From assembly GCF_900095795.1 (NCBI RefSeq), contig NZ_LT608328.1:1357001-1421000 (forward strand): a stretch of DNA of 64,000 nucleotides, written 5' to 3'. The notes beneath the pieces were generated by a model. That model saw nothing but the letters and a program-made list of their open reading frames with translations, made no database searches and had not been told where the DNA came from. Positions 1-64,000 of this stretch are shown one piece after another; positions within the stretch are counted from its first letter, which is position 1, and each line of letters opens with the position of its first letter. The stretch is from Petrimonas mucosa (GTDB lineage: Bacteria; Bacteroidota; Bacteroidia; Bacteroidales; Dysgonomonadaceae). The position numbers were made by a program, and so were the translations under genes.

Positions 1-806
1 CCAAGAACGCAACCCTCTCCCAGTTTAGCCGATCCGGCAATGCCCACCTGGGCAGCCATCACCGTATTCCTGCCAATCTCGCAATTGTGGGCGATCTGAA
101 TCAGGTTGTCGAGTTTCACCCCTTTCCGGATAATGGTCGATCCCATTACAGCTCTGTCGATAGTGGTATTGGCGCCTACTTCGACCTCCTCCTCCAGTAC
201 TACGTTCCCGATCTGGGGGATTTTGTGATAGATCCCCTCCTGCTTGCTGAATCCGAAACCGTCGGCGCCAATTACTGCTCCTGCATGGAGGATGCAGTTG
301 TCGCCGATTACGCAACCGTGATATATCTTTACTCCGGCATATATGGTAACGTTATTACCGATTTTTACATTATCTCCGATGTAGGCTTGCGGATAGATCT
401 TGGCATCCCGCCCTATCTCCACTTGCTCTCCGATATAGGCAAATGCGCCTACATATACGTTCTCACCCAGCTTGGCCGATGGCGAAACAAACGACATCTC
501 CTCGATCCCCTTCTTGACGGGAGCAAGACTGTTTGCCAGTTCGAGCAGGGCAGCCAGTGCGGCATAGGCATCGGGAACCTTGATCAGGGTGGCAGAGACA
601 GGCTTGTCGGGAGTGAAATCCCTGTTCACCAATACAATGTCGGCTTTGGTCTCGTAGATATAATGTGTATATTTGGGATTGGAAAGAAAAGCAATGGTCC
701 GTGGTTTTCCCTCTTCTATCTTTGCAAAATTATCGACTTCAACATCGGGGTTTCCGACAATCTCACCTTTCAAAAAGTCGGCAATCTGTTGTGCTGTGAA
801 GGTCAT
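1..806 (-). CDS. lpxD: UDP-3-O-acylglucosamine N-acyltransferase LpxD, 3' end beyond window
   Basis: The gene reads leftward from an ATG at 806 and stays open to the window edge, so the C-terminus is missing. LpxD adds the second 3-hydroxyacyl chain, from acyl-ACP to the amino group of UDP-3-O-acyl-glucosamine, the third step of lipid A synthesis in the cytoplasm. The N-terminal part (about residues 1-100, beginning [20 protein letters not shown]) matches the LpxD uridine-binding domain. From about residue 105 a run of hexapeptide repeats follows, with the family segment GADGFGFS and the IAHNCEIG stretch that carries the catalytic His. In Bacteroidota lpxD normally precedes lpxC-fabZ and lpxA, which would lie left of the window. 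I am confident of the family. Confidence 0.95.
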
Positions 807-900
807 TTACTCTATTTTATTGATTTTAAAAATGCAAATTAACTAATAAAAATCTAACAGACAAAGTTAACCGAATATAAAATCTTTCGTTAAGATAAAT

Positions 901-931
901 TTTGCAGATTAAAAATAATCAACTACCTTTG
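901..931 (+). promoter_or_regulatory. Bacteroidota-type promoter of tRNA-Pro(GGG)
   Basis: A TTTG box at 901-904 and TACCTTTG at 924-931 are separated by 19 bases. This is an exact match to the Bacteroidota sigma-ABfr promoter (TTTG, 19-21 bases, TAnnTTTG). The mature tRNA begins 12 bases downstream. Confidence 0.75.
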
Positions 932-943
932 CAATCACTTTTT

Positions 944-1019
944 CGGGATGTAGCTCAGTCCGGTTTAGAGTACTCGTCTGGGGGGCGAGTGGTCGCTGGT
1001 TCGAATCCAGTCATCCCGA
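944..1019 (+). tRNA. tRNA-Pro, anticodon GGG
   Basis: A cloverleaf can be drawn by hand. The acceptor stem is CGGGATG paired with CATCCCG, with A as discriminator. The D-arm carries the AGTCCGGTT segment. The anticodon stem is CTCGT/GCGAG with loop CTGGGGG, giving anticodon GGG. The T-arm is CTGGTTCGAATCCAG. A 5' C at position 1 of the acceptor stem is usual for proline tRNAs. CCA is not encoded. A second proline tRNA (UGG) lies at 17829. Confidence 0.95.
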
Positions 1020-1030
1020 CTGATTTTCAG

Positions 1031-1063
1031 GCAACTGTAGTGATCTACGCAGTTGCTTTTTTT
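1031..1063 (+). terminator. Rho-independent terminator after tRNA-Pro(GGG)
   Basis: The stem is GCAACTG (1031-1037) with CAGTTGC (1050-1056). An inner TAG/CTA pairing lies inside the loop. Seven T residues follow at 1057-1063. Confidence 0.85.
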
Positions 1064-1150
1064 ATTTCCCCTTTTCTACTGGCTGGCGTGGCCGGCAACT
1101 GGGAAATGATGGGAGATCTCCCGGCCAACTACCGGAAGAGTTTTGTCGCC

Positions 1151-1221
1151 GCGATTTTCCTGACTTTTTTTGAAGAAAAATGTTGCTTGTTTAAGCAATA
1201 TTTGAGTAACTTTAAAATATT
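1151..1221 (+). promoter_or_regulatory. Promoter/operator copy 1, upstream of the nagP-like gene
   Basis: This stretch aligns with 3356-3425 upstream of nagA, with one single-base gap. The strongest block, TTTAAGCAATATTTGAG (1190-1206) followed by TAACTTTAAAA (1207-1217), differs from copy 2 at only three positions. TAACTTTA resembles the Bacteroidota -7 box with the last base changed. A degenerate -33 box (GTTG at 1182-1185) lies 21 bases upstream. The spacer also contains a short inverted repeat, TTGCTT/AAGCAA (1183-1198). A shared amino-sugar regulator binding here is an inference. Confidence 0.55.
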
Positions 1222-1278
1222 TTTTGTTTGCCGGGGCAATTAGATGGCCCAGTGTTTGATTTTAATAGAGTTATATCG

Positions 1279-2616
1279 ATGAATAACACCGAAACCGTTG
1301 GGTATCTACAGGAGAGGAAGAGGCAGGTAATATCGGTTGCTATCCTGGCCTTCATGTTTTTTATATTTGGATTTGTCTCCTGGGTAAATGCCATACTGAT
1401 ACCTTATTTCAAGATCGCTTGCGAGCTGACCCATTTTCAATCCTACTTTGTGGCCTTTGCCTTTTACATTGCCTATTTCGTGATGGCGATACCTTCGGGT
1501 CTGTTGCTGAAACGGGTGGGTTTCAAGCGGGGAATCATGTACGGTTTCCTCTTGATGGCGCTGGGTGCATTCATATTTGTCCCTGCCGCCCTTACCCGGC
1601 AGTTTGCCATCTTTCTGATCGGTCTCTTCTCTATCGGTACGGGGCTGGCAATCCTGCAGACGGCAGCCAACCCATACGTGACGATTATCGGTCCCATCGA
1701 GAGTGCAGCACAGCGGATGAGCATCATGGGCATTTGCAACAAGTTTGCAGGAATTGTGTCGCCGTTGATCTTTGCCGCGATCATCTTCAAGGCGACCGAC
1801 CATCAGCTGTTTGATGCGATTGAACTCGGCAACATGAGCGATGCGGTCCGCAGCGCGATGCTCGACGAATTGATCCGGCGGGTGATACTGCCCTATACCA
1901 TCCTTGGCTTCCTGCTTCTCCTGGCTGGCGTAGGGATCAGATACTCCATACTTCCCGAACTCGATACCGATCATGAAACGGCGGTTGTGAAGGTGGAAGA
2001 GGAGCAGAGAAGCCGGAAGCGGTTGATCGATTTTCCCTACCTTGTTCTGGGGGCCATCGCCATCTTTCTGCATGTGGGGACACAGGTGGTGGCCATCGAT
2101 ACGATAATCAACTATGCCGGTTCAATGGGAATCGGACTGCTCGACGCCAAGGTATTCCCCTCATATACGCTGACTGCTACCATTATCGGTTATGTATTGG
2201 GTATCATGCTTATACCCAGGGTGATTTCGCAGCGGACAGCCCTGGTCTGCTGCACCTCGTTGGGACTCCTTCTGTCGCTCGGGGTCATCTTTGCCGATTG
2301 GAACCTGACGCTCTTCGGGCATGAGGCGAACGCCTCCATCTGGTTTCTTGCCCTGATCGGCTTTCCCAATGCCCTGATATATGCCGGAATATGGCCCCTC
2401 TCCATCCGCGGTCTTGGCCGGTTTACCAAGACAGGATCATCGCTGCTGATCATGGGATTGAGTGGAAACGCCGTTTTACCGCTTATATATGGAGCGCTCG
2501 CCGATGCTTACGGCCTGAGAATAGGCTACTGGAGCTTGATACCCTGTTTCCTTTACCTGGTCTGGTTCGCTCTTATGGGCCACAAGATTGAGTATTGGGG
2601 CCGAACGAAAAAATGA
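1279..2616 (+). CDS. nagP: MFS sugar transporter, FHS/FucP type, probably N-acetylglucosamine permease
   Basis: This 445-residue, roughly 12-helix permease belongs to the fucose-galactose-glucose:H+ symporter (FHS) family. Family marks include FFIFGFVSWVNAILIPYFK near the N-terminus and the LQTAANPYVT segment after helix 4. The ATG at 1279 (MNNTETVGY) is chosen over an upstream TTG at 1228 because the extra residues are not transporter-like. Substrate is inferred from context. nagA and nagB lie downstream, and a copy of this gene's promoter drives nagA, which fits the NagP subgroup that imports GlcNAc in bacteria lacking a PTS. L-fucose or glucose/galactose remain possible substrates. A cytoplasmic GlcNAc kinase is needed to feed NagA, and none is seen here. 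Confidence 0.8.
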   Translation: MNNTETVGYLQERKRQVISVAILAFMFFIFGFVSWVNAILIPYFKIACELTHFQSYFVAFAFYIAYFVMAIPSGLLLKRVGFKRGIMYGFLLMALGAFIFVPAALTRQFAIFLIGLFSIGTGLAILQTAANPYVTIIGPIESAAQRMSIMGICNKFAGIVSPLIFAAIIFKATDHQLFDAIELGNMSDAVRSAMLDELIRRVILPYTILGFLLLLAGVGIRYSILPELDTDHETAVVKVEEEQRSRKRLIDFPYLVLGAIAIFLHVGTQVVAIDTIINYAGSMGIGLLDAKVFPSYTLTATIIGYVLGIMLIPRVISQRTALVCCTSLGLLLSLGVIFADWNLTLFGHEANASIWFLALIGFPNALIYAGIWPLSIRGLGRFTKTGSSLLIMGLSGNAVLPLIYGALADAYGLRIGYWSLIPCFLYLVWFALMGHKIEYWGRTKK

Positions 2617-2675
2617 TGCCACTACTTGGGCGATTCACCGTAGCCAATATCTAATAATCAAATCAATATTTTAAC

Positions 2676-3349
2676 ATGTGTGGCTATCGCGCGCCAAAGT
2701 TGGATACCCTGCGTATGGGATTTGTAGGTATAGGAAATCGCGGTTATTCAAACCTCTACTAGATGACATTTCTGGAGGGTGTTGAGATTAAGGCGATATG
2801 TGATATTGTACGGTTCCGGATCGATGAGACAACACAGCTGTTTAAGGAGAGAGGATTGCCCGGGCCCCGGGTTTATACCGGAAGTGGGGATGCCTGGAAA
2901 AGAGTGTGTGAAGATCCCGAATATGCCATTAAGTGCGGCAAACATGTGGCCGTTGATCAGCGGGACTAAAGGTGCAGCTCAAAAATATCCGCTACCAGCC
3001 AGAGTCTCCGTAGGGAGCGAATGGCTAAACGATGAAGAGATGAAGAGGGTGAACGAGCAATAGACGCCCGAAATAGTGGTGCGGATTGGGAATATGGCCC
3101 AGAAAGTAGGCGGACATGGCGGAATGGACTTCCTGATGACATGGCGCCTCGTCGACTGCCTGCGAAACGGGCTGCCGATCTGTATGATGCTGCTGCGTGG
3201 AGTGTGATTATACCGTTAAGTGAAAAATCGGTGTCGAACCGTGCAAGGCCACTTGAGATACCCGACTTCAGACGTGGAGCATGGAGAACCAACCAACCGG
3301 TGGATATCAACCTGACGGGAGAAGGCGGTTCTGCAGGGATGGTGTTTTA
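2676..3349 (+). pseudogene. Decayed GH109-like Gfo/Idh/MocA gene
   Basis: Translation from the ATG at 2676 gives a Rossmann start (LRMGFVGIGNRGYSNLY) and is cut at once by an in-frame TAG at 2760-2762. The same frame then continues with EGVEIKAICDI and YTGSGDAWKRVCEDPE. It jumps to YAIKCGKHVAV, so the segment normally carrying the cofactor-side CTPWDWH-type motif is deleted. Later pieces lie in two other frames: [13 protein letters not shown], a TAG at 3061, [20 protein letters not shown], then [17 protein letters not shown] and the end at 3349. These match NAD-dependent glycosidases of family GH109 (alpha-N-acetylgalactosaminidase type), which fits the amino-sugar locus. With nonsense codons, a deletion and frameshifts it cannot make a working enzyme. 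Confidence 0.85.
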
Positions 3350-3355
3350 ACTGCA

Positions 3356-3425
3356 GCGGTTTGCCTCACTTTTTTTGAGGGGATTATTTGTTATTTAAGG
3401 AATATTTGGATAACTTTAAAAAATA
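3356..3425 (+). promoter_or_regulatory. Promoter/operator copy 2, upstream of nagA
   Basis: This is the second copy of the segment at 1151-1221. Here the -33 box is an exact TTTG (3387-3390), followed by 20 bases and TAACTTTA (3411-3418), one base off the -7 consensus. The spacer keeps TTTAAGGAATATTTGGA, nearly identical to copy 1. Conservation of the spacer as well as the boxes suggests an operator lying within the promoter. Confidence 0.6.
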
Positions 3426-3523
3426 TTTTCGAGGATCGGGCTTCAAGTGATTCGGCCGATGTCCGGTCAGTTTCTCCCGGTAGGGGATACCGGGACCCGA
3501 TCCAAGGGATTTAGCAGAATTGT

Positions 3524-4711
3524 ATGCAGAGAGTCATCATCAGGAATGGGCGGTTGATTTTCCCCGGGAGCATCGAATCAGGATTGATTCTGGTTTGTGA
3601 GCAAGGGGTGATCAGTGAGATTATGGAAGAGAGACTCTTTTCGCTGGCCGGGGATGACCGCCTGATCGATGCAAAGGGAAACTACGTCGCTCCCGGATTC
3701 ATCGATATCCATACCCATGGCGGAGGTGGTCACGACTTTATGGACGGAACAGTGGCGGCCTACCTGGGAGCTGCCGAGACGCATGCCCGGCATGGAACCA
3801 CAGCCCTGTTGCCTACTACGCTGACCAGCACCTTCGATGAACTGGTGAACACGTTTGCGGTTTATAAGGCGGCGGTAAATCAGAATCGGAAAGGAGCCAG
3901 ATTCTTGGGACTACACCTGGAGGGGCCCTATTTTGCCTACAACCAGCGGGGTGCGCAAGATCCCAAGTACCTGAGAGATCCGGAACCGGAAGAGTATAAC
4001 CGGATATTGGCCGAGTCGGCTGATATCGTGCGGTGGAGCCTGGCGCCCGAACTGCCGGGTGCACTGGAGTTTGGAGAGTTGCTGGCTTCGGCGGGCATAC
4101 TTCCCTCAATTGCGCACAGTGATGCCATTTACGAGGAGGTATTGGATGCCTTTCATGCCGGTTTCAGCCATGTTACCCACCTCTATTCGGCCATGTCGTC
4201 CGTAACCCGCAGGAATGCGTTCCGTTACGCTGGGGTGCTGGAGGCCGCCTATCTGATTGAAGATATGACGGTAGAGATCATTGCCGACGGGGTACATCTG
4301 CCCAAGCCGCTATTGCAGTTTGTCTACCGGTTCAAGGGTCCCGAGAGAACGGCGTTGTGCACCGATTCGATGCGGGGAGCCGGGATGCCCGACGGTGAGT
4401 CGATCCTGGGAAGCCTGGAAAAGGGACAGCGGGTGATTATCGAAGATGGTGTGGCCAAGTTGCCCGACCGTACTGCATTTGCGGGGAGTGTTGCCACAAC
4501 CGATCGCCTTGTGCGGACCATGGTTGAAGTGGCGGAAGTGCCGTTGGTGGATGCGGTAAGAATGATGACCCTGACACCGGCCCGCATCATGCATGTTGAT
4601 CATCGGAAAGGGTCCATAGAGAAAGGAAAGGATGCCGATCTGGTAATTTTTGACGATAATATTGATGTTTCACATACAATCATAGAAGGAGATGTCATAT
4701 ACGGAAACTGA
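3524..4711 (+). CDS. nagA: N-acetylglucosamine-6-phosphate deacetylase
   Basis: NagA hydrolyses GlcNAc-6-phosphate to glucosamine-6-phosphate and acetate in the cytoplasm. At 395 residues it has normal family length. The metal-dependent amidohydrolase barrel shows its landmarks: HTHGGGG (H63, H65), LHLEGPYF (E133), SIAHSDA (H198), THLYSAM (H219) and the catalytic Asp in CTDSMRGAGMPDG (D281). These correspond to the E, H, H and D residues of characterised NagA enzymes. The gene overlaps nagB by 20 bases, so the two are surely co-transcribed. The upstream promoter is a copy of the one before the transporter. Confidence 0.95.
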   Translation: MQRVIIRNGRLIFPGSIESGLILVCEQGVISEIMEERLFSLAGDDRLIDAKGNYVAPGFIDIHTHGGGGHDFMDGTVAAYLGAAETHARHGTTALLPTTLTSTFDELVNTFAVYKAAVNQNRKGARFLGLHLEGPYFAYNQRGAQDPKYLRDPEPEEYNRILAESADIVRWSLAPELPGALEFGELLASAGILPSIAHSDAIYEEVLDAFHAGFSHVTHLYSAMSSVTRRNAFRYAGVLEAAYLIEDMTVEIIADGVHLPKPLLQFVYRFKGPERTALCTDSMRGAGMPDGESILGSLEKGQRVIIEDGVAKLPDRTAFAGSVATTDRLVRTMVEVAEVPLVDAVRMMTLTPARIMHVDHRKGSIEKGKDADLVIFDDNIDVSHTIIEGDVIYGN

Positions 4712-5504
4712 TGCGGGCGTGATTGCATTCACGCGGGAGATGCTGGAGGTAAAGATCTTCAGAATAAGAGAGGAGATGGGACGAAAGGCTGCTCTAGATG
4801 TCTCGGTAACCATCCGGAAACTTCTCGGGGAGAAGGATGAGATCAATGTGATCTTTGCCGCCGCCCCGTCGCAAAGCGATTTTCTGAAGGAGTTGAGAGC
4901 CGACCCGCTGATTCCGTGGGAGCGGATCAATGCCTTTCACATGGATGAGTATATCGGTTTGGAGGCGGATGCTCCGCAAGGATTCGGTAATTTCCTCCGG
5001 GAACGGATCTTTGGAAAAGTCCAATTCAAAAGTGTCCATTACATCAATGGTCTGGCGGAGGATATTTCCGCCGAATGCAAGAGGTATGCCGCACTGCTGG
5101 AGCAGTACCCCACCGATATTGTCTGCCTGGGAATAGGGGAGAACGGGCATATCGCCTTCAACGATCCGCCGGTGGCAGATTTTGATGATCCGGAGATGGT
5201 GAAGGTGGTGGAGCTGGAGCTGGCTTGCAGGCAACAGCAGGTGAACGAGAACCTTTTTACCGGACTCGACAAGGTACCCACCCACGCCATCACCGTGACC
5301 ATTCCGGCTTTGCTGAAGGCAGACCGACTCTTTTGCATGGTGCCTGCAAAAAACAAGGCCAAAGCTGTCTATCGTACCCTGAATGGCGAGATCGGCGAAG
5401 AGTGTCCCGCTTCAATCTTGAGGCGGAAAAAAGGGGTGGTGCTCTACCTCGACAGGGAGAGTTCCTCTCTCCTCGATATGGGCAACCCTGCTGCAGTGGA
5501 ATAG
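4692..5504 (+). CDS. nagB: Glucosamine-6-phosphate deaminase-family protein
   Basis: The predicted reaction is glucosamine-6-phosphate to fructose-6-phosphate plus ammonia, feeding glycolysis. The 270-residue protein has the NagB/6-phosphogluconolactonase fold. It shows AFHMDEYIGL (about residue 79) and LGIGENGHIAFNDPP (about 145-160), the latter carrying the Asn/Gly/His active-site loop. The start ATG at 4692 lies inside nagA and has an AAGGAG a few bases upstream. The sequence belongs to the divergent NagB-like branch (ENGHIAFNDPPVADFDDP instead of the classical DGHIAFNEP), so a related sugar-phosphate isomerase role cannot be excluded. The direct overlap with nagA makes the deaminase call likely. 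Confidence 0.85.
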   Translation: MSYTETDAGVIAFTREMLEVKIFRIREEMGRKAALDVSVTIRKLLGEKDEINVIFAAAPSQSDFLKELRADPLIPWERINAFHMDEYIGLEADAPQGFGNFLRERIFGKVQFKSVHYINGLAEDISAECKRYAALLEQYPTDIVCLGIGENGHIAFNDPPVADFDDPEMVKVVELELACRQQQVNENLFTGLDKVPTHAITVTIPALLKADRLFCMVPAKNKAKAVYRTLNGEIGEECPASILRRKKGVVLYLDRESSSLLDMGNPAAVE

Positions 5505-5534
5505 CATTCAATCATTACCATAAAACAGATAATT

Positions 5535-6533
5535 ATGCGACTTAAACTTATTTTGTTAACTGTTTTGACCCTGGTCTTCTCCCAGACCCGGGCCCAGATG
5601 AAGATCGGTATCATCGGCCTCGACACCTCACATTCCACCGCGTTTGTCAAGTTGTTGAACGGGGAGGAAAAGAAGGATGAGTACAAGGATTTTAGAATTG
5701 TTGCCGCCTATCCCTACGGTTCAAGAACGATCAGATCGAGTTTTGAACGTATTCCCGATTACACTGAAGAGGTGAAGGCGTTAGGCGTGGAAATTGTGCC
5801 TTCAATTGCTGAACTTCTGAAGAGAGTTGACTATGTCCTGCTGGAGACAAACGACGGAAACCTCCATCTGGAACAGGCCAGTCAGGTTTTCAAGGCTGGA
5901 AAGCCCATGTTTATCGATAAACCGCTGGCAGCAACACTGGCACAATCCATGGCTATCTACCAGTTGGCGAGGGATTACAATGTGCCGATTTTTTCCTCGT
6001 CGGCATTGCGTTATGTTCCTCAAAATCAAAAACTGCGTAATGGAGAGTACGGGAAGGTGATGGGGGCAGATTGCTATTCACCGGCAACTCGCGAGATCAC
6101 ACATCCCGATTTCGGGTGGTATGGCATCCATGGCGTGGAGACCCTGTTCACTGTCATGGGCACCGGATGTGTTTCGGTGAACCGCATGTCGGCCGAAGGG
6201 ACCGATGTGGTGGTAGGATTGTGGAGTGACGGAAGAATCGGAACCTTCAGGGGAATCCGTGAAGGGAAGAGTAACTACGGGGGGACTGCCTTCACCGACA
6301 AAAGCATTGAACCGGTCGGAACCTACCAAGGGTATGAAGTACTGCTATCGGAGATCCTGAATTTCTTCAGAACCGGTGTTCCACCGGTCTCCGAGGAGGA
6401 GACACTCGAGATCTTTACCTTCATGGAAGCCTCCAATGCGAGCAAACGCAACGAGGGTAAGATTATCCTGATGGAGGATGTGTACCGTAAAGGCATGGCA
6501 GAAGCAAAACAATTGCTGCAGGAGATGAAGTGA
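5535..6533 (+). CDS. Exported Gfo/Idh/MocA-family oxidoreductase
   Basis: This is a 332-residue NAD(P)-type Rossmann oxidoreductase with a Sec signal peptide (MRLKLILLTVLTLVFSQTRAQ). The nucleotide-binding start is KIGIIGLDTSHS. The usual EKP catalytic motif appears as DKP in MFIDKPLAA. The substrate is unknown. Its place after nagAB, and the family's known use of keto-sugar chemistry in glycoside cleavage and sugar interconversion, suggest work on an amino-sugar glycan in the periplasm. The gene starts 30 bases after nagB, so it is probably in the same transcript. Confidence 0.8.
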   Translation: MRLKLILLTVLTLVFSQTRAQMKIGIIGLDTSHSTAFVKLLNGEEKKDEYKDFRIVAAYPYGSRTIRSSFERIPDYTEEVKALGVEIVPSIAELLKRVDYVLLETNDGNLHLEQASQVFKAGKPMFIDKPLAATLAQSMAIYQLARDYNVPIFSSSALRYVPQNQKLRNGEYGKVMGADCYSPATREITHPDFGWYGIHGVETLFTVMGTGCVSVNRMSAEGTDVVVGLWSDGRIGTFRGIREGKSNYGGTAFTDKSIEPVGTYQGYEVLLSEILNFFRTGVPPVSEEETLEIFTFMEASNASKRNEGKIILMEDVYRKGMAEAKQLLQEMK

Positions 6534-6591
6534 ACCGGCTCACGGTTCATGCCTCTAAAAAAATATCCGAATCTAATGGCAAGTAGCAAGA

Positions 6592-7947
6592 ATGAACACG
6601 AGAAGAGAATTTATCAAGAGAGTGGCGATTGGAACCGCAGTTGTCTCCACAGGAAAGATCGGTGGTGTCCTGCCGGGTTTCAGCGCGTCGAGCTACCGGA
6701 ATATTCCCGGGGCAAATGAGCGCATCCGGATTGCCGGTATTGGAGTTAATGCAAGAGGTGATGCATTGGCAAAGGGATTTGCCAATGAGAAGGAGAGAGG
6801 GTGTGTGGTGACCGATATATGTGATGTGGACAGTCGTGCCGTAGAGAAGGCGATCAAGAGTGTCCTTGACACGGCCGGTAACAGGCCGAGGGGTCACGAG
6901 GATCTCCGGAAAATGTTAGAGTCGAACGATTTTGATGCCGTCTTTATCGCCACTCCCGATCATTGGCATGCTCCGGCGGCGCTGATGGCGATGAAGGCCG
7001 GAAAGCATGTTTATCTCGAGAAGCCGACAAGTCATAATCCCGCGGAAAATCAGTTGCTTATTGATGCGGAGAAGAGATACGGGAGAGTGGTCCAGGTAGG
7101 AAACCAGCGCCGTTCTTGGCCCAATGTTGTCCATGCCATGAAAGAGATCGAAGAGGGAATCATCGGTGAAGTCTATTATGGCAAGAGCTGGTACTACAAC
7201 AAGCGCCCCTCGATAGGGAGAGGAAACGTTACGGCACCACCCGACTGGTTAAATTGGGACCTCTGGCAGGGGCCGGCTCCCCGAGTGGCTTACAGGGACA
7301 ATATCGTCCACTACAACTGGCATTGGCGCTGGCATTGGGGTACCGGAGAGGCACTCAACAACGGCATGCACTTCGTCGACCTCCTTCGCTGGGGGATGAA
7401 ACTGGACTATCCCGTATCGGTAGACTCTTCCGGTAGTCGGTACCATTACCGGGACGATTGGGAAACACCGGATACCCAGCTGGTAACATTCTCATTCGGG
7501 GATGGCCGGGTGATGACCTGGGAGAGCCAAAGCTGTATCAGCTCCCTGATTCACGGTCACGGCAGCGGAGTAACCCTCTACGGGAGCAGGGGGAGCCTGA
7601 CAATAGGCGGCGGTAACGAATATCAGGTTTACGACATCGATAACAAGTTGGTCAAGAAGGTCGACAGCAATCTGGTCTTTGAAGCGGGAAACCTCGTCAA
7701 TCCAACACAAAGCCTCGATGCCTACCATTTCCAGAACTTCTTCAATGCCATCCGCAAAGGGGAGAAGTTGAACTCGCCGCTTACGGAAGCATGCAAGAGT
7801 ACCCAGCTGGTGCAGTTGGCAAATATAGCCCACAGGGTAGGCAGGAGGATAAACGTCGATCCGGACAGTGGCCGGATAGTGAAGGACAGGATAGCCGCCA
7901 AATTGTGGAAAAGAGAATATGAAAAAGGGTGGGAGCCGAAATTATAA
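6592..7947 (+). CDS. Tat-exported Gfo/Idh/MocA-family oxidoreductase
   Basis: This 451-residue protein begins with a twin-arginine signal (NTRREFIKRVAIGTAVVS), so it is exported folded, probably with NAD already bound. The Rossmann start is RIAGIGVNARG. Family motifs ATPDHWHAPAA and VYLEKPTSHN are intact, including EKP. The C-terminal part (WHWRWHWGTGEALNNGMHFVD) has the HFVDLLRW segment usual in large Bacteroidota members. The precise reaction is unknown. It follows the preceding oxidoreductase by 58 bases and likely shares its transcript. GH109-type glycosidase activity is possible but the sequence does not prove it. Confidence 0.82.
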   Translation: MNTRREFIKRVAIGTAVVSTGKIGGVLPGFSASSYRNIPGANERIRIAGIGVNARGDALAKGFANEKERGCVVTDICDVDSRAVEKAIKSVLDTAGNRPRGHEDLRKMLESNDFDAVFIATPDHWHAPAALMAMKAGKHVYLEKPTSHNPAENQLLIDAEKRYGRVVQVGNQRRSWPNVVHAMKEIEEGIIGEVYYGKSWYYNKRPSIGRGNVTAPPDWLNWDLWQGPAPRVAYRDNIVHYNWHWRWHWGTGEALNNGMHFVDLLRWGMKLDYPVSVDSSGSRYHYRDDWETPDTQLVTFSFGDGRVMTWESQSCISSLIHGHGSGVTLYGSRGSLTIGGGNEYQVYDIDNKLVKKVDSNLVFEAGNLVNPTQSLDAYHFQNFFNAIRKGEKLNSPLTEACKSTQLVQLANIAHRVGRRINVDPDSGRIVKDRIAAKLWKREYEKGWEPKL

Positions 7948-7951
7948 TTAT

Positions 7952-8866
7952 ATGAAGAAGAGTCTATTGATTTTTTTGATACTGGGCATACTCACAGTAA
8001 TTGATGCCCGTTCGCAGGATACGATCAGGGTGCTGGCAATCGGGAACAGTTTCTCCGCGGATGCGGTTGAAAACCATCTGTATGAATTGGGACGGCAGGA
8101 AGGGGTCACCTTCATTATCGGCAACCTCTACATCGGTGGCTGTTCACTGCAGAGGCATTGGCAAAACGCACAGGACGACAAGCCCGATTACGAGTACCGT
8201 AAGATCAATGCCACGGGCAAGCTGAGAGTGACCAAGCAGGCCACCCTGATGAAGGGAATAACCGACGAGAGGTGGGATTATGTCACCTTTCAGCAGAACA
8301 GCCCCAATTCCGGTTTTCTGGACACCTATTTCCCCTACCTCGACCAGTTGACAGCCTATGTAAGGGAACACACTACAAATCCCGGGGTGAAGCTTGTCTT
8401 CCATCAGACCTGGGCCTATGCCTGGGATTCGGACCATGCCGATTTTCCACGATATAACCGCGACCAGAAGCTGATGTACCGTTCTATCATCAAGGCATCC
8501 ACTAAAGCTGCAGCCAAGGCTGGAATCCGCTATATCATCCCTTCGGGTACGGCGATACAAAACGGACGCTCCAGTTTTATCGGCGACCGTTTTTGTCGTG
8601 ACGGATACCACCTGAAACTTGACCTGGGGCGCTATACTGCCGCATCTACCTGGTTCGAGTTCCTGACCGGGAGAACGGTTATCGGAAATGGATATGCACC
8701 GGCAACCTTGACTCCCCTGGAGGTGATAACGGTTCAACGCGCGGCTCATGAGGCTGTGGCAAGACCATTCGAGGTGACAACGATCCGGTTGTCGGACAGG
8801 AGATGGTCAAGTCCCAGCCCCACTTTTGCAGAGGACTTTCCAACCTGGCTACGGAGCAATCCCTGA
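7952..8866 (+). CDS. DUF4886 exported SGNH-like hydrolase
   Basis: The 304-residue protein has a Sec signal peptide (MKKSLLIFLILGILTVIDARSQ). The ATG at 7952 is preferred to one at 7919 inside the upstream gene because it places the signal peptide at the very N-terminus. The block IRVLAIGNSFSADAVENHL carries the GNSFS form of the GDS block, typical of DUF4886 proteins in the SGNH hydrolase superfamily. A late GDRFCRDGYHL supplies the Asp-x-x-His pair. An esterase that removes acyl groups from glycans is plausible but unproven. It ends one base before the convergent DUF438 gene, with no obvious terminator between them. Confidence 0.78.
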   Translation: MKKSLLIFLILGILTVIDARSQDTIRVLAIGNSFSADAVENHLYELGRQEGVTFIIGNLYIGGCSLQRHWQNAQDDKPDYEYRKINATGKLRVTKQATLMKGITDERWDYVTFQQNSPNSGFLDTYFPYLDQLTAYVREHTTNPGVKLVFHQTWAYAWDSDHADFPRYNRDQKLMYRSIIKASTKAAAKAGIRYIIPSGTAIQNGRSSFIGDRFCRDGYHLKLDLGRYTAASTWFEFLTGRTVIGNGYAPATLTPLEVITVQRAAHEAVARPFEVTTIRLSDRRWSSPSPTFAEDFPTWLRSNP

Positions 8867-8867
8867 T

Positions 8868-10103
8868 TCAGTGCTGTTCATAGGATAGCAGACGTTTATC
8901 ACCTTCCAGCCTGCGCAGCTGTGTGATATCCTGGGTTACCTCCACCACGCCGAGGTACTCACCCTCTTTTCCCCTGACAGCCGAATATTCGATATGGATG
9001 AACCGACCCTTGAAGTTCGACATCCAGAAAATGGCCCTGTTCTCTTTCCCGCTTTTGAAATCGGCAAGTATCTGTTCCACCACGTGCACGCTTCCGGGAG
9101 GGTGGCACATCCGTACGTCGCGTCCGATAACGGAGCGGTTCCGTTCGAAAACCCTGTTGGGGCTATGTGAAAAGAAGCGCACCCTGTCGTTCTTGTCTAC
9201 AAAGGTAATGTCGATGGGAAGATGCAGGAAGAGGGCCTCCAGTTCGGCAAGATCAAACGCGCCGGAGGTGAGTCGTATCGCGTCGGCGGTAATGTATTCC
9301 GGCTTCTTTGCGCTTACACCTGCCGGCTGCCACTCATCTTCAGGATCAAAGAGACAGTATCCGAATTCGGGAGTCTCCTGGTATATCTTATACCACTCCT
9401 CGTCGGTCAGCGTATCCATGGCCATCGGCAAAAGGATCTCCTCCTCCTTCATGATCATCCCCTCCACCATTTCAACGGCGGGTGCCAGTACGTGCTCGAT
9501 TGTCGATCTCATCTCTTCAACGGATGTGAGTGGTGAACCCAACGCTGCAAAGGCTTTTTTCAACAGTTCCCTGGTTTCGTCATGCTTGCCCCACATCACC
9601 TTGGGAGGCCCCGTGATAAGATGTTTTTCCAGAAAGGGGAAAAGCAGATACTCTTTCCGTTTATAGTGCTTGTCCACATCTGATAGATGGTTGAAGAGCG
9701 TGCGGAGCTGGAGTATATATCCTGGCAGCTGTCTGTCGTTGATATTGTTAACATCGTTGAACAATGCAGCGATCTTGAGCAGCTCGTCTTTCAATGCCCG
9801 GTTCTCTTTCTTGAAGGTATCCACCGGATGGCCCGCCGGTACCGGTCGCGCACCGCCCAGATCGATCGAGCCATCGAGCACGGCTGTATGTAAATCGCAG
9901 AAATCGAGGAGCTCTTCTTCAGTAAGCGCATTACTGCTGATGAGTTCCTGTTCCACCTCCACCACTTCGTTGTATGGAATATTGCGGAGCACTTCAATGA
10001 GCCGCTGCCGCAGGACTTCGGGATTCTCCCCTTCGTGTAGACGGAGAAGAAGATGCCGCAGCAGCTCCTTGCGCTGCGACGAGTTGTTGATCAGTTCGCT
10101 CAT
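8868..10103 (-). CDS. DUF438 protein with hemerythrin-like and PAS domains
   Basis: This 411-residue cytoplasmic protein has three parts. The N-terminal DUF438 segment covers about residues 1-85. The middle hemerythrin/HHE helical bundle (about 110-240) contains LFNHLSDVDKHYKRKEYLLFP, GKHDETR and MKEEEILLP, with the His and Glu residues expected for a di-iron site. The C-terminal PAS domain (about 290-400) includes ITFVDKNDRVRFFS and GRDVRMCHPP. Such proteins are thought to sense or handle oxygen or nitric oxide. It lies 3 bases after the cupin gene and downstream of hcp, so a role in nitrosative stress is likely but inferred. Confidence 0.85.
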   Translation of the reverse strand: MSELINNSSQRKELLRHLLLRLHEGENPEVLRQRLIEVLRNIPYNEVVEVEQELISSNALTEEELLDFCDLHTAVLDGSIDLGGARPVPAGHPVDTFKKENRALKDELLKIAALFNDVNNINDRQLPGYILQLRTLFNHLSDVDKHYKRKEYLLFPFLEKHLITGPPKVMWGKHDETRELLKKAFAALGSPLTSVEEMRSTIEHVLAPAVEMVEGMIMKEEEILLPMAMDTLTDEEWYKIYQETPEFGYCLFDPEDEWQPAGVSAKKPEYITADAIRLTSGAFDLAELEALFLHLPIDITFVDKNDRVRFFSHSPNRVFERNRSVIGRDVRMCHPPGSVHVVEQILADFKSGKENRAIFWMSNFKGRFIHIEYSAVRGKEGEYLGVVEVTQDITQLRRLEGDKRLLSYEQH

Positions 10104-10106
10104 GGG

Positions 10107-10433
10107 TTATTGTTTTATCATTGTAAGTATCATTTTAAACGGCTCAATGGCATGCAGCGCATGGGGATGACCGGCAGGCATGATGATGCATTCCCCCTTC
10201 TTCAGGTGGTAGGGGGTACCGGAGATCCTGATCTCCGCTTCACCGTCGATCAGGTGCACCATTGCATCGAAGGGAGATGTATGTTCCGTCAATCCCTGAT
10301 CCTTGTCGAATGAGAAGAGGGTAACATTTCCCGATTGCTTCTTGATGACTTGTTTGCTGATGACTCCACCGGAGGAGTACTCAATCGAATTCTCCATCGA
10401 GAAAATTGTTGCAGGTTCAAAAAAAGTTGCCAT
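10107..10433 (-). CDS. Small cupin-domain protein
   Basis: This is a single-domain cupin of 108 residues. The first cupin motif region contains HTSPFDAMVHLIDGEAEI and the second contains LKKGECIIMPAGHPHALHAI. Several His residues could hold a metal. It sits between hcp (11 bases upstream) and the DUF438 gene (3 bases downstream), so the three form one operon. In anaerobes such small cupins often accompany hcp. A metal- or radical-linked protective role is possible, but the sequence gives no substrate. Confidence 0.8.
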   Translation of the reverse strand: MATFFEPATIFSMENSIEYSSGGVISKQVIKKQSGNVTLFSFDKDQGLTEHTSPFDAMVHLIDGEAEIRISGTPYHLKKGECIIMPAGHPHALHAIEPFKMILTMIKQ

Positions 10434-10444
10434 GATTGTCTTAT

Positions 10445-12118
10445 TTAAATGGTTGATAATTGTAACAGTTCCATATCTTCGTCTACTGACGTGATTCCAG
10501 ATAATCCGAAATTGTTTACCAGTACGTTCACCACGTTGGGAGAGAGGAATGCCGGCAGGGTAGGACCCAGGTGGATATTCTTTACCCCCAGATGGAGCAG
10601 GGCCAGCAGCACGATCACCGCTTTCTGTTCGTACCAGGCAATGTTGTAGGCAATGGGCAAATCATTCACATCATCCAGCCCCAGTGCCTCCTTCAGGGTG
10701 AGTGCGATCTTTACAAGTGAATAGCTGTCGTTGCACTGACCGGCATCCAGGATGCGGGGTATGCCGTTGATCTCGCCCAACGGCAGTTTGTTGTACCGGT
10801 ACTTGGCACACCCTGCGGTCAGGATAACCGTATCCTGAGGTAACTTCTGCGCAAACTCGGTATAGTAGTTCCTGCCGGTCATTCTTCCGTCGCAACCGCC
10901 CATTACGATAAATTTGCGGATGTCGCCCGATTTCAATGCCGCAATCACCTTGTCGGCAAGGGCAATGACCTGATGATGTGCAAATCCTCCGACGATTTCG
11001 CCCGACTCTATCGCTTTGGGAGGCGCGCACTTTTTAGCATGTTCTATCAAGGCTGTAAAATCCTTGGGCTTTCCATCTTTCCGGTCACCAATATGTTTAA
11101 ACCCTTCGAATCCCGATGCTCCGGTGGTGTAGACCCTGTCGGTATAGGTGGCCGACTTCCGGGGAGGTACGATACAGTTGGTAGTGAACAGGATGACGCC
11201 GTTGAAATTCTCAAAGTCTTCGGTCTGATGCCACCATGAGCTGCCGTAATTTCCCACGAAGTGGCTATATTTCTTGAATGCCGGGTAGTAGTTGGCAGGA
11301 AGCATTTCACTATGTGTATAGAGATCCACTCCTGTCCCCTCGGTCTGTTTCAGCAACTCCTCCATATCCTTCAAATCGTGGCCGCTGATAAGGATTCCCG
11401 GATTGTTGCGCACGCCGAGGTTGACCCTGGTGATCTCCGGATTCCCGTAGCTCGTCGTGTTTGCCCTGTCGAGCAATGCCATCACCTGCACACCATATTT
11501 TCCGGTTTCAAGTACCCATGCGGTGAGCTCCTCAGCCGTCAGTGAATTGTCTGTGGTGGCGACCAGCGCACGCTGCATGAATGCGTATATCTCCTCTTCT
11601 TCATATCCCAGGTTATAGGCATGTTCGGCATAAGCCGCCATCCCTTTCAGTCCGTAAATGATGAGTTCGCGCAGAGAACGGATATCCTCGTCTTCGGTGT
11701 TCAGTACGCCAACCTCAAACGCTTTCTGGCTTATCTCCGCTTCGGTCTCCCCGCTCCAGCATGCACCATCGAAAACGATCCCCTCAATGTCGCCGCCAGC
11801 ATTTTCCAGCCTTTCCCTTGCCGCGTTCCGCATCTCAAAAGCCATCAGCAGACGCGTGACAAACCTGTTTTTGTCGAAATTGGCATTTGTAATGGTCATA
11901 AAGAGGCTATCGGTAATAAACCTGTTGATTTGTGGAATCTCGATTCCATATTTCCGCAACGAGACAGTGACGTGTGAGATCCCTTTGCACAGGAAGAGCA
12001 GCAGATCCTGAAGGTTGGCTACATCTGCACTCTTCCCGCAGACTCCCCTGACGGTGCAGCCTTCATTCTTGGCCGCTTCCTGGCATTGAAAGCAAAACAT
12101 TTTATCCATATTATTCAT
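10445..12118 (-). CDS. hcp: Hydroxylamine reductase / hybrid-cluster protein
   Basis: Hcp is a cytoplasmic Fe-S protein that reduces hydroxylamine in vitro and acts against nitric oxide in vivo. At 557 residues it has normal length. The N-terminal cluster motif is C9-x2-C12-x8-C21-x5-C27, the spacing of class I proteins from strict anaerobes that hold a [4Fe-4S] cluster. Hybrid-cluster ligand regions are visible as [44 protein letters not shown] and [12 protein letters not shown]. It is the first gene of an operon with the cupin and DUF438 genes. A dyad operator lies upstream, and the divergent Crp/Fnr gene is its likely regulator. Confidence 0.95.
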
Positions 12119-12145
12119 TTTCTTGACTGTTGATGTTTAGTTCTA

Positions 12146-12153
12146 CAAAGATA
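12146..12153 (-). promoter_or_regulatory. -7 box of the hcp promoter
   Basis: On the minus strand this reads TATCTTTG, an exact TAnnTTTG box, 28 bases upstream of the hcp start codon. No TTTG -33 box exists at the expected distance; that position is covered by the dyad at 12174-12191. This is the layout expected of an activator-dependent promoter. Confidence 0.65.
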
Positions 12154-12173
12154 TCCTGAAGGATCATGAACTT

Positions 12174-12191
12174 CTGTAACCCAGGTTACAG
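12174..12191 (+). promoter_or_regulatory. Crp/Fnr-type dyad operator between hcp and its regulator
   Basis: The sequence CTGTAACC-CA-GGTTACAG is an inverted repeat with 8-base arms around a 2-base centre. That is the size and symmetry of Crp/Fnr-family sites. Its centre lies about 41-43 bases upstream of the start predicted from the hcp -7 box, the classical class II activator position. Binding by the adjacent regulator is inferred. Confidence 0.75.
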
Positions 12192-12254
12192 TCGGATTTT
12201 TTAAGTAATTTTAATGTTTCGACGCCCCTACTTCGACTCCCACCCTTTGATAAT

Positions 12255-12286
12255 TTTGATTATCTGTGAGAGTTTAATTACTTTTG
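12255..12286 (+). promoter_or_regulatory. Promoter of the Crp/Fnr regulator gene
   Basis: TTTG (12255-12258), 20 bases, then TACTTTTG (12279-12286) match the Bacteroidota consensus exactly. The start codon follows 20 bases later, so the leader is very short. Confidence 0.7.
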
Positions 12287-12305
12287 CTTCCAAAACGAAG
12301 CTGAG

Positions 12306-12968
12306 ATGCAGAACACGGCGCTATCGGACTGTCCGTTGTTTTCGGGTATGGACGAGGAGTCACTCGACCAGTTCATATCCGGTACGGTGTCTGAGGTGAG
12401 AACTTTCCAGAAAGGAGAATATGTAGTCAGACAGGGTGACAACATCTCGTTTTTATACCTGTTGACAGAGGGTATTGTACGTACCGGGATGATTACGGCA
12501 GAGGGCAATCTGGTTGAGATTGAGTTTATTGAAGCTGTCCGTCCGTTGGCCTCCGCATTTCTCTTTTCCGATCATCACAGGTTCCCCGTAGATGTCATTG
12601 CCATGGAGAAGAGCGTTGTCTTTTTAATCCCGAAATCGCTCCTTCTGAAAGAGATGATGTTGAATGAAACGTTGTTGAGAAACTTTCTGAGGCTGAATTC
12701 CAATATGACCGTGTTCCTGTCGGGAAAGCTCAAGATGCTCTCGATCAAGAGCCTTCGGGCAAAGCTCTCGTTGTATATCCTGGAAAACACCTCCTACGAA
12801 AAGAATAGTTTCATGCTGAAGCGGACCCAGACACAACTGGCCGAGTATTTTGGCGTTCAACGTCCGTCGCTCGCACGAACGATCGGAGAGATGATCAACG
12901 AAGGTGTCATCTCTCTATACAAAAGAGAATTGAAAGTATTAAACCGGGAAAAATTAGAGCGTTATTGA
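12306..12968 (+). CDS. hcpR: Crp/Fnr-family regulator, probable HcpR
   Basis: The 220-residue protein has an N-terminal cyclic-nucleotide-binding-like beta barrel (about 10-125, FQKGEYVVRQGDNISFLYLL). A dimer helix follows, then a C-terminal winged helix (about 150-218) with the recognition segment QTQLAEYFGVQRPSLARTI. It lacks the N-terminal cysteine cluster of oxygen-sensing Fnr. It is divergent from hcp with a Crp/Fnr-type dyad between them. In Bacteroidota the HcpR branch activates hcp in response to nitric oxide, probably through heme. The symbol is therefore given on context plus family; other Crp/Fnr roles are not excluded. Confidence 0.8.
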   Translation: MQNTALSDCPLFSGMDEESLDQFISGTVSEVRTFQKGEYVVRQGDNISFLYLLTEGIVRTGMITAEGNLVEIEFIEAVRPLASAFLFSDHHRFPVDVIAMEKSVVFLIPKSLLLKEMMLNETLLRNFLRLNSNMTVFLSGKLKMLSIKSLRAKLSLYILENTSYEKNSFMLKRTQTQLAEYFGVQRPSLARTIGEMINEGVISLYKRELKVLNREKLERY

Positions 12969-13071
12969 ACCATTTTTACCCACTGAAATGGGATTAGATT
13001 TGAAATAATCCGCTATATTTGTAAAGTTTAAAGAAAAAAGTTATTCTTAATAAATTTTATATCTAAAAGTC

Positions 13072-14385
13072 ATGAGCAATCAATTAACAAGAAGAAAGTT
13101 TTTGAAGACAGCTGCTATCGGTGCTGTTGGCGTTGCTGTTTTTCCGCAGTTCGTAGCATCTTGCCAGAGCAATAAGAAATCCGATGGAATCATCCGTTTG
13201 GGTTTTATCGGTTTGGGACAACAGGCCATGTATCTGTTGAACGGATTCATGGGTATGGCGGATGTGGAGGTCGTTGCCGGCTGCGACGTGTACGGTATCA
13301 AAAGGGAGCGTTTTCTGAGAAGGGTGAACGATTACTATACCCAACAGGAGAAAAGAGTATCTGTCGAGGTGTACGAAAACTACAAGGATCTGATCGCACG
13401 CGATGATATCGATGCGGTTGTGATCGCTACTCCCGACCATTGGCACGCATTTATCGCCATAGCAGCCTGCAATGCCAAGAAAAACGTCTATCTTGAAAAA
13501 CCGTTGACATTCACCATCAGGGAAGGTCAGGAACTGGTAAAGGCGGTCCGGAAAAACAAGGTGATTCTTGCAGTAGGCAGCCAGCAACGTTCCGATCCCA
13601 ACTTCCAGCATGCCGTTAAAATGGTACAGGAGGGAAAAATCGGCAAGATAGAGAAGGTCAACGCTTATGTAGGTGCACCTCCCACACCGTACGACCTCCC
13701 GGAAGAACCTGTTCCGGCAGACCTGAACTGGCCGCTGTGGTTAGGTCCTTCTGAGTATGTACACTACAACTCTCAATTGAACCCGCCCATTTCTCTCGAT
13801 CCGGAACAAAAAGAGCAGTTCTGGGGTGCATGGCGCTGGTATAAGGAGCTGGGTGGAGGATTCACCACCGACTGGGGTGCACACATGTTCGATATTGCTC
13901 AATGGGGACTGGGCATGGATAATAGTGGTCCGGTGGAGATTATTCCCGCAGGATATGAAGATACGAAGTTCCTTACCTTCAAATATGCCAATGGCGTCGT
14001 GATGACGGAAGAGCCGTTCGACGAAAAGCAGACCAAGGGAGTGAAATTCTGGGGAGACAAGGGCTGGATCGAGGTTTCGAGAGGCCATTTCCTGGCTTCC
14101 GACGACAGTCTGCTGCCACCCAAGGTTGAAGCAACTGAAGGAGCTTACGAAACGAAAGTTCCTCACCTTGCCAATTTCATACAGGCTGTAAAGACGAAAA
14201 CCGATCCGGTTGTACCGGTTGAAATCGGTCACCGCACCTGCACGGTCTGTACACTCGGAAACATTGCATACGACCTGATGCGCCCGATAAAATGGGATCC
14301 GGCAGCAGAGAAGTTTGTAGATGATCCGGAAGCCGAGAAGAACAGGCTGTTCAATAAAACCTATACCGAAGGGTATAAGCTTTAA
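13072..14385 (+). CDS. Tat-exported Gfo/Idh/MocA oxidoreductase, tandem copy A
   Basis: A 437-residue protein with a twin-arginine signal (LTRRKFLKTAAIGAVGVAVF) followed by a lipobox-like VASC, so probably a Tat-exported lipoprotein. The Rossmann motif is RLGFIGLGQQ. ATPDHWHAFIA and VYLEKPLTF (EKP) are intact, and GGGFTTDWGAHMFDIAQWGL is the substrate-side segment. It is closely related along its whole length to the next gene, and the first 30 nucleotides are nearly identical, so this is a tandem duplication. The substrate is unknown; sugar or inositol-type chemistry in the periplasm is likely. A strong terminator separates it from copy B, so the two can be expressed independently. Confidence 0.85.
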   Translation: MSNQLTRRKFLKTAAIGAVGVAVFPQFVASCQSNKKSDGIIRLGFIGLGQQAMYLLNGFMGMADVEVVAGCDVYGIKRERFLRRVNDYYTQQEKRVSVEVYENYKDLIARDDIDAVVIATPDHWHAFIAIAACNAKKNVYLEKPLTFTIREGQELVKAVRKNKVILAVGSQQRSDPNFQHAVKMVQEGKIGKIEKVNAYVGAPPTPYDLPEEPVPADLNWPLWLGPSEYVHYNSQLNPPISLDPEQKEQFWGAWRWYKELGGGFTTDWGAHMFDIAQWGLGMDNSGPVEIIPAGYEDTKFLTFKYANGVVMTEEPFDEKQTKGVKFWGDKGWIEVSRGHFLASDDSLLPPKVEATEGAYETKVPHLANFIQAVKTKTDPVVPVEIGHRTCTVCTLGNIAYDLMRPIKWDPAAEKFVDDPEAEKNRLFNKTYTEGYKL

Positions 14386-14397
14386 AAAGATTCATAC

Positions 14398-14435
14398 AGT
14401 GAGGGTACTCCTGAACGGATACCCTCACTCTTTTT
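14398..14435 (+). terminator. Terminator between the tandem oxidoreductases
   Basis: A 10-base stem, AGTGAGGGTA (14398-14407) with TACCCTCACT (14420-14429), is followed by C and five T residues. Confidence 0.85.
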
Positions 14436-14516
14436 CTGCCGACCTCCTGTGTGGCGCACCAGCATCTAATGTAACTAAATCTATAGGTGTAAGTTCAATT
14501 TTTTAATCTAACAATC

Positions 14517-15839
14517 ATGAACAATCAATTAACAAGAAGAAAGTTTATCCGGACAGCGGCCGTTGGCGCGGTTGGTGCAACTGTATTTCCTCAGTTTCTG
14601 GCTTCCTGCAGTTCAAGCAAGAAGGGAAAAGGTGATAAAGATACCGATACCGTCCGTTTGGGATTTATCGGTTTAGGTCAGCAGGGAATAGGATTGCTGG
14701 GTGCCTTCCTCTCTATTCCGGGAGTGGAGGTATTGGCCGGAAGTGATGTGTACGGTATCAAGCGGGAGCGTTTTTTAAGACGAGTAAATAGTCATTATGC
14801 TTCGCAGCAGAGATCGGTAGCCGTAGAGGTTTATGAAAACTACAAAGATCTGCTGGCCCGGGAAGATATTGATGCCGTTGTGATAGCAACGCCCGACCAT
14901 TGGCATGCGTTTATTGCTATTGATGCTTGCAAGGCAAAAAAACATATCTATCTGGAAAAACCGCTTACCTTCACCATCAAGGAGGGTCAGGCACTGGTAA
15001 AGGCGGTTCGTGACAATGGTGTGATTCTTGGGGTAGGTAGCCAGCAACGTTCTGATCCCAACTTCCAGCACGCCGTAAAAATGGTCCAGGAAGGACGGAT
15101 TGGCAAGATTGAAAAGGTAAATGCATACGTCGGGCCAGGTCCGCATCCCTACGACTTGCCGGAGGAGCCTGTGCCGGCCGATCTGAACTGGGAAATGTGG
15201 CTGGGCCCGCTGGAGTATTTTCACTACAACTCCCGGTTGAATCCTCCCATTTCGCTCGATCCGGAAGAGAATGAGACCTACTGGGCCGAATGGCGCTACA
15301 ACAAGGGACTGGGCGGCGGATTCACCACCGACTGGGGTGCCCACAATTTTGATATTGCTCAATGGGGCATAGGAATGGATAAGAGTGGTCCGGTTGAAAT
15401 CATTCCGGCCGGATATGAAGGTACGGAGTTCCTGACCTTCAAATACGACAATGGGGTGGTTGTGACCAACGAGCCATTTAATGAGCAGAAGACATTGGGA
15501 ATCAAATTTTGGGGAGATAAAGGCTGGATAGAGGTTTCGAGAGAGTTCTACCATGCATCCGACGAGAGTTTGATGCCTCCAAAGGTTGAGGAGCAGGAGG
15601 GAAGATACGAAACGAGAGTTCCTCACAACCAGAATTTCATCGATGCGGTGAGGTCGAATGTCGACCCCATTGTTCCGGTGGAGATAGGACACAGCACCTG
15701 TACTACCTGTAACCTCGGAAATATCGCTATCGAACTGAAGCGCCCGCTCAAATGGAATCCGGCAACCCAGACATTTGTAGATGACCCTGAGGCGACCAAG
15801 TACCTCACGAAAACCTATAGCGAGGGATTCTCGATCTGA
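14517..15839 (+). CDS. Tat-exported Gfo/Idh/MocA oxidoreductase, tandem copy B
   Basis: A 440-residue paralogue of the preceding gene. It has the same twin-arginine start (LTRRKFIRTAAVGAVGATVF), a lipobox-like LASC, the Rossmann motif RLGFIGLGQQ, ATPDHWHAFIA, IYLEKPLTF and GGGFTTDWGAHNFDIAQWGI. Differences are concentrated near the linker after the signal peptide (SSSKKGKGDKDTD) and in surface stretches. The catalytic EKP and the WGAH segment are unchanged, so both copies are probably active. A separate promoter is likely because a terminator lies between the genes, but I could not find an exact consensus promoter here. Function beyond the family is unknown. Confidence 0.85.
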   Translation: MNNQLTRRKFIRTAAVGAVGATVFPQFLASCSSSKKGKGDKDTDTVRLGFIGLGQQGIGLLGAFLSIPGVEVLAGSDVYGIKRERFLRRVNSHYASQQRSVAVEVYENYKDLLAREDIDAVVIATPDHWHAFIAIDACKAKKHIYLEKPLTFTIKEGQALVKAVRDNGVILGVGSQQRSDPNFQHAVKMVQEGRIGKIEKVNAYVGPGPHPYDLPEEPVPADLNWEMWLGPLEYFHYNSRLNPPISLDPEENETYWAEWRYNKGLGGGFTTDWGAHNFDIAQWGIGMDKSGPVEIIPAGYEGTEFLTFKYDNGVVVTNEPFNEQKTLGIKFWGDKGWIEVSREFYHASDESLMPPKVEEQEGRYETRVPHNQNFIDAVRSNVDPIVPVEIGHSTCTTCNLGNIAIELKRPLKWNPATQTFVDDPEATKYLTKTYSEGFSI

Positions 15840-15867
15840 TAGCGGGAGAGTCTTTAAGAGATGGAAT

Positions 15868-15901
15868 GACCCCCAAAAGTAAGGCAAAACTTTTGGGGGT
15901 C
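15868..15901. terminator. Bidirectional terminator between copy B and aspS
   Basis: A perfect 13-base inverted repeat pairs GACCCCCAAAAGT (15868-15880) with ACTTTTGGGGGTC (15889-15901), with an 8-base loop. It sits between two convergent genes. The A/T-rich inner part could serve as U-tract in either direction. Confidence 0.8.
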
Positions 15902-15929
15902 AACTATAATTGTTGCTATTGCTGCCGGG

Positions 15930-17684
15930 CTACTTCTCCCTGTTCACGATGACCAATCCCAGCTCGTCGAGCTGCTCCTGTTCAATACGCGATGGCGCAT
16001 CTATCATGACGTCGCGCCCGGAGTTGTTCTTCGGAAAAGCGATGCAGTCGCGGATACTGTCGAGGCCGGCAAAGATCGATACCAGCCTGTCGAGCCCAAA
16101 GGCTATTCCACCGTGGGGAGGTGCTCCATACTTGAATGCGTTCATCAGGAACCCGAACTGCTCCTGAGCGCGCTCTTCGGTGAAGCCCAGAACGGAGAAC
16201 ATCTTCTGCTGCAATGCACTGTCGTGGATACGGATTGAACCGCCACCAACCTCCACGCCGTTGATCACCAAGTCGTAGGCGTTGGCCCTCACGGCTCCCG
16301 GATCTGAGTCGAGCAGCGCAATATCTTCAGGTTTGGGTGACGTGAAGGGGTGGTGTTTGGCGAAGAACCGGTTCAGTTCCTCATCTTTTTCCAGCAACGG
16401 AAAATCGACCACCCAAAGACATTTATAGTTGTTCTTGTCGCGTAATCCCAGTCGGCTACCCATCTCGAGGCGAAGTTCAGACAGCTGTTTCTGCGTTTTC
16501 TCGGTCTCGCCGCTCAACACCAGGATCAGGTCGCCCGGTTTGGCATTGCATCGCTCTGCCCACGCTTTCAGGTCGCTTTCGGAGTAGAACTTGTCAACCG
16601 ACGATTTCAGGCTGCCATCTTCGTTGTAACGGACATATATCAGTCCTTTGGCTCCAATTTGCGGCCGCTTCACGAAATCGGTCAGTTCGTCGAGCTGTTT
16701 GCGGGTATATGATGCAGATCCCTGAGCGCAGATGGCACCGACATATTCCGATGAGTCGAAGACCCCGAAACCCCGGTCGGTTGTCAGATCCTTAATCTCC
16801 ACAAATTTCATTTCGAAACGGATATCTGGCTTGTCAGATCCGTATTGGCGCATGGCATCGGCGTAACTCATCCGGGGGAAATCTGGCAGGTCGATCCCCT
16901 TCAAGGTCTTGAACAGGTGTTTCGTCAACCCTTCAAACATGTTCAGCACATCCTCCTGTTGAACGAACGACATCTCGCAGTCGATCTGGGTAAACTCAGG
17001 CTGTCTGTCTGCCCGCAGATCCTCGTCACGGAAACATTTTACGATCTGGAAATAGCGGTCGAACCCCGAGACCATCAGCAACTGCTTGAAAAGCTGCGGC
17101 GACTGGGGCAATGCATAGAATTCGCCGGGGTTCATGCGGGAGGGGACGATAAAGTCGCGTGCGCCCTCAGGTGTAGATCCGATAAGGACAGGGGTCTCTA
17201 CCTCCAGGAAATCTCTTTCATCGAGATATTTCCGCACTTCAAACGCCATCTTGTGACGAAGCTCGAGATTCTTTCGAACTACATTACGCCTCAGATCGAG
17301 GTAGCGGTACTTCATCCGCAGATCATCCCCGCCGTCGGTCTCAGTTTCGATGGTGAAGGGGGGGGTCTGTGCTGCATTCAGGACCACAATGGCCGTTACC
17401 GCAATCTCAATCTCTCCGGTAGGTATATTGGGGTTCTTGCTCGATCTCTCCTCCACTTTTCCCGTCACCTGAATCACCCATTCCCGGCCCAGCCTGTTTG
17501 CCTGCTCGCAAAGCTCCTGGTTTTTCTCCTGGTTGAACGACAGCTGGGTTACCCCGTACCGGTCGCGCAGGTCGACAAAAGTCATTCCTCCCATCTTCCG
17601 GATTTTGTGGACCCAACCCGAAAGGGTAACCTCCTTATTCACGTCGGCGATGCGTAATTCGCCACAAGTCCTGTTTCTATACAT
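15930..17684 (-). CDS. aspS: Aspartyl-tRNA synthetase
   Basis: This class II synthetase charges tRNA-Asp in the cytoplasm. At 584 residues it is the usual bacterial length. It has the N-terminal OB-fold anticodon domain (about 1-105, ending near [11 protein letters not shown]), motif 2 ([20 protein letters not shown]), the bacterial GAD insertion (about 290-420), [24 protein letters not shown] and motif 3 ([11 protein letters not shown]). The start [11 protein letters not shown] is standard. It is probably transcribed alone. A minus-strand -7-like box (TAAATTTG) lies at 17723-17716. Confidence 0.97.
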
Positions 17685-17772
17685 ATTATTGCTTGTTTGC
17701 CATTTAATTGGAGTGCAAATTTACACATTTCTGACGTTGAAACCACTTGCCGGATAAAAAAAGCTGAAAAGT

Positions 17773-17803
17773 TTTGATATTATTGGATAAAATCGTACTT
17801 TTG
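17773..17803 (+). promoter_or_regulatory. Promoter of tRNA-Pro(UGG)
   Basis: TTTG (17773-17776), 19 bases, then TACTTTTG (17796-17803) match the Bacteroidota consensus exactly. The tRNA starts 26 bases downstream. Confidence 0.75.
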
Positions 17804-17828
17804 CACCCACGTTTTGAAGAGAACGTTC

Positions 17829-17903
17829 CGGGGTGTAGCGCAGTCCGGTTAGCGCACCTGCTTTGGGAGCAGGGGGTCGCGAGTTCGAATCCCGCCACCC
17901 CGA
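17829..17903 (+). tRNA. tRNA-Pro, anticodon UGG
   Basis: The acceptor stem is CGGGGTG/CACCCCG with discriminator A. The D-arm is GCGC...GCGC, the anticodon stem CCTGC/GCAGG with loop TTTGGGA gives anticodon TGG, and the T-arm is GCGAGTTCGAATCCCGC. CCA is not encoded. Confidence 0.96.
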
Positions 17904-17909
17904 CTTGAT

Positions 17910-17949
17910 GAGGGAGTTACAATAGATATTGTAGCTCCCTCTATTTTTT
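17910..17949 (+). terminator. Terminator after tRNA-Pro(UGG)
   Basis: The long hairpin pairs GAGGGAGTTACAAT (17910-17923) with ATTGTAGCTCCCTC (17928-17941) with only one G-T pair. TATTTTTT follows. Confidence 0.88.
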
Positions 17950-18120
17950 GGAAACAGGCAACAGTCGGGTCACAAAAGCGACCTCGATAAGCCAGGAGTA
18001 AAACCCTATATTTGACCTGGAGGAGCTGACCGGAGGCTGCTGTTTTGGAACCCGAAGCCTTGTTGCTTCATAGATTTTACATACTTTTGCATAGTTACTT
18101 TATCTTAAAAAATATCAGCT

Positions 18121-19851
18121 GTGAGAAAGATAACATTTTTATTGACTTTTGTTTTCAGTATCAGTCTATTTGCCACTGAAAGAGTTGCTATTTGGCCAAA
18201 GGATAGAATGCCATATCGGCAGGACCATCAGATCGCAGCCATGACAGACGAGGCCGGGAAAAAGGATTTCAATGCCGACAAGAATCGGATAGCATATCTC
18301 GAATGGTTTGATGCGCCCCCCAAGGAACTGCGGAATGGAGGATGCATGATTCTCATTTCGGGCGGTTCTTACGAGTCCTGTTGTGATGTGGACCTTATCA
18401 AATTATGGAATAAGACATTTACCCAATTGGGATTTCAATGTGTAAACCTGGTCTATAGAACACCCAGACCGGTAGGGATTCCCTATTATCAAACCGCATG
18501 GGTGGATGGACAACGTGCTGTTCGTAAAGTGCGGAGTGAAGCCAAAAAACGTGGGTTTGACCCAGATAGGATAGGGGTTATCTCCATGTCGGCAGGTTCG
18601 CATTTAGCCTTGTTGCTGGCCACCAGTTCACAGACACCTGCCTATGAGAAAGTGGACCAGATTGACGAACTGCCCTGCAACATTAACTGGGCGATTGTCA
18701 ATGCTCCTGCTTATGGTACTACCGATGCGGAAACAGGTATTCCTGCTCCCCGTCAAGGATATGGTACAGATGTGAAATTGAGTAATGTTTTCAAGTTTGA
18801 TGAGTATACCTGTCCGATGAGTCTTCATCACGGCGGAACCGATATCTATTCTGCACGGACCTCGACATTGGTTTACCGACAACTCAGGCGGATGAATATT
18901 CCTGCCGAGTTACATCTCTATGCCGATAAGGGACATGGCGCTTTTGGACTGGAGAGAGGAGTTGAGTTTATGCGCCAGATGGGCTATATGGGCAAGCTGG
19001 AAGATGAGGTGGAGCTGATGAGCCGATATGCTTCCGATCACAGTCGTGCCGATTATTCCAAGATGAACATCTGGCCGGATGGGAAGATGCCGGATGTTCA
19101 ACCCAATCAGTGCACACCCTATCTTGAATGGCATACACCGAAAAATCTCAAGACAAAAGCGATACAGATCATCTACTCTGGCGGAAGTTACCAGGGTAAT
19201 GACCCCGACGGCTTTGAAGTGGCACCTGCCCGTCGCTATCTCAATGAATTGGGCATGACAGTAGTAACTTTAAAGTACCGTACACCCAGGCCTACCACGG
19301 GGCTATCCAAGCACACCACCGCCTGGCAGGATCTGCAGCGTACCATCAAGATCGTACGAAGCGAGGCGGCTAAACGGGGACTCGATCCGGACCGGATCGG
19401 CATTATGGGTAGTTCTGCAGGTGGACATCTAACCTTGATGGGTGTAACTTCCTCACTGCATCAGTCCTACCTGCCTATCGACGAGATTGATAAGCTTTCT
19501 TGTAACGTGCAATGGGGAATAGGTATCTATCCTGCCTATGCACTGACCGACGGTGCGGAAGAGCCTAATAAGGGAAAAGGTAATGATGATAGTGCCATAC
19601 TGGTACCGGAATTCTCGTTCGATCTAAAGACCGCTCCTATGCTGTTTGTACATGGAGATGCTGACGGATGGGCCGCGATGAACTCGGTAAAGAGTTGGGA
19701 GAAGATGCAAGAGATGGGAATCCAAAGCGAACTTCACACCTTGGCTACGCGTGAGCACTGCTTCCAGCAAAAGGCTTCTCCCGGAACAGGAAGCTATACG
19801 TTCCTCGATCGTATTTGGGAATTTCTTACATCAAAGGGGTTTAATAAATAA
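18121..19851 (+). CDS. Exported tandem-domain alpha/beta-hydrolase (esterase/BD-FAE type)
   Basis: A 576-residue protein starting at GTG 18121, the only start that gives a proper signal peptide (MRKITFLLTFVFSISLFA). It contains two copies of an esterase/lipase alpha/beta-hydrolase domain, about 20-310 and 315-575. Domain 1 has ISGGSYE (oxyanion region), the nucleophile S157 in SMSAG, and a possible Asp/His pair in GGTDIYS and KGHGAFG. Domain 2 has YSGGSYQ, GSSAGGHL, HGDADGW and REHCFQ. In domain 1 the first Gly of GxSxG is Ser. The closest known types are BD-FAE-like feruloyl or acetyl-xylan esterases. The target ester is unknown. The gene appears to be single, between tRNA-Pro and the convergent glycerate kinase. 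Confidence 0.8.
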   Translation: MRKITFLLTFVFSISLFATERVAIWPKDRMPYRQDHQIAAMTDEAGKKDFNADKNRIAYLEWFDAPPKELRNGGCMILISGGSYESCCDVDLIKLWNKTFTQLGFQCVNLVYRTPRPVGIPYYQTAWVDGQRAVRKVRSEAKKRGFDPDRIGVISMSAGSHLALLLATSSQTPAYEKVDQIDELPCNINWAIVNAPAYGTTDAETGIPAPRQGYGTDVKLSNVFKFDEYTCPMSLHHGGTDIYSARTSTLVYRQLRRMNIPAELHLYADKGHGAFGLERGVEFMRQMGYMGKLEDEVELMSRYASDHSRADYSKMNIWPDGKMPDVQPNQCTPYLEWHTPKNLKTKAIQIIYSGGSYQGNDPDGFEVAPARRYLNELGMTVVTLKYRTPRPTTGLSKHTTAWQDLQRTIKIVRSEAAKRGLDPDRIGIMGSSAGGHLTLMGVTSSLHQSYLPIDEIDKLSCNVQWGIGIYPAYALTDGAEEPNKGKGNDDSAILVPEFSFDLKTAPMLFVHGDADGWAAMNSVKSWEKMQEMGIQSELHTLATREHCFQQKASPGTGSYTFLDRIWEFLTSKGFNK

Positions 19852-19857
19852 TTGGGG

Positions 19858-21168
19858 TCAATCCTCACCGATTGCGACAATCATATCCATTACATTGGTA
19901 CCTGTATTCCCGGTCATGATATGACCGCCGGCCTGTTGAAAAAAGTGGTAGGAGTCGCAGCCGTTGAGGTATTGATAGGGATTGATCCCCCTCTCCAAAG
20001 CGTTTGACACCGTTTTGTCATCAATTACTGCACCCGCGGCATCGGTGGGCCCGTCGGTACCGTCAGTACCGGCACAAAGGATGGTGATCCTCTTTTTGGG
20101 GCTGATCCTTGTTGCCAGATAGAGGGCCAGGTGTTGATTGCGACCTCCTTTCCCGTTTCCGGATACCTTGACGGTAGGTTCACCTCCGAAAAGCAGGCAG
20201 AGCGGTTTTGCACGCTTTGGGCGCTGGTAATTTTCAACAGTATCTAGGATATAATCGGCCACCGCGGTATAATCTCCCTGTAATGTTTCGGTTACGATCT
20301 CTGTTGTACAGCCCAACTCCTTAGCCTTTTGTGCAGCCGCACGGAGGGCTGTGGAATTGCTGCCGATAACGTAGTTGTAGACATTCTGAAAGATAGGGTC
20401 GTCGGGTTTGGGTGTGTCGGGGATAGAGCCGGCCACCCCTTTTTGCAGGTGATGGAGCACAGATGCGGGAAGCTTTTCTTTCAGCGAATAGCTGTTGATC
20501 ACATCCATCGCATCGGCGAAGTTGGTTCTATCCCCTGCTGTCGGTCCCGATGCAATTACCTCCAATCTGTTGCCGACAACGTCCGAAAGTATCAGACTGA
20601 CAGTCGTTGCTGGAAAAAGTGTACGGGCCAGCTCTCCCCCCTTGACTCCCGACAGGTGTTTACGAATAGTGTTTATCTTGGCGATATCTGCTCCACAGGT
20701 TACCAGCAGTTCATTGGTCCGTTTCAGATCGTCGAGTGAAATTCCTTCCGGAAGATCAGCCATCAGTGCCGAGGCGCCTCCCGACAGCAGACAGACAACC
20801 AGATCGTTTTCGCCAGCCTTACGGGCAATATCGAGCATGCGTTGAGTACCTTTCACTCCCTCCGCATCCGGTACCGGGTGCCCTGCTTCGGTAAGGGTCA
20901 GACGCTTTAACGCTCTTCCGTGGCCATACTTTGTAATAATATGTCCATCTCTTATTCTGTCGCCCAAGAGCCGCTCCATCTCGCAGGCCATTGCGGCGGC
21001 CGCTTTTCCGGCTGCCAGGAGATATATCTGTCTGAAACGGGATAGCGGGAATTCCCACTCCGCCAGATGCAAAAAATCTCCTGAGAGTTTTACCTGCGAT
21101 CGGATCAACTTCTCGGGAAGAACAGCATCCACTCCCGCAAGAAATATCTGTTCTGCAATATCTTTCAT
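19858..21168 (-). CDS. Glycerate 2-kinase, DUF4147/MOFRL type
   Basis: The enzyme phosphorylates D-glycerate with ATP, giving 2-phosphoglycerate for lower glycolysis. The 436-residue protein has the N-terminal DUF4147 domain (about 5-240) with LLAAGKAAAAMA, LLSGGASALMADLPEGIS and LILSDVVGNRLEVIASGPT. The C-terminal MOFRL domain (about 310-430) has LLFGGEPTVKV, GGRNQHLAL, AGTDGTDGPTDAAGAV and GNTGTNVMD. It lies 11 bases after a GntP-type permease gene, which fits uptake followed by phosphorylation of glycerate or a related hydroxy acid. Related names in other organisms are GckA and TtuD. Confidence 0.92.
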   Translation of the reverse strand: MKDIAEQIFLAGVDAVLPEKLIRSQVKLSGDFLHLAEWEFPLSRFRQIYLLAAGKAAAAMACEMERLLGDRIRDGHIITKYGHGRALKRLTLTEAGHPVPDAEGVKGTQRMLDIARKAGENDLVVCLLSGGASALMADLPEGISLDDLKRTNELLVTCGADIAKINTIRKHLSGVKGGELARTLFPATTVSLILSDVVGNRLEVIASGPTAGDRTNFADAMDVINSYSLKEKLPASVLHHLQKGVAGSIPDTPKPDDPIFQNVYNYVIGSNSTALRAAAQKAKELGCTTEIVTETLQGDYTAVADYILDTVENYQRPKRAKPLCLLFGGEPTVKVSGNGKGGRNQHLALYLATRISPKKRITILCAGTDGTDGPTDAAGAVIDDKTVSNALERGINPYQYLNGCDSYHFFQQAGGHIMTGNTGTNVMDMIVAIGED

Positions 21169-21179
21169 ATCTTATCGGA

Positions 21180-22508
21180 TTACAGAATAAAGAGAGAGGT
21201 GAGCCAGACGCATAGAAAAGTTACAACCGCCATCACTGCAGTGGCCGATGAGAATACTTTCAGTGCAATGTTCGGGCTGATTCCCGAGAAGCGGGAAACC
21301 ACCCAGAAATATGAGTCGTTGGCATGAGATACCATCATCGAGCCGGCCCCCATCGAAAGCATTGTCAGAAGTTTGCCCGTTTCAGAATAAAGCCCCAAGG
21401 TGGGTAACATCGGTACGACCAACGAGGCAGTCGTGATGATGGCCACGGTAGAGGAACCCTGAGCCGTTTTTAGAGTGGAAGCGATGAGAAACGGAACGAG
21501 AAGTCCCAATCCTGTCTGCAGCAGAAAATCACCCGCATAGGCGCCTACACCGGTTTCCTTGATCACCAGTCCAAACATCCCGCCGGCACCGGTTACAACC
21601 AATATCGGACCTGCTTTCACAATGGCGGAATCCAAAACCCTGTTGATATCTTTTATTCCCTTGTTCTTCAACAGAAGCAGCGATAGCAGTACCCCTATCA
21701 TCAGTGAAATGATCGGTTGACCGATAAAGGCCAACCCCCTTAATACCATCTTGCTGTTGGAGATATCCAGTACTGTGAGTAATGAGCCGGTAGCGATTAG
21801 CAGTAGCGGAACAACTACAGGCAGCAGGGAGAGATGAACCGGAGGAAGCTGTTCTTCGCACGGAACTTCATGATGTAGCTCCTCCCTCTCTTTGTACAAG
21901 TCGCTTCGGGTTTGCCATTTAATCCACAAAAAGGCCGAGAGGGCCGCAGGAATAGCGAAGAGCGTTCCCAAAACGATCAACATGCCAATGTTGGCATCCA
22001 GAATCCCGGAAGCGGCTAAAGCACCCGGATGAGTGGGAGTGAGGCAATGCACCGAATAGAGCGAGGTGGCCAGCACGAAAGCGATCACAGTCAGTGCAAC
22101 TTTGGCCTTGGAGCTGAACCTCTTTGCCAGTCCGCTCATGATGATATATCCGGAATCACAAAAGATGGGCAATCCCACAATGAATCCGGAGATTCCCATT
22201 GCTGAGGCTGCATTCCGATGCCCTGTCCTTGATAAGATATAGTTGGCAATGCTAGATGCACCACTGGTCTTTTCCAGTACCGTGGCGATAATCGCCCCAA
22301 AAATGACAAGAAATCCAATGGATGCCACAGTGTTGCCGAAACCCTCCTTTAGAATATCGACAATACCCTTTTCCGGCAGTGCGGTAATGGCAAGCAGTAG
22401 AGAGACAATGAACAACGAGGCAAATGCGTTGAGTTTGGTGACGGAGGTAAGGAGTACAATCAACACAATACTCAACACCACGAGAAAAGAGATGACAAGG
22501 ATGCTCAT
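21180..22508 (-). CDS. GntP-family permease, probable glycerate or gluconate transporter
   Basis: A 442-residue inner-membrane protein with about 12 hydrophobic segments. Typical GntP-family stretches are VIFGAIIATVLEKTSGA, IFCDSGYIIM, HCLTPTHPGALAA and SHANDSYFWVVSRF. GntP proteins symport gluconate-like sugar acids with protons. The neighbour downstream is a glycerate 2-kinase, so glycerate is a reasonable substrate; tartronate or gluconate remain possible. The gene follows sufB by 62 bases on the same strand, which is probably accidental. Confidence 0.88.
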   Translation of the reverse strand: MSILVISFLVVLSIVLIVLLTSVTKLNAFASLFIVSLLLAITALPEKGIVDILKEGFGNTVASIGFLVIFGAIIATVLEKTSGASSIANYILSRTGHRNAASAMGISGFIVGLPIFCDSGYIIMSGLAKRFSSKAKVALTVIAFVLATSLYSVHCLTPTHPGALAASGILDANIGMLIVLGTLFAIPAALSAFLWIKWQTRSDLYKEREELHHEVPCEEQLPPVHLSLLPVVVPLLLIATGSLLTVLDISNSKMVLRGLAFIGQPIISLMIGVLLSLLLLKNKGIKDINRVLDSAIVKAGPILVVTGAGGMFGLVIKETGVGAYAGDFLLQTGLGLLVPFLIASTLKTAQGSSTVAIITTASLVVPMLPTLGLYSETGKLLTMLSMGAGSMMVSHANDSYFWVVSRFSGISPNIALKVFSSATAVMAVVTFLCVWLTSLFIL

Positions 22509-22570
22509 GCGTATTTAGGTTTTTTACAACTACGCAACTTATGCCACCCGCCTTTGCAGCTATATCTCTA

Positions 22571-24022
22571 TTATCCCACGCTGCCTTCTAGGCTGATCTG
22601 CAGTAGCTTCTGTGCTTCAACGGCAAACTCCATCGGGAGTTTGTTTACCACCTCCTTCACATATCCGTTCACAATCAGGCTGATCGCCTCCTCTTCGCTC
22701 AAACCGCGTTGATTGCAGTAGAAGATCTGGTCTTCACTGATTTTCGAGGTGGTAGCTTCATGTTCCAGGATAGCGGTGGGATTCTGGATATCGGTATAGG
22801 GGAAAGTGTGAGCACCGCAATGGTCGGTAAGCAGCAAGCTGTCGCACTGCGAGTGGTTGCGGGCGTTTGTTGCCTTTTTCGCCACTTTGACCAGTCCCCG
22901 GTAACTGTTTTGGCTGTTTCCTGCCGAAATACCCTTGGAGACGATGCGGCTTCGGGTGTTCTTCCCGAGATGGATCATCTTGGTTCCCGTATCGGCCTGC
23001 TGGTAGTTGTTGGTCACTGCAACCGAATAGAACTCCCCCACGGAGTTGTCACCCGCCAGAATGCAGGAGGGGTATTTCCAGGTGATGGCAGAGCCGGTCT
23101 CCACCTGTGTCCAGGAGATCTTCGAGTTGTTGCCTTTGCAGATACCCCGCTTTGTGACGAAGTTGTATACTCCCCCCTTGCCGTTTTTGTCCCCCGGATA
23201 CCAGTTCTGTACCGTAGAGTACTTAACTTCAGCGTTTTCAAGGGCTACGATCTCCACCACTGCGGCATGCAACTGGTTCTCGTCACGCATGGGAGCCGTA
23301 CATCCTTCCAGGTAGCTTACATAGGAGTTGTCGTCTGCCACGATGAGTGTCCGTTCAAACTGACCGGTATTTTGTGCATTGATACGGAAATAGGTGGATA
23401 ACTCCATCGGACAACGCACCCCCTTAGGTACGTAGACGAACGAGCCGTCGCTGAAAACGGCCGAGTTGAGAGCGGCGTAGAAGTTATCTTTGTATGGCAC
23501 AACGGTGGCCAGGTATTTTTTTACCAAATCGGGATGGTGTTTTACCGCTTCGCTGAACGAGCTAAAGATAATCCCTTTTTCGGCAAGTACCTCCTTGAAG
23601 GTTGTCTTCACCGATACGCTGTCCATCACGGCATCCACAGCCACACCTGTCAACTGCTTCTGTTCGTTGAGGGGGATGCCTAACCGTTCAAAGGTTTTCA
23701 ACAGCTCCGGATCCACCTCATCCAGTGATTGCGGCCGTTTCCGTTGAGTGGGATCGGCATAATAGATGATATCCTGAAAATCGATTTCCGGGATGTTCAG
23801 GTGTGCCCAGTCGGGTTTTTCCATTGTCAACCAATGGCGATAGGCCTTTAATCTGAACTCCAGCAACCATTCCGGTTCATTCTTTTTTGAAGAGATCAAC
23901 CGTATGACCTCTTCATTCAACCCTTTCTCAATTGTATATGTTTCGACCTCGGTGACGAATCCGTATTTGTAATCTTGTGTGGTTATGTCATTTAATATCT
24001 GATCCTGATCTAGTTCCTGCAT
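22571..24022 (-). CDS. sufB: Fe-S cluster scaffold protein SufB
   Basis: SufB forms the SufBC2D complex that assembles Fe-S clusters in the cytoplasm. The 483-residue protein matches the family throughout: [72 protein letters not shown] and the C-terminal [18 protein letters not shown], which carries the conserved Cys. The normal Bacteroidota partners sufC, sufD and sufS do not follow it. The next genes are a GntP permease and a glycerate kinase. A minus-strand -7-like box (TAATTTTG) lies at 24132-24125. Confidence 0.96.
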
Positions 24023-24205
24023 CTTACATATTGATTGTCGATCGATGTGATCGGTTCGTACTAATTAACGGGAAGAGCTAATCCCTTCCGATGAATAAAC
24101 AAACGATAAGTAGATTTGTTTGCGCAAAATTACATCAAATTCTGAACAAAAACCACTCCGTTTGAGTTAAAAGGTGGAATTCAATAATAAAGAGGAATTA
24201 AAAGT

Positions 24206-24775
24206 ATGAAAAAAGTATGTTTAACATTATCACTGTTCACACTGGTTTTTGGCCTTATGGCTCAAACGAAATTCTCGGTGGACAAGGCGCACTCGTCAGT
24301 TAATTTTAAAGTAAAGCATAACGGCATCTCATTCGTTAACGGTAGTTTCAACACCTTTGACGGATTTGTAGTGGGCGATCTCAACAACCTGCAGGATGCA
24401 AGAATCGAGTTTACGGTTGATGCTAGAAGCATCGATACGCGGATTGAACCGAGGGACAATCACCTGCGTGGAGCCGATTTCTTCGACACTGAAAAGTATC
24501 CGCAAATACTCTTCAAGAGCACCGGGATTGAGAAGATCGACGACAAGAACTATAAATTGAAAGGCTTGATTACGCTCAAGGATGTGACAAAAGCCGTAAC
24601 GTTTGATGTAGTGTATGGTGGCAAGATTGTCGGCAGGGGCGGTAAGGATGTGATCGGGTTTATCGCCAAGGGTCGGATCAACCGGTTCGACTTCAATGTG
24701 GCATACGATCCCGATGGCAAAACCATTGCCAAGGATGTGGATCTCATACTCTACATGGAGTTTGTAGCCGAGTGA
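24206..24775 (+). CDS. YceI-family periplasmic protein
   Basis: The 189-residue protein has a Sec signal peptide (MKKVCLTLSLFTLVFGLMAQ) followed by a complete YceI lipocalin-like domain: FSVDKAHSSVNFKVKH, FVNGSFNTFDGF, RDNHLRGADFFDTEKYPQILFKS and VDLILYMEF. YceI proteins bind amphiphiles such as polyprenoid chains, and the real role in Bacteroidota is unsettled. It appears to be a single-gene unit, with a strong terminator right after it. Confidence 0.93.
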   Translation: MKKVCLTLSLFTLVFGLMAQTKFSVDKAHSSVNFKVKHNGISFVNGSFNTFDGFVVGDLNNLQDARIEFTVDARSIDTRIEPRDNHLRGADFFDTEKYPQILFKSTGIEKIDDKNYKLKGLITLKDVTKAVTFDVVYGGKIVGRGGKDVIGFIAKGRINRFDFNVAYDPDGKTIAKDVDLILYMEFVAE

Positions 24776-24819
24776 AAAGATAAACCTCTCTGCTGAATAG
24801 CATCTTGCAGAAAGGTAGT

Positions 24820-24846
24820 TCCCCTCCTGATCGGAGGGGATTTTTT
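24820..24846 (+). terminator. Terminator after the YceI gene
   Basis: An 8-base stem, TCCCCTCC (24820-24827) with GGAGGGGA (24833-24840), with loop TGATC, is followed by six T residues. Confidence 0.88.
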
Positions 24847-24849
24847 ATT

Positions 24850-25713
24850 TTAACCACCCCTCTTTGAAAAATACTTTTTCAAGAATTCCGGTTTGAGTAT
24901 GGGTCCCAGATCTTCGTACGGAATATCCACATCAATCACACCCATCGAATAGGGTGCGATTTCGTACTGGTTAAAGGCGTAATGGATACCCTTGTCGTCC
25001 AACCAGAAATTGTTGTTGGGTGCAATCTCCTTCGGATCAAAGAAGCCATGGTTGATCAGCGAGTCGGGTTCAGTGACATTGTACTGCATCATCAACCGGC
25101 TGGTGATGATCATGCCGAGACTCTTTTCATAGTCGGGAAGAAAGATATCCTCCTCCGAAATGGTGACCAGTTCTCCGAGATCGATATTGGTATAGGTAAT
25201 CTGGTGCGACCCGTGCGCCCCGCCGGTATAGTCGCTGTATTCCACCGCGTAGCTCAGGAGCAGGTCGTTCTGAAACACCACTTTGTTGGTATTGTACATG
25301 TAGTACCAGTACCACGAGGGCGCCTCATCTCCGGCAAATCTCTTCTTCTCTTCGTTGTAGCTCTCTGCCAGTGACCTGTATTCCTCCATGTATCCGGAGA
25401 GATAGGCCTCCACCGCAGCTTGCGGAGCGAGAGAGTCGAGTTGCAGGTTCTGGAAGAAGGTGCCGATAAAGATCTGTTGTAAACGGGCGAGATCTTCCTT
25501 GCTGCCAAATTCTTCCGGATAGATGAAGCTCACCTTCACGTCGGCAAATGGCAACGTTGTGTCATTTGTCTCGAACATGGGGATCTGCTTCTTGACCACG
25601 ATACTGTCGTAAACAATGGGTGCGGGCACTTTTGCACTCTTTTTGCAGGAAAACAGCATATACGAAAGCAGGGGCAAGAAGACCGCAACTGTGATTAATT
25701 TTTTGTTTTTCAT
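24850..25713 (-). CDS. DUF3298 lipoprotein
   Basis: The 287-residue protein starts with a lipoprotein signal ending in LFSC (Cys at about 23). A DUF4163/DUF3298 pair follows, the latter in the C-terminal half (YSDYTGGAHGSHQITYTNIDLGELVTISEEDIF), the same arrangement as in RsiV-like extracytoplasmic proteins. In RsiV this domain binds lysozyme, but many members lack that role. No sigma gene is adjacent. It lies after pheS and the DUF4831 gene on the same strand. Function unknown. Confidence 0.82.
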   Translation of the reverse strand: MKNKKLITVAVFLPLLSYMLFSCKKSAKVPAPIVYDSIVVKKQIPMFETNDTTLPFADVKVSFIYPEEFGSKEDLARLQQIFIGTFFQNLQLDSLAPQAAVEAYLSGYMEEYRSLAESYNEEKKRFAGDEAPSWYWYYMYNTNKVVFQNDLLLSYAVEYSDYTGGAHGSHQITYTNIDLGELVTISEEDIFLPDYEKSLGMIITSRLMMQYNVTEPDSLINHGFFDPKEIAPNNNFWLDDKGIHYAFNQYEIAPYSMGVIDVDIPYEDLGPILKPEFLKKYFSKRGG

Positions 25714-25793
25714 ACCTGAAATTTTTTTGAACGGTGTCGTAGAGTTCGGGATTTTCTTTGATTCTTTTGCCTGTATGCTTTCGGCATGAAATG

Positions 25794-26876
25794 TTACTGG
25801 ATGATCTGCCGGATAGCACCCAGCTCGGGATAGAAGATCACCTTGATCGGCTGCTTCATGTTGTCGAACATCTTTTTTACAAGCACATCCTTCGTGCCAA
25901 ACTGGACAACATCCACCTCCATATCCTTCAGTGCCCTGTTCTTGAATTCCAGGATCAGTTGCGCTTTCCCGGGAACATTGTAGACCACCCCTTCAGACAG
26001 TTTCTTCTCGAGACGCTCCCTCTCCTTGTCGGAAATTGCCGATTCGATCTTTGGAGTTTTGTTTCTCAATGTCAGATAGATGGGTTCGCCTGCGAGATTG
26101 TCGGCATCCACCGGTCCCAACTTCACTGAAAACCTGCCGATGATCATCCTGTCGATCTCCTTTTCAGTAGGAACGATCACGATCTCCCTGGTGAAATACT
26201 CGGTTTGCGTACTTCCCGAAAACATCTCGGTCAATGCCTTCTCCTGGGCATTGATCTGCTCCATCACAACCTTATAGGCCTCACCGTCGGGCGGCATGTT
26301 GTCGGCCTCGCCGATGAGGATGTCATTGCGGCTACGGCGCAGGTCGAAAATCTGTTTCGCAACCAGTTCTGCCTGTTTGGCCGTGGAACCGGCCATCAGT
26401 GTCTCTTCCGACAGAAACCTCCTTGGATTTAACGGGGCAGGCGATGGTGCCGGAAGCTCGAATGTGGGTGTCTCTTCGGTTACCGGTTCGGCATTTATGG
26501 TGGAGATCAGTCCCTCCTGTGTGAGATAGACATAGGGTGCCAATGAGTTGGGCCTGAAGATGACCATGTAGGAGTTCTCCTTGTCAACTACGCCACGGTT
26601 AGTTACCATCACATCCTCCAGTGTGAATTCGGTCCTGCTCTCGGTAATGGGGTCGATATTCAGGTATCGCTGCGCATACTGATAAAATTCACCGCGGTTG
26701 AAAACCGTTTTTTTCACTTTCAATGTTACCACAAGTGATGTCTTCGGCAATGAATAGATTACCCCGTAATTATTCGCCTTGACGGCATTCATCCTGACGG
26801 TCTGTTGCGGGCGTATGCCGACAACGGGAAGCAAAACAATTACTGCAGAGAATATAAGGCGTTTAATCTGTATCAT
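25794..26876 (-). CDS. DUF4831 exported protein
   Basis: The start at ATG 26876 (MIQIKRLIFSAVIVLLPVVG) gives a signal peptide; an upstream TTG would only add a short polar tail. The 360-residue protein matches the DUF4831 family, found mostly in Bacteroidota: NNYGVIYSLPKTSLVVTLKV, FYQYAQRYLNI and LRRSRNDILIGEADNMPPDGEA. No enzymatic motif is visible. It may be a periplasmic or outer-membrane-associated structural protein. It follows pheS by 50 bases on the same strand. Confidence 0.8.
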   Translation of the reverse strand: MIQIKRLIFSAVIVLLPVVGIRPQQTVRMNAVKANNYGVIYSLPKTSLVVTLKVKKTVFNRGEFYQYAQRYLNIDPITESRTEFTLEDVMVTNRGVVDKENSYMVIFRPNSLAPYVYLTQEGLISTINAEPVTEETPTFELPAPSPAPLNPRRFLSEETLMAGSTAKQAELVAKQIFDLRRSRNDILIGEADNMPPDGEAYKVVMEQINAQEKALTEMFSGSTQTEYFTREIVIVPTEKEIDRMIIGRFSVKLGPVDADNLAGEPIYLTLRNKTPKIESAISDKERERLEKKLSEGVVYNVPGKAQLILEFKNRALKDMEVDVVQFGTKDVLVKKMFDNMKQPIKVIFYPELGAIRQIIQ

Positions 26877-26926
26877 ATCATTGTTGTTTGACAATATTCA
26901 GTTCTGGACGTTCCAAACTTCAGGAT

Positions 26927-27946
26927 CTAATGTGCGGCCTGAAACTGCTTCAGGAAATTCACGTCGTTTTCTGAGAACATCCGAAGGTCCTTTACCTGAT
27001 ATTTCAGGTTGGTGATCCGTTCGATACCCATTCCGAGTGCGTATCCGGAATAGATTTTGCTGTCGATACCGCAATTTTCCAGCACATTGGGGTCTACCAT
27101 GCCGCATCCAAGTATCTCTACCCAACCGGTGTGCTTGCAGAATGGGCAACCTTCTCCGCCACACAGGTTGCAGGAGATATCCATCTCCGCGCTCGGTTCG
27201 GTGAACGGAAAGTAGGACGGGCGGAGACGAATCTTTGTACGGGCACCAAACATCTCCTTGGCGAAGAAAAGCAATGCCTGTTTCAGATCGGCAAAGGATA
27301 CATCCTTGTCCACATATAACGCCTCCACCTGATGGAAGAAGCAGTGCGCCCTGTAGGAGATCGCTTCATTTCTATAGACCCGTCCGGGACAGATGATGCG
27401 GATAGGCGGGGTCGTCTTTTCCATGACGCGGGTCTGCACCGATGAGGTGTGCGTACGCAGAACGATATCGGGGTTGCTCTGGATGAAAAAGGTATCCTGC
27501 ATGTCGCGTGCCGGATGATCTTCTGCAAAATTGAGCGACGAGAAAACATGCCAGTCGTCTTCCACCTCCGGACCCTCCGCGATGGAGAACCCCAGCCGTT
27601 TAAAGATGTCACAGATCTCCTCTTTCACGATCGATATCGGGTGACGTGAACCGAGGGGAATCGGGTAGGCGGTACGGGTCAGGTCGATCTCCACACTCTT
27701 GTCGCTGCTGCTCTCAAATGCGGTTTTCAGCGATTGGATCTTCTCCTGTACCTTCTGTTTCAGTTCGTTCAATTTCATCCCCACCTCACGTTTCTGCGCA
27801 GGAGGAACATTTCTGAAGTCGTCCATCAGCATGGAGATGATTCCTTTCTTGCTTAAGTACTTTATACGCAGCGATTCCAGTTCGTCGGGTCCCGTTGCCG
27901 AGAGCTGATCTATCTCGGAAAGAAGGGCGTGAATTCTATCTAACAT
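26927..27946 (-). CDS. pheS: Phenylalanyl-tRNA synthetase alpha subunit
   Basis: The start is set at 27946 (MLDRIHALLSEIDQLS). The reading frame extends 34 codons further upstream, but that extension is basic and non-homologous. The 339-residue protein is of normal length. It has the N-terminal coiled coil (about 1-85), class II motif 2 (CPGRVYRNEAISYRAHCFFHQVE) and motif 3 (GMGIERI). It also carries the Cys-rich insertion CNLCGGEGCPFCKHTGW, seen in many bacterial PheS proteins. It works with PheT, which is not adjacent. Confidence 0.96.
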   Translation of the reverse strand: MLDRIHALLSEIDQLSATGPDELESLRIKYLSKKGIISMLMDDFRNVPPAQKREVGMKLNELKQKVQEKIQSLKTAFESSSDKSVEIDLTRTAYPIPLGSRHPISIVKEEICDIFKRLGFSIAEGPEVEDDWHVFSSLNFAEDHPARDMQDTFFIQSNPDIVLRTHTSSVQTRVMEKTTPPIRIICPGRVYRNEAISYRAHCFFHQVEALYVDKDVSFADLKQALLFFAKEMFGARTKIRLRPSYFPFTEPSAEMDISCNLCGGEGCPFCKHTGWVEILGCGMVDPNVLENCGIDSKIYSGYALGMGIERITNLKYQVKDLRMFSENDVNFLKQFQAAH

Positions 27947-28052
27947 ACGGTTGTTATTCTCGTTATTTTTATGCAAAAATACATTTTTCTTGGCGATTAA
28001 CCTTGATTTTGAAGAAAGAAATCGTTTGCCCCTTTTTTTGAAAAACAAATCG

Positions 28053-28060
28053 TATTTTTG
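28053..28060 (+). promoter_or_regulatory. -7 box upstream of tilS
   Basis: TATTTTTG matches TAnnTTTG and lies 38 bases before the tilS ATG. TTTG boxes exist upstream only at non-standard spacing. A small stem (ACCCC/GGGGT) lies in the short leader between the box and the start codon. Confidence 0.4.
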
Positions 28061-28098
28061 TGTAAATAAAAAACACCCCTCTATCGGGGGTTCTGCAG

Positions 28099-29424
28099 AT
28101 GTTTCAGAAAGTAAAATCCTTTATCGACGAGAAACGGCTGCCGGGAGAGGGCGCTGTGCTGATAGCCGGAATAAGTGGGGGTGCCGACTCCATGGCGCTG
28201 CTCGACATACTTACCTTGCTGGGTTGCCGTTGCATTGTGGCACATTGCAATTTCCACCTGCGTGGAGAAGAGTCGGACGAAGATGCCCGGTTTGTGAAGG
28301 GTTGGTGCAAGAAGAACGACCTTGAGTTTACCTCGATCGATTTTGATACCCGGCAATATGCGGCCGACAGGGGAATCTCCATTGAGATGGCTGCAAGGGA
28401 GTTGCGTTACTCCTGGTTTGAAATGGTGCGGAAGCAGTACGACGCCGAGGCCATTGCCGTTGCCCACCATAAGGATGACTCGGCCGAGACCCTGTTGATG
28501 AACCTGGTGCGCGGTACGGGGATAAGCGGCCTTTGTGGAATTTTGCCCCAAAACGGAAAAGTTGTCCGTCCACTGCTTTGTGTCACCCGGAGCGAGATTG
28601 AAACTTACCTGAATGAGCGAGGAATTCCTTTCAGGACCGACAGTACCAACCGGGAGGATATCTATGCCCGGAATCATATCCGGCTGAACGTGATCCCGCA
28701 GTTGAAAAAATTGAATCCCTCGGTAGTAGAGGCGATATTGCGCACTGCCGGAAATTTGTCGGAGGTGGAGAAGGTGTACAGGAGAGCTGTTCAGGCAGAT
28801 ATCGAGGCGGTGCTGCATGCCGACAGGATCGATATCGAACGGTTAAGAGAGAGGGTCTCTCCACTGTCTGTCCTGTTCGAGATTCTTTCTCCACTGGGAT
28901 TTCATCCCGCAGTTATCGAGGATATCTACAGGGGAACGGATGCCACGCCGGGGAAAGTGTTCTACTCACCCTCCTGCCGGCTGATCAAGGATCGCACCGC
29001 TTTTGTTATCGACAGGATGGAGGAGCCGTTGGACGACAACCGGGTCTATCTGATTGATGAAGTTGCGCAGGAGATCTCCACCCCCTTGCGCCTGACGGTC
29101 AGATTTACCGATCCTCCTGCATCGATCGGGAAGGGGAGACACCTGTTGTATGCCGATGCCGACAAGTTGCAGTTTCCGCTCAGGCTGAGAAGATGGCGGG
29201 CAGGCGACTGGTTTGTCCCTTTCGGGATGAACGGCAGAAAGAAGTTGAGCGATTTTTTTACCGATCTCAAGTTGAACCTGAAAGAGAAGCAGGAGAGATG
29301 GCTCCTGTTGTCGGGCGATGAGGTGGTTTGGGTTGTGGGGCTACGGCCGGATAACCGCTTCAGGATTACCCCCCAGACGAGTCGTGTTCTGCTGGTTGAA
29401 CTGAAAAGTGAGGAGGCGGTTTGA
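28099..29424 (+). CDS. tilS: tRNA(Ile)-lysidine synthetase
   Basis: TilS converts C34 of tRNA-Ile(CAU) to lysidine, changing both charging and decoding. The 441-residue protein has the PP-loop ATPase motif S26-GGADS-31 (GISGGADSM), HCNFHLRGEESDEDA, AVAHHKDDSAETLLMNL and RGTGISGL, then the C-terminal TilS domain (LRRWRAGDWFVPFGMNGRKKLSDFF). Length is typical. The nearby ISAs1 insertion begins 29 bases after the stop codon and leaves the gene intact. Confidence 0.95.
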   Translation: MFQKVKSFIDEKRLPGEGAVLIAGISGGADSMALLDILTLLGCRCIVAHCNFHLRGEESDEDARFVKGWCKKNDLEFTSIDFDTRQYAADRGISIEMAARELRYSWFEMVRKQYDAEAIAVAHHKDDSAETLLMNLVRGTGISGLCGILPQNGKVVRPLLCVTRSEIETYLNERGIPFRTDSTNREDIYARNHIRLNVIPQLKKLNPSVVEAILRTAGNLSEVEKVYRRAVQADIEAVLHADRIDIERLRERVSPLSVLFEILSPLGFHPAVIEDIYRGTDATPGKVFYSPSCRLIKDRTAFVIDRMEEPLDDNRVYLIDEVAQEISTPLRLTVRFTDPPASIGKGRHLLYADADKLQFPLRLRRWRAGDWFVPFGMNGRKKLSDFFTDLKLNLKEKQERWLLLSGDEVVWVVGLRPDNRFRITPQTSRVLLVELKSEEAV

Positions 29425-29443
29425 ACTGCTTCAGATCACCACA

Positions 29444-29453
29444 CAATTTTCAC
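29444..29453 (+). repeat. Target-site duplication, left copy
   Basis: CAATTTTCAC lies directly outside the left inverted repeat of the IS element and is repeated exactly at 30692-30701. Confidence 0.93.
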
Positions 29454-29467
29454 CAGGGTCAACGCAT
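29454..29467 (+). repeat. Left terminal inverted repeat of the ISAs1 element
   Basis: CAGGGTCAACGCAT is complementary to the right end at 30678-30691 over all 14 bases. Confidence 0.93.
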
Positions 29468-29573
29468 AAAAAAATCAGAAAAGACAGTGTTATCAACAAT
29501 TTATCCGTCTGGTTGTTAATAACTTGTGTTGTTTTGAGGCAATGTAAATGCGTATCTTTGCCTCAAAAAAGAC

Positions 29574-30677
29574 ATGACAAGTCCAGCCACTTCTTTGCAC
29601 CGGTATTTTGAGTGCATTCCCGACCACCGAATCAACAGGAACAAGAAACACCTGCTATCCGACATCATAATCCTGTCGATACTCGCCGTTATTTGTGGGG
29701 CGGAATCGTGGGATTCAATTGAACTTTTCGGCAAGACAAAACTTTCATTCCTGAAAACGTTCCTCAAACTGCCCAACGGTATCCCCTCACACGATACGAT
29801 TAACAGGGTGTTTTCCAGTTTACGTCCACGTCTTTTTGAAGAAGCTTTCATCAAATGGGTTGATTCTTTAAAGGATGAGCATATCACAAAAGAGGTTATC
29901 AGCTTGGACGGCAAGTGTATAAAAGGGTCCAAAGACAGCTTTCATGAAAAGAACCCCATCTACATGGTCAGCGCCTGGGCATCAGAAAACCAATTGGTCC
30001 TGGGCCAACTCAAGGTGGATGAGAAAAGCAATGAGATCACGGCCATCCCGTTATTGCTGGACCTGCTTGACATAGAAGGAAGCATTATTACCATAGATGC
30101 CATTGGTACCCAAACGAAGATTGCTGAAAAAATCATAGAAAATAAAGCGGATTATATCCTTTCGGTCAAGGGTAACCAGAAAGAGCTTTTGTCCCAGGTG
30201 GAGGACAGTTTCAACCGGCATAATCCGGACTCGGTCGATCAGGTGACGGAAAAAGGGCACGGACGGATTGAAACACGTACCTGTGAAATTATCTCGAACC
30301 TGGGTTTCATCGACAACAGGGAACACTGGAAAGGACTCAAGACGATTGTCAGGATTACTGCCCACAGGGACACGGGTAAAAAACAGGAGACCGAAACCCG
30401 TTTCTACATTAGCAGTGTCATTGACCAAGCAGCAAACTTCAACACTTTTATACGTCAGCACTGGGGCATTGAAAACAAACTCCACTGGACATTGGACATG
30501 GTTTTTGACGAAGACCGGCAAAGGAAAAGGGCGAAGAACTCCGCCCAAAACTTTTCCTTCATCAGAAAAATAGCACTCAACCTTCTAAAACAAGACACAT
30601 CGAAGGGTTCTTTGGTTTCAAAACGTCTCAAGGCCGGGTGGGATGACAACTTTTTGCTACAGTTGTTGAAAATTTAA
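29574..30677 (+). CDS. ISAs1-family DDE transposase
   Basis: The 367-residue transposase has the N-terminal DDE_Tnp_1-associated domain (about 1-95, HRYFECIPDHRINRNKKHLL) and a DDE catalytic domain. Candidate acidic residues are D in SLDGKCIKGS, D in IITIDAIGTQ, and E in RQHWGIENKLHWTLDMVFDED, the H-x4-N-x-L-H-W block being a mark of the family. No stop or frameshift interrupts it, so the element may be active. An internal TATCTTTG (29553-29560) probably serves as its -7 box. Confidence 0.95.
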   Translation: MTSPATSLHRYFECIPDHRINRNKKHLLSDIIILSILAVICGAESWDSIELFGKTKLSFLKTFLKLPNGIPSHDTINRVFSSLRPRLFEEAFIKWVDSLKDEHITKEVISLDGKCIKGSKDSFHEKNPIYMVSAWASENQLVLGQLKVDEKSNEITAIPLLLDLLDIEGSIITIDAIGTQTKIAEKIIENKADYILSVKGNQKELLSQVEDSFNRHNPDSVDQVTEKGHGRIETRTCEIISNLGFIDNREHWKGLKTIVRITAHRDTGKKQETETRFYISSVIDQAANFNTFIRQHWGIENKLHWTLDMVFDEDRQRKRAKNSAQNFSFIRKIALNLLKQDTSKGSLVSKRLKAGWDDNFLLQLLKI

Positions 30678-30691
30678 ATGCGTTGACCCTG
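30678..30691 (-). repeat. Right terminal inverted repeat of the ISAs1 element
   Basis: ATGCGTTGACCCTG is the exact complement of the left end and begins right after the transposase stop codon. Confidence 0.93.
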
Positions 30692-30701
30692 CAATTTTCA
30701 C
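30692..30701 (+). repeat. Target-site duplication, right copy
   Basis: CAATTTTCAC is identical to 29444-29453. Confidence 0.93.
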
Positions 30702-30807
30702 TCCATTGCTTTGACGAAACGGTATTTTTTTGTAACTTCATGCCGAAAAATATGGTTCTTTTTAAAACAAAAAGGAAGATAAAAGGTTATAACTAAAAAC
30801 GACGATT

Positions 30808-30945
30808 ATGAAAAATAGTGTACTCAAAGATATCCTTGTAGTAGCCGCATTTTCAGCCGTTTCGTATATCGTGATGCGAAACTATCAGAAGAAAAAGAGC
30901 AAGGATCGGCAAATCAAGGATTTTGTTCACTTCCAATTGTTCTGA
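30808..30945 (+). CDS. 45-aa single-pass membrane protein, unknown
   Basis: ATG at 30808 opens a 45-codon frame ending in TGA at 30943. The product starts MKNSVLKDILVVAAFSAVSY. It has one hydrophobic helix (about 9-23) followed by a strongly basic tail (RNYQKKKSKDRQ). This resembles the small YtxH-like or anchor-type membrane proteins often overlooked in annotation. A stable hairpin just after its stop supports a real transcript end. No function can be assigned. Confidence 0.6.
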   Translation: MKNSVLKDILVVAAFSAVSYIVMRNYQKKKSKDRQIKDFVHFQLF

Positions 30946-30952
30946 TTACCTG

Positions 30953-30976
30953 TTTACCGGCATCATTGCCGGTAAA
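30953..30976 (+). terminator. Hairpin after the small membrane-protein gene
   Basis: A perfect 10-base stem, TTTACCGGCA (30953-30962) with TGCCGGTAAA (30967-30976), with loop TCAT, is followed by TATATTTT. The T-tract is imperfect, so termination strength is uncertain. Confidence 0.65.
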
Positions 30977-31017
30977 TATATTTTGTGTTGCAACTGTTTC
31001 GACGCGGGAATTTTTGT

Positions 31018-31025
31018 TACCTTTG
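31018..31025 (+). promoter_or_regulatory. -7 box upstream of serS
   Basis: TACCTTTG is an exact TAnnTTTG box, 36 bases before the serS ATG. The matching -33 box is degenerate (TTTC, 18-20 bases upstream). Confidence 0.5.
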
Positions 31026-31061
31026 CATATTCTCAATCAAAATAGTTGAAACTGTTTTTTT

Positions 31062-32333
31062 ATGCTTACACTCAAAGTAATAAACGAAAATCGCGAGGAG
31101 GTCATCCGCAAGCTCGCAAAGAAAAGATTCGCCGCTGAAGAGGTTGTCAACCAGATAGTAACATTGGACGAAAAACGCCGCAGTACCCAGACTGCTCTGG
31201 ATAGCCAGCTGTCGGAAATCAACCGGTTGTCCAAATCGATTGGAGGATTGATGAAAGAGGGCAGAAAGGAAGAGGCCGATGCCGTCAAGCAGCAGGTTAC
31301 AGAGTTGAAGGAGCAATCCAGAAGTAATGAAGCGGTGCTGAAAGAGGTGGAAGAGTCGATCCAGCAGTTGTTGGTCACCATCCCCAACCTGCCACACGAC
31401 TCGGTCCCCGAAGGGAACTCGGCAGAGGAGAATCTGATTGAACGTTCAGGTGGATCTTTTCCGCAACTCTCTCCCGACGCGCTTCCACATTGGGAGTTGG
31501 CAAAAAAATATGACCTGATCGACTTCGAACTGGGGGTAAAGATCACGGGAGCCGGATTTCCTGTCTACAAGGGCAGGGGGAGCCGGTTACAGCGTGCGCT
31601 TATCAATTTCTTCCTCGACAATGCCCGTGATGCGGGATTTGTTGAGATTCAGCCACCTTATGTGGTAAATGCCGCCTCGGGTTTTGCAACAGGACAGCTT
31701 CCGGATAAGGAGGGCCAGATGTACCATGTGGGGCTTGACGACCTCTACCTGATCCCCACTGCCGAGGTGCCGGTGACCAACATCTACCGTGATGTGATTC
31801 TGGAGGAGAAGGATCTTCCAATAAAAAATACGGCATATTCGGCCTGTTTCCGGCGGGAAGCCGGTTCCTACGGCAAGGATGTCCGCGGATTGAACCGGTT
31901 GCACCAGTTCGACAAGGTGGAGATTGTCTGCATCGACAAGCCGGAGAACTCATACATGCGGCTTGATGAGATGGTGTGGTATGTGCAGACGTTGGTTGAA
32001 AAGTTGGAGTTGCCCTGGCGTATTGTTCGCCTTTGCGGCGGAGACATGAGCTTCACATCGGCGCTCACGTTCGACTTCGAGGTCTTTTCGGCAGCACAGC
32101 AGCGGTGGCTGGAAGTGAGCTCGGTATCCAATTTTGAGAGCTATCAGGCAAACCGGTTGAAATGCCGCTACCGCAATGAGGAGCGCAAGATACAGCTTTG
32201 CCATACACTCAACGGAAGTGCATTGGCTTTGCCAAGGATTGTAGCGGCACTCCTCGAGAACAACCAGACCCCCGAAGGAATAAGAATCCCTGCAGCACTG
32301 GTACCATACACCGGATTTGAGCTGATCGATTGA
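31062..32333 (+). CDS. serS: Seryl-tRNA synthetase
   Basis: This class II synthetase charges tRNA-Ser. The 423-residue protein has the long N-terminal helical arm (about 1-105, MLTLKVINENREEVIRKLAK through KEVEESIQQLL) that grips the tRNA variable loop. The catalytic core follows, with LIPTAEVPVTN, motif 2 (FRREAGSYGKDVRGLNRLHQF), LEVSSVSNFESYQANRLKCRY and motif 3 (LNGSALALPRIVAALLEN). All are intact. It is probably a single-gene unit. Confidence 0.97.
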   Translation: MLTLKVINENREEVIRKLAKKRFAAEEVVNQIVTLDEKRRSTQTALDSQLSEINRLSKSIGGLMKEGRKEEADAVKQQVTELKEQSRSNEAVLKEVEESIQQLLVTIPNLPHDSVPEGNSAEENLIERSGGSFPQLSPDALPHWELAKKYDLIDFELGVKITGAGFPVYKGRGSRLQRALINFFLDNARDAGFVEIQPPYVVNAASGFATGQLPDKEGQMYHVGLDDLYLIPTAEVPVTNIYRDVILEEKDLPIKNTAYSACFRREAGSYGKDVRGLNRLHQFDKVEIVCIDKPENSYMRLDEMVWYVQTLVEKLELPWRIVRLCGGDMSFTSALTFDFEVFSAAQQRWLEVSSVSNFESYQANRLKCRYRNEERKIQLCHTLNGSALALPRIVAALLENNQTPEGIRIPAALVPYTGFELID

Positions 32334-32335
32334 GC

Positions 32336-32360
32336 GTAGGGTGGGGAAACCCACTCCTAC
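32336..32360. terminator. Hairpin between convergent serS and the AraC-family gene
   Basis: GTAGGGTGGG (32336-32345) pairs with CCCAC and CCTAC (32350-32360) with one bulged T and a GAAA loop. There is no clear T-tract on either strand, so its action as terminator is uncertain. It overlaps the last codon of the AraC-family gene. Confidence 0.45.
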
Positions 32361-33262
32361 TGCTGTTTGTCGGTCCCGTTTATTTTGCGGTATTCGGAAG
32401 GGGTTATGTTTACCCGTTGCTTGAAGAACGACAGGAAATATTCGATGGAGCTGAAATTGAGTTCATACGCTATCTCCTTGATAGGTAAGCTTGTCTCGGT
32501 CAACAGCTCCTTTGCTTTCCGGAGTTTCAACTCCTGGAAATATTGTGCGGGCGGATAGCCCGTATATTCTTTAAAGAACTTTCTGAACCAGGAGTAGCTT
32601 GTGCCAAGATTCGAGGCAATCTCCTTTATATCAATCTCCTTGTGGATATTCTCCCTCATGATGATCTTGGCCCGTTCGATCACTTGTGTTGATTCGTTGG
32701 CGTCGTAGCTCCTGTTTTGTGAGAGCGACAGGATCATTCCAAGGATATGGAATACGATCCCGGCAAGGTATTGCTGGGCCGATTTCTTATCCTCCTTGGC
32801 AACCTTGATGGCCATCAGGAACAGGTTGACCAGCTCTTCGTTCACACCTACGTCCAGCACCTGGTTCTGAGAGGGGAGAAAATTCTTCTCGATCAAAGTG
32901 TTGATAATATCTCCCTCGAACCCGATATAATATTCGTTCCATCCGGTCTCTTTCAGGGGTTGATAGGAGTGCCATTTCCCTGGAAAGAGAAACATTACCT
33001 GCCCCTTCTTGATGGGTGTCTTTTTTGTATTGGCCGATGAAAATACCCCCTTACCCTTGCTGATATAGACGAATTGATACTCGGACAAAACCCGTCCCTT
33101 CTTGGGATTGAAATAGTAGCTTTTGGGATGCTCGGTGGAAGGGTATAATGAGTTGGGTGCAACAGGCTGGAATCCGACGGTATTTACCGTCAGTCCAAAC
33201 ATCTTGTCTTTTTCGCTGACCAACAAATACTTAAAATCTATACCCTTGTCGTTGTATCTCAT
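32357..33262 (-). CDS. AraC-family transcriptional regulator, probable rhamnose regulator
   Basis: The start is set at ATG 33262 (MRYNDKGIDFKYLLVS), giving 301 residues. The open frame runs 94 codons further upstream but that part overlaps rhaT antisense and is not protein-like. An N-terminal cupin-like sensor (about 10-150, with FPGKWHSYQPLKETGWNEYYIGFEG) is followed by two C-terminal helix-turn-helix motifs (about 205-295; IKEIASNLGTSYSWFRKFFKEYTG and IKEIAYELNFSSIEYFLSFFKQ). It lies 128 bases downstream of rhaT on the same strand. Control of the rha genes, and perhaps of the divergent dehydrogenase operon, is inferred. Confidence 0.85.
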   Translation of the reverse strand: MRYNDKGIDFKYLLVSEKDKMFGLTVNTVGFQPVAPNSLYPSTEHPKSYYFNPKKGRVLSEYQFVYISKGKGVFSSANTKKTPIKKGQVMFLFPGKWHSYQPLKETGWNEYYIGFEGDIINTLIEKNFLPSQNQVLDVGVNEELVNLFLMAIKVAKEDKKSAQQYLAGIVFHILGMILSLSQNRSYDANESTQVIERAKIIMRENIHKEIDIKEIASNLGTSYSWFRKFFKEYTGYPPAQYFQELKLRKAKELLTETSLPIKEIAYELNFSSIEYFLSFFKQRVNITPSEYRKINGTDKQQ

Positions 33263-33390
33263 TGCTACACTTTTTGGTGACCTGCTTATCTCTTCCACAA
33301 ATATACAAATATAGATAAAAAGAAACACAATGCCGTCTAATAATTGATTTATCGGAACGGCATTGTGTAAAAATGAGAGAATGAATGAAC

Positions 33391-34419
33391 TTAGAATAGA
33401 TTTGGAATAATCAACGAGAATATGAGGACAGCCATTCCTACGGCAAGGAATGCGACAGCCTTGCTGCCTGCACCTTTCCACTCTTTCAGGATAATACCCC
33501 AGACATTGCTGAAAACAACGTTCAAGGACATCAGGATACTCCATGAGAATGCCATCATCACGCTTCCCGGCTCAAAGAAACTCTGTCCCATGCCCAGTCC
33601 GAAGAATTGGGAATACCAGAGCAATCCGGCCAGGGCACAGAAGAGAAGGTTGTTGATAAGTATCGGTTTGGATGTCTTTCCGATCTCTCCTGTCGTCTTG
33701 TTTTTCCGGTTCATGTAGAGACAGTAAACCAGATTGGTGAAAAAGCCGCCAATTGTAACCAGAAGCGTTACGGGATTCTGGGCAAAGAGCTCCTTCGATC
33801 CAGCAGCAATCGCGGCTTCCTTGATCGGGATGCCAGCGCTTAGACCCAAGCTGAAGCAGGCACTCATTACTCCGGCAAAAAGTGCGATGAACAACCCTTT
33901 TTTCAGGGCGAAATCCTTGATGGCTTTCTTGCGCTCCTCTTCCGACATGTTTCTCGAACGAAGACTGCCGGCATACCCAACCAGGGCAATTCCCAGCAGG
34001 GTCACAACAACAGCCAGCAGCAGAACCAGCCCCTTCGGTGAGAAGAGGTCGTCACCGGCAATAACAGCCGGGATCAAGGTTCCAAAGGCCGCACAAGTTC
34101 CCAAGGCAACAGACTGGCCAAGCGCGATACCCAGGTATCGCATGCTGAGCCCGAATGTCAACCCGCCAATTCCCCAGAGGATGCCGTAACCTACAGACTG
34201 CAGTGCAGCTCCTGCATTTGCCGAGTAGACCGCGATCAACTCGGGAAGGGAGATTGCCATGAAAGCCCCCAGGAGAGGAAAGACGAGCCATGCAAAGATA
34301 CCCTGTACAAGCCAGAAGTTCTCCCATGACCACTCCTTGACCTTGTTGATAGGAACGTAGGAGCTCGACTGCCCCATACTTCCTATCGCTATAATGATCA
34401 ATCCAATAATGGTATTCAT
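33391..34419 (-). CDS. rhaT: L-rhamnose/proton symporter
   Basis: The 342-residue inner-membrane protein has ten predicted helices. It matches the RhaT family, with GSMGQSSSYVPINKVKEWSWENFWLVQGIFAW at the N-terminus (split here by helix 1) and GGLTFGLSMRYLGIALGQSVALG in the middle. It imports L-rhamnose with a proton. It is the third gene of rhaB-rhaA-rhaT, beginning 5 bases after rhaA. Confidence 0.93.
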   Translation of the reverse strand: MNTIIGLIIIAIGSMGQSSSYVPINKVKEWSWENFWLVQGIFAWLVFPLLGAFMAISLPELIAVYSANAGAALQSVGYGILWGIGGLTFGLSMRYLGIALGQSVALGTCAAFGTLIPAVIAGDDLFSPKGLVLLLAVVVTLLGIALVGYAGSLRSRNMSEEERKKAIKDFALKKGLFIALFAGVMSACFSLGLSAGIPIKEAAIAAGSKELFAQNPVTLLVTIGGFFTNLVYCLYMNRKNKTTGEIGKTSKPILINNLLFCALAGLLWYSQFFGLGMGQSFFEPGSVMMAFSWSILMSLNVVFSNVWGIILKEWKGAGSKAVAFLAVGMAVLIFSLIIPNLF

Positions 34420-34424
34420 CGTGA

Positions 34425-35684
34425 TTATCGTTTAGAAGTCACTTCCGATTCGTACTTTTCGATCTCTTGGATATACTCATCTCCAACAGGAACACCTTGC
34501 TGGAGACAATAGTAGTTGTAAACAGCATTCCATGGCATGGCTTTCAACTCTTCCAGATAGGCCATACGTTGGAAGTTGTTGTCTCTCTTTTCATATTCAC
34601 GCAGCTTTTCGGTCGGCTCCAGAAGTGCCTGCAGCATGGCTTTCTGGGTTGAACGGATTCCAACTACGTAGGCACCGATGCGATTGATGGATGCATCGAA
34701 ATAGTCCAATCCGATATGTACCTTCTCCATCTGTCCGGAGCGTACGATCTCCTGCGACAATTCGAGCAGCGCGTCGTTCAGGATGACTACGTGGTCGCTG
34801 TCCCAACGTTCGGGGCGGCTGACGTGGAGATTGACCTCGGGAACGAAAAGCAGCATGGAGGAGATCTTGTCGGCGATACCTTCGGTAGGATGGAAGTGAC
34901 CTGCATCCAGCGTCAACAGCATGTTGTTCTTGACGGCGTAACCCATGTAGAACTCATGTGAACCTACAACATAGCTTTCGCTGCCGATGCCGAAAAGTTT
35001 ACACTCTACGGAATCCTTCAGGTAGTCGGTGCTGATCTTTTCAGTCATTACTTCGTCCAGCGACTCCTTCAACAGTTCCCTGTGCTGTATGCGCGATACC
35101 GTTTTATCTTTCTCGCCGTCATGCACCCAGATGTTGTGGATACATGCATCGCCCTGTTGACGACCCATTTCTGCAGCAATCCGGCGGCAACGACGCAGGT
35201 GCTCTTTCCAGAAGTTGCGGATTTCGGGGTCGAAGCTCGAAAGTGAATAGTTTCCGCTCTTTGGGTGAGAAAAGAAGGTGGAATTGAAATCGAGTTTCGC
35301 TCCAGTTTTCTTTGCCCAGTCCATCCAGGTCTGAAAATGTTTCGGTTCAATCTGGTCCCTGTCGACAAACTCACCGCCGAAATCACCGTAGATTGCATGC
35401 AGACTTAAGCGATGCTTGCCGGGAATCAGTTCCAGCACCTTCTCGATATCATTCTTCAATTCGTCGATAGTGTTGGCTTTACCGGGATAGTTGCCAGTTG
35501 CCTGGATACCGCCGGTCAGTTCACCCTCGGGGTTTTCAAAGCCCGATACGTCATCTGACTGCCAGCAGTGGATGGAAATAGATACATTGTTCAGTTTTTC
35601 AATGGCTTTTTCCACATCAACACCCAACGCAGCATACTTTTCTTTTGCAGCTGCAAACTCTTTTTTGATCTGTTCTTCTTTCAT
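34425..35684 (-). CDS. rhaA: L-rhamnose isomerase
   Basis: The enzyme converts L-rhamnose to L-rhamnulose in the cytoplasm. At 419 residues it has family length. Family segments include SISIHCWQSDDVSGFE, GGIQATGNYPGKA, LSLHAIYGDFGGEFVDRD, LDFNSTFFSHPKSG, CIHNIWVHDGEKD and TLDAGHFHPTEGIADKIS, the last two carrying metal-binding His and Asp residues. It starts 24 bases after rhaB. Comparative Bacteroidota literature sometimes calls this gene rhaI. Confidence 0.95.
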   Translation of the reverse strand: MKEEQIKKEFAAAKEKYAALGVDVEKAIEKLNNVSISIHCWQSDDVSGFENPEGELTGGIQATGNYPGKANTIDELKNDIEKVLELIPGKHRLSLHAIYGDFGGEFVDRDQIEPKHFQTWMDWAKKTGAKLDFNSTFFSHPKSGNYSLSSFDPEIRNFWKEHLRRCRRIAAEMGRQQGDACIHNIWVHDGEKDKTVSRIQHRELLKESLDEVMTEKISTDYLKDSVECKLFGIGSESYVVGSHEFYMGYAVKNNMLLTLDAGHFHPTEGIADKISSMLLFVPEVNLHVSRPERWDSDHVVILNDALLELSQEIVRSGQMEKVHIGLDYFDASINRIGAYVVGIRSTQKAMLQALLEPTEKLREYEKRDNNFQRMAYLEELKAMPWNAVYNYYCLQQGVPVGDEYIQEIEKYESEVTSKR

Positions 35685-35708
35685 GATTGTTTTTATTTTC
35701 TGAGTAGT

Positions 35709-37196
35709 TTATAGTTCTTTGTATACGTTCAAGTATTCTGAGTATTTCTCTTTCCAGAGGTCGGTCTCCTGGGGTTCGAACCTGGCAAGGTCAACGGAGT
35801 TTCTGACCATCTGACGCATCTCGCTCTTGTCTGCCACCACTCCCGACGCTTTTGCCTGGAGCAGGATGTTGCCGATCGCCGTCGCTTCCGAAGGGCCTGC
35901 TACCACGGTCGTTCCGATAGCATTGGCTGTAAATTGGTTCAACATCTTGTTTTGCGATCCGCCTCCGATGATGTGTAGCGTCTCGATCGGGAAATCTGCC
36001 AGCTCCTTCAGGTTGTTGAGCACCTGCTTATACCTGAATGCAAGACTTTCGTAGATACAGCGGGCAATTTCTCCAATGGTCTGCGGGACATGCTGCCCTG
36101 TCTCTCTGCAGTAGTTCCGGATCTCATTGATCATCGATTCCGGACTGGCGAAACAGGAGGCATCAGGATTGATGAAACAACGGAAAGGTTCCGACTGGGT
36201 AGCCTCGCGAACGATGTCGTCGTACGAGATGTTTCGCTCCAGGGTCCACTCTTTCTTGCACTGTTCGATCAACCACATGCCACAGATATTCTTCAGCAAA
36301 CGGATCGAGCCGTCGGCACCACCTTCGTTCGTAAAGTTCAACGAGAAGGTCTCTTCGGTAACCACCGGTTCTTTCGACTCGATTCCCATCAGCGACCATG
36401 TTCCGGAGCTCAGGTAGGCAAAATGCTCGTTCTCGGCAGGGGTAGCAATGACGGCAGATGCGGTGTCGTGGCCGGCTACGGCTACTACTGGAACAGCCCC
36501 CATATGGGTCTCTCTTTGTACCGACTCGGAGAGGGTTCCTATCTCTGTTCCCGGGAAAACGATCGGTGCAAACTTCTCTTCCGACAGGCCCAATGTCTGC
36601 AACAGCTCGTTGTCGAACGAGCGGGTGAACGGATTTAACAATTGGGAGGTAGAGGCAATGGTATACTCCGTTACCATTTTATTGGTCAGCAGGTAAGAGA
36701 GTGCATCGGGCATGAACAGAAACTTGTCCGTGATGGGATAGATCGGATTGTTCTCCTCCTGTTGCGTGAACAGCTGGAAAAGTGAGTTGAAATTCATGAT
36801 CTGAATTCCGGTTTTCATGTAAGTCTCCTTTTTAGAGAGAACCTTGCTGAAAAACTTTTCGGGAGCCGAAAAGGTGCGGGTGTCGCGATAACTGTACGGC
36901 ATGCGGAGAGGTTCTCCATCTGTGCCGAATGATACGAAATCTACTCCCCAGGTATCGATACCGATAGATGCAATTTCGATGCCCTGGAGTTGAATCTCTT
37001 TTAAGGATTTCACGATTTCCCGGTAAAGATGAAACAGGTCCCAAAATAGTCTGCCATTAACTTCGATGATCGGATTAGCAAAACGGTTCACTTCTTTCAT
37101 TTCCAATTTGTTGTTTCGGATCGTTCCCAGAATGGCACGTCCGCTGGATGCTCCTAAGTCAATAGCTAAAAATGAGGTTAATTTGCTTTCATTCAT
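35709..37196 (-). CDS. rhaB: Rhamnulokinase (FGGY family)
   Basis: The kinase converts L-rhamnulose to L-rhamnulose-1-phosphate with ATP. The 495-residue protein has the FGGY N-terminal ATPase fold (FLAIDLGASSGRAILG), IGIDTWGVDFVSFG, VAGHDTASAV, YLSSGTWSLMGIE, and the C-terminal LHIIGGGSQNKMLNQFTANAIG. It is the first gene of rhaBAT. A -7-like box (TACTTTTG on the minus strand, 37244-37237) lies 41 bases upstream of its ATG. No rhaD aldolase follows in this operon. Confidence 0.95.
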   Translation of the reverse strand: MNESKLTSFLAIDLGASSGRAILGTIRNNKLEMKEVNRFANPIIEVNGRLFWDLFHLYREIVKSLKEIQLQGIEIASIGIDTWGVDFVSFGTDGEPLRMPYSYRDTRTFSAPEKFFSKVLSKKETYMKTGIQIMNFNSLFQLFTQQEENNPIYPITDKFLFMPDALSYLLTNKMVTEYTIASTSQLLNPFTRSFDNELLQTLGLSEEKFAPIVFPGTEIGTLSESVQRETHMGAVPVVAVAGHDTASAVIATPAENEHFAYLSSGTWSLMGIESKEPVVTEETFSLNFTNEGGADGSIRLLKNICGMWLIEQCKKEWTLERNISYDDIVREATQSEPFRCFINPDASCFASPESMINEIRNYCRETGQHVPQTIGEIARCIYESLAFRYKQVLNNLKELADFPIETLHIIGGGSQNKMLNQFTANAIGTTVVAGPSEATAIGNILLQAKASGVVADKSEMRQMVRNSVDLARFEPQETDLWKEKYSEYLNVYKEL

Positions 37197-37236
37197 GATG
37201 AGGCTAATAATTAAATGTAAAAAAGTTACAATATTA

Positions 37237-37244
37237 CAAAAGTA
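37237..37244 (-). promoter_or_regulatory. -7 box upstream of rhaB
   Basis: The minus strand reads TACTTTTG, an exact TAnnTTTG. The expected -33 position holds only a degenerate box (TTTA), which would fit an activator-dependent rha promoter. Confidence 0.5.
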
Positions 37245-37565
37245 TGAACAACAATGGTAAGTATAAATAATAAAAATGATTTTGTAGCTGCATTATTTGA
37301 TATTTTAGGTTCATTTTTTTTATGGAATATGGCCAATCGGGTAGCAATATCTATCTCGACTTTTTTTCGCTTTGATGGCTGTTTTCAATAAATGGCAGAC
37401 ATGCAGTGCTTTGGCGTATTTATTGAGGCTGCTTTCGGGAGGAGGGATTTTATGACAAAAAATACAGTACAAAAATCAATATTTGCATTGAGGGGGAAAC
37501 AAAACCCTCTATTTTTGCGGTTACAAATGATTACCATATTTACACTTTTATTAAAAACGCATTTT

Positions 37566-37597
37566 TTTGGATACTTTAGCTAATATGGGTACTTTTG
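37566..37597 (+). promoter_or_regulatory. Promoter of the E2-E3-E1-aldolase operon
   Basis: TTTG (37566-37569), 20 bases, then TACTTTTG (37590-37597) match the Bacteroidota consensus exactly. The E2 start codon lies 65 bases downstream. Confidence 0.75.
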
Positions 37598-37662
37598 TAT
37601 CAGTGTAGTGTGCGATGCTGCATTGATAATCAGTTAATGAAGAGTTTTCTAAAACAAAAAAA

Positions 37663-39012
37663 ATGGCAATAGTAGTTATTATGCCCAAGCAAGGGCAATC
37701 GGTTGAGAGTTGTATCATTGGCTCAGTAAACAAGAAAAAAGGAGATACTGTGAAAAAGGGGGATGTTCTTTTCTCGTATGAAACGGATAAGGCATCCTTT
37801 GAGGAGGAATCTCCGGTAGACGGAGTCGTACTCGAATGTTTTTACCAGGAAGGAGACGAAGTTCCCGTATTGGAAAACATGATGATTATTGGTGAACCTG
37901 GCGAGGATTATTCGGCCTTGCTGCAGGGCAGTCGGGGTGCAGAGGTGGAGAGTCGGAACGAGGCGCCGGTTGTTGCCAAGGAGGAAAGTGTGAAAACCGA
38001 AGCGAAGGGTGCCGTATCCCAGCCTCAACCCGATTCGCGGAGCGAAGAGATCGGAACACGCTTTATCTCTCCCCGGGCCAAAAATCTGGCTTCGAAAGAG
38101 GTGATCGACACTGCTGCGATAGCCGGATCCGGACCGCATGGACGCATCATCGAAAAGGATGTGCAGGCAGCCCTGGAGAATCGCCCCAAGATGACACCTC
38201 TGGCCAAGAAGATTGCCTCAGAGGAAAACCTTCAGCCGCAATCGGGTACCGGATTGGCCGGAACAGCCCGTTCCGTGGACCTGGTTCCGCCTGCAAATAC
38301 AGTCTATGCCAACGACTATGAGGACAAGAAGCTCTCCAATATGAGAAAACTGATTGCGCGGGCCATGCATGCTTCGCTGCAGAACTCAGCACAGCTTACA
38401 CATCACCTCGGAGCAGATGCACGCCGCATCCTCGAACTTCGCAAAAAGGCGAAAGCAGATTTGGAGGCCGGAAAGATCTCGGCAAACATCACCCTCAACG
38501 ATATGGTCTGTTTTGCCGTTATCCGGGCACTCAAGAAGTTCCCCAACGTCAATTCCCATTTTCTGGGTGAGAGCATGCGCCTCTTTAATAAGGTGCATCT
38601 CGGCGTGGCCGTCGATACCGAGCGGGGGTTGATGGTTCCGGTTGTGAAGAATGCCGATGACCTGTCGATCGTGGGACTTTCAAACCAGTTGAAAGAGGTG
38701 GCCAACGCCTGCAAGACAGGCAGTGTGAATCCCGATATCCTTTCGGCTGAAGCGGGCTCGTTCACGGTCTCCAACCTCGGCAATTACGGAGTGGAGATTT
38801 TCACACCCGTGATCAATTTGCCGCAATCGGCCATACTGGGTGTAAACACCATTGTTCCGCGTCCGAAGGATCTGGGTGACGGGGTCTATGCGTTTGTTCC
38901 ATACATCGGCTTGAGCCTTACCTACGATCACCGTGCACTGGATGGCGGGGAGGCGACTCGTTTCCTGAAGCAGATCGCTCTGGAGATCGAGAATCTTGAA
39001 TTTGAATTCTAA
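37663..39012 (+). CDS. 2-oxoacid dehydrogenase E2, dihydrolipoamide acyltransferase
   Basis: This is the core of the multienzyme complex; it takes an acyl group from E1 on a swinging lipoyl arm and passes it to CoA. The 449-residue protein has an N-terminal lipoyl domain (about 1-78) with the modified Lys as K43 in ETDKASFE. An acidic/basic linker follows, then a peripheral-subunit-binding domain (about 132-170, FISPRAKNLASKEV). The catalytic domain (about 225-449) ends with YDHRALDGG, where H423 and D427 are the active site. It is the first gene of the operon. Which acyl group it carries cannot be read from the sequence; acetyl, branched-chain and acetoin types are all possible. Confidence 0.92.
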   Translation: MAIVVIMPKQGQSVESCIIGSVNKKKGDTVKKGDVLFSYETDKASFEEESPVDGVVLECFYQEGDEVPVLENMMIIGEPGEDYSALLQGSRGAEVESRNEAPVVAKEESVKTEAKGAVSQPQPDSRSEEIGTRFISPRAKNLASKEVIDTAAIAGSGPHGRIIEKDVQAALENRPKMTPLAKKIASEENLQPQSGTGLAGTARSVDLVPPANTVYANDYEDKKLSNMRKLIARAMHASLQNSAQLTHHLGADARRILELRKKAKADLEAGKISANITLNDMVCFAVIRALKKFPNVNSHFLGESMRLFNKVHLGVAVDTERGLMVPVVKNADDLSIVGLSNQLKEVANACKTGSVNPDILSAEAGSFTVSNLGNYGVEIFTPVINLPQSAILGVNTIVPRPKDLGDGVYAFVPYIGLSLTYDHRALDGGEATRFLKQIALEIENLEFEF

Positions 39013-39023
39013 TCTAAAAAAAG

Positions 39024-40385
39024 ATGATAATGTACGACTTATTGATCATCGGGGGGGGGCCAGCCGGTTATGTGGCTGCCGAACGAGCAGGACATAAAGG
39101 ATTGAAAGTGGCGCTGTTCGAGAAAAAGGAGCTGGGAGGCGTTTGCCTTAACGAGGGGTGTATTCCCACCAAAACCATGCTCTATAGTGCCAAGACCTAC
39201 GAGAATGCCCTCCATGGAGAGAAATATGGAGTTTTTGCGGAAACCGTTCGTTTTGAATACGACAAGATTGTCTCCCGCAAAAATAAAGTAGTACGTAAGC
39301 TGGTCGCCGGAGTCAAATCCAAGATGAAGGTCAACGGTGTTACTGTCGTTGAGGGAGAGGCCATGATTAAGGGCCGAAGTTCCAACGGAATCGAGGTGGT
39401 CTGCAACGGCGAACAATATCTGGGAGCCAACCTGCTGATCTGTACCGGATCCGAGGCATCGGTACCCCCCATTCCCGGATTGAGGGAGGCTGGCGATATT
39501 ATCCTCACCAACCGGGAGATCCTCGATCTGAAAGAGCAGCCCAAGAAGCTTGTAGTGATCGGTGGCGGTGTTATCGGGATGGAGTTTGCCAGCTTTTTCA
39601 ACAGCTTGGGATCGGATGTGACGGTGATCGAGATGCTGCCCGAGATCCTTGGGAACAACGATTACGAAATCTCCGCCCTTTCACGCGATCTCTTTACCAA
39701 AAAGGGAATTGTGTTTCACCTGAATGCAAAGGTGGTACAGATAGATGGAAACAAGGTGATTTTCGAGAAGGGAGGCGAAACGCATACCGTTGAGGGAGAC
39801 AAGATACTGCTGAGCGTTGGACGCCGTCCGGTTACCAAAGGTTTCGGTCTTGAAAACCTTGGTGTGGAACTGGAGCGGGGTGGCATCAAGGTGGACGAGA
39901 AGATGCGCACCAACGTTCCCAACGTTTTTGCTGCGGGCGACGTGACCGGATTCTCGCTGTTGGCCCATACCGCCAGCCGTGAAGGTGAAGTTGTGGTGAA
40001 CAACCTCACCGGCAGGGAGGATGTGATGCGTTACAACGCCATTCCGGGAGTTGTCTATATCAATCCGGAGATTGCAGGCGTGGGAGAGACCGAGGAGAGT
40101 GCCAAAGCCAAGGGAATTGCCTATAAGGTGGCCAAACTGCCCATGGCCTATGCTGGACGTTTTGTTGCCGAAAACGAAGGCGGTACCGGTCTCTGCAAGG
40201 TGCTCGTCGGCGAGAAGTACGGCGAAGTGCTTGGTGTCCACATGTTGGGAAACCCCAGCAGTGAGATGATCTATGGCGCATGTATGGCGATTGAACAGGA
40301 AATGACGCTGGAAGAGATGAAAGAGGTAGTATTCCCCCATCCGACGGTCAGCGAAATATTCAAGGAGGTTGTTTTTGGATTCTGA
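39024..40385 (+). CDS. lpdA: Dihydrolipoyl dehydrogenase (E3)
   Basis: E3 re-oxidises dihydrolipoamide and reduces NAD+. The 453-residue flavoprotein has the FAD-binding start LLIIGGGPAGYVAAERAG, the redox disulfide C41-x4-C46 in GGVCLNEGCIPTK, the NAD-binding VVIGGGVIGMEFA, the FAD segment NVFAAGDVTG, and the C-terminal HPTVSE with the catalytic His/Glu. Two ATG codons (39024 and 39030) could start it. It begins 11 bases after E2, so the complex is built from one transcript. Confidence 0.95.
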   Translation: MIMYDLLIIGGGPAGYVAAERAGHKGLKVALFEKKELGGVCLNEGCIPTKTMLYSAKTYENALHGEKYGVFAETVRFEYDKIVSRKNKVVRKLVAGVKSKMKVNGVTVVEGEAMIKGRSSNGIEVVCNGEQYLGANLLICTGSEASVPPIPGLREAGDIILTNREILDLKEQPKKLVVIGGGVIGMEFASFFNSLGSDVTVIEMLPEILGNNDYEISALSRDLFTKKGIVFHLNAKVVQIDGNKVIFEKGGETHTVEGDKILLSVGRRPVTKGFGLENLGVELERGGIKVDEKMRTNVPNVFAAGDVTGFSLLAHTASREGEVVVNNLTGREDVMRYNAIPGVVYINPEIAGVGETEESAKAKGIAYKVAKLPMAYAGRFVAENEGGTGLCKVLVGEKYGEVLGVHMLGNPSSEMIYGACMAIEQEMTLEEMKEVVFPHPTVSEIFKEVVFGF

Positions 40386-40450
40386 TGCCAGACAACCTGC
40401 TTATAAAAAGAACAACTGACGATTAAAATCGATCGAAACATTAAAAAGAT

Positions 40451-42910
40451 ATGCCTAAAAGTCAATTTATCGACCCGGCTGAAGCCCGTAAACCGGGCGT
40501 TGTGGAATTTCAGCCAATTCCGGTTAATCAGTATCAAAAAACGGTAAAGGAGGAGCGTGGAAACTTTACCGACGAAGAACTAAAAGCCATCTACCACGAC
40601 ATGGTGCTCATCCGTGAGTTTGAAACCATGCTCAATCTTATCAAGACCAAAGGGGAATACAACGGTGTGGCGTACAATCACCCCGGACCGGCCCACTTGT
40701 CCATCGGACAGGAATCGGCCGCCGTGGGTATGGCCTGGACCCTAACTGTGGATGATTTTATCTTCGGCAGCCACCGTTCGCACGGTGAGATCCTTGCCAA
40801 AGGGATGTCTGCCATTCACAAGCTTTCCGACGAAGAGCTGATGAAGATCATGCAGGAGTTTTTCGACGGAACAGTATTGAAGATCGTTCAGAAAGATTTC
40901 AATGGTACGACCAAGGAGCTGGCACGCCGATTCCTGGTTTATGGAACATTGGCCGAAATATTTGCCAGGGAGACTGGCTTCAACAAGGGGCTGGGAGGTT
41001 CAATGCACGCCTTCTTCACCCCCTTCGGTGTTTATCCCAACAACGCCATTGTGGGCGGTTCGGGAGATATTGCAGTGGGTGCCGCACTGTACAAAAAAGT
41101 CAATCGCAAGCCCGGCCTGGTGGTTGCCAATATTGGAGATGCATCGATGGCTTGCGGACCCGTTTGGGAGGGGATCACCTTCGCCGCCATGGACCAGTTC
41201 AGGGAGCTCTGGGAAGGTGAGATGCAAGGTGGTCTTCCGGTCATTATCAACATCATGAACAACCAGTACGGAATGGGTGGCCAGACCTGTGGCGAGACCA
41301 TGGGATACGGCATCGCTGCACGTATCGGTGCCGGTGTCAATGATGAGCAGATGCATGCAGAGCGGGTAGACGGCTACAATCCGCTGGCGGTAATCGACGC
41401 CTACAGGCGCAAACGCAAAGTGATCGAGGAGAAGAAGGGACCGGTACTGCTGGATGTGTTGACCTACCGTTACAGCGGACACTCTCCTTCCGACGCTTCA
41501 TCATACCGTACCAAGGAAGAGGTGGAAGCTTGGGAAAGACAGGATTGTATCGCATCGTTCGGCAAGCAGTTGCTGGAAGCAGGTGTTGCCACCCAGGACG
41601 AGCTGGATGCCGTCTGGAGCGATGTGAAGGCCCTTACCCACGAAATGTTCCTCAAGTCGATCGACGATGAGATCTCGCCTCGGATGAAAAATCCCGACGT
41701 GATTGGAGAGATGATGTTCTCCAACGGTTCGGTCGACAGCTTCTCCGACGCCAAACCCGATGTGTTGATGCCGTTGGAGGAGAACTCCCGTGTGAAGAAG
41801 ATTGCCACCAAGGAGCGTTTTGCCTTCGATGCCGACGGCAAACCCTTCAGCAAGATGAAGCAGTTCCAGCTGCGCGATGCCATCTTCGAAGCTATCATGG
41901 ATAGATTCTACAAGGATGCTTCCCTTATCGCATACGGTGAAGAGAACCGCGACTGGGGTGGTGCCTTTGCCGTTTACGGCGGAATGACCGAGGCGCTTCC
42001 CTACCATCGCCTGTTCAACTCGCCCATCTCCGAGGCCTCCATTGTTGGAACGGCCATCGGTTATGCAATGTGTGGCGGCAGGGTAATTCCCGAGATCATG
42101 TACTGCGACTTCCTCGGACGTTGTGGCGACGAGGTGTTCAATCAACTTCCCAAATGGCAGGCAATGAGTGGAAACGTGCTGAAGATGCCGGTTGTCCTCC
42201 GCGTCTCCGTGGGTTCGAAATATGGTGCACAGCACTCGCAGGACTGGACATCGCTGGTGGCACATATTCCGGGTATCAAGGTCTGCTTCCCGGTAACACC
42301 CTACGATGCCAAGGGATTGATGAATGCCGCATTGCAAGGGACCGACCCGGTCATCTTCTTTGAGAGCCAACGCATATACGATATCGGCGAGCAATTCCAC
42401 AAGGGAGGTGTTCCAACCGGATATTACGAGATACCGATCGGAGAACCCGATGTGAAGAGAGAGGGTAAGGACATTACGTTCCTGACCATCGGACATACAC
42501 TTTATCCCGCCCTCCAGGCTGCAAAAGAGCTGGAGACGGTTTACGGCATGAGTGCCGAAGTGATCGATGCCCGGTCGCTGGTACCTTTCAACTACGAAAA
42601 AGTGATCGCCTCGGTGAAGAAGACCGGCAAGATCATTGTTGCCGGTGATGCAACCGCCCGGGGTTCGTTCCTGAACGACCTGGCTGCAAACATCAGTTCG
42701 CTCTGCTTCGACTACCTGGATGCTCCTGTCGGCGTGCTTGGATCGCGTAACTGGATCACTCCGGCACACGAACTTGAAAGTGCGTTCTTCCCGCAGCCAA
42801 GCTGGTTTATCGATATGATCCACGAACGCATTCAGCCGTTGAACGGATATATCCCCGGAGAGAACTTTACCGATGCCGAAATGATAAGGAGAGCGAAAAA
42901 AGGAGTTTGA
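40451..42910 (+). CDS. 2-oxoacid dehydrogenase E1, fused alpha and beta subunits
   Basis: E1 uses thiamine diphosphate to decarboxylate a 2-oxoacid, or to cleave an acetoin-type ketol, and hands the acyl group to E2. In this 819-residue protein the alpha part (about 1-420) and beta part (about 475-819) are joined in one chain. The alpha part has FIFGSHRSHGEI, GKGLGGSMHAF-like NKGLGGSMHAF, and the thiamine motif GDASMACG to NIMNNQYG. The beta part has YGEENRDWGGAFAVYGG, FNSPISEASIVGTAIGYAM and PVVLRVSVGSKYGAQHSQDW. Fused E1 proteins occur in Bacteroidota, usually annotated only as a 2-oxoacid dehydrogenase. The substrate is unknown, and the aldolase neighbours argue for a sugar-derived compound. 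Confidence 0.92.
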   Translation: MPKSQFIDPAEARKPGVVEFQPIPVNQYQKTVKEERGNFTDEELKAIYHDMVLIREFETMLNLIKTKGEYNGVAYNHPGPAHLSIGQESAAVGMAWTLTVDDFIFGSHRSHGEILAKGMSAIHKLSDEELMKIMQEFFDGTVLKIVQKDFNGTTKELARRFLVYGTLAEIFARETGFNKGLGGSMHAFFTPFGVYPNNAIVGGSGDIAVGAALYKKVNRKPGLVVANIGDASMACGPVWEGITFAAMDQFRELWEGEMQGGLPVIINIMNNQYGMGGQTCGETMGYGIAARIGAGVNDEQMHAERVDGYNPLAVIDAYRRKRKVIEEKKGPVLLDVLTYRYSGHSPSDASSYRTKEEVEAWERQDCIASFGKQLLEAGVATQDELDAVWSDVKALTHEMFLKSIDDEISPRMKNPDVIGEMMFSNGSVDSFSDAKPDVLMPLEENSRVKKIATKERFAFDADGKPFSKMKQFQLRDAIFEAIMDRFYKDASLIAYGEENRDWGGAFAVYGGMTEALPYHRLFNSPISEASIVGTAIGYAMCGGRVIPEIMYCDFLGRCGDEVFNQLPKWQAMSGNVLKMPVVLRVSVGSKYGAQHSQDWTSLVAHIPGIKVCFPVTPYDAKGLMNAALQGTDPVIFFESQRIYDIGEQFHKGGVPTGYYEIPIGEPDVKREGKDITFLTIGHTLYPALQAAKELETVYGMSAEVIDARSLVPFNYEKVIASVKKTGKIIVAGDATARGSFLNDLAANISSLCFDYLDAPVGVLGSRNWITPAHELESAFFPQPSWFIDMIHERIQPLNGYIPGENFTDAEMIRRAKKGV

Positions 42911-42912
42911 TC

Positions 42913-44079
42913 ATGAGTTTTCCAAAAGTAAATGCCCACCTGCATACTCCATTTTCCTTCAGTGCATTTTGCGATATCAGCGATGCGCTTGACCGGGCTG
43001 TTGCAGAGGAGGTGAAGGCGGTAGGTATCAACGACTTTTATACTGCCGAAGGTTACGGAGAGTGGGCGGAAGGGTGCCGCCAGCGCGCTCTTTACCCGCT
43101 TTTCGGTATCGAATTTATCAGCCTCAACGAAGAGGATCAGAAGGCCGGCCTGCGGGTAAATGATCCCGGAAATCCGGGACGGACCTATATCAGCGGGAAG
43201 GGGTTGTCACACCCCTTCAGGCTGGATGAGCCCTATGCTTCGCAATTGGCGGACGTGCGGGCCGAAGCCAACAAGCAGGTGGAGGCGATGTGTGAAAAGT
43301 TGAACGGAATTCTTGCAGAGAAGCAGGCCGGCTTTACCCTCGATATCGGGTGGATCAAGGAGAACCTGACCCGGGGATCCGTTCGGGAGCGTCACCTGGC
43401 GAAAGCCTTGCGCCTGAAGGTCTATGAACAGTGCAGTGGTGATTCCGACCGGATAAAAGTGCTGCTGAAAGAACTATTCGACGGAAAGGAGCTGCGTTCG
43501 GATACCGACAACGTTGCCGGTGTAGAGAATGAGATCCGTGGAAACTTGCTGAAGGCGGGCGGAGCGGCTTTCGTGCCCGAAACTGCCGAGGCTTTCCTCC
43601 CGATGCAGACGGTCTGCAAGATCATCTTGGCGGCCGGTGGAATACCCACCTATCCCTTCCTGGCAGATGATGCCCAGGGTAACTACACCGATTTCGAGCG
43701 CGACCTCGAAGGTGTGGCCAAACAGTTGACCGATCGTGGATTCCATTCGGTGGAGTTTATTACTACCCGCAACGACGTGAAGTTGCTGGAGAGATATGCC
43801 ACCTATCTCCACGATCAGGGTTTTGTGGTCACTTTTGGAAGTGAACACAACTCTCCGGTGATGGAGCCTGTAGAACTCTTTGCCCGTAACCAGACCCCTT
43901 TGACCGAAAAGCTGATGCAGATCAATTACGAGGGAGCCTGTGTAGTGGCAGCCCATCAGCATCTGGTCGCGCAGGGACTGAGCGGCTATGTCGATACAGA
44001 TGGGAATGCAGACCGTACGCAGAGGAGCGAGTTCGTGAAATTGGGTGATGAATTAATCAGAAACAGTGCAGGAAATTAA
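42913..44079 (+). CDS. PHP-domain metal-dependent hydrolase, unknown substrate
   Basis: The start is ATG 42913 (MSFPKVNAHLHTPFSF), preceded by AGGAG at 42901-42905; a TTG at 42907 adds only two residues. The 388-residue protein has the PHP fold. The HLH motif (H9, H11) lies at the N-terminus, GINDFYTAEGY supplies an Asp, FGIEF a Glu, and FGSEHNSP near the C-terminus a late His. A helical insertion of about 180 residues separates the early and late metal motifs. PHP proteins are usually phosphoesterases, so a sugar-phosphate or cyclic-phosphate hydrolase is plausible. It starts 2 bases after E1 and 5 bases before the aldolase fusion. I do not recognise a characterised homologue. Confidence 0.8.
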   Translation: MSFPKVNAHLHTPFSFSAFCDISDALDRAVAEEVKAVGINDFYTAEGYGEWAEGCRQRALYPLFGIEFISLNEEDQKAGLRVNDPGNPGRTYISGKGLSHPFRLDEPYASQLADVRAEANKQVEAMCEKLNGILAEKQAGFTLDIGWIKENLTRGSVRERHLAKALRLKVYEQCSGDSDRIKVLLKELFDGKELRSDTDNVAGVENEIRGNLLKAGGAAFVPETAEAFLPMQTVCKIILAAGGIPTYPFLADDAQGNYTDFERDLEGVAKQLTDRGFHSVEFITTRNDVKLLERYATYLHDQGFVVTFGSEHNSPVMEPVELFARNQTPLTEKLMQINYEGACVVAAHQHLVAQGLSGYVDTDGNADRTQRSEFVKLGDELIRNSAGN

Positions 44080-44084
44080 CAGAG

Positions 44085-46046
44085 ATGAAAGAGATTCAGG
44101 AGTTAATAGCCATTTCGCAGTTCTACGGCAAGGATAGCCGTTTTGTCATTGCGGGAGGTGGAAATACATCCTATAAAAATAACGAGAAGATATGGGTCAA
44201 GGCCAGCGGTTCTGCGCTGGCCACCATCACTGAAGATGGATTTGCCGTGCTCGACAGGTCGCTGCTCAACCCGATGTCGGACAAGCAGTATAGCAGAGAT
44301 CCGGCCGAGCGGGAGGAGCAGGTGAAGAACGATCTTGCCGCAGCCACCCTCACCAAGGGAAAACGGCCGTCGGTAGAGACCTCCATGCACAACGTGATTG
44401 GTTATGCCTATGTAGTGCATCTGCATCCGACGGTTGTGAACGGATTGATGTGCGCAGCCGATGCCGAATCGGCCCTGAAACGGCTTTTCGGTGAAAAGGT
44501 GTTGTTTGTGGAGTATACCGATCCGGGATATCTCCTCTTCAAGAAGGTGGACGAGAAGATCAAGGAGTACCGCAATAGGTTCAATGAGGAGTCGCAGGTG
44601 ATCTGGTTGCAGAACCACGGTATCTTTGTGGCGGCAGACAGTACTGAAGAGATCAGGTTGATATACGACTCGATAGTTGAAACGCTCGGCAAGGCCGTGA
44701 CCACCCCTCTGCCCCAGGAGGAGAGGGAAGTATCGCGTCAAGCGTGCGAAATTCTGCCGGCCGTCAGAATGATGCTTTCCGACGACAGCCTCAAGACCTT
44801 GAAAGTCCGCAACAACGGGCTGATCGGGTATTTTTGCGACACCCCCGAAAACCAGTCGGCCATTTCGAGACCCTTTACGCCCGATGCAATTGTCTACTGC
44901 AAGTCCAATTATCTCTTCTTCAACGAAGATACGGCCGAGCAGGTCATTGCCAGTGCAAAGGAGTCGATACCCGCCTTTACCGCCAAGTTTGGTTACCAGC
45001 CGAAAGTCCTGCTGATAAAAGGGGTTGGGCTGGTTGCAGTGGGTGACAATGCCCGGCAGTGCGACACCATCCTCGATGTGTTTGAAGATGCCATGAAGAT
45101 AGCATTTCTGGCTCGCTCTTTTGGCGGTGAGCATCCGATGACCCAGGCACAGATCGACTTTATCGACAACTGGGAAGTGGAGAACTACCGTCGCAGTGTG
45201 GCCGCCGGAAATGTTTCCGGCAGGGCCGTAAATAAAACCATCGTGGTAACGGGTGCTGCCCAGGGGTTCGGTGAAGGTATTGCCGAATGCCTGTTGCGCG
45301 AGGGAGCCAATATTGTCGTGGCAGACCTGAATGAGGAGGTGGGCAGGAAGACGGCCGAAAGATTCAACGGTCTTACAAAAAGTAACCGGGCCATTTTCGT
45401 GAAGACGAACGTTTCAGACATTCCAAGCCTGGAGAACCTGGTACATGAGACGGTATGCCATTTCGGTGGAGTGGACTGTTTTGTCAGCAATGCCGGTGTG
45501 TTGCGGGCAGGCGGACTGGAAGAGATGACACCCGAGAATTTCGATTTTGTCACCCGGATCAACTACAATGCCTACTTCTACTGCGCAAAAGTGGTCAGCA
45601 AGGTGATGAAGCTGCAGACTAAATATGCCTCGGAAGATTACTACGCCGATATCATCCAGATAAATTCAAAATCGGGACTTCGCGGCAGCAAGGCCAATTT
45701 TGCCTACGCCGGTGGAAAGTTCGGAGGAATCGGTCTTACACAGTCGTTTGCATTGGAGCTGGCACCCTTCCGGATAAAGGTCAACTCGATCTGTCCCGGC
45801 AACTTCTATGAAGGGCCGCTTTGGAGCGATCCACAGAACGGGTTGTTCGTACAGTACCTGAATGCAGGAAAAGTTCCCGGTGCAAAAACTATTGAAGAGG
45901 TAAAAGCGTTCTATCTTGCACAGGTGCCGATGCGCAAAGGGTGTACTCCCAACGACGTCTCCAAGGGGGTGTTGTACCTGATGGAGCAATGCGGCGAAAC
46001 CGGCCAGGCTCTCCCCATAACCGGAGGGCAGGTGATGTTGAATTGA
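44085..46046 (+). CDS. Bifunctional class II aldolase / short-chain dehydrogenase, RhaEW-like
   Basis: The 653-residue fusion has an N-terminal class II aldolase domain (about 1-350) with complete zinc and acid residues: E98 in VETSMHN, H112 and H114 in HLHP, H178 in NHGIF. The C-terminal short-chain dehydrogenase domain (about 383-653) has TGAAQGFGEG (389-398), SNAGVL, S528 and the Y541-x3-K545 pair. This is the architecture of RhaEW, which cleaves L-rhamnulose-1-phosphate to dihydroxyacetone phosphate and L-lactaldehyde and then oxidises the aldehyde. The divergent rha operon lacks an aldolase, so this gene may fill that step. Other phosphoketoses are possible, and the dehydrogenase substrate is not proven. 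Confidence 0.85.
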   Translation: MKEIQELIAISQFYGKDSRFVIAGGGNTSYKNNEKIWVKASGSALATITEDGFAVLDRSLLNPMSDKQYSRDPAEREEQVKNDLAAATLTKGKRPSVETSMHNVIGYAYVVHLHPTVVNGLMCAADAESALKRLFGEKVLFVEYTDPGYLLFKKVDEKIKEYRNRFNEESQVIWLQNHGIFVAADSTEEIRLIYDSIVETLGKAVTTPLPQEEREVSRQACEILPAVRMMLSDDSLKTLKVRNNGLIGYFCDTPENQSAISRPFTPDAIVYCKSNYLFFNEDTAEQVIASAKESIPAFTAKFGYQPKVLLIKGVGLVAVGDNARQCDTILDVFEDAMKIAFLARSFGGEHPMTQAQIDFIDNWEVENYRRSVAAGNVSGRAVNKTIVVTGAAQGFGEGIAECLLREGANIVVADLNEEVGRKTAERFNGLTKSNRAIFVKTNVSDIPSLENLVHETVCHFGGVDCFVSNAGVLRAGGLEEMTPENFDFVTRINYNAYFYCAKVVSKVMKLQTKYASEDYYADIIQINSKSGLRGSKANFAYAGGKFGGIGLTQSFALELAPFRIKVNSICPGNFYEGPLWSDPQNGLFVQYLNAGKVPGAKTIEEVKAFYLAQVPMRKGCTPNDVSKGVLYLMEQCGETGQALPITGGQVMLN

Positions 46047-46064
46047 TTAAATTAGAAAAAACAG

Positions 46065-47348
46065 ATGAAAACCAGAGCAGTCCGTTTGTACGGCAAAAAA
46101 GATCTCAGGCTGGAAGAGTTTGAATTGCCGGCCATCAAGGACGATGAAATTCTCGCCAAAGTAGTATCCGATTCATTGTGTATGTCGTCATACAAGGCAT
46201 CGTCGCAAGGTGCCGACCACAAACGGATTCCTGATAATGTGGCCGAATACCCCATCATCATCGGTCATGAATTCTCCGGTGAGCTGCTGGAAGTGGGCAG
46301 CAAGTGGGCAGACAAGTTCAAGGCGGGCGACAAATTTTCCATCCAACCGGCATTGTACTACGAAAATGGGCCTGTTGGCATCCTGAGTGCTCCCGGTTAC
46401 AGTTACCCCTATATCGGCGGGGATGCAACCTACGTGATAATTCCCAACGAGGTGATGGAGCAAGATTGCCTGTTGGTTTACCATGGTGAAGGGTACTATC
46501 CCGCATCGCTTTCCGAGCCACTTTCATGTGTTATCGGTGCCATGCACGCCAATTACCATACCACACCCGGCAGCTACCAGCACAAGATGGAGATTGTAGA
46601 CGGCGGTAAAATGGCAATTCTTGCAGGCGTCGGACCTATGGGACTTGCCGCCATCAATTTCGTGCTTCGTCGCGAAGAGGTAAAACCCTCCCTGCTTGTA
46701 GTGACAGATATCGACCAGTCGCGTCTCGACCGTGCCGCCTCCATCTATACCGTTGAATTTGCCGCTTCCCGGGGCATCGACCTGAAGTATGTCAACACCG
46801 GAAAGATGGAGAATCCTGTTGAAGAGCTGAAGGCAATCAGTGGCGGTACAGGTTTCGACGATGTATTTGTGTTTGCCCCCGTGAGACCAGTTGTGGAGCA
46901 GGGTGACGCTATCCTTGCCTTCGACGGCTGTCTCAACTTCTTTGCAGGTCCTGACAATCCCAACTTCAGCGCCATGTTGAATTTCTACAATGTGCATTAT
47001 GCTTATACACATATCGTCGGCACCAGTGGCGGAAACAAGGATGATATGGTAGAGGCGCTGGAAATCATGAGTAAAGGGTTAGATCCCGCAGGACTGGTAA
47101 CCCATATTGGCGGATTGAATGCGGTTGCCGAGGCGACCAACAACCTGCCACATATTCCCGGAGGCAAGAAGTTGATCTATACGCACGTGGAGATGCCGTT
47201 GACACCGATCTCAGATTTTGCAAAACTGGGTGAAACGGACGGTTTCTTCCGTGTACTTGCTGAAATCTGCGACAGGCACAACGGATTGTGGAGTGTGGAA
47301 GCAGAGACTTACCTGCTGTCGAACCACCCTTCACTGCAGAAGAGGTAA
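46065..47348 (+). CDS. Zinc-dependent medium-chain dehydrogenase, SorE-like
   Basis: The 427-residue protein is a medium-chain alcohol dehydrogenase. Catalytic zinc ligands are visible as Cys in SLCMSSYK and His/Glu in IIGHEFSG. The four-Cys structural zinc lobe is absent. The nucleotide-binding turn is LAGVGPMGLAAINFV. It resembles L-sorbose-1-phosphate reductase and sugar-alcohol-phosphate dehydrogenases, which interconvert a ketose phosphate and an alditol phosphate. The C-terminal stretch THVEMPLTPISDFAKLGE is typical of this branch. It lies 18 bases after the aldolase fusion and 24 bases before the double aldolase. Substrate unknown. Confidence 0.82.
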   Translation: MKTRAVRLYGKKDLRLEEFELPAIKDDEILAKVVSDSLCMSSYKASSQGADHKRIPDNVAEYPIIIGHEFSGELLEVGSKWADKFKAGDKFSIQPALYYENGPVGILSAPGYSYPYIGGDATYVIIPNEVMEQDCLLVYHGEGYYPASLSEPLSCVIGAMHANYHTTPGSYQHKMEIVDGGKMAILAGVGPMGLAAINFVLRREEVKPSLLVVTDIDQSRLDRAASIYTVEFAASRGIDLKYVNTGKMENPVEELKAISGGTGFDDVFVFAPVRPVVEQGDAILAFDGCLNFFAGPDNPNFSAMLNFYNVHYAYTHIVGTSGGNKDDMVEALEIMSKGLDPAGLVTHIGGLNAVAEATNNLPHIPGGKKLIYTHVEMPLTPISDFAKLGETDGFFRVLAEICDRHNGLWSVEAETYLLSNHPSLQKR

Positions 47349-47372
47349 CCCATAACCCTAAAATCATATCAC

Positions 47373-48671
47373 ATGAAACAGTTGGACGTTCAATTAATGC
47401 ATCCGGTAGAGCAGATCAACATCATTATCGGAAGAATCTATCGAAGCGGAATGACCACCACTTCCGGTGGAAACATCTCAATCCGTGACGATAATGGTGA
47501 TATCTGGATCACGCCGTCGGGTGTAGACAAGGGAAACCTTACCACAAAGGACATCATGCTCGTAAAGAGGGATGGCTCCATAATCGGTCCCCACAGACCC
47601 TCTTCCGAGTATCCTTTCCACCGGGCTATCTACGAGGCCCGTCCCGACATCAGAGCCATCATACATGCGCATCCGCCCGCACTGGTTGCTTTCAGCATCG
47701 CCGGAACGGTTCCCGACACCAAGATTGTTCCTCAAGCCCACAACGTGTGCGGTGAGATCGGTTTTGCCCCATACGGCACACCCGGAAGTGAGGATCTTGG
47801 GGAAAAGATCGCCAAGGTGTTTCAAGATAAGCGTTATCGGGCAGTGATTATGGAGAATCACGGCGTTGTGCTGGGCGGGTCGGACATGATGGATGCCTAC
47901 CAGCGGTTCGAGACCCTGGAGTTTTGCTGCCGCACCATTGTAAATGCCGGAAAACTCGGAAAGGTGAACTATCTGACCGATCAGCAGGTCAACAGCTATG
48001 TGAACCATATCCCCAAGAACATCGCTCATTTCATGGATGTGGATTATCCCTCCGACGAGCGCGCACTGCGTACCGAGATGGTCAACATCATCCGTCGCGC
48101 CTGCGATCAGGGATTGATGATATCTACCTACGGAACGGTTAGTGTCCGCTGGCGCAACGACGACTTCCTGATCACGCCGCGCGACGTGGCCCGTTGGGAT
48201 ATCATGCCCAGCGACATCGTGCAGATACGAAACGGCATGGCCGAAGCAGGGAAGACTCCCAGCCGCTCAGTGGCGCTTCACCAACGGATCTATCAGCTCA
48301 ACCCGCACATCAACTCCATTATCTGTACTCAACCGATCAACCTGATGGCACATGCCGTTAGCGGGACCAAATTCGACGTGCGGACGATCCCCGAAAGCTG
48401 GATCTTCCTGCAGGATGTTCCCTCCATCCCGTTCGGGTTGATCTACCACGAGATTGAAGATGTGGCGAAGATGTTCAAGAAGAACCGGGTGATCATGGTA
48501 GAGAATGATGGCGTTTTTGTAACGGGAGACAAGTTGCTCACCACTTTCGATTACCTGGAGGTTGCCGAGTTCTCGGCCAACTCGCTTGTCATGGCGTCTG
48601 CTATCGGTCCGTTGAAGCCAATAGGAGACAAGGAGATTGATGATCTTCGAATTGCCTTTAACGTTGGATAG
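47373..48671 (+). CDS. Double class II aldolase/adducin protein with degenerate second half
   Basis: The 432-residue protein consists of two class II aldolase-type domains (about 1-215 and 225-432). The first is complete: TSGGNIS, E79 in SSEYPFH, H98-A-H100 in IIHAHP, and H163 in ENHGVVLGG. In the second the same positions hold S299, C318, Q320 and D379, so it cannot bind zinc. The N-terminal half probably cleaves or epimerises a small ketose phosphate, and the C-terminal half may be structural. Single-domain relatives are about half this length. It lies 24 bases after the Zn-dehydrogenase and overlaps the lipoate ligase. Confidence 0.88.
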   Translation: MKQLDVQLMHPVEQINIIIGRIYRSGMTTTSGGNISIRDDNGDIWITPSGVDKGNLTTKDIMLVKRDGSIIGPHRPSSEYPFHRAIYEARPDIRAIIHAHPPALVAFSIAGTVPDTKIVPQAHNVCGEIGFAPYGTPGSEDLGEKIAKVFQDKRYRAVIMENHGVVLGGSDMMDAYQRFETLEFCCRTIVNAGKLGKVNYLTDQQVNSYVNHIPKNIAHFMDVDYPSDERALRTEMVNIIRRACDQGLMISTYGTVSVRWRNDDFLITPRDVARWDIMPSDIVQIRNGMAEAGKTPSRSVALHQRIYQLNPHINSIICTQPINLMAHAVSGTKFDVRTIPESWIFLQDVPSIPFGLIYHEIEDVAKMFKKNRVIMVENDGVFVTGDKLLTTFDYLEVAEFSANSLVMASAIGPLKPIGDKEIDDLRIAFNVG

Positions 48672-49413
48672 GTTCATTCATAACCCGAAACTTCTTTTTT
48701 CCCGTTCAACTTTGCCGGCCTTCAACCTGGCGCTGGAAGAGTATCTTTTCTCCTTATCGGGAGAGTATCTTCTGCTTTATGTGAATCAACCGTGCGTTGT
48801 GCTCGGTTACAACCAGGCGGTGCTGAACGAGGTGGATCTCGATTATTGCATCGAGAACGATATCCGTATCATCCGGCGGCTGTCGGGTGGGGGAGCGGTC
48901 TACCACGATCAGGGAAATCTGAACTATACATTTATAACCGATAAAGGAGAAACTCCCGTCAGCGGCGAGTTTCTCCTTCCTGTTATAGCCGTGCTAGGCC
49001 AACTGGGTATCCCGGTCGAGGCCGGTAAGCGAAAAGATCTCTGGTTGCCCGGAGGATTCAAGGTGTCGGGAACCGCATCGCACGTCTCCAAGGGGCGTGT
49101 CCTGCATCATGGAACCCTGCTTTACGAAACCGACCTCGAACAGCTGCACCGCTCGCTGAATCCCGAGAGGAGGGATCTTGTCGCCAAGGCGACCGCCTCG
49201 GTCCCCAGTCCCGTAAAGAACATATCTGCATTTCTGAAGGAGGAGAGGATAGATCCGCCTTCTTTCACCCAATTTGCAGAGCGGTTTGCCACTCAAATGA
49301 TGAGACATCTCGAGATCGACGGCATAACCCCGTTGTCTCCCGCCGATGAGGAGAGGATCGAGGTATTGCGACGGAGCAAATATGCACAACGCGAGTGGAA
49401 CTACAGGATGTAG
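48640..49413 (+). CDS. lplA: Lipoate-protein ligase, LplA-like
   Basis: The enzyme activates lipoate with ATP and attaches it to E2 lysines. The start ATG 48640 has AGGAG at 48631-48635 and lies inside the end of the aldolase gene (32-base overlap). The 257-residue protein has the ligase signature RRLSGGGAVYHDQGNLNYTF, here about 79-98, and the catalytic K141 in GFKVSGTASHVSKGRVLHHG. It is shorter than E. coli LplA (about 338) and lacks most of the C-terminal accessory domain. Being last in the operon, it probably lipoylates K43 of the E2 encoded by the first gene. Confidence 0.9.
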   Translation: MIFELPLTLDRFIHNPKLLFSRSTLPAFNLALEEYLFSLSGEYLLLYVNQPCVVLGYNQAVLNEVDLDYCIENDIRIIRRLSGGGAVYHDQGNLNYTFITDKGETPVSGEFLLPVIAVLGQLGIPVEAGKRKDLWLPGGFKVSGTASHVSKGRVLHHGTLLYETDLEQLHRSLNPERRDLVAKATASVPSPVKNISAFLKEERIDPPSFTQFAERFATQMMRHLEIDGITPLSPADEERIEVLRRSKYAQREWNYRM

Positions 49414-49421
49414 CTCCACTC
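49393..49421. terminator. Hairpin at the end of the dehydrogenase operon
   Basis: GAGTGGA (49393-49399) pairs with TCCACTC (49415-49421). An inner CTAC/GTAG pair and loop AGGAT follow after one mismatch. It spans the ligase stop codon and lies before a convergent gene. There is no long T-tract, so it may act as a weak two-way terminator or a 3'-end stabiliser. Confidence 0.45.
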
Positions 49422-49428
49422 CTATTGC

Positions 49429-50631
49429 TCAATACCGGTCGTATTTCTTTTCAATAAAGACCTCCTTCACTGCCTCCAGGTATCCGAATCCGTTGAGCAT
49501 GTCGGGCAGCAGATAACTTCCCTCCACCCATTCGTTCCAGGCATTGATTGTGATCAGTTTCGGCTGGTCGGGATGCTGGTCGGCATACTCTTTTGCCTTC
49601 GAGAGCAGTGCGGCAAAACTGGTTGGGGTGTTGTGGTAATGTACCACATCCTTCATCCCCTTGGCCGGGAAGCGCGGGGTATCGTCCCATCCGATCGAGA
49701 CACACGGGAAAACCGGAATATCCAGTATCTCGTCCATCTGCTCCCTGATCTTGATCGAGTTTGCCCCGTAGAGAAGATAGTCTTCGTTCATTCCACCCAT
49801 GTTATACATGGCCACGCTGTTGAATCCCATTGCGTCGACATCTTCCCTGAACTTGCGGGCGCGCTCTTCCGACATGTAGGATCCGCCTCCCTGGTTCCAC
49901 TGGATGTGTAATCCCGGGAATCCCGCCTTTTCCACCTCCTCCCGGAAATAGTCGAGCGCCTTGCGGGTCTCTTCGGCACTTCCGCCAAAACTCTGCATCA
50001 GCTTCTCAACACTGAAAATGGAGAAGAGGGGCCGACCATCGATCTTGAAGTAGTTGGGTTGTTTGAAATATTGATTGATGACCCGGTCGACAATGATCTT
50101 GTAGTTCTTCCAGTCCACTTTGGCATCCCAGAGAATGGAGTCGTTATCGCCGTAGCGGTGATAGTTCCAGTAGTTGTGCTTTACATCGTGGTTCGCCCAC
50201 ATGATATAGAACTGCATCTTGCCGTTATTCCTGGCTTTCAGGAAGCCGTCGTTCAATGCGCTCTCCAGGTATGGACCCTCTTCATACCAGTACCAGTCAT
50301 ACACAAATACATTGACCCCATGGTCCACGGCAACGTCGATCCACCGTTCCACCACCTCCGGGTCGTTGTCCATCTCGTATCCCCACAGTGGTTGACGGGG
50401 CTGGTAATGCCCGTCGTACCTCGGATTCCCCTTTTTTATCACCTCCCATTCGCCGGTGCCGTCTGCCCACAGTTTTGCCCTGCCCAGGGAGTCGTCGTGG
50501 CACGAAGGCCAGATGTATGCCGCCACATAGTATTCATCAGGTTTCTGCTTCTTTGCTCCGCCCGTTCCTGCACAGGAAAAGGCGACCAGCAAAACTCCGG
50601 TAATCAATGCCAGGTTCTTGATTCGATTCAT
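49429..50631 (-). CDS. Lipoprotein with WbsX/GH99-like domain
   Basis: The 400-residue protein starts with a lipoprotein signal ending in AFSC (Cys about 20). The body matches the glycosyltransferase WbsX/GH99-like family: YYVAAYIWPSCHDD, VNVFVYDWYWYEEGPYLE, FYIMWANHD, HIQWNQGGGSY and LITINAWNEWVEGSYLLPD. The NEWxEG motif is typical. Related GH99 enzymes are endo-acting mannanases. The true substrate is unknown, but as the last gene of a run with GH78 and GH127 genes it is probably a glycan-cleaving enzyme on the cell surface. Confidence 0.82.
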   Translation of the reverse strand: MNRIKNLALITGVLLVAFSCAGTGGAKKQKPDEYYVAAYIWPSCHDDSLGRAKLWADGTGEWEVIKKGNPRYDGHYQPRQPLWGYEMDNDPEVVERWIDVAVDHGVNVFVYDWYWYEEGPYLESALNDGFLKARNNGKMQFYIMWANHDVKHNYWNYHRYGDNDSILWDAKVDWKNYKIIVDRVINQYFKQPNYFKIDGRPLFSIFSVEKLMQSFGGSAEETRKALDYFREEVEKAGFPGLHIQWNQGGGSYMSEERARKFREDVDAMGFNSVAMYNMGGMNEDYLLYGANSIKIREQMDEILDIPVFPCVSIGWDDTPRFPAKGMKDVVHYHNTPTSFAALLSKAKEYADQHPDQPKLITINAWNEWVEGSYLLPDMLNGFGYLEAVKEVFIEKKYDRY

Positions 50632-50671
50632 CGTTTTCTCTTTTTTAAAAGTTATACAAGTAGGTTCTCAC

Positions 50672-52540
50672 TCAATATCTGGGATCATACAGCTGCGGGA
50701 GCCAGACATTGAAAAATGGATAGTCCGTCATGGTATTTCCAGCCGAGGCGTAGTCACACAGCTCCACCTCCACGGGAGAGGCTCCTGTCTCGGTGTAGGA
50801 CTCGGGCATAAACCGGGCCGAGAAGATCATCCAGATGTCCGGATTGTTGCTCTTTTTGGGCGTTACCTCTATATATCCCTCCTTATCGCTAATTGGTGCA
50901 AGGATCGCTTCAAGTCCCGGACCGTTGAGTCTCTCGTCGCGGGTCAGTACAACCGGACCCCGCGTGATGGCCTTGTAGACCGGTTTCTCGCCGGTTGAAT
51001 GCACCTTGGCACGCATGTCCAAAGAGATCGAGATCTTGTCGTTCTCTTTCCAGGTTCTTGAAATGGTCAGATATTTTCCGGGCACTCCACCTTCAACCGG
51101 TTCGCCGTTGACCCGCACGGTGCTTTTCTCGCTCCATCCCGGAATGCGGATAGCCAGTGAGAACTGTTCCGGCTTTTTCAGCTTCACGCTGATCGCGATC
51201 TCTCCCGATAGGGGATAGTCGGTCTGCTGCTCGATAACCACCGCATTGCCACCGGGTGTTTTCAGTTCATACACTCCATCGATATAGAAATTGACCGCTG
51301 CACCCTTTTCAGATGCCATCACTGCGGTGTGAGGGATGGTAAAGAGTCCGCGTGGCCCACTCGCATTGCAGCAGTTGAGCCCCATGCCACACTGTTCCGA
51401 CCCTTCGAGACGTTGTCCCGACAGGGGTGTATACTTGGCCCAATCGGAGCCGTCGGGACGCATCGCCCCCAACAGTGCATTGTAAAATGCAATCTCGATG
51501 GCATCGGCATACTTCGCCTCTCCGGTGAGACGCAACAATTGCTGGCTGAACTTGATCCATGTGGCGGTCACGCAGGTCTCCTGGAAGTGATTGATAGGAA
51601 TCGCCTGCAGTGCCTTGCCTCCAAACCAGGCTTCCATGGCGGCACCCGATCCTGCAATGTTGATCTCCGTATCGAGAATGCTTTGCCACGTTTTCTCCGC
51701 AGCCTCCCGGTATAGCGGTTTACCCGTCAGCCGGTGCAACTCGGTCAATCCCTCGTAGCACGACATCATCTCGTACGCTTTTTGTCCCTGCTCCCATCCG
51801 TACCAGCTCTTTTCAGGCTTAGGGAAGCGTTCTCCTACCGGAAGATCCGATTTTGAGATGAGCTGTGGTCCGTCGATGCTTTTATCTTCCCACTGGCGGA
51901 CAATCTCCTCGGCAAAATCGAGATACTTCTTGTTGCCGGTGCGCACGTACAGCTGCGTGATCGGTTCCAGCACCGACGAGGCTGCCATCCCGCGATGGTT
52001 TCCCAATTTCACGATCGGGGTCTGCTTCTCGTTCAACTCCCTGATCAGGAAGTCGGCCTCCTTTACGGCAGCATTCAACGATGTCTTCTCACTCGTGATG
52101 TCGTAGTAGGCAATCAGCCCCAGCATCACATATTTCCTGCCCCAGATGTCCCATGCCATCAGCCGGCTTTCAGGGGCATAGTTACCGATATATCCCTCTT
52201 TGGTCTGGGTGGCGATCAGCCCCTTTACGGCATTGTCCAGCTTCTGTTTCAATTCGGGTGTCGGATGATACCGGTATGCCAGTACTGCCGAGGTAAACCA
52301 TTTGCCCCAGAACTCGCCCTGCCAGCAACTGTGTTCGTCGTGACGGGTGAAAGGATCGATCAGCTTATCGATATCCTGTGCGAGTATCCTGTTGTTGTAG
52401 GACGCCTGAAGTTTTTCTCCCACCTTTTCGCGGATGATTGCCGAAGTGGCCGGCGAGTAGCTATCTTTCACTACCGGTTTTACCTGAGCCGAAAGTATCG
52501 TGCTGCTCAGCAATAATAGAATAAGAAGAGAATGCCTCAT
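50672..52540 (-). CDS. Glycoside hydrolase family 127 protein
   Basis: The 622-residue secreted protein (signal MRHSLLILLLLSSTILSAQ) has the (alpha/alpha)6 barrel of GH127. The family's zinc and nucleophile residues are visible: E321-x-C323 in FQETCVTATW, and C390-C391 in GLNCCNASGPRG. In the characterised beta-L-arabinofuranosidase the same E-x-C and C-C residues bind zinc, and one Cys is the nucleophile. Members remove beta-L-arabinofuranose, and some act on other pectin sugars. It starts 13 bases after the metallophosphoesterase stop, so it is in the same transcript. Confidence 0.9.
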   Translation of the reverse strand: MRHSLLILLLLSSTILSAQVKPVVKDSYSPATSAIIREKVGEKLQASYNNRILAQDIDKLIDPFTRHDEHSCWQGEFWGKWFTSAVLAYRYHPTPELKQKLDNAVKGLIATQTKEGYIGNYAPESRLMAWDIWGRKYVMLGLIAYYDITSEKTSLNAAVKEADFLIRELNEKQTPIVKLGNHRGMAASSVLEPITQLYVRTGNKKYLDFAEEIVRQWEDKSIDGPQLISKSDLPVGERFPKPEKSWYGWEQGQKAYEMMSCYEGLTELHRLTGKPLYREAAEKTWQSILDTEINIAGSGAAMEAWFGGKALQAIPINHFQETCVTATWIKFSQQLLRLTGEAKYADAIEIAFYNALLGAMRPDGSDWAKYTPLSGQRLEGSEQCGMGLNCCNASGPRGLFTIPHTAVMASEKGAAVNFYIDGVYELKTPGGNAVVIEQQTDYPLSGEIAISVKLKKPEQFSLAIRIPGWSEKSTVRVNGEPVEGGVPGKYLTISRTWKENDKISISLDMRAKVHSTGEKPVYKAITRGPVVLTRDERLNGPGLEAILAPISDKEGYIEVTPKKSNNPDIWMIFSARFMPESYTETGASPVEVELCDYASAGNTMTDYPFFNVWLPQLYDPRY

Positions 52541-52553
52541 AATGTTGACTGTT

Positions 52554-53510
52554 TTATTTGATGAACTTTACATCGGTGAATGAGAAGGAGGAGTTGTCTT
52601 CCAGCGTATTGTCCAGGTACGGGCTGTACATTTTGGCCGATATGGTGCCCTTTTCGGTGTCGATATCGAGTAGCCGGATATACCCCTCATCTTTACGTTG
52701 ATAATCCTGAAGGATCTGATAGATATTGTTTCCCTCCGTCCCCTGGTCCACCCTCCAGGAGCTCCAGACGGTATGCCCGCTGAGCACCATCAGCACATTT
52801 TTGTTGGGTCTGATATATTTCTCGAAGATATCGACTACGTTCATGTCGCCATAACCGGCATTGTTGGTGGCAATCTCACCCCTTCCGGTAAGGTGGTAGT
52901 GTGTAAGGATAATTGCATTGTGATCGGGATGCTCCTTCAACACCCTGTCCATCCATTGGGCCGCTGCTTCACGGGCGCAGAACTCCAGGGTCACGACAAT
53001 CCAGTTTACATTGCCTGCACGGAACGTGTAGTAGGCGTTGTCGCTCTTGTTCTTTTCAAACCTCCCTTTTTGCAACGGGAACCGGTTGACCGGGAAAAAG
53101 TAGTTGAACTTATGGGTGTTGCGCAGGTTCGCATTTACATTACCCGGGGCCGCACTTCCACTGAACTCTCCCACGGCTCCTGTATCGTGGTTTCCTAATG
53201 CGATGGCATAAGGGATATCTGCCCTGTCTAATATCCGCATGCCTACCGAGGCCAACTCCCACTGATCGAAGTTGTTGAAATTTACCAGATCACCAACATG
53301 CAGTACTATCGGTGCTTTCAGCGAATCGGCCTTGGCGGCAATCCACTCGATCTGGGAAAAAAAGATTCCCCGTTTTCTGGTTACGCTCTCCTGGGTATCG
53401 GGGATTACCGGGATGGTGAATTTCTGGGCAAAAACAGCCCCAATGCTCAACATCAACACCCCCCACAAGCAGAAAAGTCTGCTCCCTGAAGTTTTACTCA
53501 AAGTTTTCAT
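52554..53510 (-). CDS. Exported calcineurin-like metallophosphoesterase
   Basis: The 318-residue protein has a signal peptide (to about AVFAQ, residue 29). The metallophosphoesterase motifs are nearly complete: PDTQ, VLHVGDLVNF, ALGNHDTG, ILTHYHLTGRGE and LSGHTVWS. These bind two metal ions. In glycan-degrading clusters such enzymes may remove phosphate or act on cyclic nucleotides released during growth. The immediate neighbours are GH127 and a metallo-beta-lactamase-fold protein. The substrate is unknown. Confidence 0.88.
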   Translation of the reverse strand: MKTLSKTSGSRLFCLWGVLMLSIGAVFAQKFTIPVIPDTQESVTRKRGIFFSQIEWIAAKADSLKAPIVLHVGDLVNFNNFDQWELASVGMRILDRADIPYAIALGNHDTGAVGEFSGSAAPGNVNANLRNTHKFNYFFPVNRFPLQKGRFEKNKSDNAYYTFRAGNVNWIVVTLEFCAREAAAQWMDRVLKEHPDHNAIILTHYHLTGRGEIATNNAGYGDMNVVDIFEKYIRPNKNVLMVLSGHTVWSSWRVDQGTEGNNIYQILQDYQRKDEGYIRLLDIDTEKGTISAKMYSPYLDNTLEDNSSFSFTDVKFIK

Positions 53511-53600
53511 CTCTGTTGTATTTAGCAGTTAGTGATTTGTTTTGTCTCGACCTTTCGTCCGCTACTCTTTAGATTGCCTTCAGGATCTTCTCTTATTCTC

Positions 53601-54512
53601 TCATACTGAAAATCTGGCTCCATCAAAAGCGGTGATGATCTGCTCTGTCTGCATGTTGATCTCCACATTCCGGTGAGAGGGGTGGCAGTTGCGTGAGAGG
53701 TGTGTCAGGATAATCTGGCTCTCCGGGGTTAACACCTTATCCTTGAACAGCTGTCTTTTCATCATCCTGATGGAGGGGATGCCGTTGTGGCTGAAGATGC
53801 AATAGTAGACATCAGACCCCCAGGTTGCATCCCAGATAATGGCATCGAGCCTCATCTTCTTCAACAGATTCCAGGTTTTTATCGTCAGCCATCCTCCATC
53901 CAGGGCATAGAAGAGTGACTTCCCCGCCGAGGAGAAGATATAGTGCAGACACTGTTCACCGGTATCTGCGCGAAAATGGTTGGCCTCTACAGGCGTGATC
54001 TCGATTCCATCGATTGAGAAGGGCTCGAAACAGTTTACCGGTCTGACCGTGCAGCCGCTCTCCTTTTCGAGCGTTGTGAAGTAGCTTGCGGCATGATGCT
54101 CTACCCAGAGGTTCGGTTTATGCTGCCGGTTGCCCTTGGTTGCGATTTTTCTGATCGAATCGATATTGAAGTGGTCACCGTGGGTGTGCGTGATCACAAT
54201 ATCGGTGATCGCACCGGGATCGATCTCAAAGATATCCAATGCTAACGGTACGGTTTCACCACAATCCACCAGAATGGAGCCGTTGATCAGAATGGAGGAT
54301 TGCCCTCGATAGGTACCGGATAACAAGAGATCCCTCTTTTGGGGATACTCTTTTACATCCCAATCGGCAGCTCCGGAGCCCAAACAGAGTATGGAGAAAG
54401 TTTCCCGGGGGGCACTGTTCCGGTCTCCTCCATTCATATCCGCCTTTACCAGCGGAATAGCCAACGATCCCATCGAGGAGCGGGCGATAAACTCTCTTCT
54501 TGTTATTCTCAT
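53601..54512 (-). CDS. Tat-exported metallo-beta-lactamase-fold hydrolase
   Basis: The 303-residue protein has a twin-arginine signal (MRITRREFIARSSMGSLAIP). The metal site is complete: THTHGDHFN (HxHxDH form), a middle His in EANHFRADT, an Asp in YALDGGWL, and a late His in ILTHLSRN. It resembles PhnP/RNase Z-type phosphodiesterases of the MBL fold more than lactamases. Export by Tat is unusual for a PhnP-like enzyme and suggests it matures a released phosphodiester or lactone outside the cytoplasm. The substrate is unknown. Confidence 0.83.
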   Translation of the reverse strand: MRITRREFIARSSMGSLAIPLVKADMNGGDRNSAPRETFSILCLGSGAADWDVKEYPQKRDLLLSGTYRGQSSILINGSILVDCGETVPLALDIFEIDPGAITDIVITHTHGDHFNIDSIRKIATKGNRQHKPNLWVEHHAASYFTTLEKESGCTVRPVNCFEPFSIDGIEITPVEANHFRADTGEQCLHYIFSSAGKSLFYALDGGWLTIKTWNLLKKMRLDAIIWDATWGSDVYYCIFSHNGIPSIRMMKRQLFKDKVLTPESQIILTHLSRNCHPSHRNVEINMQTEQIITAFDGARFSV

Positions 54513-54592
54513 GATATTTAATAGTTTACTCTTGTTTCAATCGTATGGTCGGCCTTCCGGCCGAGCTCCCTCCCCGGTTGAGGTCACCTCTC

Positions 54593-56872
54593 TTATCTCT
54601 CAACCGAGAAACGGTGCTTTCCAGAACCTACATTTTCAATGACCGAGAAGTTTCCTTCCCTTTTGTATGTTACGGTTTTGCCATCCATGCGCACTGTCTG
54701 TTTTCCCGAATAGAAAGGCAAGTAGATGTTGGCCGTGGTATTGGCCGGGAGCTCCACCTCGAGCTGAAACGACCGGTTGGGCTGGTTGACGAACCCTACC
54801 GTAACATCACCCCTGATGGTGGGATGTTTTATCTCGGCGTGACCGAGTTCGCCGGGTTGGGGCTTGATCCTGATTTTCCTGAATCCGGGCTCCATCGGTT
54901 CTATCCCCATCAGTTTGCGGGGAATCAGGTTGGCAGGCGCGGCTCCCCATGCGTGGTTCCAGTCCTGGTTGGGCTTATATTTGTTGTCCCATGCCTCCAA
55001 TGTGATGGTTGAGCCCACACGGATCATGTTGTACCAGCTTCTCTCGGCTGTCGAGGTGAGCAGTTTCAGTCCATACTCCGCATCGTGGGCATCATAAATG
55101 CCGTCGAGCAGGAACTGCGATCCGTATACACTGCATGCCATCCCGCGCGAACGGATAAAATCGACCACGCTCTGGCGATGCTTTTCAGGAACGAGTCCGA
55201 ATGCGAGCGGAAACATGTTTGCATGGAGCGAAGCATGGTTGGTGCCGATACCGTCTACATAGACCCCTCTCTTCCTGTCAAAAAGATAGGTGTTGAAAGA
55301 GCGTTTGAGCAGGTCGGCCCGTTCTTGATAGAATTTCTGGTCGTTGCCTTTGCCCAGGGCTTCCGCAATCTGCGCCATCAGTGTTAATGCCCGGTAGTGG
55401 AAGGCATTGACCACGGTATTCACATCTGTAAAGACAAAACCGTCGGTTTCACCCCCTTCCTCCTTTTCTAGTCCCAGGATGCCGGTATGTGGCCAGTCGA
55501 CAATATCCCGCAGCTGTCCCTTGAAATGGATCGATTCCAGAACTTCGGGGGTAACCTTTCCGGTGGTTGTACTGATAAATCCGTTCTTGTCCGCAAGTGT
55601 CGTCAATGTCTTGGCCTTGAGATCGGCATAATGGTGCTCCATCGATTGCCTGTTCCCGGTATACATGTAGTCTTCCCACGCCATCAGTACCGATTGCAGG
55701 ATCCATTCGGTGGGCCAGGTGGGGTGGTGGATCAGATACTCGTGGGAGTATCGGGCCATGTTATACTCTCGAGCCACGCTATAGTGAGACAGCTGATTGA
55801 TTACCGCATCACCCTCGTAAGAGATCCTCTCCCTGTCGCCATCGATGTAAACCCCCAGGAATGAGGTCGCCTTAATGGAGTATTTGCAGATCTCCCACAC
55901 CTGGTTCAGTACCGTATCGGAACTATGGAAGTGGGAGTCGTGCTCATTGAAGGGATAAGAGGCGCTCTCCCGCACCACGTCCTTCTCTTGCAGGGGATGG
56001 GAGTAGTTCTCAATTTCACAGTATCGGAACGGGGTAACCTCGCCGATATACTCGGGCATCAGGACGGCCTGGGGACCGGTATTCCGCTTGTCGGGACGAA
56101 TCACGATCAGATAGGTGTTCCACCCTTTCCGGGGTTTGACCGTATAGCGTGAGTAACGGATTGTGCCACCTGGCGACCGGTCGATCCGACCCTCTTTCAC
56201 CGCTTCACCCAAATGGATAATCACGCTGTCGGCATCATTGTCGGAGTAGAGGTTGATTCGCAGCCTTCCAAAGGCGTCCTTTCCGAAATCTGCAAAATAG
56301 CTGTTTCCATTCAACTTTTCAAAACGAACCGGATAGTTGTCCTCTCTCTGGATAGGATACCTGTCAGTTGCGTAGTTGACCAGCTTGTCGGCCATCTTGA
56401 ACCGTGCCGTTTTTGAGAAATCCGACTCCCTACCGTGGTTGTCCCAGGTCTTAACTTTCCAGAAGTAGACCGCTCCGGGCGTGAGCTCTTTTCCCTCGTA
56501 CAAGATGTGGAGAGAGTGGTCGCTCTCAATCTTGCCGGTGTCCCACATGTCGCCCTTCTCACTCTCCAACAACTCCAGGGTAGAAGCTACCAGTATGCGG
56601 TAGGCCGTCTGATAGCTGTTCTCCTGATCTGAACCGAACCTCCATCCGAAGACCGGTCGCTTGGTAGATATCTCGGCAAACTGCCAGTTTTCCCGATAGA
56701 GCATTGCCTTCTCCAGTGGAGTATCTGCCAGATATCCATTCAGGAAAGCCTGGTCTGTGTTCTGTAGCATATTCACCGTTAAGCCATGTGGTGAAAGTAC
56801 TTCTTGCGCGGCCACCTTGCAGCAGGCAACAAGCATGCAGATCATCAATAATGTAAATCGTTGTCGTAACAT
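54593..56872 (-). CDS. GH78-like alpha-L-rhamnosidase family protein
   Basis: The 759-residue secreted protein (signal MLRQRFTLLMICMLVACC) has an N-terminal Ig/beta-sandwich part (about 60-165, RPVFGWRFGSD and YFWKVKTWDNHGRESDFS). The (alpha/alpha)6 catalytic domain (about 320-670) follows, then a C-terminal beta-sandwich (GFRKIRIKPQPGELGHAEIKH). The usual GH78 acid motif CPQRDERxGWxGD appears here as YIDGDRERISYEGDA, and the later Glu region is STITLEAWDNKYKPNQDWNHAWG. The changed motif marks a divergent branch, so the exact glycoside is open. With rhamnose genes 17 kb away, L-rhamnose release is a fair guess. Confidence 0.82.
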   Translation of the reverse strand: MLRQRFTLLMICMLVACCKVAAQEVLSPHGLTVNMLQNTDQAFLNGYLADTPLEKAMLYRENWQFAEISTKRPVFGWRFGSDQENSYQTAYRILVASTLELLESEKGDMWDTGKIESDHSLHILYEGKELTPGAVYFWKVKTWDNHGRESDFSKTARFKMADKLVNYATDRYPIQREDNYPVRFEKLNGNSYFADFGKDAFGRLRINLYSDNDADSVIIHLGEAVKEGRIDRSPGGTIRYSRYTVKPRKGWNTYLIVIRPDKRNTGPQAVLMPEYIGEVTPFRYCEIENYSHPLQEKDVVRESASYPFNEHDSHFHSSDTVLNQVWEICKYSIKATSFLGVYIDGDRERISYEGDAVINQLSHYSVAREYNMARYSHEYLIHHPTWPTEWILQSVLMAWEDYMYTGNRQSMEHHYADLKAKTLTTLADKNGFISTTTGKVTPEVLESIHFKGQLRDIVDWPHTGILGLEKEEGGETDGFVFTDVNTVVNAFHYRALTLMAQIAEALGKGNDQKFYQERADLLKRSFNTYLFDRKRGVYVDGIGTNHASLHANMFPLAFGLVPEKHRQSVVDFIRSRGMACSVYGSQFLLDGIYDAHDAEYGLKLLTSTAERSWYNMIRVGSTITLEAWDNKYKPNQDWNHAWGAAPANLIPRKLMGIEPMEPGFRKIRIKPQPGELGHAEIKHPTIRGDVTVGFVNQPNRSFQLEVELPANTTANIYLPFYSGKQTVRMDGKTVTYKREGNFSVIENVGSGKHRFSVER

Positions 56873-56894
56873 TGTTTTTATTAGTAATTAGATA

Positions 56895-57830
56895 TTATGA
56901 ATCCTTTACACTGAACTTCCGTCCCTGCCAGGTCTCCCTTTTCAGGAACCGCTTCATCACCTTGTCGGTCAGTTCATAATTCTTTACTCCCCAATCGGGT
57001 GCAATCAGCAGTGACGGGGGAGATTGCGAGGCAAACCGTTCAATGTAGAACGAGGGATTGAGCCGTTCGGAGAAATCTACGCAGAGATCCACATACTCGT
57101 CGAGCTCGAACAGGTGGAATGACTCGGGGAGCAACCGGTACTCCTTTGCCATTGCCGTTCCTCTGATAATCTGCAGTTGATGAAGCTTGACGGTTGTCAG
57201 TGGCAATCTGGAGATTTCATCGGCATGTCGCAAGATATCGTCATACGTCTCCCCCGGCAACCCAAGAATGAGGTGCGCACCCACCGGGATACCCCGTTCG
57301 GCCGTTTTGATGATCGCCTCTGCCGATTCTTCCCAGCTGTGTTGCCTGTTGATCCTTTCCAGTGTTTTGTTGAGAGTGCTTTCCACGCCATACTCAATCA
57401 GGAGAAATCTCTCCCTGCCGAGTTCCTCAAAATAGTCGAGCAGCTCCCCGGGCATGCAATCGGGGCGTGTGCCGACGATCAATCCCACTACGTCGGGGTA
57501 CGCGAGTGCCTCCTCGTATAGGGCTGTAAGCTTCTCAATCGTGTCGTATGTATTGGTATACGATTGAAAATAGGCCAGATATTTCATCTCCGGGTACTTG
57601 TGCGAGAAGAAACCGATCCCGTCGCGCAGCTGCTCCGAAACGTTTTTGGTGGGCTTTCCATACCCCGGGCTGAAACTTTGGTTGTTGCAATAGGTGCATC
57701 CGCCGCGACCCTTGCTCCCATCCCTGTTCGGACAAGTAAAGCCGGCATTGATGGAAATTTTCTGCACCTTAAAGGCAAATTTCTGTGAGAGGAATTCTGC
57801 AAAATCGCGGTAGGGTTTGGCTGGCTGCAT
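56895..57830 (-). CDS. TIGR01212-family radical SAM protein
   Basis: The start is ATG 57830 (MQPAKPYRDFAEFLSQKF); an upstream in-frame start would add a hydrophobic stretch foreign to the family. The 311-residue protein has the atypical Fe-S motif CPNRDGSKGRGGCTYCN, the SAM-binding stretch YFQSYTNTYDTIEKL, GTRPDCMP, LIEYGVES and HLILGLPGE. Members (YhcC in E. coli) are widely conserved but have no settled reaction; tRNA or metabolite modification has been proposed. It precedes the GH78 gene by 22 bases, which may be coincidence. Confidence 0.92.
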   Translation of the reverse strand: MQPAKPYRDFAEFLSQKFAFKVQKISINAGFTCPNRDGSKGRGGCTYCNNQSFSPGYGKPTKNVSEQLRDGIGFFSHKYPEMKYLAYFQSYTNTYDTIEKLTALYEEALAYPDVVGLIVGTRPDCMPGELLDYFEELGRERFLLIEYGVESTLNKTLERINRQHSWEESAEAIIKTAERGIPVGAHLILGLPGETYDDILRHADEISRLPLTTVKLHQLQIIRGTAMAKEYRLLPESFHLFELDEYVDLCVDFSERLNPSFYIERFASQSPPSLLIAPDWGVKNYELTDKVMKRFLKRETWQGRKFSVKDS

Positions 57831-57937
57831 CTGTTTTTCTTTGCTCGTTTGATGGACAAAGATAATCAAAAATAGAAAAACGGAAACCGGATATTGCATC
57901 CAGTTCCCGTAACAGTATGATAATTTAAGAGTAGTAG

Positions 57938-58378
57938 TTATTTTTTTTGGGCATAGAGATTTAACGTCACCATGATGTTGCCTGGATTTTTTATAAAGTT
58001 CACCTTGGCTATTCCCTGATCGGTAATCTTCTCATATGTCTCTACCCGGTTTTTCCCGTTTCGCACGATTGAAACCTGTTCGTACTTGTCAGCTTTGAGA
58101 GCTGTTTCCACCTCCCGGGTAAAGCTTTCCTCGAGTGACTTCTCCCCCCCATTTAGTGTGAGCATCCGGCGTCCCAGGCTTGCGTTCGATTTCTCGAAGA
58201 CCCAGAGATCGGGGCTTCCGGCATCGTTCAGTCTCTCTACCATACCCGGCTTTTTTTGATAGACATAATTGAACCGTTCATCTTCCATGTACTTCTCGAA
58301 CAACTTTTCGAGTTGTTGAGCCGATGTGCCGGCGGCAAAGGCAAGCATCATCAGTGTAATTGATAGAATCTTCTTCAT
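57938..58378 (-). CDS. DUF4252 exported protein
   Basis: The 146-residue protein has a signal peptide (MKKILSITLMMLAFAAGTSAQ). A DUF4252 domain follows, with FNYVYQKKPGMVERL and LTLNGGEKSLEESFTREVETAL, ending GNIMVTLNLYAQKK. DUF4252 genes commonly sit next to ECF sigma/anti-sigma pairs in Bacteroidota, as here, and are probably targets or sensors of that system. Function unknown. Confidence 0.87.
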   Translation of the reverse strand: MKKILSITLMMLAFAAGTSAQQLEKLFEKYMEDERFNYVYQKKPGMVERLNDAGSPDLWVFEKSNASLGRRMLTLNGGEKSLEESFTREVETALKADKYEQVSIVRNGKNRVETYEKITDQGIAKVNFIKNPGNIMVTLNLYAQKK

Positions 58379-58396
58379 TGTTACTTTTTTTATTTG

Positions 58397-58924
58397 TTAT
58401 TGTTGATTTCCAGTTTCGATATAATTGATCTTTTGAGACAGGTTCCGGAAGATCTTGTCGGCATCCATCTCGTTTTGTATCGCGTTTACCTCTACTACGG
58501 GCTGGTAGCTGGTACGTATGATTTCATATGCTTGCATAAACATCTTGTCGGCATATTGCTGCGCTTTCCTGGGGTTGGTAACTGCTCTTCCGTTGATGAA
58601 GACCGTATAGTCATCGGGCGATACTCCGTTTTCCTCTTTTATTGGAAAGAGAATGATTACTAGGGAAATAATTGCGGCTGCACCTGCTACGGCGCTCCAT
58701 AAGACTTTGGATAGCCTGGGTTTGCTCTTTTTACTGGCCGGAACTTCAAACTGGGGGGCAGCAATCTGCCTCTCCCTGTCGAAAGCTGCAAAAAGTGGCT
58801 TGTAAACCTCATGCTCCGGAAGAACAGTGTTGCTCCTGAAATACTCTTTCAGCTGTCTCTCCTCTTCAGGCAAGGCCGAGCCCTCAAAATAGCTGTTCAA
58901 TATGTTATCGATATTGTTGTTCAT
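58397..58924 (-). CDS. Probable membrane-bound anti-sigma factor
   Basis: The 175-residue protein has a cytoplasmic N-terminal part (about 1-70; NNIDNILNSYFEGSALPEEERQ split here, typical of Bacteroidota anti-sigma starts). One transmembrane helix (about 72-94) and a periplasmic tail follow. No HxxxCxxC zinc motif is seen. It overlaps the sigma gene by 20 bases and precedes the DUF4252 gene by 18 bases, so the three are co-transcribed. The anti-sigma role is inferred from topology and position. Confidence 0.78.
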   Translation of the reverse strand: MNNNIDNILNSYFEGSALPEEERQLKEYFRSNTVLPEHEVYKPLFAAFDRERQIAAPQFEVPASKKSKPRLSKVLWSAVAGAAAIISLVIILFPIKEENGVSPDDYTVFINGRAVTNPRKAQQYADKMFMQAYEIIRTSYQPVVEVNAIQNEMDADKIFRNLSQKINYIETGNQQ

Positions 58925-59429
58925 ATAGCACTCTCTCCTGTTTTTGGTGGGTTAGAATCATCTCGCGAAGCTTTTTTCGGGCTCGCGACAAGTTTACGGT
59001 AACCGCGTTCTCTGTCAATGACAAAATCTCTGCAATTTCTGCAGTCTCCATCTCTTCAACATCCTTCATCCTGATTATGGTTCGTTGCATCTCGGGTAAC
59101 ATGTCAATCATTCTACTGATCATATTCACCATGTCGGCCTCTTCCGCAAGTTGATGGGGGCAGGGTTCGGAATATGGCATGTTTTTGGGGATCTCCCCGT
59201 TAGGTTGTTGCTTTCGCAGCAGATCGATACAGAGGTTTCGCATCGATGTGAACAGAAAGGCCTGCCGGTTTTTCACTGCCTCCAGATCTATCCGTTTTTC
59301 CCATAACCGTACCATCAACTCCTGGTAGGCATCCTTCGAGAGGCTTTCGTCCTTTAGTACCGAGCGTGCCATCCGGTACAGTTTATCGGAATAGCACAGG
59401 ATCTGATGTTGAAATTGCTGAGCGTTCAT
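58905..59429 (-). CDS. ECF-type RNA polymerase sigma factor
   Basis: The 174-residue protein has region 2 (about 10-80; LKDESLSKDAYQELMVRLWE and FLFTSMRNLCIDLLR) and region 4 (about 110-165; RTIIRMKDVEEMETAEIAEI and AVTVNLSRARKKLREMI). No extra sensor domain is present. It heads a three-gene unit with the anti-sigma and DUF4252 genes. A minus-strand TATCTTTG box (59492-59485) lies 56 bases upstream. Its regulon may include its own operon. Confidence 0.93.
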   Translation of the reverse strand: MNAQQFQHQILCYSDKLYRMARSVLKDESLSKDAYQELMVRLWEKRIDLEAVKNRQAFLFTSMRNLCIDLLRKQQPNGEIPKNMPYSEPCPHQLAEEADMVNMISRMIDMLPEMQRTIIRMKDVEEMETAEIAEILSLTENAVTVNLSRARKKLREMILTHQKQERVLYEQQYR

Positions 59430-59506
59430 ACAATTCTATAGACGACTGACCGGGAAAAACCTTACATCGTCCGGCGGTTTTTTTCAAAGATAATACAATA
59501 ATTCAT

Positions 59507-59514
59507 TACCTTTG
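59507..59514 (+). promoter_or_regulatory. -7 box upstream of the Yip1-like gene
   Basis: TACCTTTG matches TAnnTTTG and lies 20 bases before the ATG at 59535. A TATCTTTG box for the divergent sigma gene lies on the other strand at 59492-59485, so the two promoters are back to back. Confidence 0.5.
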
Positions 59515-59534
59515 CACTTCAAAATCAAAGGGGA

Positions 59535-60098
59535 ATGGTTAAAAACATCATTCAAGCGATTTTCTTTCTTATCGCCGCTCCTCACAGAGGATGGAGGAGG
59601 GTTGCAGATAGGGATGTTGAGCAACAGGATTTTATCAGTAATTTCCTCTTTCCGGTATTTGGATTCATTGCCATTCCTGCATTTGTCGGCGGAATGTGGC
59701 TGACCGATAACGGAGGCATCCACTGGGGATTAAAGCAGGTAATTATTCTGGTGTCTGCCCTCTTCGGCGGATTTTACCTTGTGTCGTATCTGCTGAATGA
59801 GCTCTTTCCGAGATTCGGGTTGGTCAAGCAGTTGCATGTGGCACAACTCTTTGTTGGTTATTCGTCGGTGGTGGTATACTTGTTGTTCTTCCTGATGCCG
59901 CTGCTCCACGGGGCCGGCTATCTGTGGTTCGCCGCAATCTATACGCTCTATGTAGTCTATGCGGGTGCTGAAGTGTTTTTATGTGTAACTGCGAACAAAA
60001 AACTGAGTGTCACTGTTATTGCGTCACTGTTGATTGTTGTTGTCCCAGTTGGTTTGTCGCTCCTGTTGAAATCGTTGATGACCATACTTCCCGGTTGA
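59535..60098 (+). CDS. Yip1-family integral membrane protein
   Basis: The 187-residue protein has about five hydrophobic segments (VFGFIAIPAFVGGMW, VIILVSALFGGFYLVSYLL, VGYSSVVVYLLFFLMPLL, YTLYVVYAGAEVFL and VIASLLIVVVPVGLSLLL). It starts with a short amphipathic head containing FLIAAPHRGWRRVADRD. This pattern fits the bacterial Yip1 family, whose function is not established. It is followed 22 bases later by smpB. Confidence 0.78.
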   Translation: MVKNIIQAIFFLIAAPHRGWRRVADRDVEQQDFISNFLFPVFGFIAIPAFVGGMWLTDNGGIHWGLKQVIILVSALFGGFYLVSYLLNELFPRFGLVKQLHVAQLFVGYSSVVVYLLFFLMPLLHGAGYLWFAAIYTLYVVYAGAEVFLCVTANKKLSVTVIASLLIVVVPVGLSLLLKSLMTILPG

Positions 60099-60120
60099 TG
60101 TATGCCGTTGGAAAGTTTGA

Positions 60121-60579
60121 ATGAAAATGAAACAAACACCCATAAATATAAAGAATAAGCGAGCCACGTTCGATTACGAACTGCTGGATACCTATACCGC
60201 AGGTATTGTACTTACCGGGACCGAAATAAAATCGATCCGCCTGGGCAAGGCCAGCCTGGTGGATACCTATTGCCTCTTTGAAAGAGGCGAACTCTGGGTA
60301 AGGAACATGCATATCGCCGAATACTTCTACGGAACCTACAACAATCACGCGGCACGGCGAGACCGGAAACTGTTATTGAACAAGAGCGAGTTGAGGAAGC
60401 TTCTCCGTGCCACCAAGGAGACCGGATTTACCATCGTCCCGGTACGTCTGTTCATCAACGAGAAGGGACTGGCAAAACTGGTCATTGCCGTTGCCAAAGG
60501 TAAAAAACAGTACGATAAGCGGCAATCGCTGAAGGAAAAAGAGGATAAGCGATCAATGGACAGGATGTTTAAGAAATGA
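60121..60579 (+). CDS. smpB: SsrA-binding protein SmpB
   Basis: SmpB carries tmRNA to stalled ribosomes for trans-translation. The 152-residue protein shows the full OB-fold signature: [65 protein letters not shown] and the basic C-terminal tail [19 protein letters not shown]. The tmRNA gene itself is not in this window. It overlaps the next gene by 4 bases (ATGA). Confidence 0.97.
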
Positions 60580-61529
60580 GCTTTTTCAAGGATATAGTTC
60601 TCCCCTCCATAAAGAAATCGGGAAACACAACACTCTGGTTGCTCAAGATCATCTTGCCCATCTCCTTATTGGTCAGGTTTCTCGATTATTTTGGGATATT
60701 GGCATTCGTTGCACAATTTCTCGATCCCGTTTTCCTCCATCTCGGCCTGCCGGGGAGCACTGCAATTATATTCATCACCAGTATCTTTCTTCCCCTTTAT
60801 GCTCCGCTGGCGATCATCATGTCGATGACGGTGCCCCTGCGTGAACTGACCATTTTGGCGCTGATGTGCCAGATCGCCCACAGCCTGCCGGTTGAAAGCG
60901 CCATTCAGGCAAAGACGGGAACCTCCTTCTGGTCTATGTTCTCGTTGCGGGTTGTTGTCAGCATTCTTGTTGGCATTTCACTTAACCATATTCTTCCCGC
61001 CGACATGGGGATGCCTCTTTTCGTCAAGATAGATGCCGAGGCAATGACCTCTATCGCCGACGTACTGCTCCTCTGGTTGAAGGGATCTTTCCAGATGTCG
61101 TTGTTGATCTTTACAATCATCACCTCCTTGAATGTTCTCTACAAGCTTCTGGAGCAACACAACCTGACTACAAAACTCTCCAAGGCCATCGAGCCGCTGT
61201 TGCGGTTCTTCGGATTGCCTGCAAGCACTGGATTTCTCTGGCTTATCGGTTATATTGTCGGCCTGGCATATGGAGGAGCATTGATGATTGACCAGATGAG
61301 TGAGGGAAAGGTAAGCCGGAAGGATGCCGAACTGTTGAACTACCACCTGGCCGTCTCGCACTCCGTAATCGAGGATAACCTGCTCTTTGTCGCCCTGGGC
61401 GTATCGATATGGTGGATTCTCGGTGTTCGGCTGCTGGTCGCCTGGATCGTAGTCTGGCTTCGCCGGTTTCTCCTGAAGATGAAACAAAAAGTCCACTTCC
61501 CCTATAGAGGTGAAGGTGTTAAGCAGTAA
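60576..61529 (+). CDS. Nucleoside-recognition (Gate) domain membrane protein
   Basis: The 317-residue inner-membrane protein has about eight hydrophobic helices in two Gate-type repeats (about 15-150 and 165-300), with [22 protein letters not shown] split over two helices, and [22 protein letters not shown]. The Gate domain occurs in SpmA/SpmB, nucleoside and ferrous-iron transport proteins. The transported substrate cannot be read. Translational coupling to smpB suggests shared expression only. Confidence 0.82.
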
Positions 61530-61724
61530 GTTGCAGCTGGTGAATGGATATGGCTTTCTCATTAAAAAATTGATCATTTTTTTCGTTTCTTTTCTTGTTT
61601 ATTATAGTTAAATTTTTACTATTAACCGACTAAACTTAAAATCAGTCGATATTTATTTTTAGTTTACTGTTTATTAATTAGTTGTATTTCTTGCTTGCCT
61701 TTTTTCAAAAAGCTACCCCCCCAC

Positions 61725-62954
61725 TTAGAACAACGACATCTGCACGTTTGCTGGACTTTTATTTCTACTTTTTGTGCGTTTAGTGTAGGCTCTGCGTCCT
61801 TCGGTTACTACCCATGTTAAGTTCAAATGGCTTATTAGGTGTATCCTGATCAAAGCAGCAATGGTTGAAAACGCTTTTTTGCTTTCGGACAAAACCCTTA
61901 CAACGTTCAACAGCAAGTGTGCAATCAGCGTACACCAGATTTGCGTTTTTATTCCGTTCTCTGTTTCTGAGTAAAAGAAATGCAACTGAAAGTTTTGTTT
62001 CAGTTTCTTGAACGTCAACTCTATCGTCCAGCGGTATTTATAAATCAAAGCCACCTCTTCGGGCGTTATTTCCCAATTGTTGGTGATAAACTTGTACTTT
62101 CTGCCTTTTTCGTCTTTGTAGTAAACCAAGCGAAGACATAGCGTTTCGGGTTTCTTCTCTCGCTTATACTCCAAATGAATGTGTCCTATCTTATAAACGC
62201 CAAATTCTTCTTTTGTGAGATTTTTTTCAAAAAGAACCTCCTGTAATTGGGCTTTGGCATTATCTTTCAGGCGGCAGACGAAATTTACGCCCTCCCTTGT
62301 CCAATCGGCAAACTGCTGATAAAAGTTGTAGGCTTTATCGAAAACCAACATACTGCCTTTTGCCGGATTTAGATGTGCCAGAAACTTTTTGTCATGCATT
62401 TTGGCTTCGCTGATAGTGGCAAAAACCGCCGTGTCGGCGTGTATGTCGGTCAGCATATGCACTTTTAGCCCGCCTTTTTTCTTGCCGTCATCTTTACGGT
62501 TGCGCCCAACACCCTTCATGACTTCCGAAAACAGAGTGAATGTGCTTGAATCAAAGGCGTAGAATTCTTCAAAACTCACATCTTTTTTTCGGCTGACCGA
62601 CAAAAGCGGACGAAAATAAGCTATCAATGCAAAATAATAAAGCTTGAAAAGCTCTTCGCTTCTGTCGCGCAAAGCATCGCCTGCAGTGCTTTTAGCCGGC
62701 GAACAGTCCATATTCAGGTAATTCAATTTGCCTTCCAAAGCTCGCATGCTGTCGCACACTTCGCCCATCGAATCGCAGCGTGAAAATATCCCGAATAGCA
62801 TGACAATTAGCTGATCCCATGAAAAAAAGGTTTTATAATAACGGTCGCTACCGCATTGTTGTACCAATAAGTCAAACTGCTCGCGTGGCAGCATTTTTAC
62901 AATTTGTTTAAAAATCGGCTGACCGACTAAATTTTTTGTCTTACCTTTGCTCAT
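61725..62954 (-). CDS. IS4-family transposase (DUF4372 N-terminus)
   Basis: The start is ATG 62954 (MSKGKTKNLVGQPIFKQIVK); a start seven codons upstream is less typical. The 409-residue protein has an N-terminal DUF4372 domain (about 1-75) and a DDE_Tnp_1 catalytic domain. Candidate acidic residues are D in AFDSSTFTLFSE, D in VFDKAYNFYQQF, and E in YKYRWTIELTFKKLKQNF, which is the IS4 YREK-like block. The frame is intact. I could not find convincing terminal inverted repeats in 61530-61724 or 62955-63168, so the ends of the element are not set. Confidence 0.92.
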   Translation of the reverse strand: MSKGKTKNLVGQPIFKQIVKMLPREQFDLLVQQCGSDRYYKTFFSWDQLIVMLFGIFSRCDSMGEVCDSMRALEGKLNYLNMDCSPAKSTAGDALRDRSEELFKLYYFALIAYFRPLLSVSRKKDVSFEEFYAFDSSTFTLFSEVMKGVGRNRKDDGKKKGGLKVHMLTDIHADTAVFATISEAKMHDKKFLAHLNPAKGSMLVFDKAYNFYQQFADWTREGVNFVCRLKDNAKAQLQEVLFEKNLTKEEFGVYKIGHIHLEYKREKKPETLCLRLVYYKDEKGRKYKFITNNWEITPEEVALIYKYRWTIELTFKKLKQNFQLHFFYSETENGIKTQIWCTLIAHLLLNVVRVLSESKKAFSTIAALIRIHLISHLNLTWVVTEGRRAYTKRTKSRNKSPANVQMSLF

Positions 62955-63168
62955 AGTTGAAAATTTGCGTTGCAATACAAATTTACAACTTAGGGGTGAA
63001 ACTTAGGTGGAACCCCTACTTTTTTCTAAATATTTTTGTCGGTCAGTAGTGATTTAAAATAGAAAAATTTGGTTCTATATGAAATACTGTGGGTAGTCAA
63101 ATTTGAGTTTGCCACAGGTAAAGTAAATCATGTTAATAACCGAAAATCCCGTGCTTTTGTAACCATAT
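62955..63168. other. A/T-rich gap between two transposase genes
   Basis: No gene is supported here. The stretch presumably contains the right end of the IS4-type element and the left end of the next element. A GTCGGTCAGT segment near 63040 shares only ACCGAC (in complement) with the far side near 61625, which is too short to define inverted repeats. Confidence 0.5.
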
Positions 63169-64000
63169 TTACAGCTCTCTTCCCGATGTTCTTTCCTTAC
63201 CCTTGAAGGTGTATGGTATCTCCAGGAGGTCGAAGACTAGTCGCTGAGCCGCGGTGGGTGTGGAGTACACATCCTTGTATTTTCCCTCGAAGTGAACCCT
63301 TGCATAAGTTTCCACCTTGCGCAACATATCTTGTTCAGACCAGTGTTTGCGTTTCTTCTTGTCAATCTGGCCCACCATTTTTCGTAACCTTGCAAGGATG
63401 ATCAGAGAGATGAAGGTCACGAAAATTTTACCCTTGATCGTCTGCTCGCTATGGTTCTTCAGGCGTCTCAAGTCCAGGAGATTCTTCTCATCATCGAAGT
63501 ACAATTCCACACCGTTTCTCTCCCGGTATTGTTCCAGTGCCTGAACCGCCGTTTTGGCTGAGGTAGAGATCAGTACCCAGTAACAACTGTCACTGTTGAT
63601 GAACTCCTGTATCGCCTCATCGTTATAATTCACCGACCGGCCCCGAACGGGGGTCTCCTTGACGATGAAGTAACGCTCATACATCGTCCGGTGTGATTCT
63701 ACAAGCTTGTCTGCTTCCAGCTCATCTTTCAAAGCCCTTAGCTTTTGCATGAAAGAGGCTATGATCTTGTCTTTTCTCGCGGGGTCAAAATACAGGTGAT
63801 ACCAGGTTCTGCCATGAGCAGGGGTAGTCTTGTAGATGGTCTTCCCGTACATGATACTCCCATTTTGCTCGATCAGGTTCCCCGGGCGCACAAGTGTGTC
63901 GCGATGTTCCGCGATCAATTTCTTTTGCCATGCGACATTGGACGGCACCGGGATGGTGAACTTGTAGCCCTCGCGTGACAACAGCTCAAGGTTGTAGTCA
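63169..64000 (-). CDS. DDE transposase, IS1634/IS4-like, N-terminus beyond window
   Basis: The frame is open to the right edge (upstream codons read DYNLELLSREGYKF), so the N-terminal part is missing. What is seen is the C-terminal 277 or so residues. YFIVKETPVRGRSVNYNDEAI is followed by WVLISTSAKTAVQALEQYRERNGVELYFDDEKNLLDLRRL and IKGKIFVTFISLIILARLRKM. The Y-R-E/R-N-x-V-E block carries the last acidic residue of a DDE site, as in IS1634-type elements. It shares no obvious sequence with the two other transposases in the window. Completeness cannot be judged. Confidence 0.8.
   Translation of the reverse strand, partial: DYNLELLSREGYKFTIPVPSNVAWQKKLIAEHRDTLVRPGNLIEQNGSIMYGKTIYKTTPAHGRTWYHLYFDPARKDKIIASFMQKLRALKDELEADKLVESHRTMYERYFIVKETPVRGRSVNYNDEAIQEFINSDSCYWVLISTSAKTAVQALEQYRERNGVELYFDDEKNLLDLRRLKNHSEQTIKGKIFVTFISLIILARLRKMVGQIDKKKRKHWSEQDMLRKVETYARVHFEGKYKDVYSTPTAAQRLVFDLLEIPYTFKGKERTSGREL

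Follow-up and report, generated by a model that had tools for sequence, protein, structure and literature searches.

An eight-gene operon in the window, the whole 64,000-nucleotide stretch of DNA analysed here, may encode a conserved lower pathway for the 6-deoxyhexoses L-rhamnose and L-fucose. The keto group of a 6-deoxyketose-1-phosphate would be shifted along the chain and a lipoamide-linked complex would then cleave the product to acetyl-CoA and a tetrose-4-phosphate, bypassing lactaldehyde. We put the probability of this reading at about 0.5. The gene set, its linkage, the co-occurrence, the family memberships and the conserved residues are computed, while the reactions are proposed. A search for the pathway, its genes and its intermediates returned no description in the literature listings.

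Among the main sugars of mucus and of the polysaccharides of plants and algae are L-fucose and L-rhamnose, and the Bacteroidales are among the main organisms that degrade them. According to textbooks, the lower half of the sugar is turned anaerobically into lactaldehyde and from there into 1,2-propanediol or propionate. If the proposed pathway is true, Bacteroidales have a new way to use rhamnose and fucose, via a complex that normally acts on pyruvate-like acids, and the lower half becomes acetyl-CoA and a pentose-pathway intermediate. The predicted products and energy yield would change for roughly a seventh of the sampled Bacteroidales genomes (43 of 295).

The operon and the adjoining rhamnose genes

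All eight open reading frames of the operon (37663-49413) are intact and on the + strand, and their domain names are backed by Pfam and NCBIfam profiles. This agrees with the sequence-only reading, which had described an operon of E1, E2 and E3 with a PHP protein, aldolases, a zinc dehydrogenase (ZnDH) and a lipoate ligase. The gaps between the genes are, in operon order, 11, 65, -4, 5, 18, 24 and -35 bases. The features are:

32357..33544, - strand: AraC-type regulator, rhaR-like (name from reading)
33391..34419, - strand: rhaT, L-rhamnose transporter-like (name from reading and context)
34425..35684, - strand: rhaA, L-rhamnose isomerase (TIGR01748, 607 bits, cut-off 585 exceeded)
35709..37196, - strand: rhaK, rhamnulokinase-type kinase (name from reading and context)
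37567..37597, + strand: promoter-like element of Bacteroidota type, 5' of the operon (consensus match; conserved stretch)
37663..39012, + strand: E2, with lipoyl (Pfam: PF00364), E3-binding (Pfam: PF02817) and 2-oxoacid-dehydrogenase acyltransferase (Pfam: PF00198) domains
39024..40385, + strand: E3, dihydrolipoyl dehydrogenase (TIGR01350, 492 bits, cut-off 408.8 exceeded)
40451..42910, + strand: fused E1 alpha-beta, 819 aa, thiamine-diphosphate dependent (Pfam: PF00676, PF02779, PF02780)
42907..44079, + strand: PHP-superfamily protein, 390 aa (Pfam: PF02811, 28.7 bits, cut-off 26.4)
44085..46046, + strand: aldolase-SDR, a RhaE-like class II aldolase fused to a short-chain dehydrogenase (Pfam: PF00596 and PF00106)
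46065..47348, + strand: ZnDH, zinc dehydrogenase of the SorE (L-sorbose-1-phosphate reductase)/YggP family (identity to annotated genes)
47373..48671, + strand: double aldolase with a FucA-like domain 1 and a degenerate domain 2 (Pfam: PF00596, twice)
48637..49413, + strand: lipoate-protein ligase (Pfam: PF21948, 193 bits; TIGR00545, 230 bits, below the cut-off of 280)
49393..49421, no strand: hairpin at the operon end, between convergent genes (12 pairs, one mismatch, no T-run)

The PHP gene starts either at a TTG overlapping E1 or at an alternative ATG at 42913. The gene order of the operon, whose conservation the earlier note proposed to check, is found again in relatives. We rejected a chance neighbourhood, because the order is repeated in relatives and the genes co-occur across genomes. 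In the 80 loci compared, an E1 of the operon's kind is present in 63, an E2 in 50 and an E3 in 30.

The operon lies back to back with rhaK-rhaA-rhaT, and an AraC-type regulator gene is also adjacent. The earlier note proposed looking for co-occurrence with rhaBAT or another sugar locus and was silent on these divergent neighbours. A kinase is found in the same position as rhaK at six other loci (L004, L005, L007, L008, L013 and L015). The true start of the regulator is probably further in, because its reading frame overlaps rhaT.

The promoter-like element, TTG, 20 bases, TACTTTTG, was called with what we take to be the Bacteroidota promoter consensus. It falls inside a stretch conserved in four close relatives, and the 466-base gap contains two + strand matches to the motif TAnnTTTG, where simple shuffles would give 0.4. 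The sigma-70 scan showed no excess over shuffles (5 found, 11.2 expected) and neither did the terminator scan (10 found, 12.6 expected). The sequence-only reading had likewise named a consensus promoter in front and a hairpin at the end.

Distribution across Bacteroidales

We searched a sample of 295 Bacteroidales genomes and found E1 in 43, PHP in 40 and ZnDH in 41 of them. All three are present in 38 genomes, PHP together with E1 in 39 and any of the three in 44, and they co-occur tightly even in genomes where the genes are unlinked. The genomes are related and the counts ignore shared ancestry, so the Fisher values overstate independence. A search at the level of the phylum matched only the window's own genome, among 99.

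rhaA or fucI is found in 39 of the 43 genomes with E1 versus 58 of the 252 without it, the four E1 genomes with neither being G136, G169, G248 and G294. By our count, sugar genes lie in or beside the stretches around E1 in only 9 of the 43 genomes. The module takes the place of the known route, in that a RhaD-like aldolase and a curated lactaldehyde reductase FucO are rarer where it is present. RhaD-like matches, counted at E 1e-20, occur in 3 of 36 rhaA-positive genomes with E1 versus 28 of 34 without E1; this count is a rough marker, since every match in the order falls short of the curated RhaD cut-off and 40 of the 225 rhaA-negative genomes have such a match too. FucO at the curated level is found in 0 of 34 genomes with the module versus 17 of 46 without.

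Two genomes with the module bear on the aldolases. G238 is 99% complete, carries fucI and fucK upstream of the module and has no PF00596 match in its genome. G118, a fucI genome, has one PF00596 match, which by its size and score we take for araD. Three module-free fucI genomes (G008, G019 and G023) also have no FucA-sized protein beyond the araD-like and RhaD-like ones, which means that the lack of FucA by itself does not set the module apart. In ten loci (L013, L075-L078, L080, L084, L089, L098 and L102; three examined in full) the short SDR protein leaves no room for the aldolase half, which appears to be dispensable. The aldolase half tracks rhaA, being found in 26 of 26 rhaA-positive and 1 of 4 rhaA-negative module genomes, where 'RhaE-like' was assigned by frame length and score. 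The earlier note had an aldolase product entering the complex. As G238 and G118 show no suitable class II aldolase, this cannot be general, and the evidence favours the intact deoxyketose phosphate, after a keto shift, as the putative substrate of the complex.

The enzymes of the operon

The fused E1 stays below the cut-off of both curated models of pyruvate dehydrogenase (PDH) E1, TIGR03182 (190 of 394 bits) and NF006667 (226 of 321 bits). The catalytic His of E1 beta and the GHS motif of E1 alpha have a catalytic role; in the alignment, H595 of the E1 is aligned with a His in 11 of 11 ordinary rows and the GHS motif is present. In the tree, the E1 groups with fused E1s of Rhizobium, Agrobacterium and Pleomorphomonas (support 100/100), and three acetoin (AcoA/AcoB) rows form their own clade apart from it (100/100). 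Only these two groupings were used from the tree, which holds one misassembled row (L025_own, with antisense frames, left out of later alignments) and flagged long branches for L025, L161, L156, L157 and L158. The alphaproteobacterial operons hold sugar kinases or transporters, together with an AcoC-like acetyltransferase that is below the model cut-off.

Residues R500, Y551, R557, K590 and R641 of the E1 are found in 14 of 14 clade rows, versus 1, 1, 0, 0 and 2 of 11 ordinary E1 rows, which are hand-picked plasmid hits and one gene of the own genome, labelled by record annotation. Four of the five match columns of Escherichia coli DXS: R347, Y392, R398 and R478 correspond to R500, Y551, R557 and R641. 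R420 of DXS, its third pocket residue, corresponds to V587. According to excerpts of PMC11019550, Y392 and R478 are residues of the GAP pocket, and excerpts of PMC3424233 describe E. coli PDH E1 mutants that permit DXP production.

The genome contains three other kinds of E1 gene and a second copy of the operon's kind. We therefore rejected the idea that the E1 is the cell's ordinary pyruvate or branched-chain dehydrogenase, as it also sits in a separate clade. This supports the earlier proposal of sugar dissimilation with a dedicated complex, as do the linkage to rhamnose genes and the conserved order. The second E2-E3-E1 copy is part of a different sugar operon without SDR, ZnDH and PHP, so this E1 alone does not imply a keto shift.

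Over 98% of its length, the ZnDH has 51-53% identity to three genes with the annotation sorE, and it is 51% identical to one annotated yggP. The earlier link to sorbose and alditols was half right, in that the ZnDH belongs to the sorbose-1-phosphate reductase family. The SDR part aligns with E. coli SrlD across 273 columns at 33% identity, and its best single-domain NCBIfam match, below cut-off, is sorbitol-6-phosphate dehydrogenase. The E2 has a PDH-type E2 as its best NCBIfam match, also below cut-off. The aldolase domain of the aldolase-SDR retains the catalytic Glu and the zinc His (equivalents of E73, H92, H94 and H155). The double aldolase has two PF00596 domains, as previously described, but only domain 1 is likely to be an enzyme, because domain 2 retains neither the catalytic Glu nor any of the three zinc His; we therefore rejected two working aldolases in this protein.

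The AlphaFold model of the PHP protein (pLDDT 81) resembles RNase AM and 2yb1-type PHP phosphoesterases, with Foldseek E-values of 2e-9 to 2e-8, yet TM-scores of just 0.47-0.49 on the query. H11, H13, D43, E69, H163 and H314 are invariant in 18 close rows. TDHD and AHP are defining PHP motifs, and F44 and Y249 replace their usual His. The best hit of the sequence against the PDB had an E-value of 0.078, and plasmid and phage searches gave no match.

The proposed pathway, its alternatives and known systems

Judging by the linked rhaA/rhaK or fucI/fucK, isomerase and kinase would form L-rhamnulose-1-P or L-fuculose-1-P. In the L-sorbose route, L-sorbose-1-P is converted to glucitol-6-P and on to fructose-6-P. 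By analogy, the SorE-type ZnDH would reduce the C2 keto group to give a 6-deoxyhexitol-1-phosphate, and the SrlD-like SDR would oxidise the hydroxyl adjoining the methyl group, a net redox-neutral shift to a 1-deoxyketose-6-phosphate. The fused E1 with thiamine diphosphate would attack CH3-CO and cleave the bond to C3, comparable to acetoin dehydrogenase and to DXP synthase run in reverse. E2, which the lipoate ligase (LplA) probably lipoylates, and E3 would transfer the acetyl group to CoA and form NADH, leaving a tetrose-4-phosphate. For rhamnose, the class II aldolase domains would be an extra, probably interconverting L-rhamnulose-1-P and its C4 epimer L-fuculose-1-P, directly or via DHAP and lactaldehyde; this is the weakest step. 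The PHP protein, encoded next to E1, may act on the tetrose phosphate, or be a sugar-phosphate epimerase, isomerase or phosphatase. A transaldolase-like gene, named by reading, follows the double aldolase in L018 and L022. It counts against the pathway that, by our own stereochemical reading, L-fuculose-1-P would give D-threose-4-P, which is no standard intermediate, and that the PHP protein is not accounted for.

Tentatively, the complex could represent a new class of lipoamide-linked enzyme, a 1-deoxyketose-phosphate dehydrogenase (acetyl-transferring) that cleaves a phosphosugar and not a 2-oxoacid. The SorE/SDR keto shift would then give a lactaldehyde-free L-fucose and L-rhamnose pathway in many Bacteroidales, and the related Rhizobiales E1s would do the same for other deoxy sugars. 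If so, the 2-oxoacid dehydrogenase family extends to phosphosugar substrates, and the fused E1, whose database record carries only the label alpha-ketoacid dehydrogenase, gains a substrate.

The plain aldolase route is open in the window, as its aldolase domains retain the catalytic residues (E73, H92, H94 and H155 equivalents). The RhaE-like and FucA-like domains would release DHAP and L-lactaldehyde from the ketose-1-P, the SDR would form L-lactate as in RhaEW, and after oxidation of the lactate to pyruvate E1-E2-E3 would form acetyl-CoA as a dedicated pyruvate dehydrogenase. The nearness of the E2 to the PDH type fits this, as do excerpts of PMC3870299, in which both activities of the RhaEW aldolase-SDR architecture are demonstrated in vitro and some rha regulons include lactate dehydrogenase genes. 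We consider it unlikely, however: the aldolase-SDR reaches 235 bits against a RhaEW (TIGR02632) cut-off of 568, the SDR protein has no room for the aldolase part in the ten loci named above, G238 and G118 show no suitable class II aldolase, and no lactate dehydrogenase is among the listed family matches of the eight proteins. The SorE-family ZnDH and the PHP protein would have no job, and the E1 is of a separate clade with DXS-like residues.

SorE and SDR would keep a role if cleavage of the 1-deoxyketose-6-P fell instead to an aldolase, of the FSA/transaldolase type or another, that releases hydroxyacetone and glyceraldehyde-3-P; the complex would then act on hydroxyacetone or methylglyoxal. 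FSA enzymes accept hydroxyacetone, and in L075, L076, L077, L078 and L124 the module or its ZnDH has a transaldolase/FSA-like gene of 220 aa, named by reading, as a neighbour. This is improbable, as 5 of the 80 compared loci have this gene cluster and the window operon lacks it, and phosphate-type E1 residues would be pointless for hydroxyacetone. Just as improbable is a complex that shares the regulation of the sugar genes but stands outside their carbon route, its substrate being a 2-oxoacid from another branch (2-oxobutyrate, for instance, or an oxoacid derived from sugar). The E1 fold, the 2-oxoacid dehydrogenase type of E2 and E3 and the presence of a second such complex in another sugar operon agree with it. 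The tight co-occurrence with PHP and ZnDH, even when the genes are unlinked, speaks against it, as do the alphaproteobacterial relatives in sugar operons with acetoin-type acetyltransferases.

Among known systems, the L-sorbose pathway shifts a keto group along a hexitol phosphate, between its two ends. It shares both enzyme families, SorE and sorbitol-6-phosphate dehydrogenase, with the operon, where the proposed substrates are 6-deoxyketose-1-phosphates, the SDR is fused to an aldolase and no PTS gene is present. The RhaEW L-rhamnose pathway, as described in excerpts of Rodionova et al. 2013 (PMC3870299), also has a class II aldolase-SDR fusion that replaces RhaD in rha loci, with rhaA and rhamnulokinase upstream. 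Unlike it, the operon has a SorE-type ZnDH, a PHP protein and a lipoamide complex, its aldolase-SDR is far below the RhaEW cut-off, and in fucose-type loci of the module the aldolase half is either gone or separate.

The proposed E1 reaction would resemble that of acetoin dehydrogenase (AcoABC-Lpd), in which a thiamine-dependent E1 cleaves CH3-CO-CHOH-R to acetyl-CoA and an aldehyde, and the alphaproteobacterial relatives of the E1 pair with an AcoC-like E2. In contrast to acetoin dehydrogenase, the operon E1 is fused and in a separate clade, its E2 is of PDH type and its neighbours are deoxyhexose genes. DXS makes the C2-C3 bond from pyruvate, without a lipoamide partner. It has a related thiamine-binding half and the shared Arg/Tyr columns (R347, Y392, R398, R478), but the operon complex would cleave this bond and oxidise the acetyl unit, and R420 is not in common. 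With the pyruvate and branched-chain 2-oxoacid dehydrogenase complexes the operon shares the E1-E2-E3 architecture and lipoylation, and it differs from them in the separate E1 clade, in R557 and K590 (0 of 11 ordinary rows) and in its sugar context.

Operon conservation and neighbouring sugar genes

The genome carrying the window is 3.72 Mb in size and consists of one contig (C1, NZ_LT608328.1), of which the window covers C1:1357001-1421000. The sequence-only reading had described an eight-gene operon, and ORF reading and family searches recovered the domains it named and showed the genes to be intact, collinear and close-set.

Window 37663-49413, + strand: E2, E3, fused E1, PHP-superfamily protein (PHP), class II aldolase (RhaE-like) half joined to a short-chain dehydrogenase (SDR), zinc dehydrogenase (ZnDH), tandem class II aldolase (double aldolase), lipoate-protein ligase (LplA)

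The genes rhaK, rhaA, rhaT and an AraC-type regulator diverge from this operon (rhaA identified by family search, the others by reading). The rhaK-E2 intergenic region is kept in four close relatives (loci L004, L005, L007 and L008), apart from some 145 bases inserted in the window, and promoter-like elements of the Bacteroidota type are found on both of its strands. A transposase-like ORF (name by reading) is located a few kb from the rha locus, at window positions 29574-30677.

When named genome records were scanned with PHP, 21 loci were recovered, many of them ending early at contig ends, with relatives in records of Petrimonas, Proteiniphilum, Fermentimonas, Dysgonamonadaceae and various Bacteroidales. 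The expectation that the gene neighbourhood recurs in relatives was borne out, as L004, L005, L007 and L008 have the complete layout of rhaT-rhaA-rhaK followed by E2-E3-E1-PHP-aldolase/SDR-ZnDH-double aldolase-LplA. E1 is found in all 21 loci, ahead of PHP in 20 and behind it in L015, in which the E2-E3-E1 block is relocated to the opposite operon end, which argues for functional linkage and not inherited order. Neither a double aldolase nor an aldolase half was found in L013, and L012 showed no ZnDH.

Out of 295 Bacteroidales genomes drawn, 43 have E1, 41 ZnDH and 40 PHP; at least one of the three is present in 44 genomes, E1 and PHP in 39 and all three together in 38. In 31 of the 43 E1 genomes, PHP follows E1 on the same strand at a distance of less than 5 kb (with a gap below 300 bases in 22); in eight it is placed elsewhere or differently oriented, and in four it was not found. 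At an E-value of 1e-150, E1 was not found in 98 further genomes drawn from the class and phylum, all outside the window's order. Two genomes of family f74, G178 and G074, have the PHP gene alone near PNPase-, SecDF- and ABC-transporter-like genes (L079:8973-10097 and L083:9612-10745, names by reading), their E1 and ZnDH genes being on different contigs, which suggests that the module can be dispersed.

Co-occurrence with a sugar locus, also raised from the sequence, holds genome-wide, with rhaA or fucI in 39 of the 43 E1 genomes versus 58 of the 252 without E1. By our own count, rha or fuc genes are found within or beside the fetched E1 stretches in nine of the 43 genomes (G000, G230, G143, G164, G257, G238, G007, G125 and G131). 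In several genomes the module adjoins fucose genes, in place of or besides rhamnose genes. In G238 and G257, fucI, fucK and a fucP-like gene (by reading) are positioned upstream of the module. In G125 the module has a kinase and fucI downstream; upstream of it are rhaA, a free-standing aldolase half and a kinase. The G007 module lies between a group of rhaA, rhaT and an aldolase half and a pair formed by a kinase and an alpha-L-fucosidase. A GntR-type regulator (by reading) was detected in 28 of the 80 compared loci and none was seen in the window's operon.

RhaD-like matches, counted at an E-value of 1e-20 and never above the curated cut-off, divide the 70 rhaA genomes: 3 of the 36 that carry E1 have one, versus 28 of the 34 that do not; 40 of the 225 genomes without rhaA have such a match as well. 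A lactaldehyde reductase above its curated cut-off is found in none of 34 module genomes versus 17 of 46 other genomes with rhaA or fucI, and a related protein, at 1e-80, in seven of the 34. The module thus tends to take the place of the usual route through lactaldehyde.

Aldolases, PHP and the second complex

The aldolase appears not to be the core of the module. In ten loci the SDR protein has 353-452 amino acids, leaving no room for a class II aldolase domain, and the three short SDR proteins that were read retain an aldolase-domain tail. Three genomes (G007, G125 and G223) have rhamnose loci that encode the aldolase half as its own gene close to rhaA. We scanned 30 module genomes with PF00596, calling the RhaE-like half from frame length and score, and found it in all 26 genomes with rhaA versus one of the four without. 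G238 and G118 have the module and fucI and no rhaA; there were no PF00596 matches in G238, and the sole match in G118, a genome 90% complete, was taken for araD. As neither shows a suitable class II aldolase, fucose can apparently be handled without FucA. Two points weaken this: the module-free fucI genomes G008, G019 and G023 likewise showed no FucA-sized protein besides araD-like and RhaD-like ones, and an FSA-like gene adjoins the module in G238. One domain of the double aldolase is dead.

PHP is linked to E1 by co-occurrence. The predicted structure of PHP (pLDDT 81) is similar, at a low TM-score, to RNase AM and 2yb1-type PHP phosphoesterases, and two of the usual metal-binding histidines are replaced. 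By our own derivation the fucose route would yield D-threose-4-phosphate and would need a further isomerase. Transaldolase-like genes (by reading) adjoin the module in some lineages, which is weakly compatible with a tetrose phosphate.

The genome also carries a second E2-E3-E1 copy, 71, 81 and 87% identical to the first.

C1:1515568-1529401 (L037:2569-14001 and L038:1-2401): second E2-E3-E1 operon

In this other sugar operon, an FGGY kinase, an SSS symporter, an AraA-like isomerase, an amidohydrolase, an LsrF/ADH-synthase-like class I aldolase (below cut-offs), a SIS protein and an archaeal-type TIM are followed by E2-E3-E1 and a Gfo/Idh dehydrogenase. The keto shift proposed for the first operon does not explain it.

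The proposed keto shift and cleavage by E1

In the sorbose pathway, a SorE-type and a sorbitol-6-phosphate dehydrogenase shift the keto group between the ends of a hexitol phosphate. Three plasmid genes annotated as sorE (L-sorbose-1-phosphate reductase) share 51-53% identity with ZnDH across 98% of the ZnDH sequence, and one annotated as yggP shares 51%. The SDR domain shares 33% identity with SrlD, the sorbitol-6-phosphate dehydrogenase of E. coli, and its best single-domain NCBIfam match is the sorbitol-6-phosphate dehydrogenase family, below the cut-off. By our derivation, a sorbose-type shift would convert L-fuculose-1-phosphate via L-fucitol phosphate to 1-deoxy-D-tagatose-6-phosphate. 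According to PMC2962223, L-fucitol is 1-deoxy-D-galactitol and can be oxidised enzymatically to 1-deoxy-D-tagatose. A hexitol-phosphate dehydrogenase-like gene immediately follows E1 in L090, L091, L110 and L115; the family search, run for L090, gave mannitol-1-phosphate 5-dehydrogenase as top model, below the cut-off, which fits a hexitol phosphate intermediate. In L090, L091 and L110 two HAD-type genes come next, with an aldo-keto-reductase-like gene close by (names by reading).

Acetoin dehydrogenase cleaves a CH3-CO-CHOH grouping, and the same grouping is present in a 1-deoxyketose. Outside the order, the closest E1 relatives found, at 53-54% identity, are fused E1s encoded on plasmids of Rhizobium, Agrobacterium and Pleomorphomonas; their neighbours are sugar transporters, sugar or xylulose kinases and an acetyltransferase with acetoin dehydrogenase E2 as top model (153-202 bits, cut-off 307); the Rhizobium locus also has a psicose-3-epimerase-like protein. 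Module and rhizobial E1s form a single clade (100/100), separate from the acetoin, PDH-like and branched-chain rows. The tree includes the misassembled row L025_own and flagged long branches (L025, L161, L156, L157 and L158), and we relied on this grouping and the acetoin clade only.

In the thiamine-binding half of E1, every one of the 14 clade rows has R500, Y551, R557, K590 and R641, which occur in 1, 1, 0, 0 and 2 of 11 ordinary E1 rows, respectively. At each position at most one of some 60 module E1 sequences, counting fragments, deviates. R347, Y392, R398 and R478 of E. coli DXP synthase (DXPS) occupy four of the five columns. PMC11019550 gives Y392, R420 and R478 as the glyceraldehyde-3-phosphate pocket of DXPS; the R420 column, however, is V587 in the window's E1 and does not match. 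DXP can be produced in vivo with mutants of the pyruvate dehydrogenase E1 of E. coli (PMC3424233), so in chemical terms a deoxyketose phosphate is not far from pyruvate.

Comparison with known systems

Lipoamide complexes are also found in other sugar contexts. On a Shinella (L153:2604-8772) and a Sinorhizobium plasmid (L159:2612-9917), under a sugar-binding regulator, an oxidoreductase stands in front of E1 alpha, E1 beta, E2 and lpdA. The L153 oxidoreductase scores 705 bits against PDB 3upl/3upy, the Brucella DXR-like enzyme, and these genes may form a route feeding DXP or a relative into the complex. On a Clostridioides difficile plasmid (L152:1-8927), a further complex of E1 alpha, E1 beta, E2 and lpdA comes after GH43, a GPH-type sugar symporter and a sugar-binding regulator.

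In searches of the open-access literature, no paper was found describing the gene set, the pathway or its intermediates. Rodionova et al. (PMC3870299), in a survey of rhamnose utilisation, describe RhaEW, Bacteroidetes included; 'pyruvate dehydrogenase' is absent as a term from the main text. The putative deoxyhexose pathway, in which a sorbose-type keto shift would be joined to an acetoin-dehydrogenase-like complex, therefore looks like a new combination of elements of known kinds.
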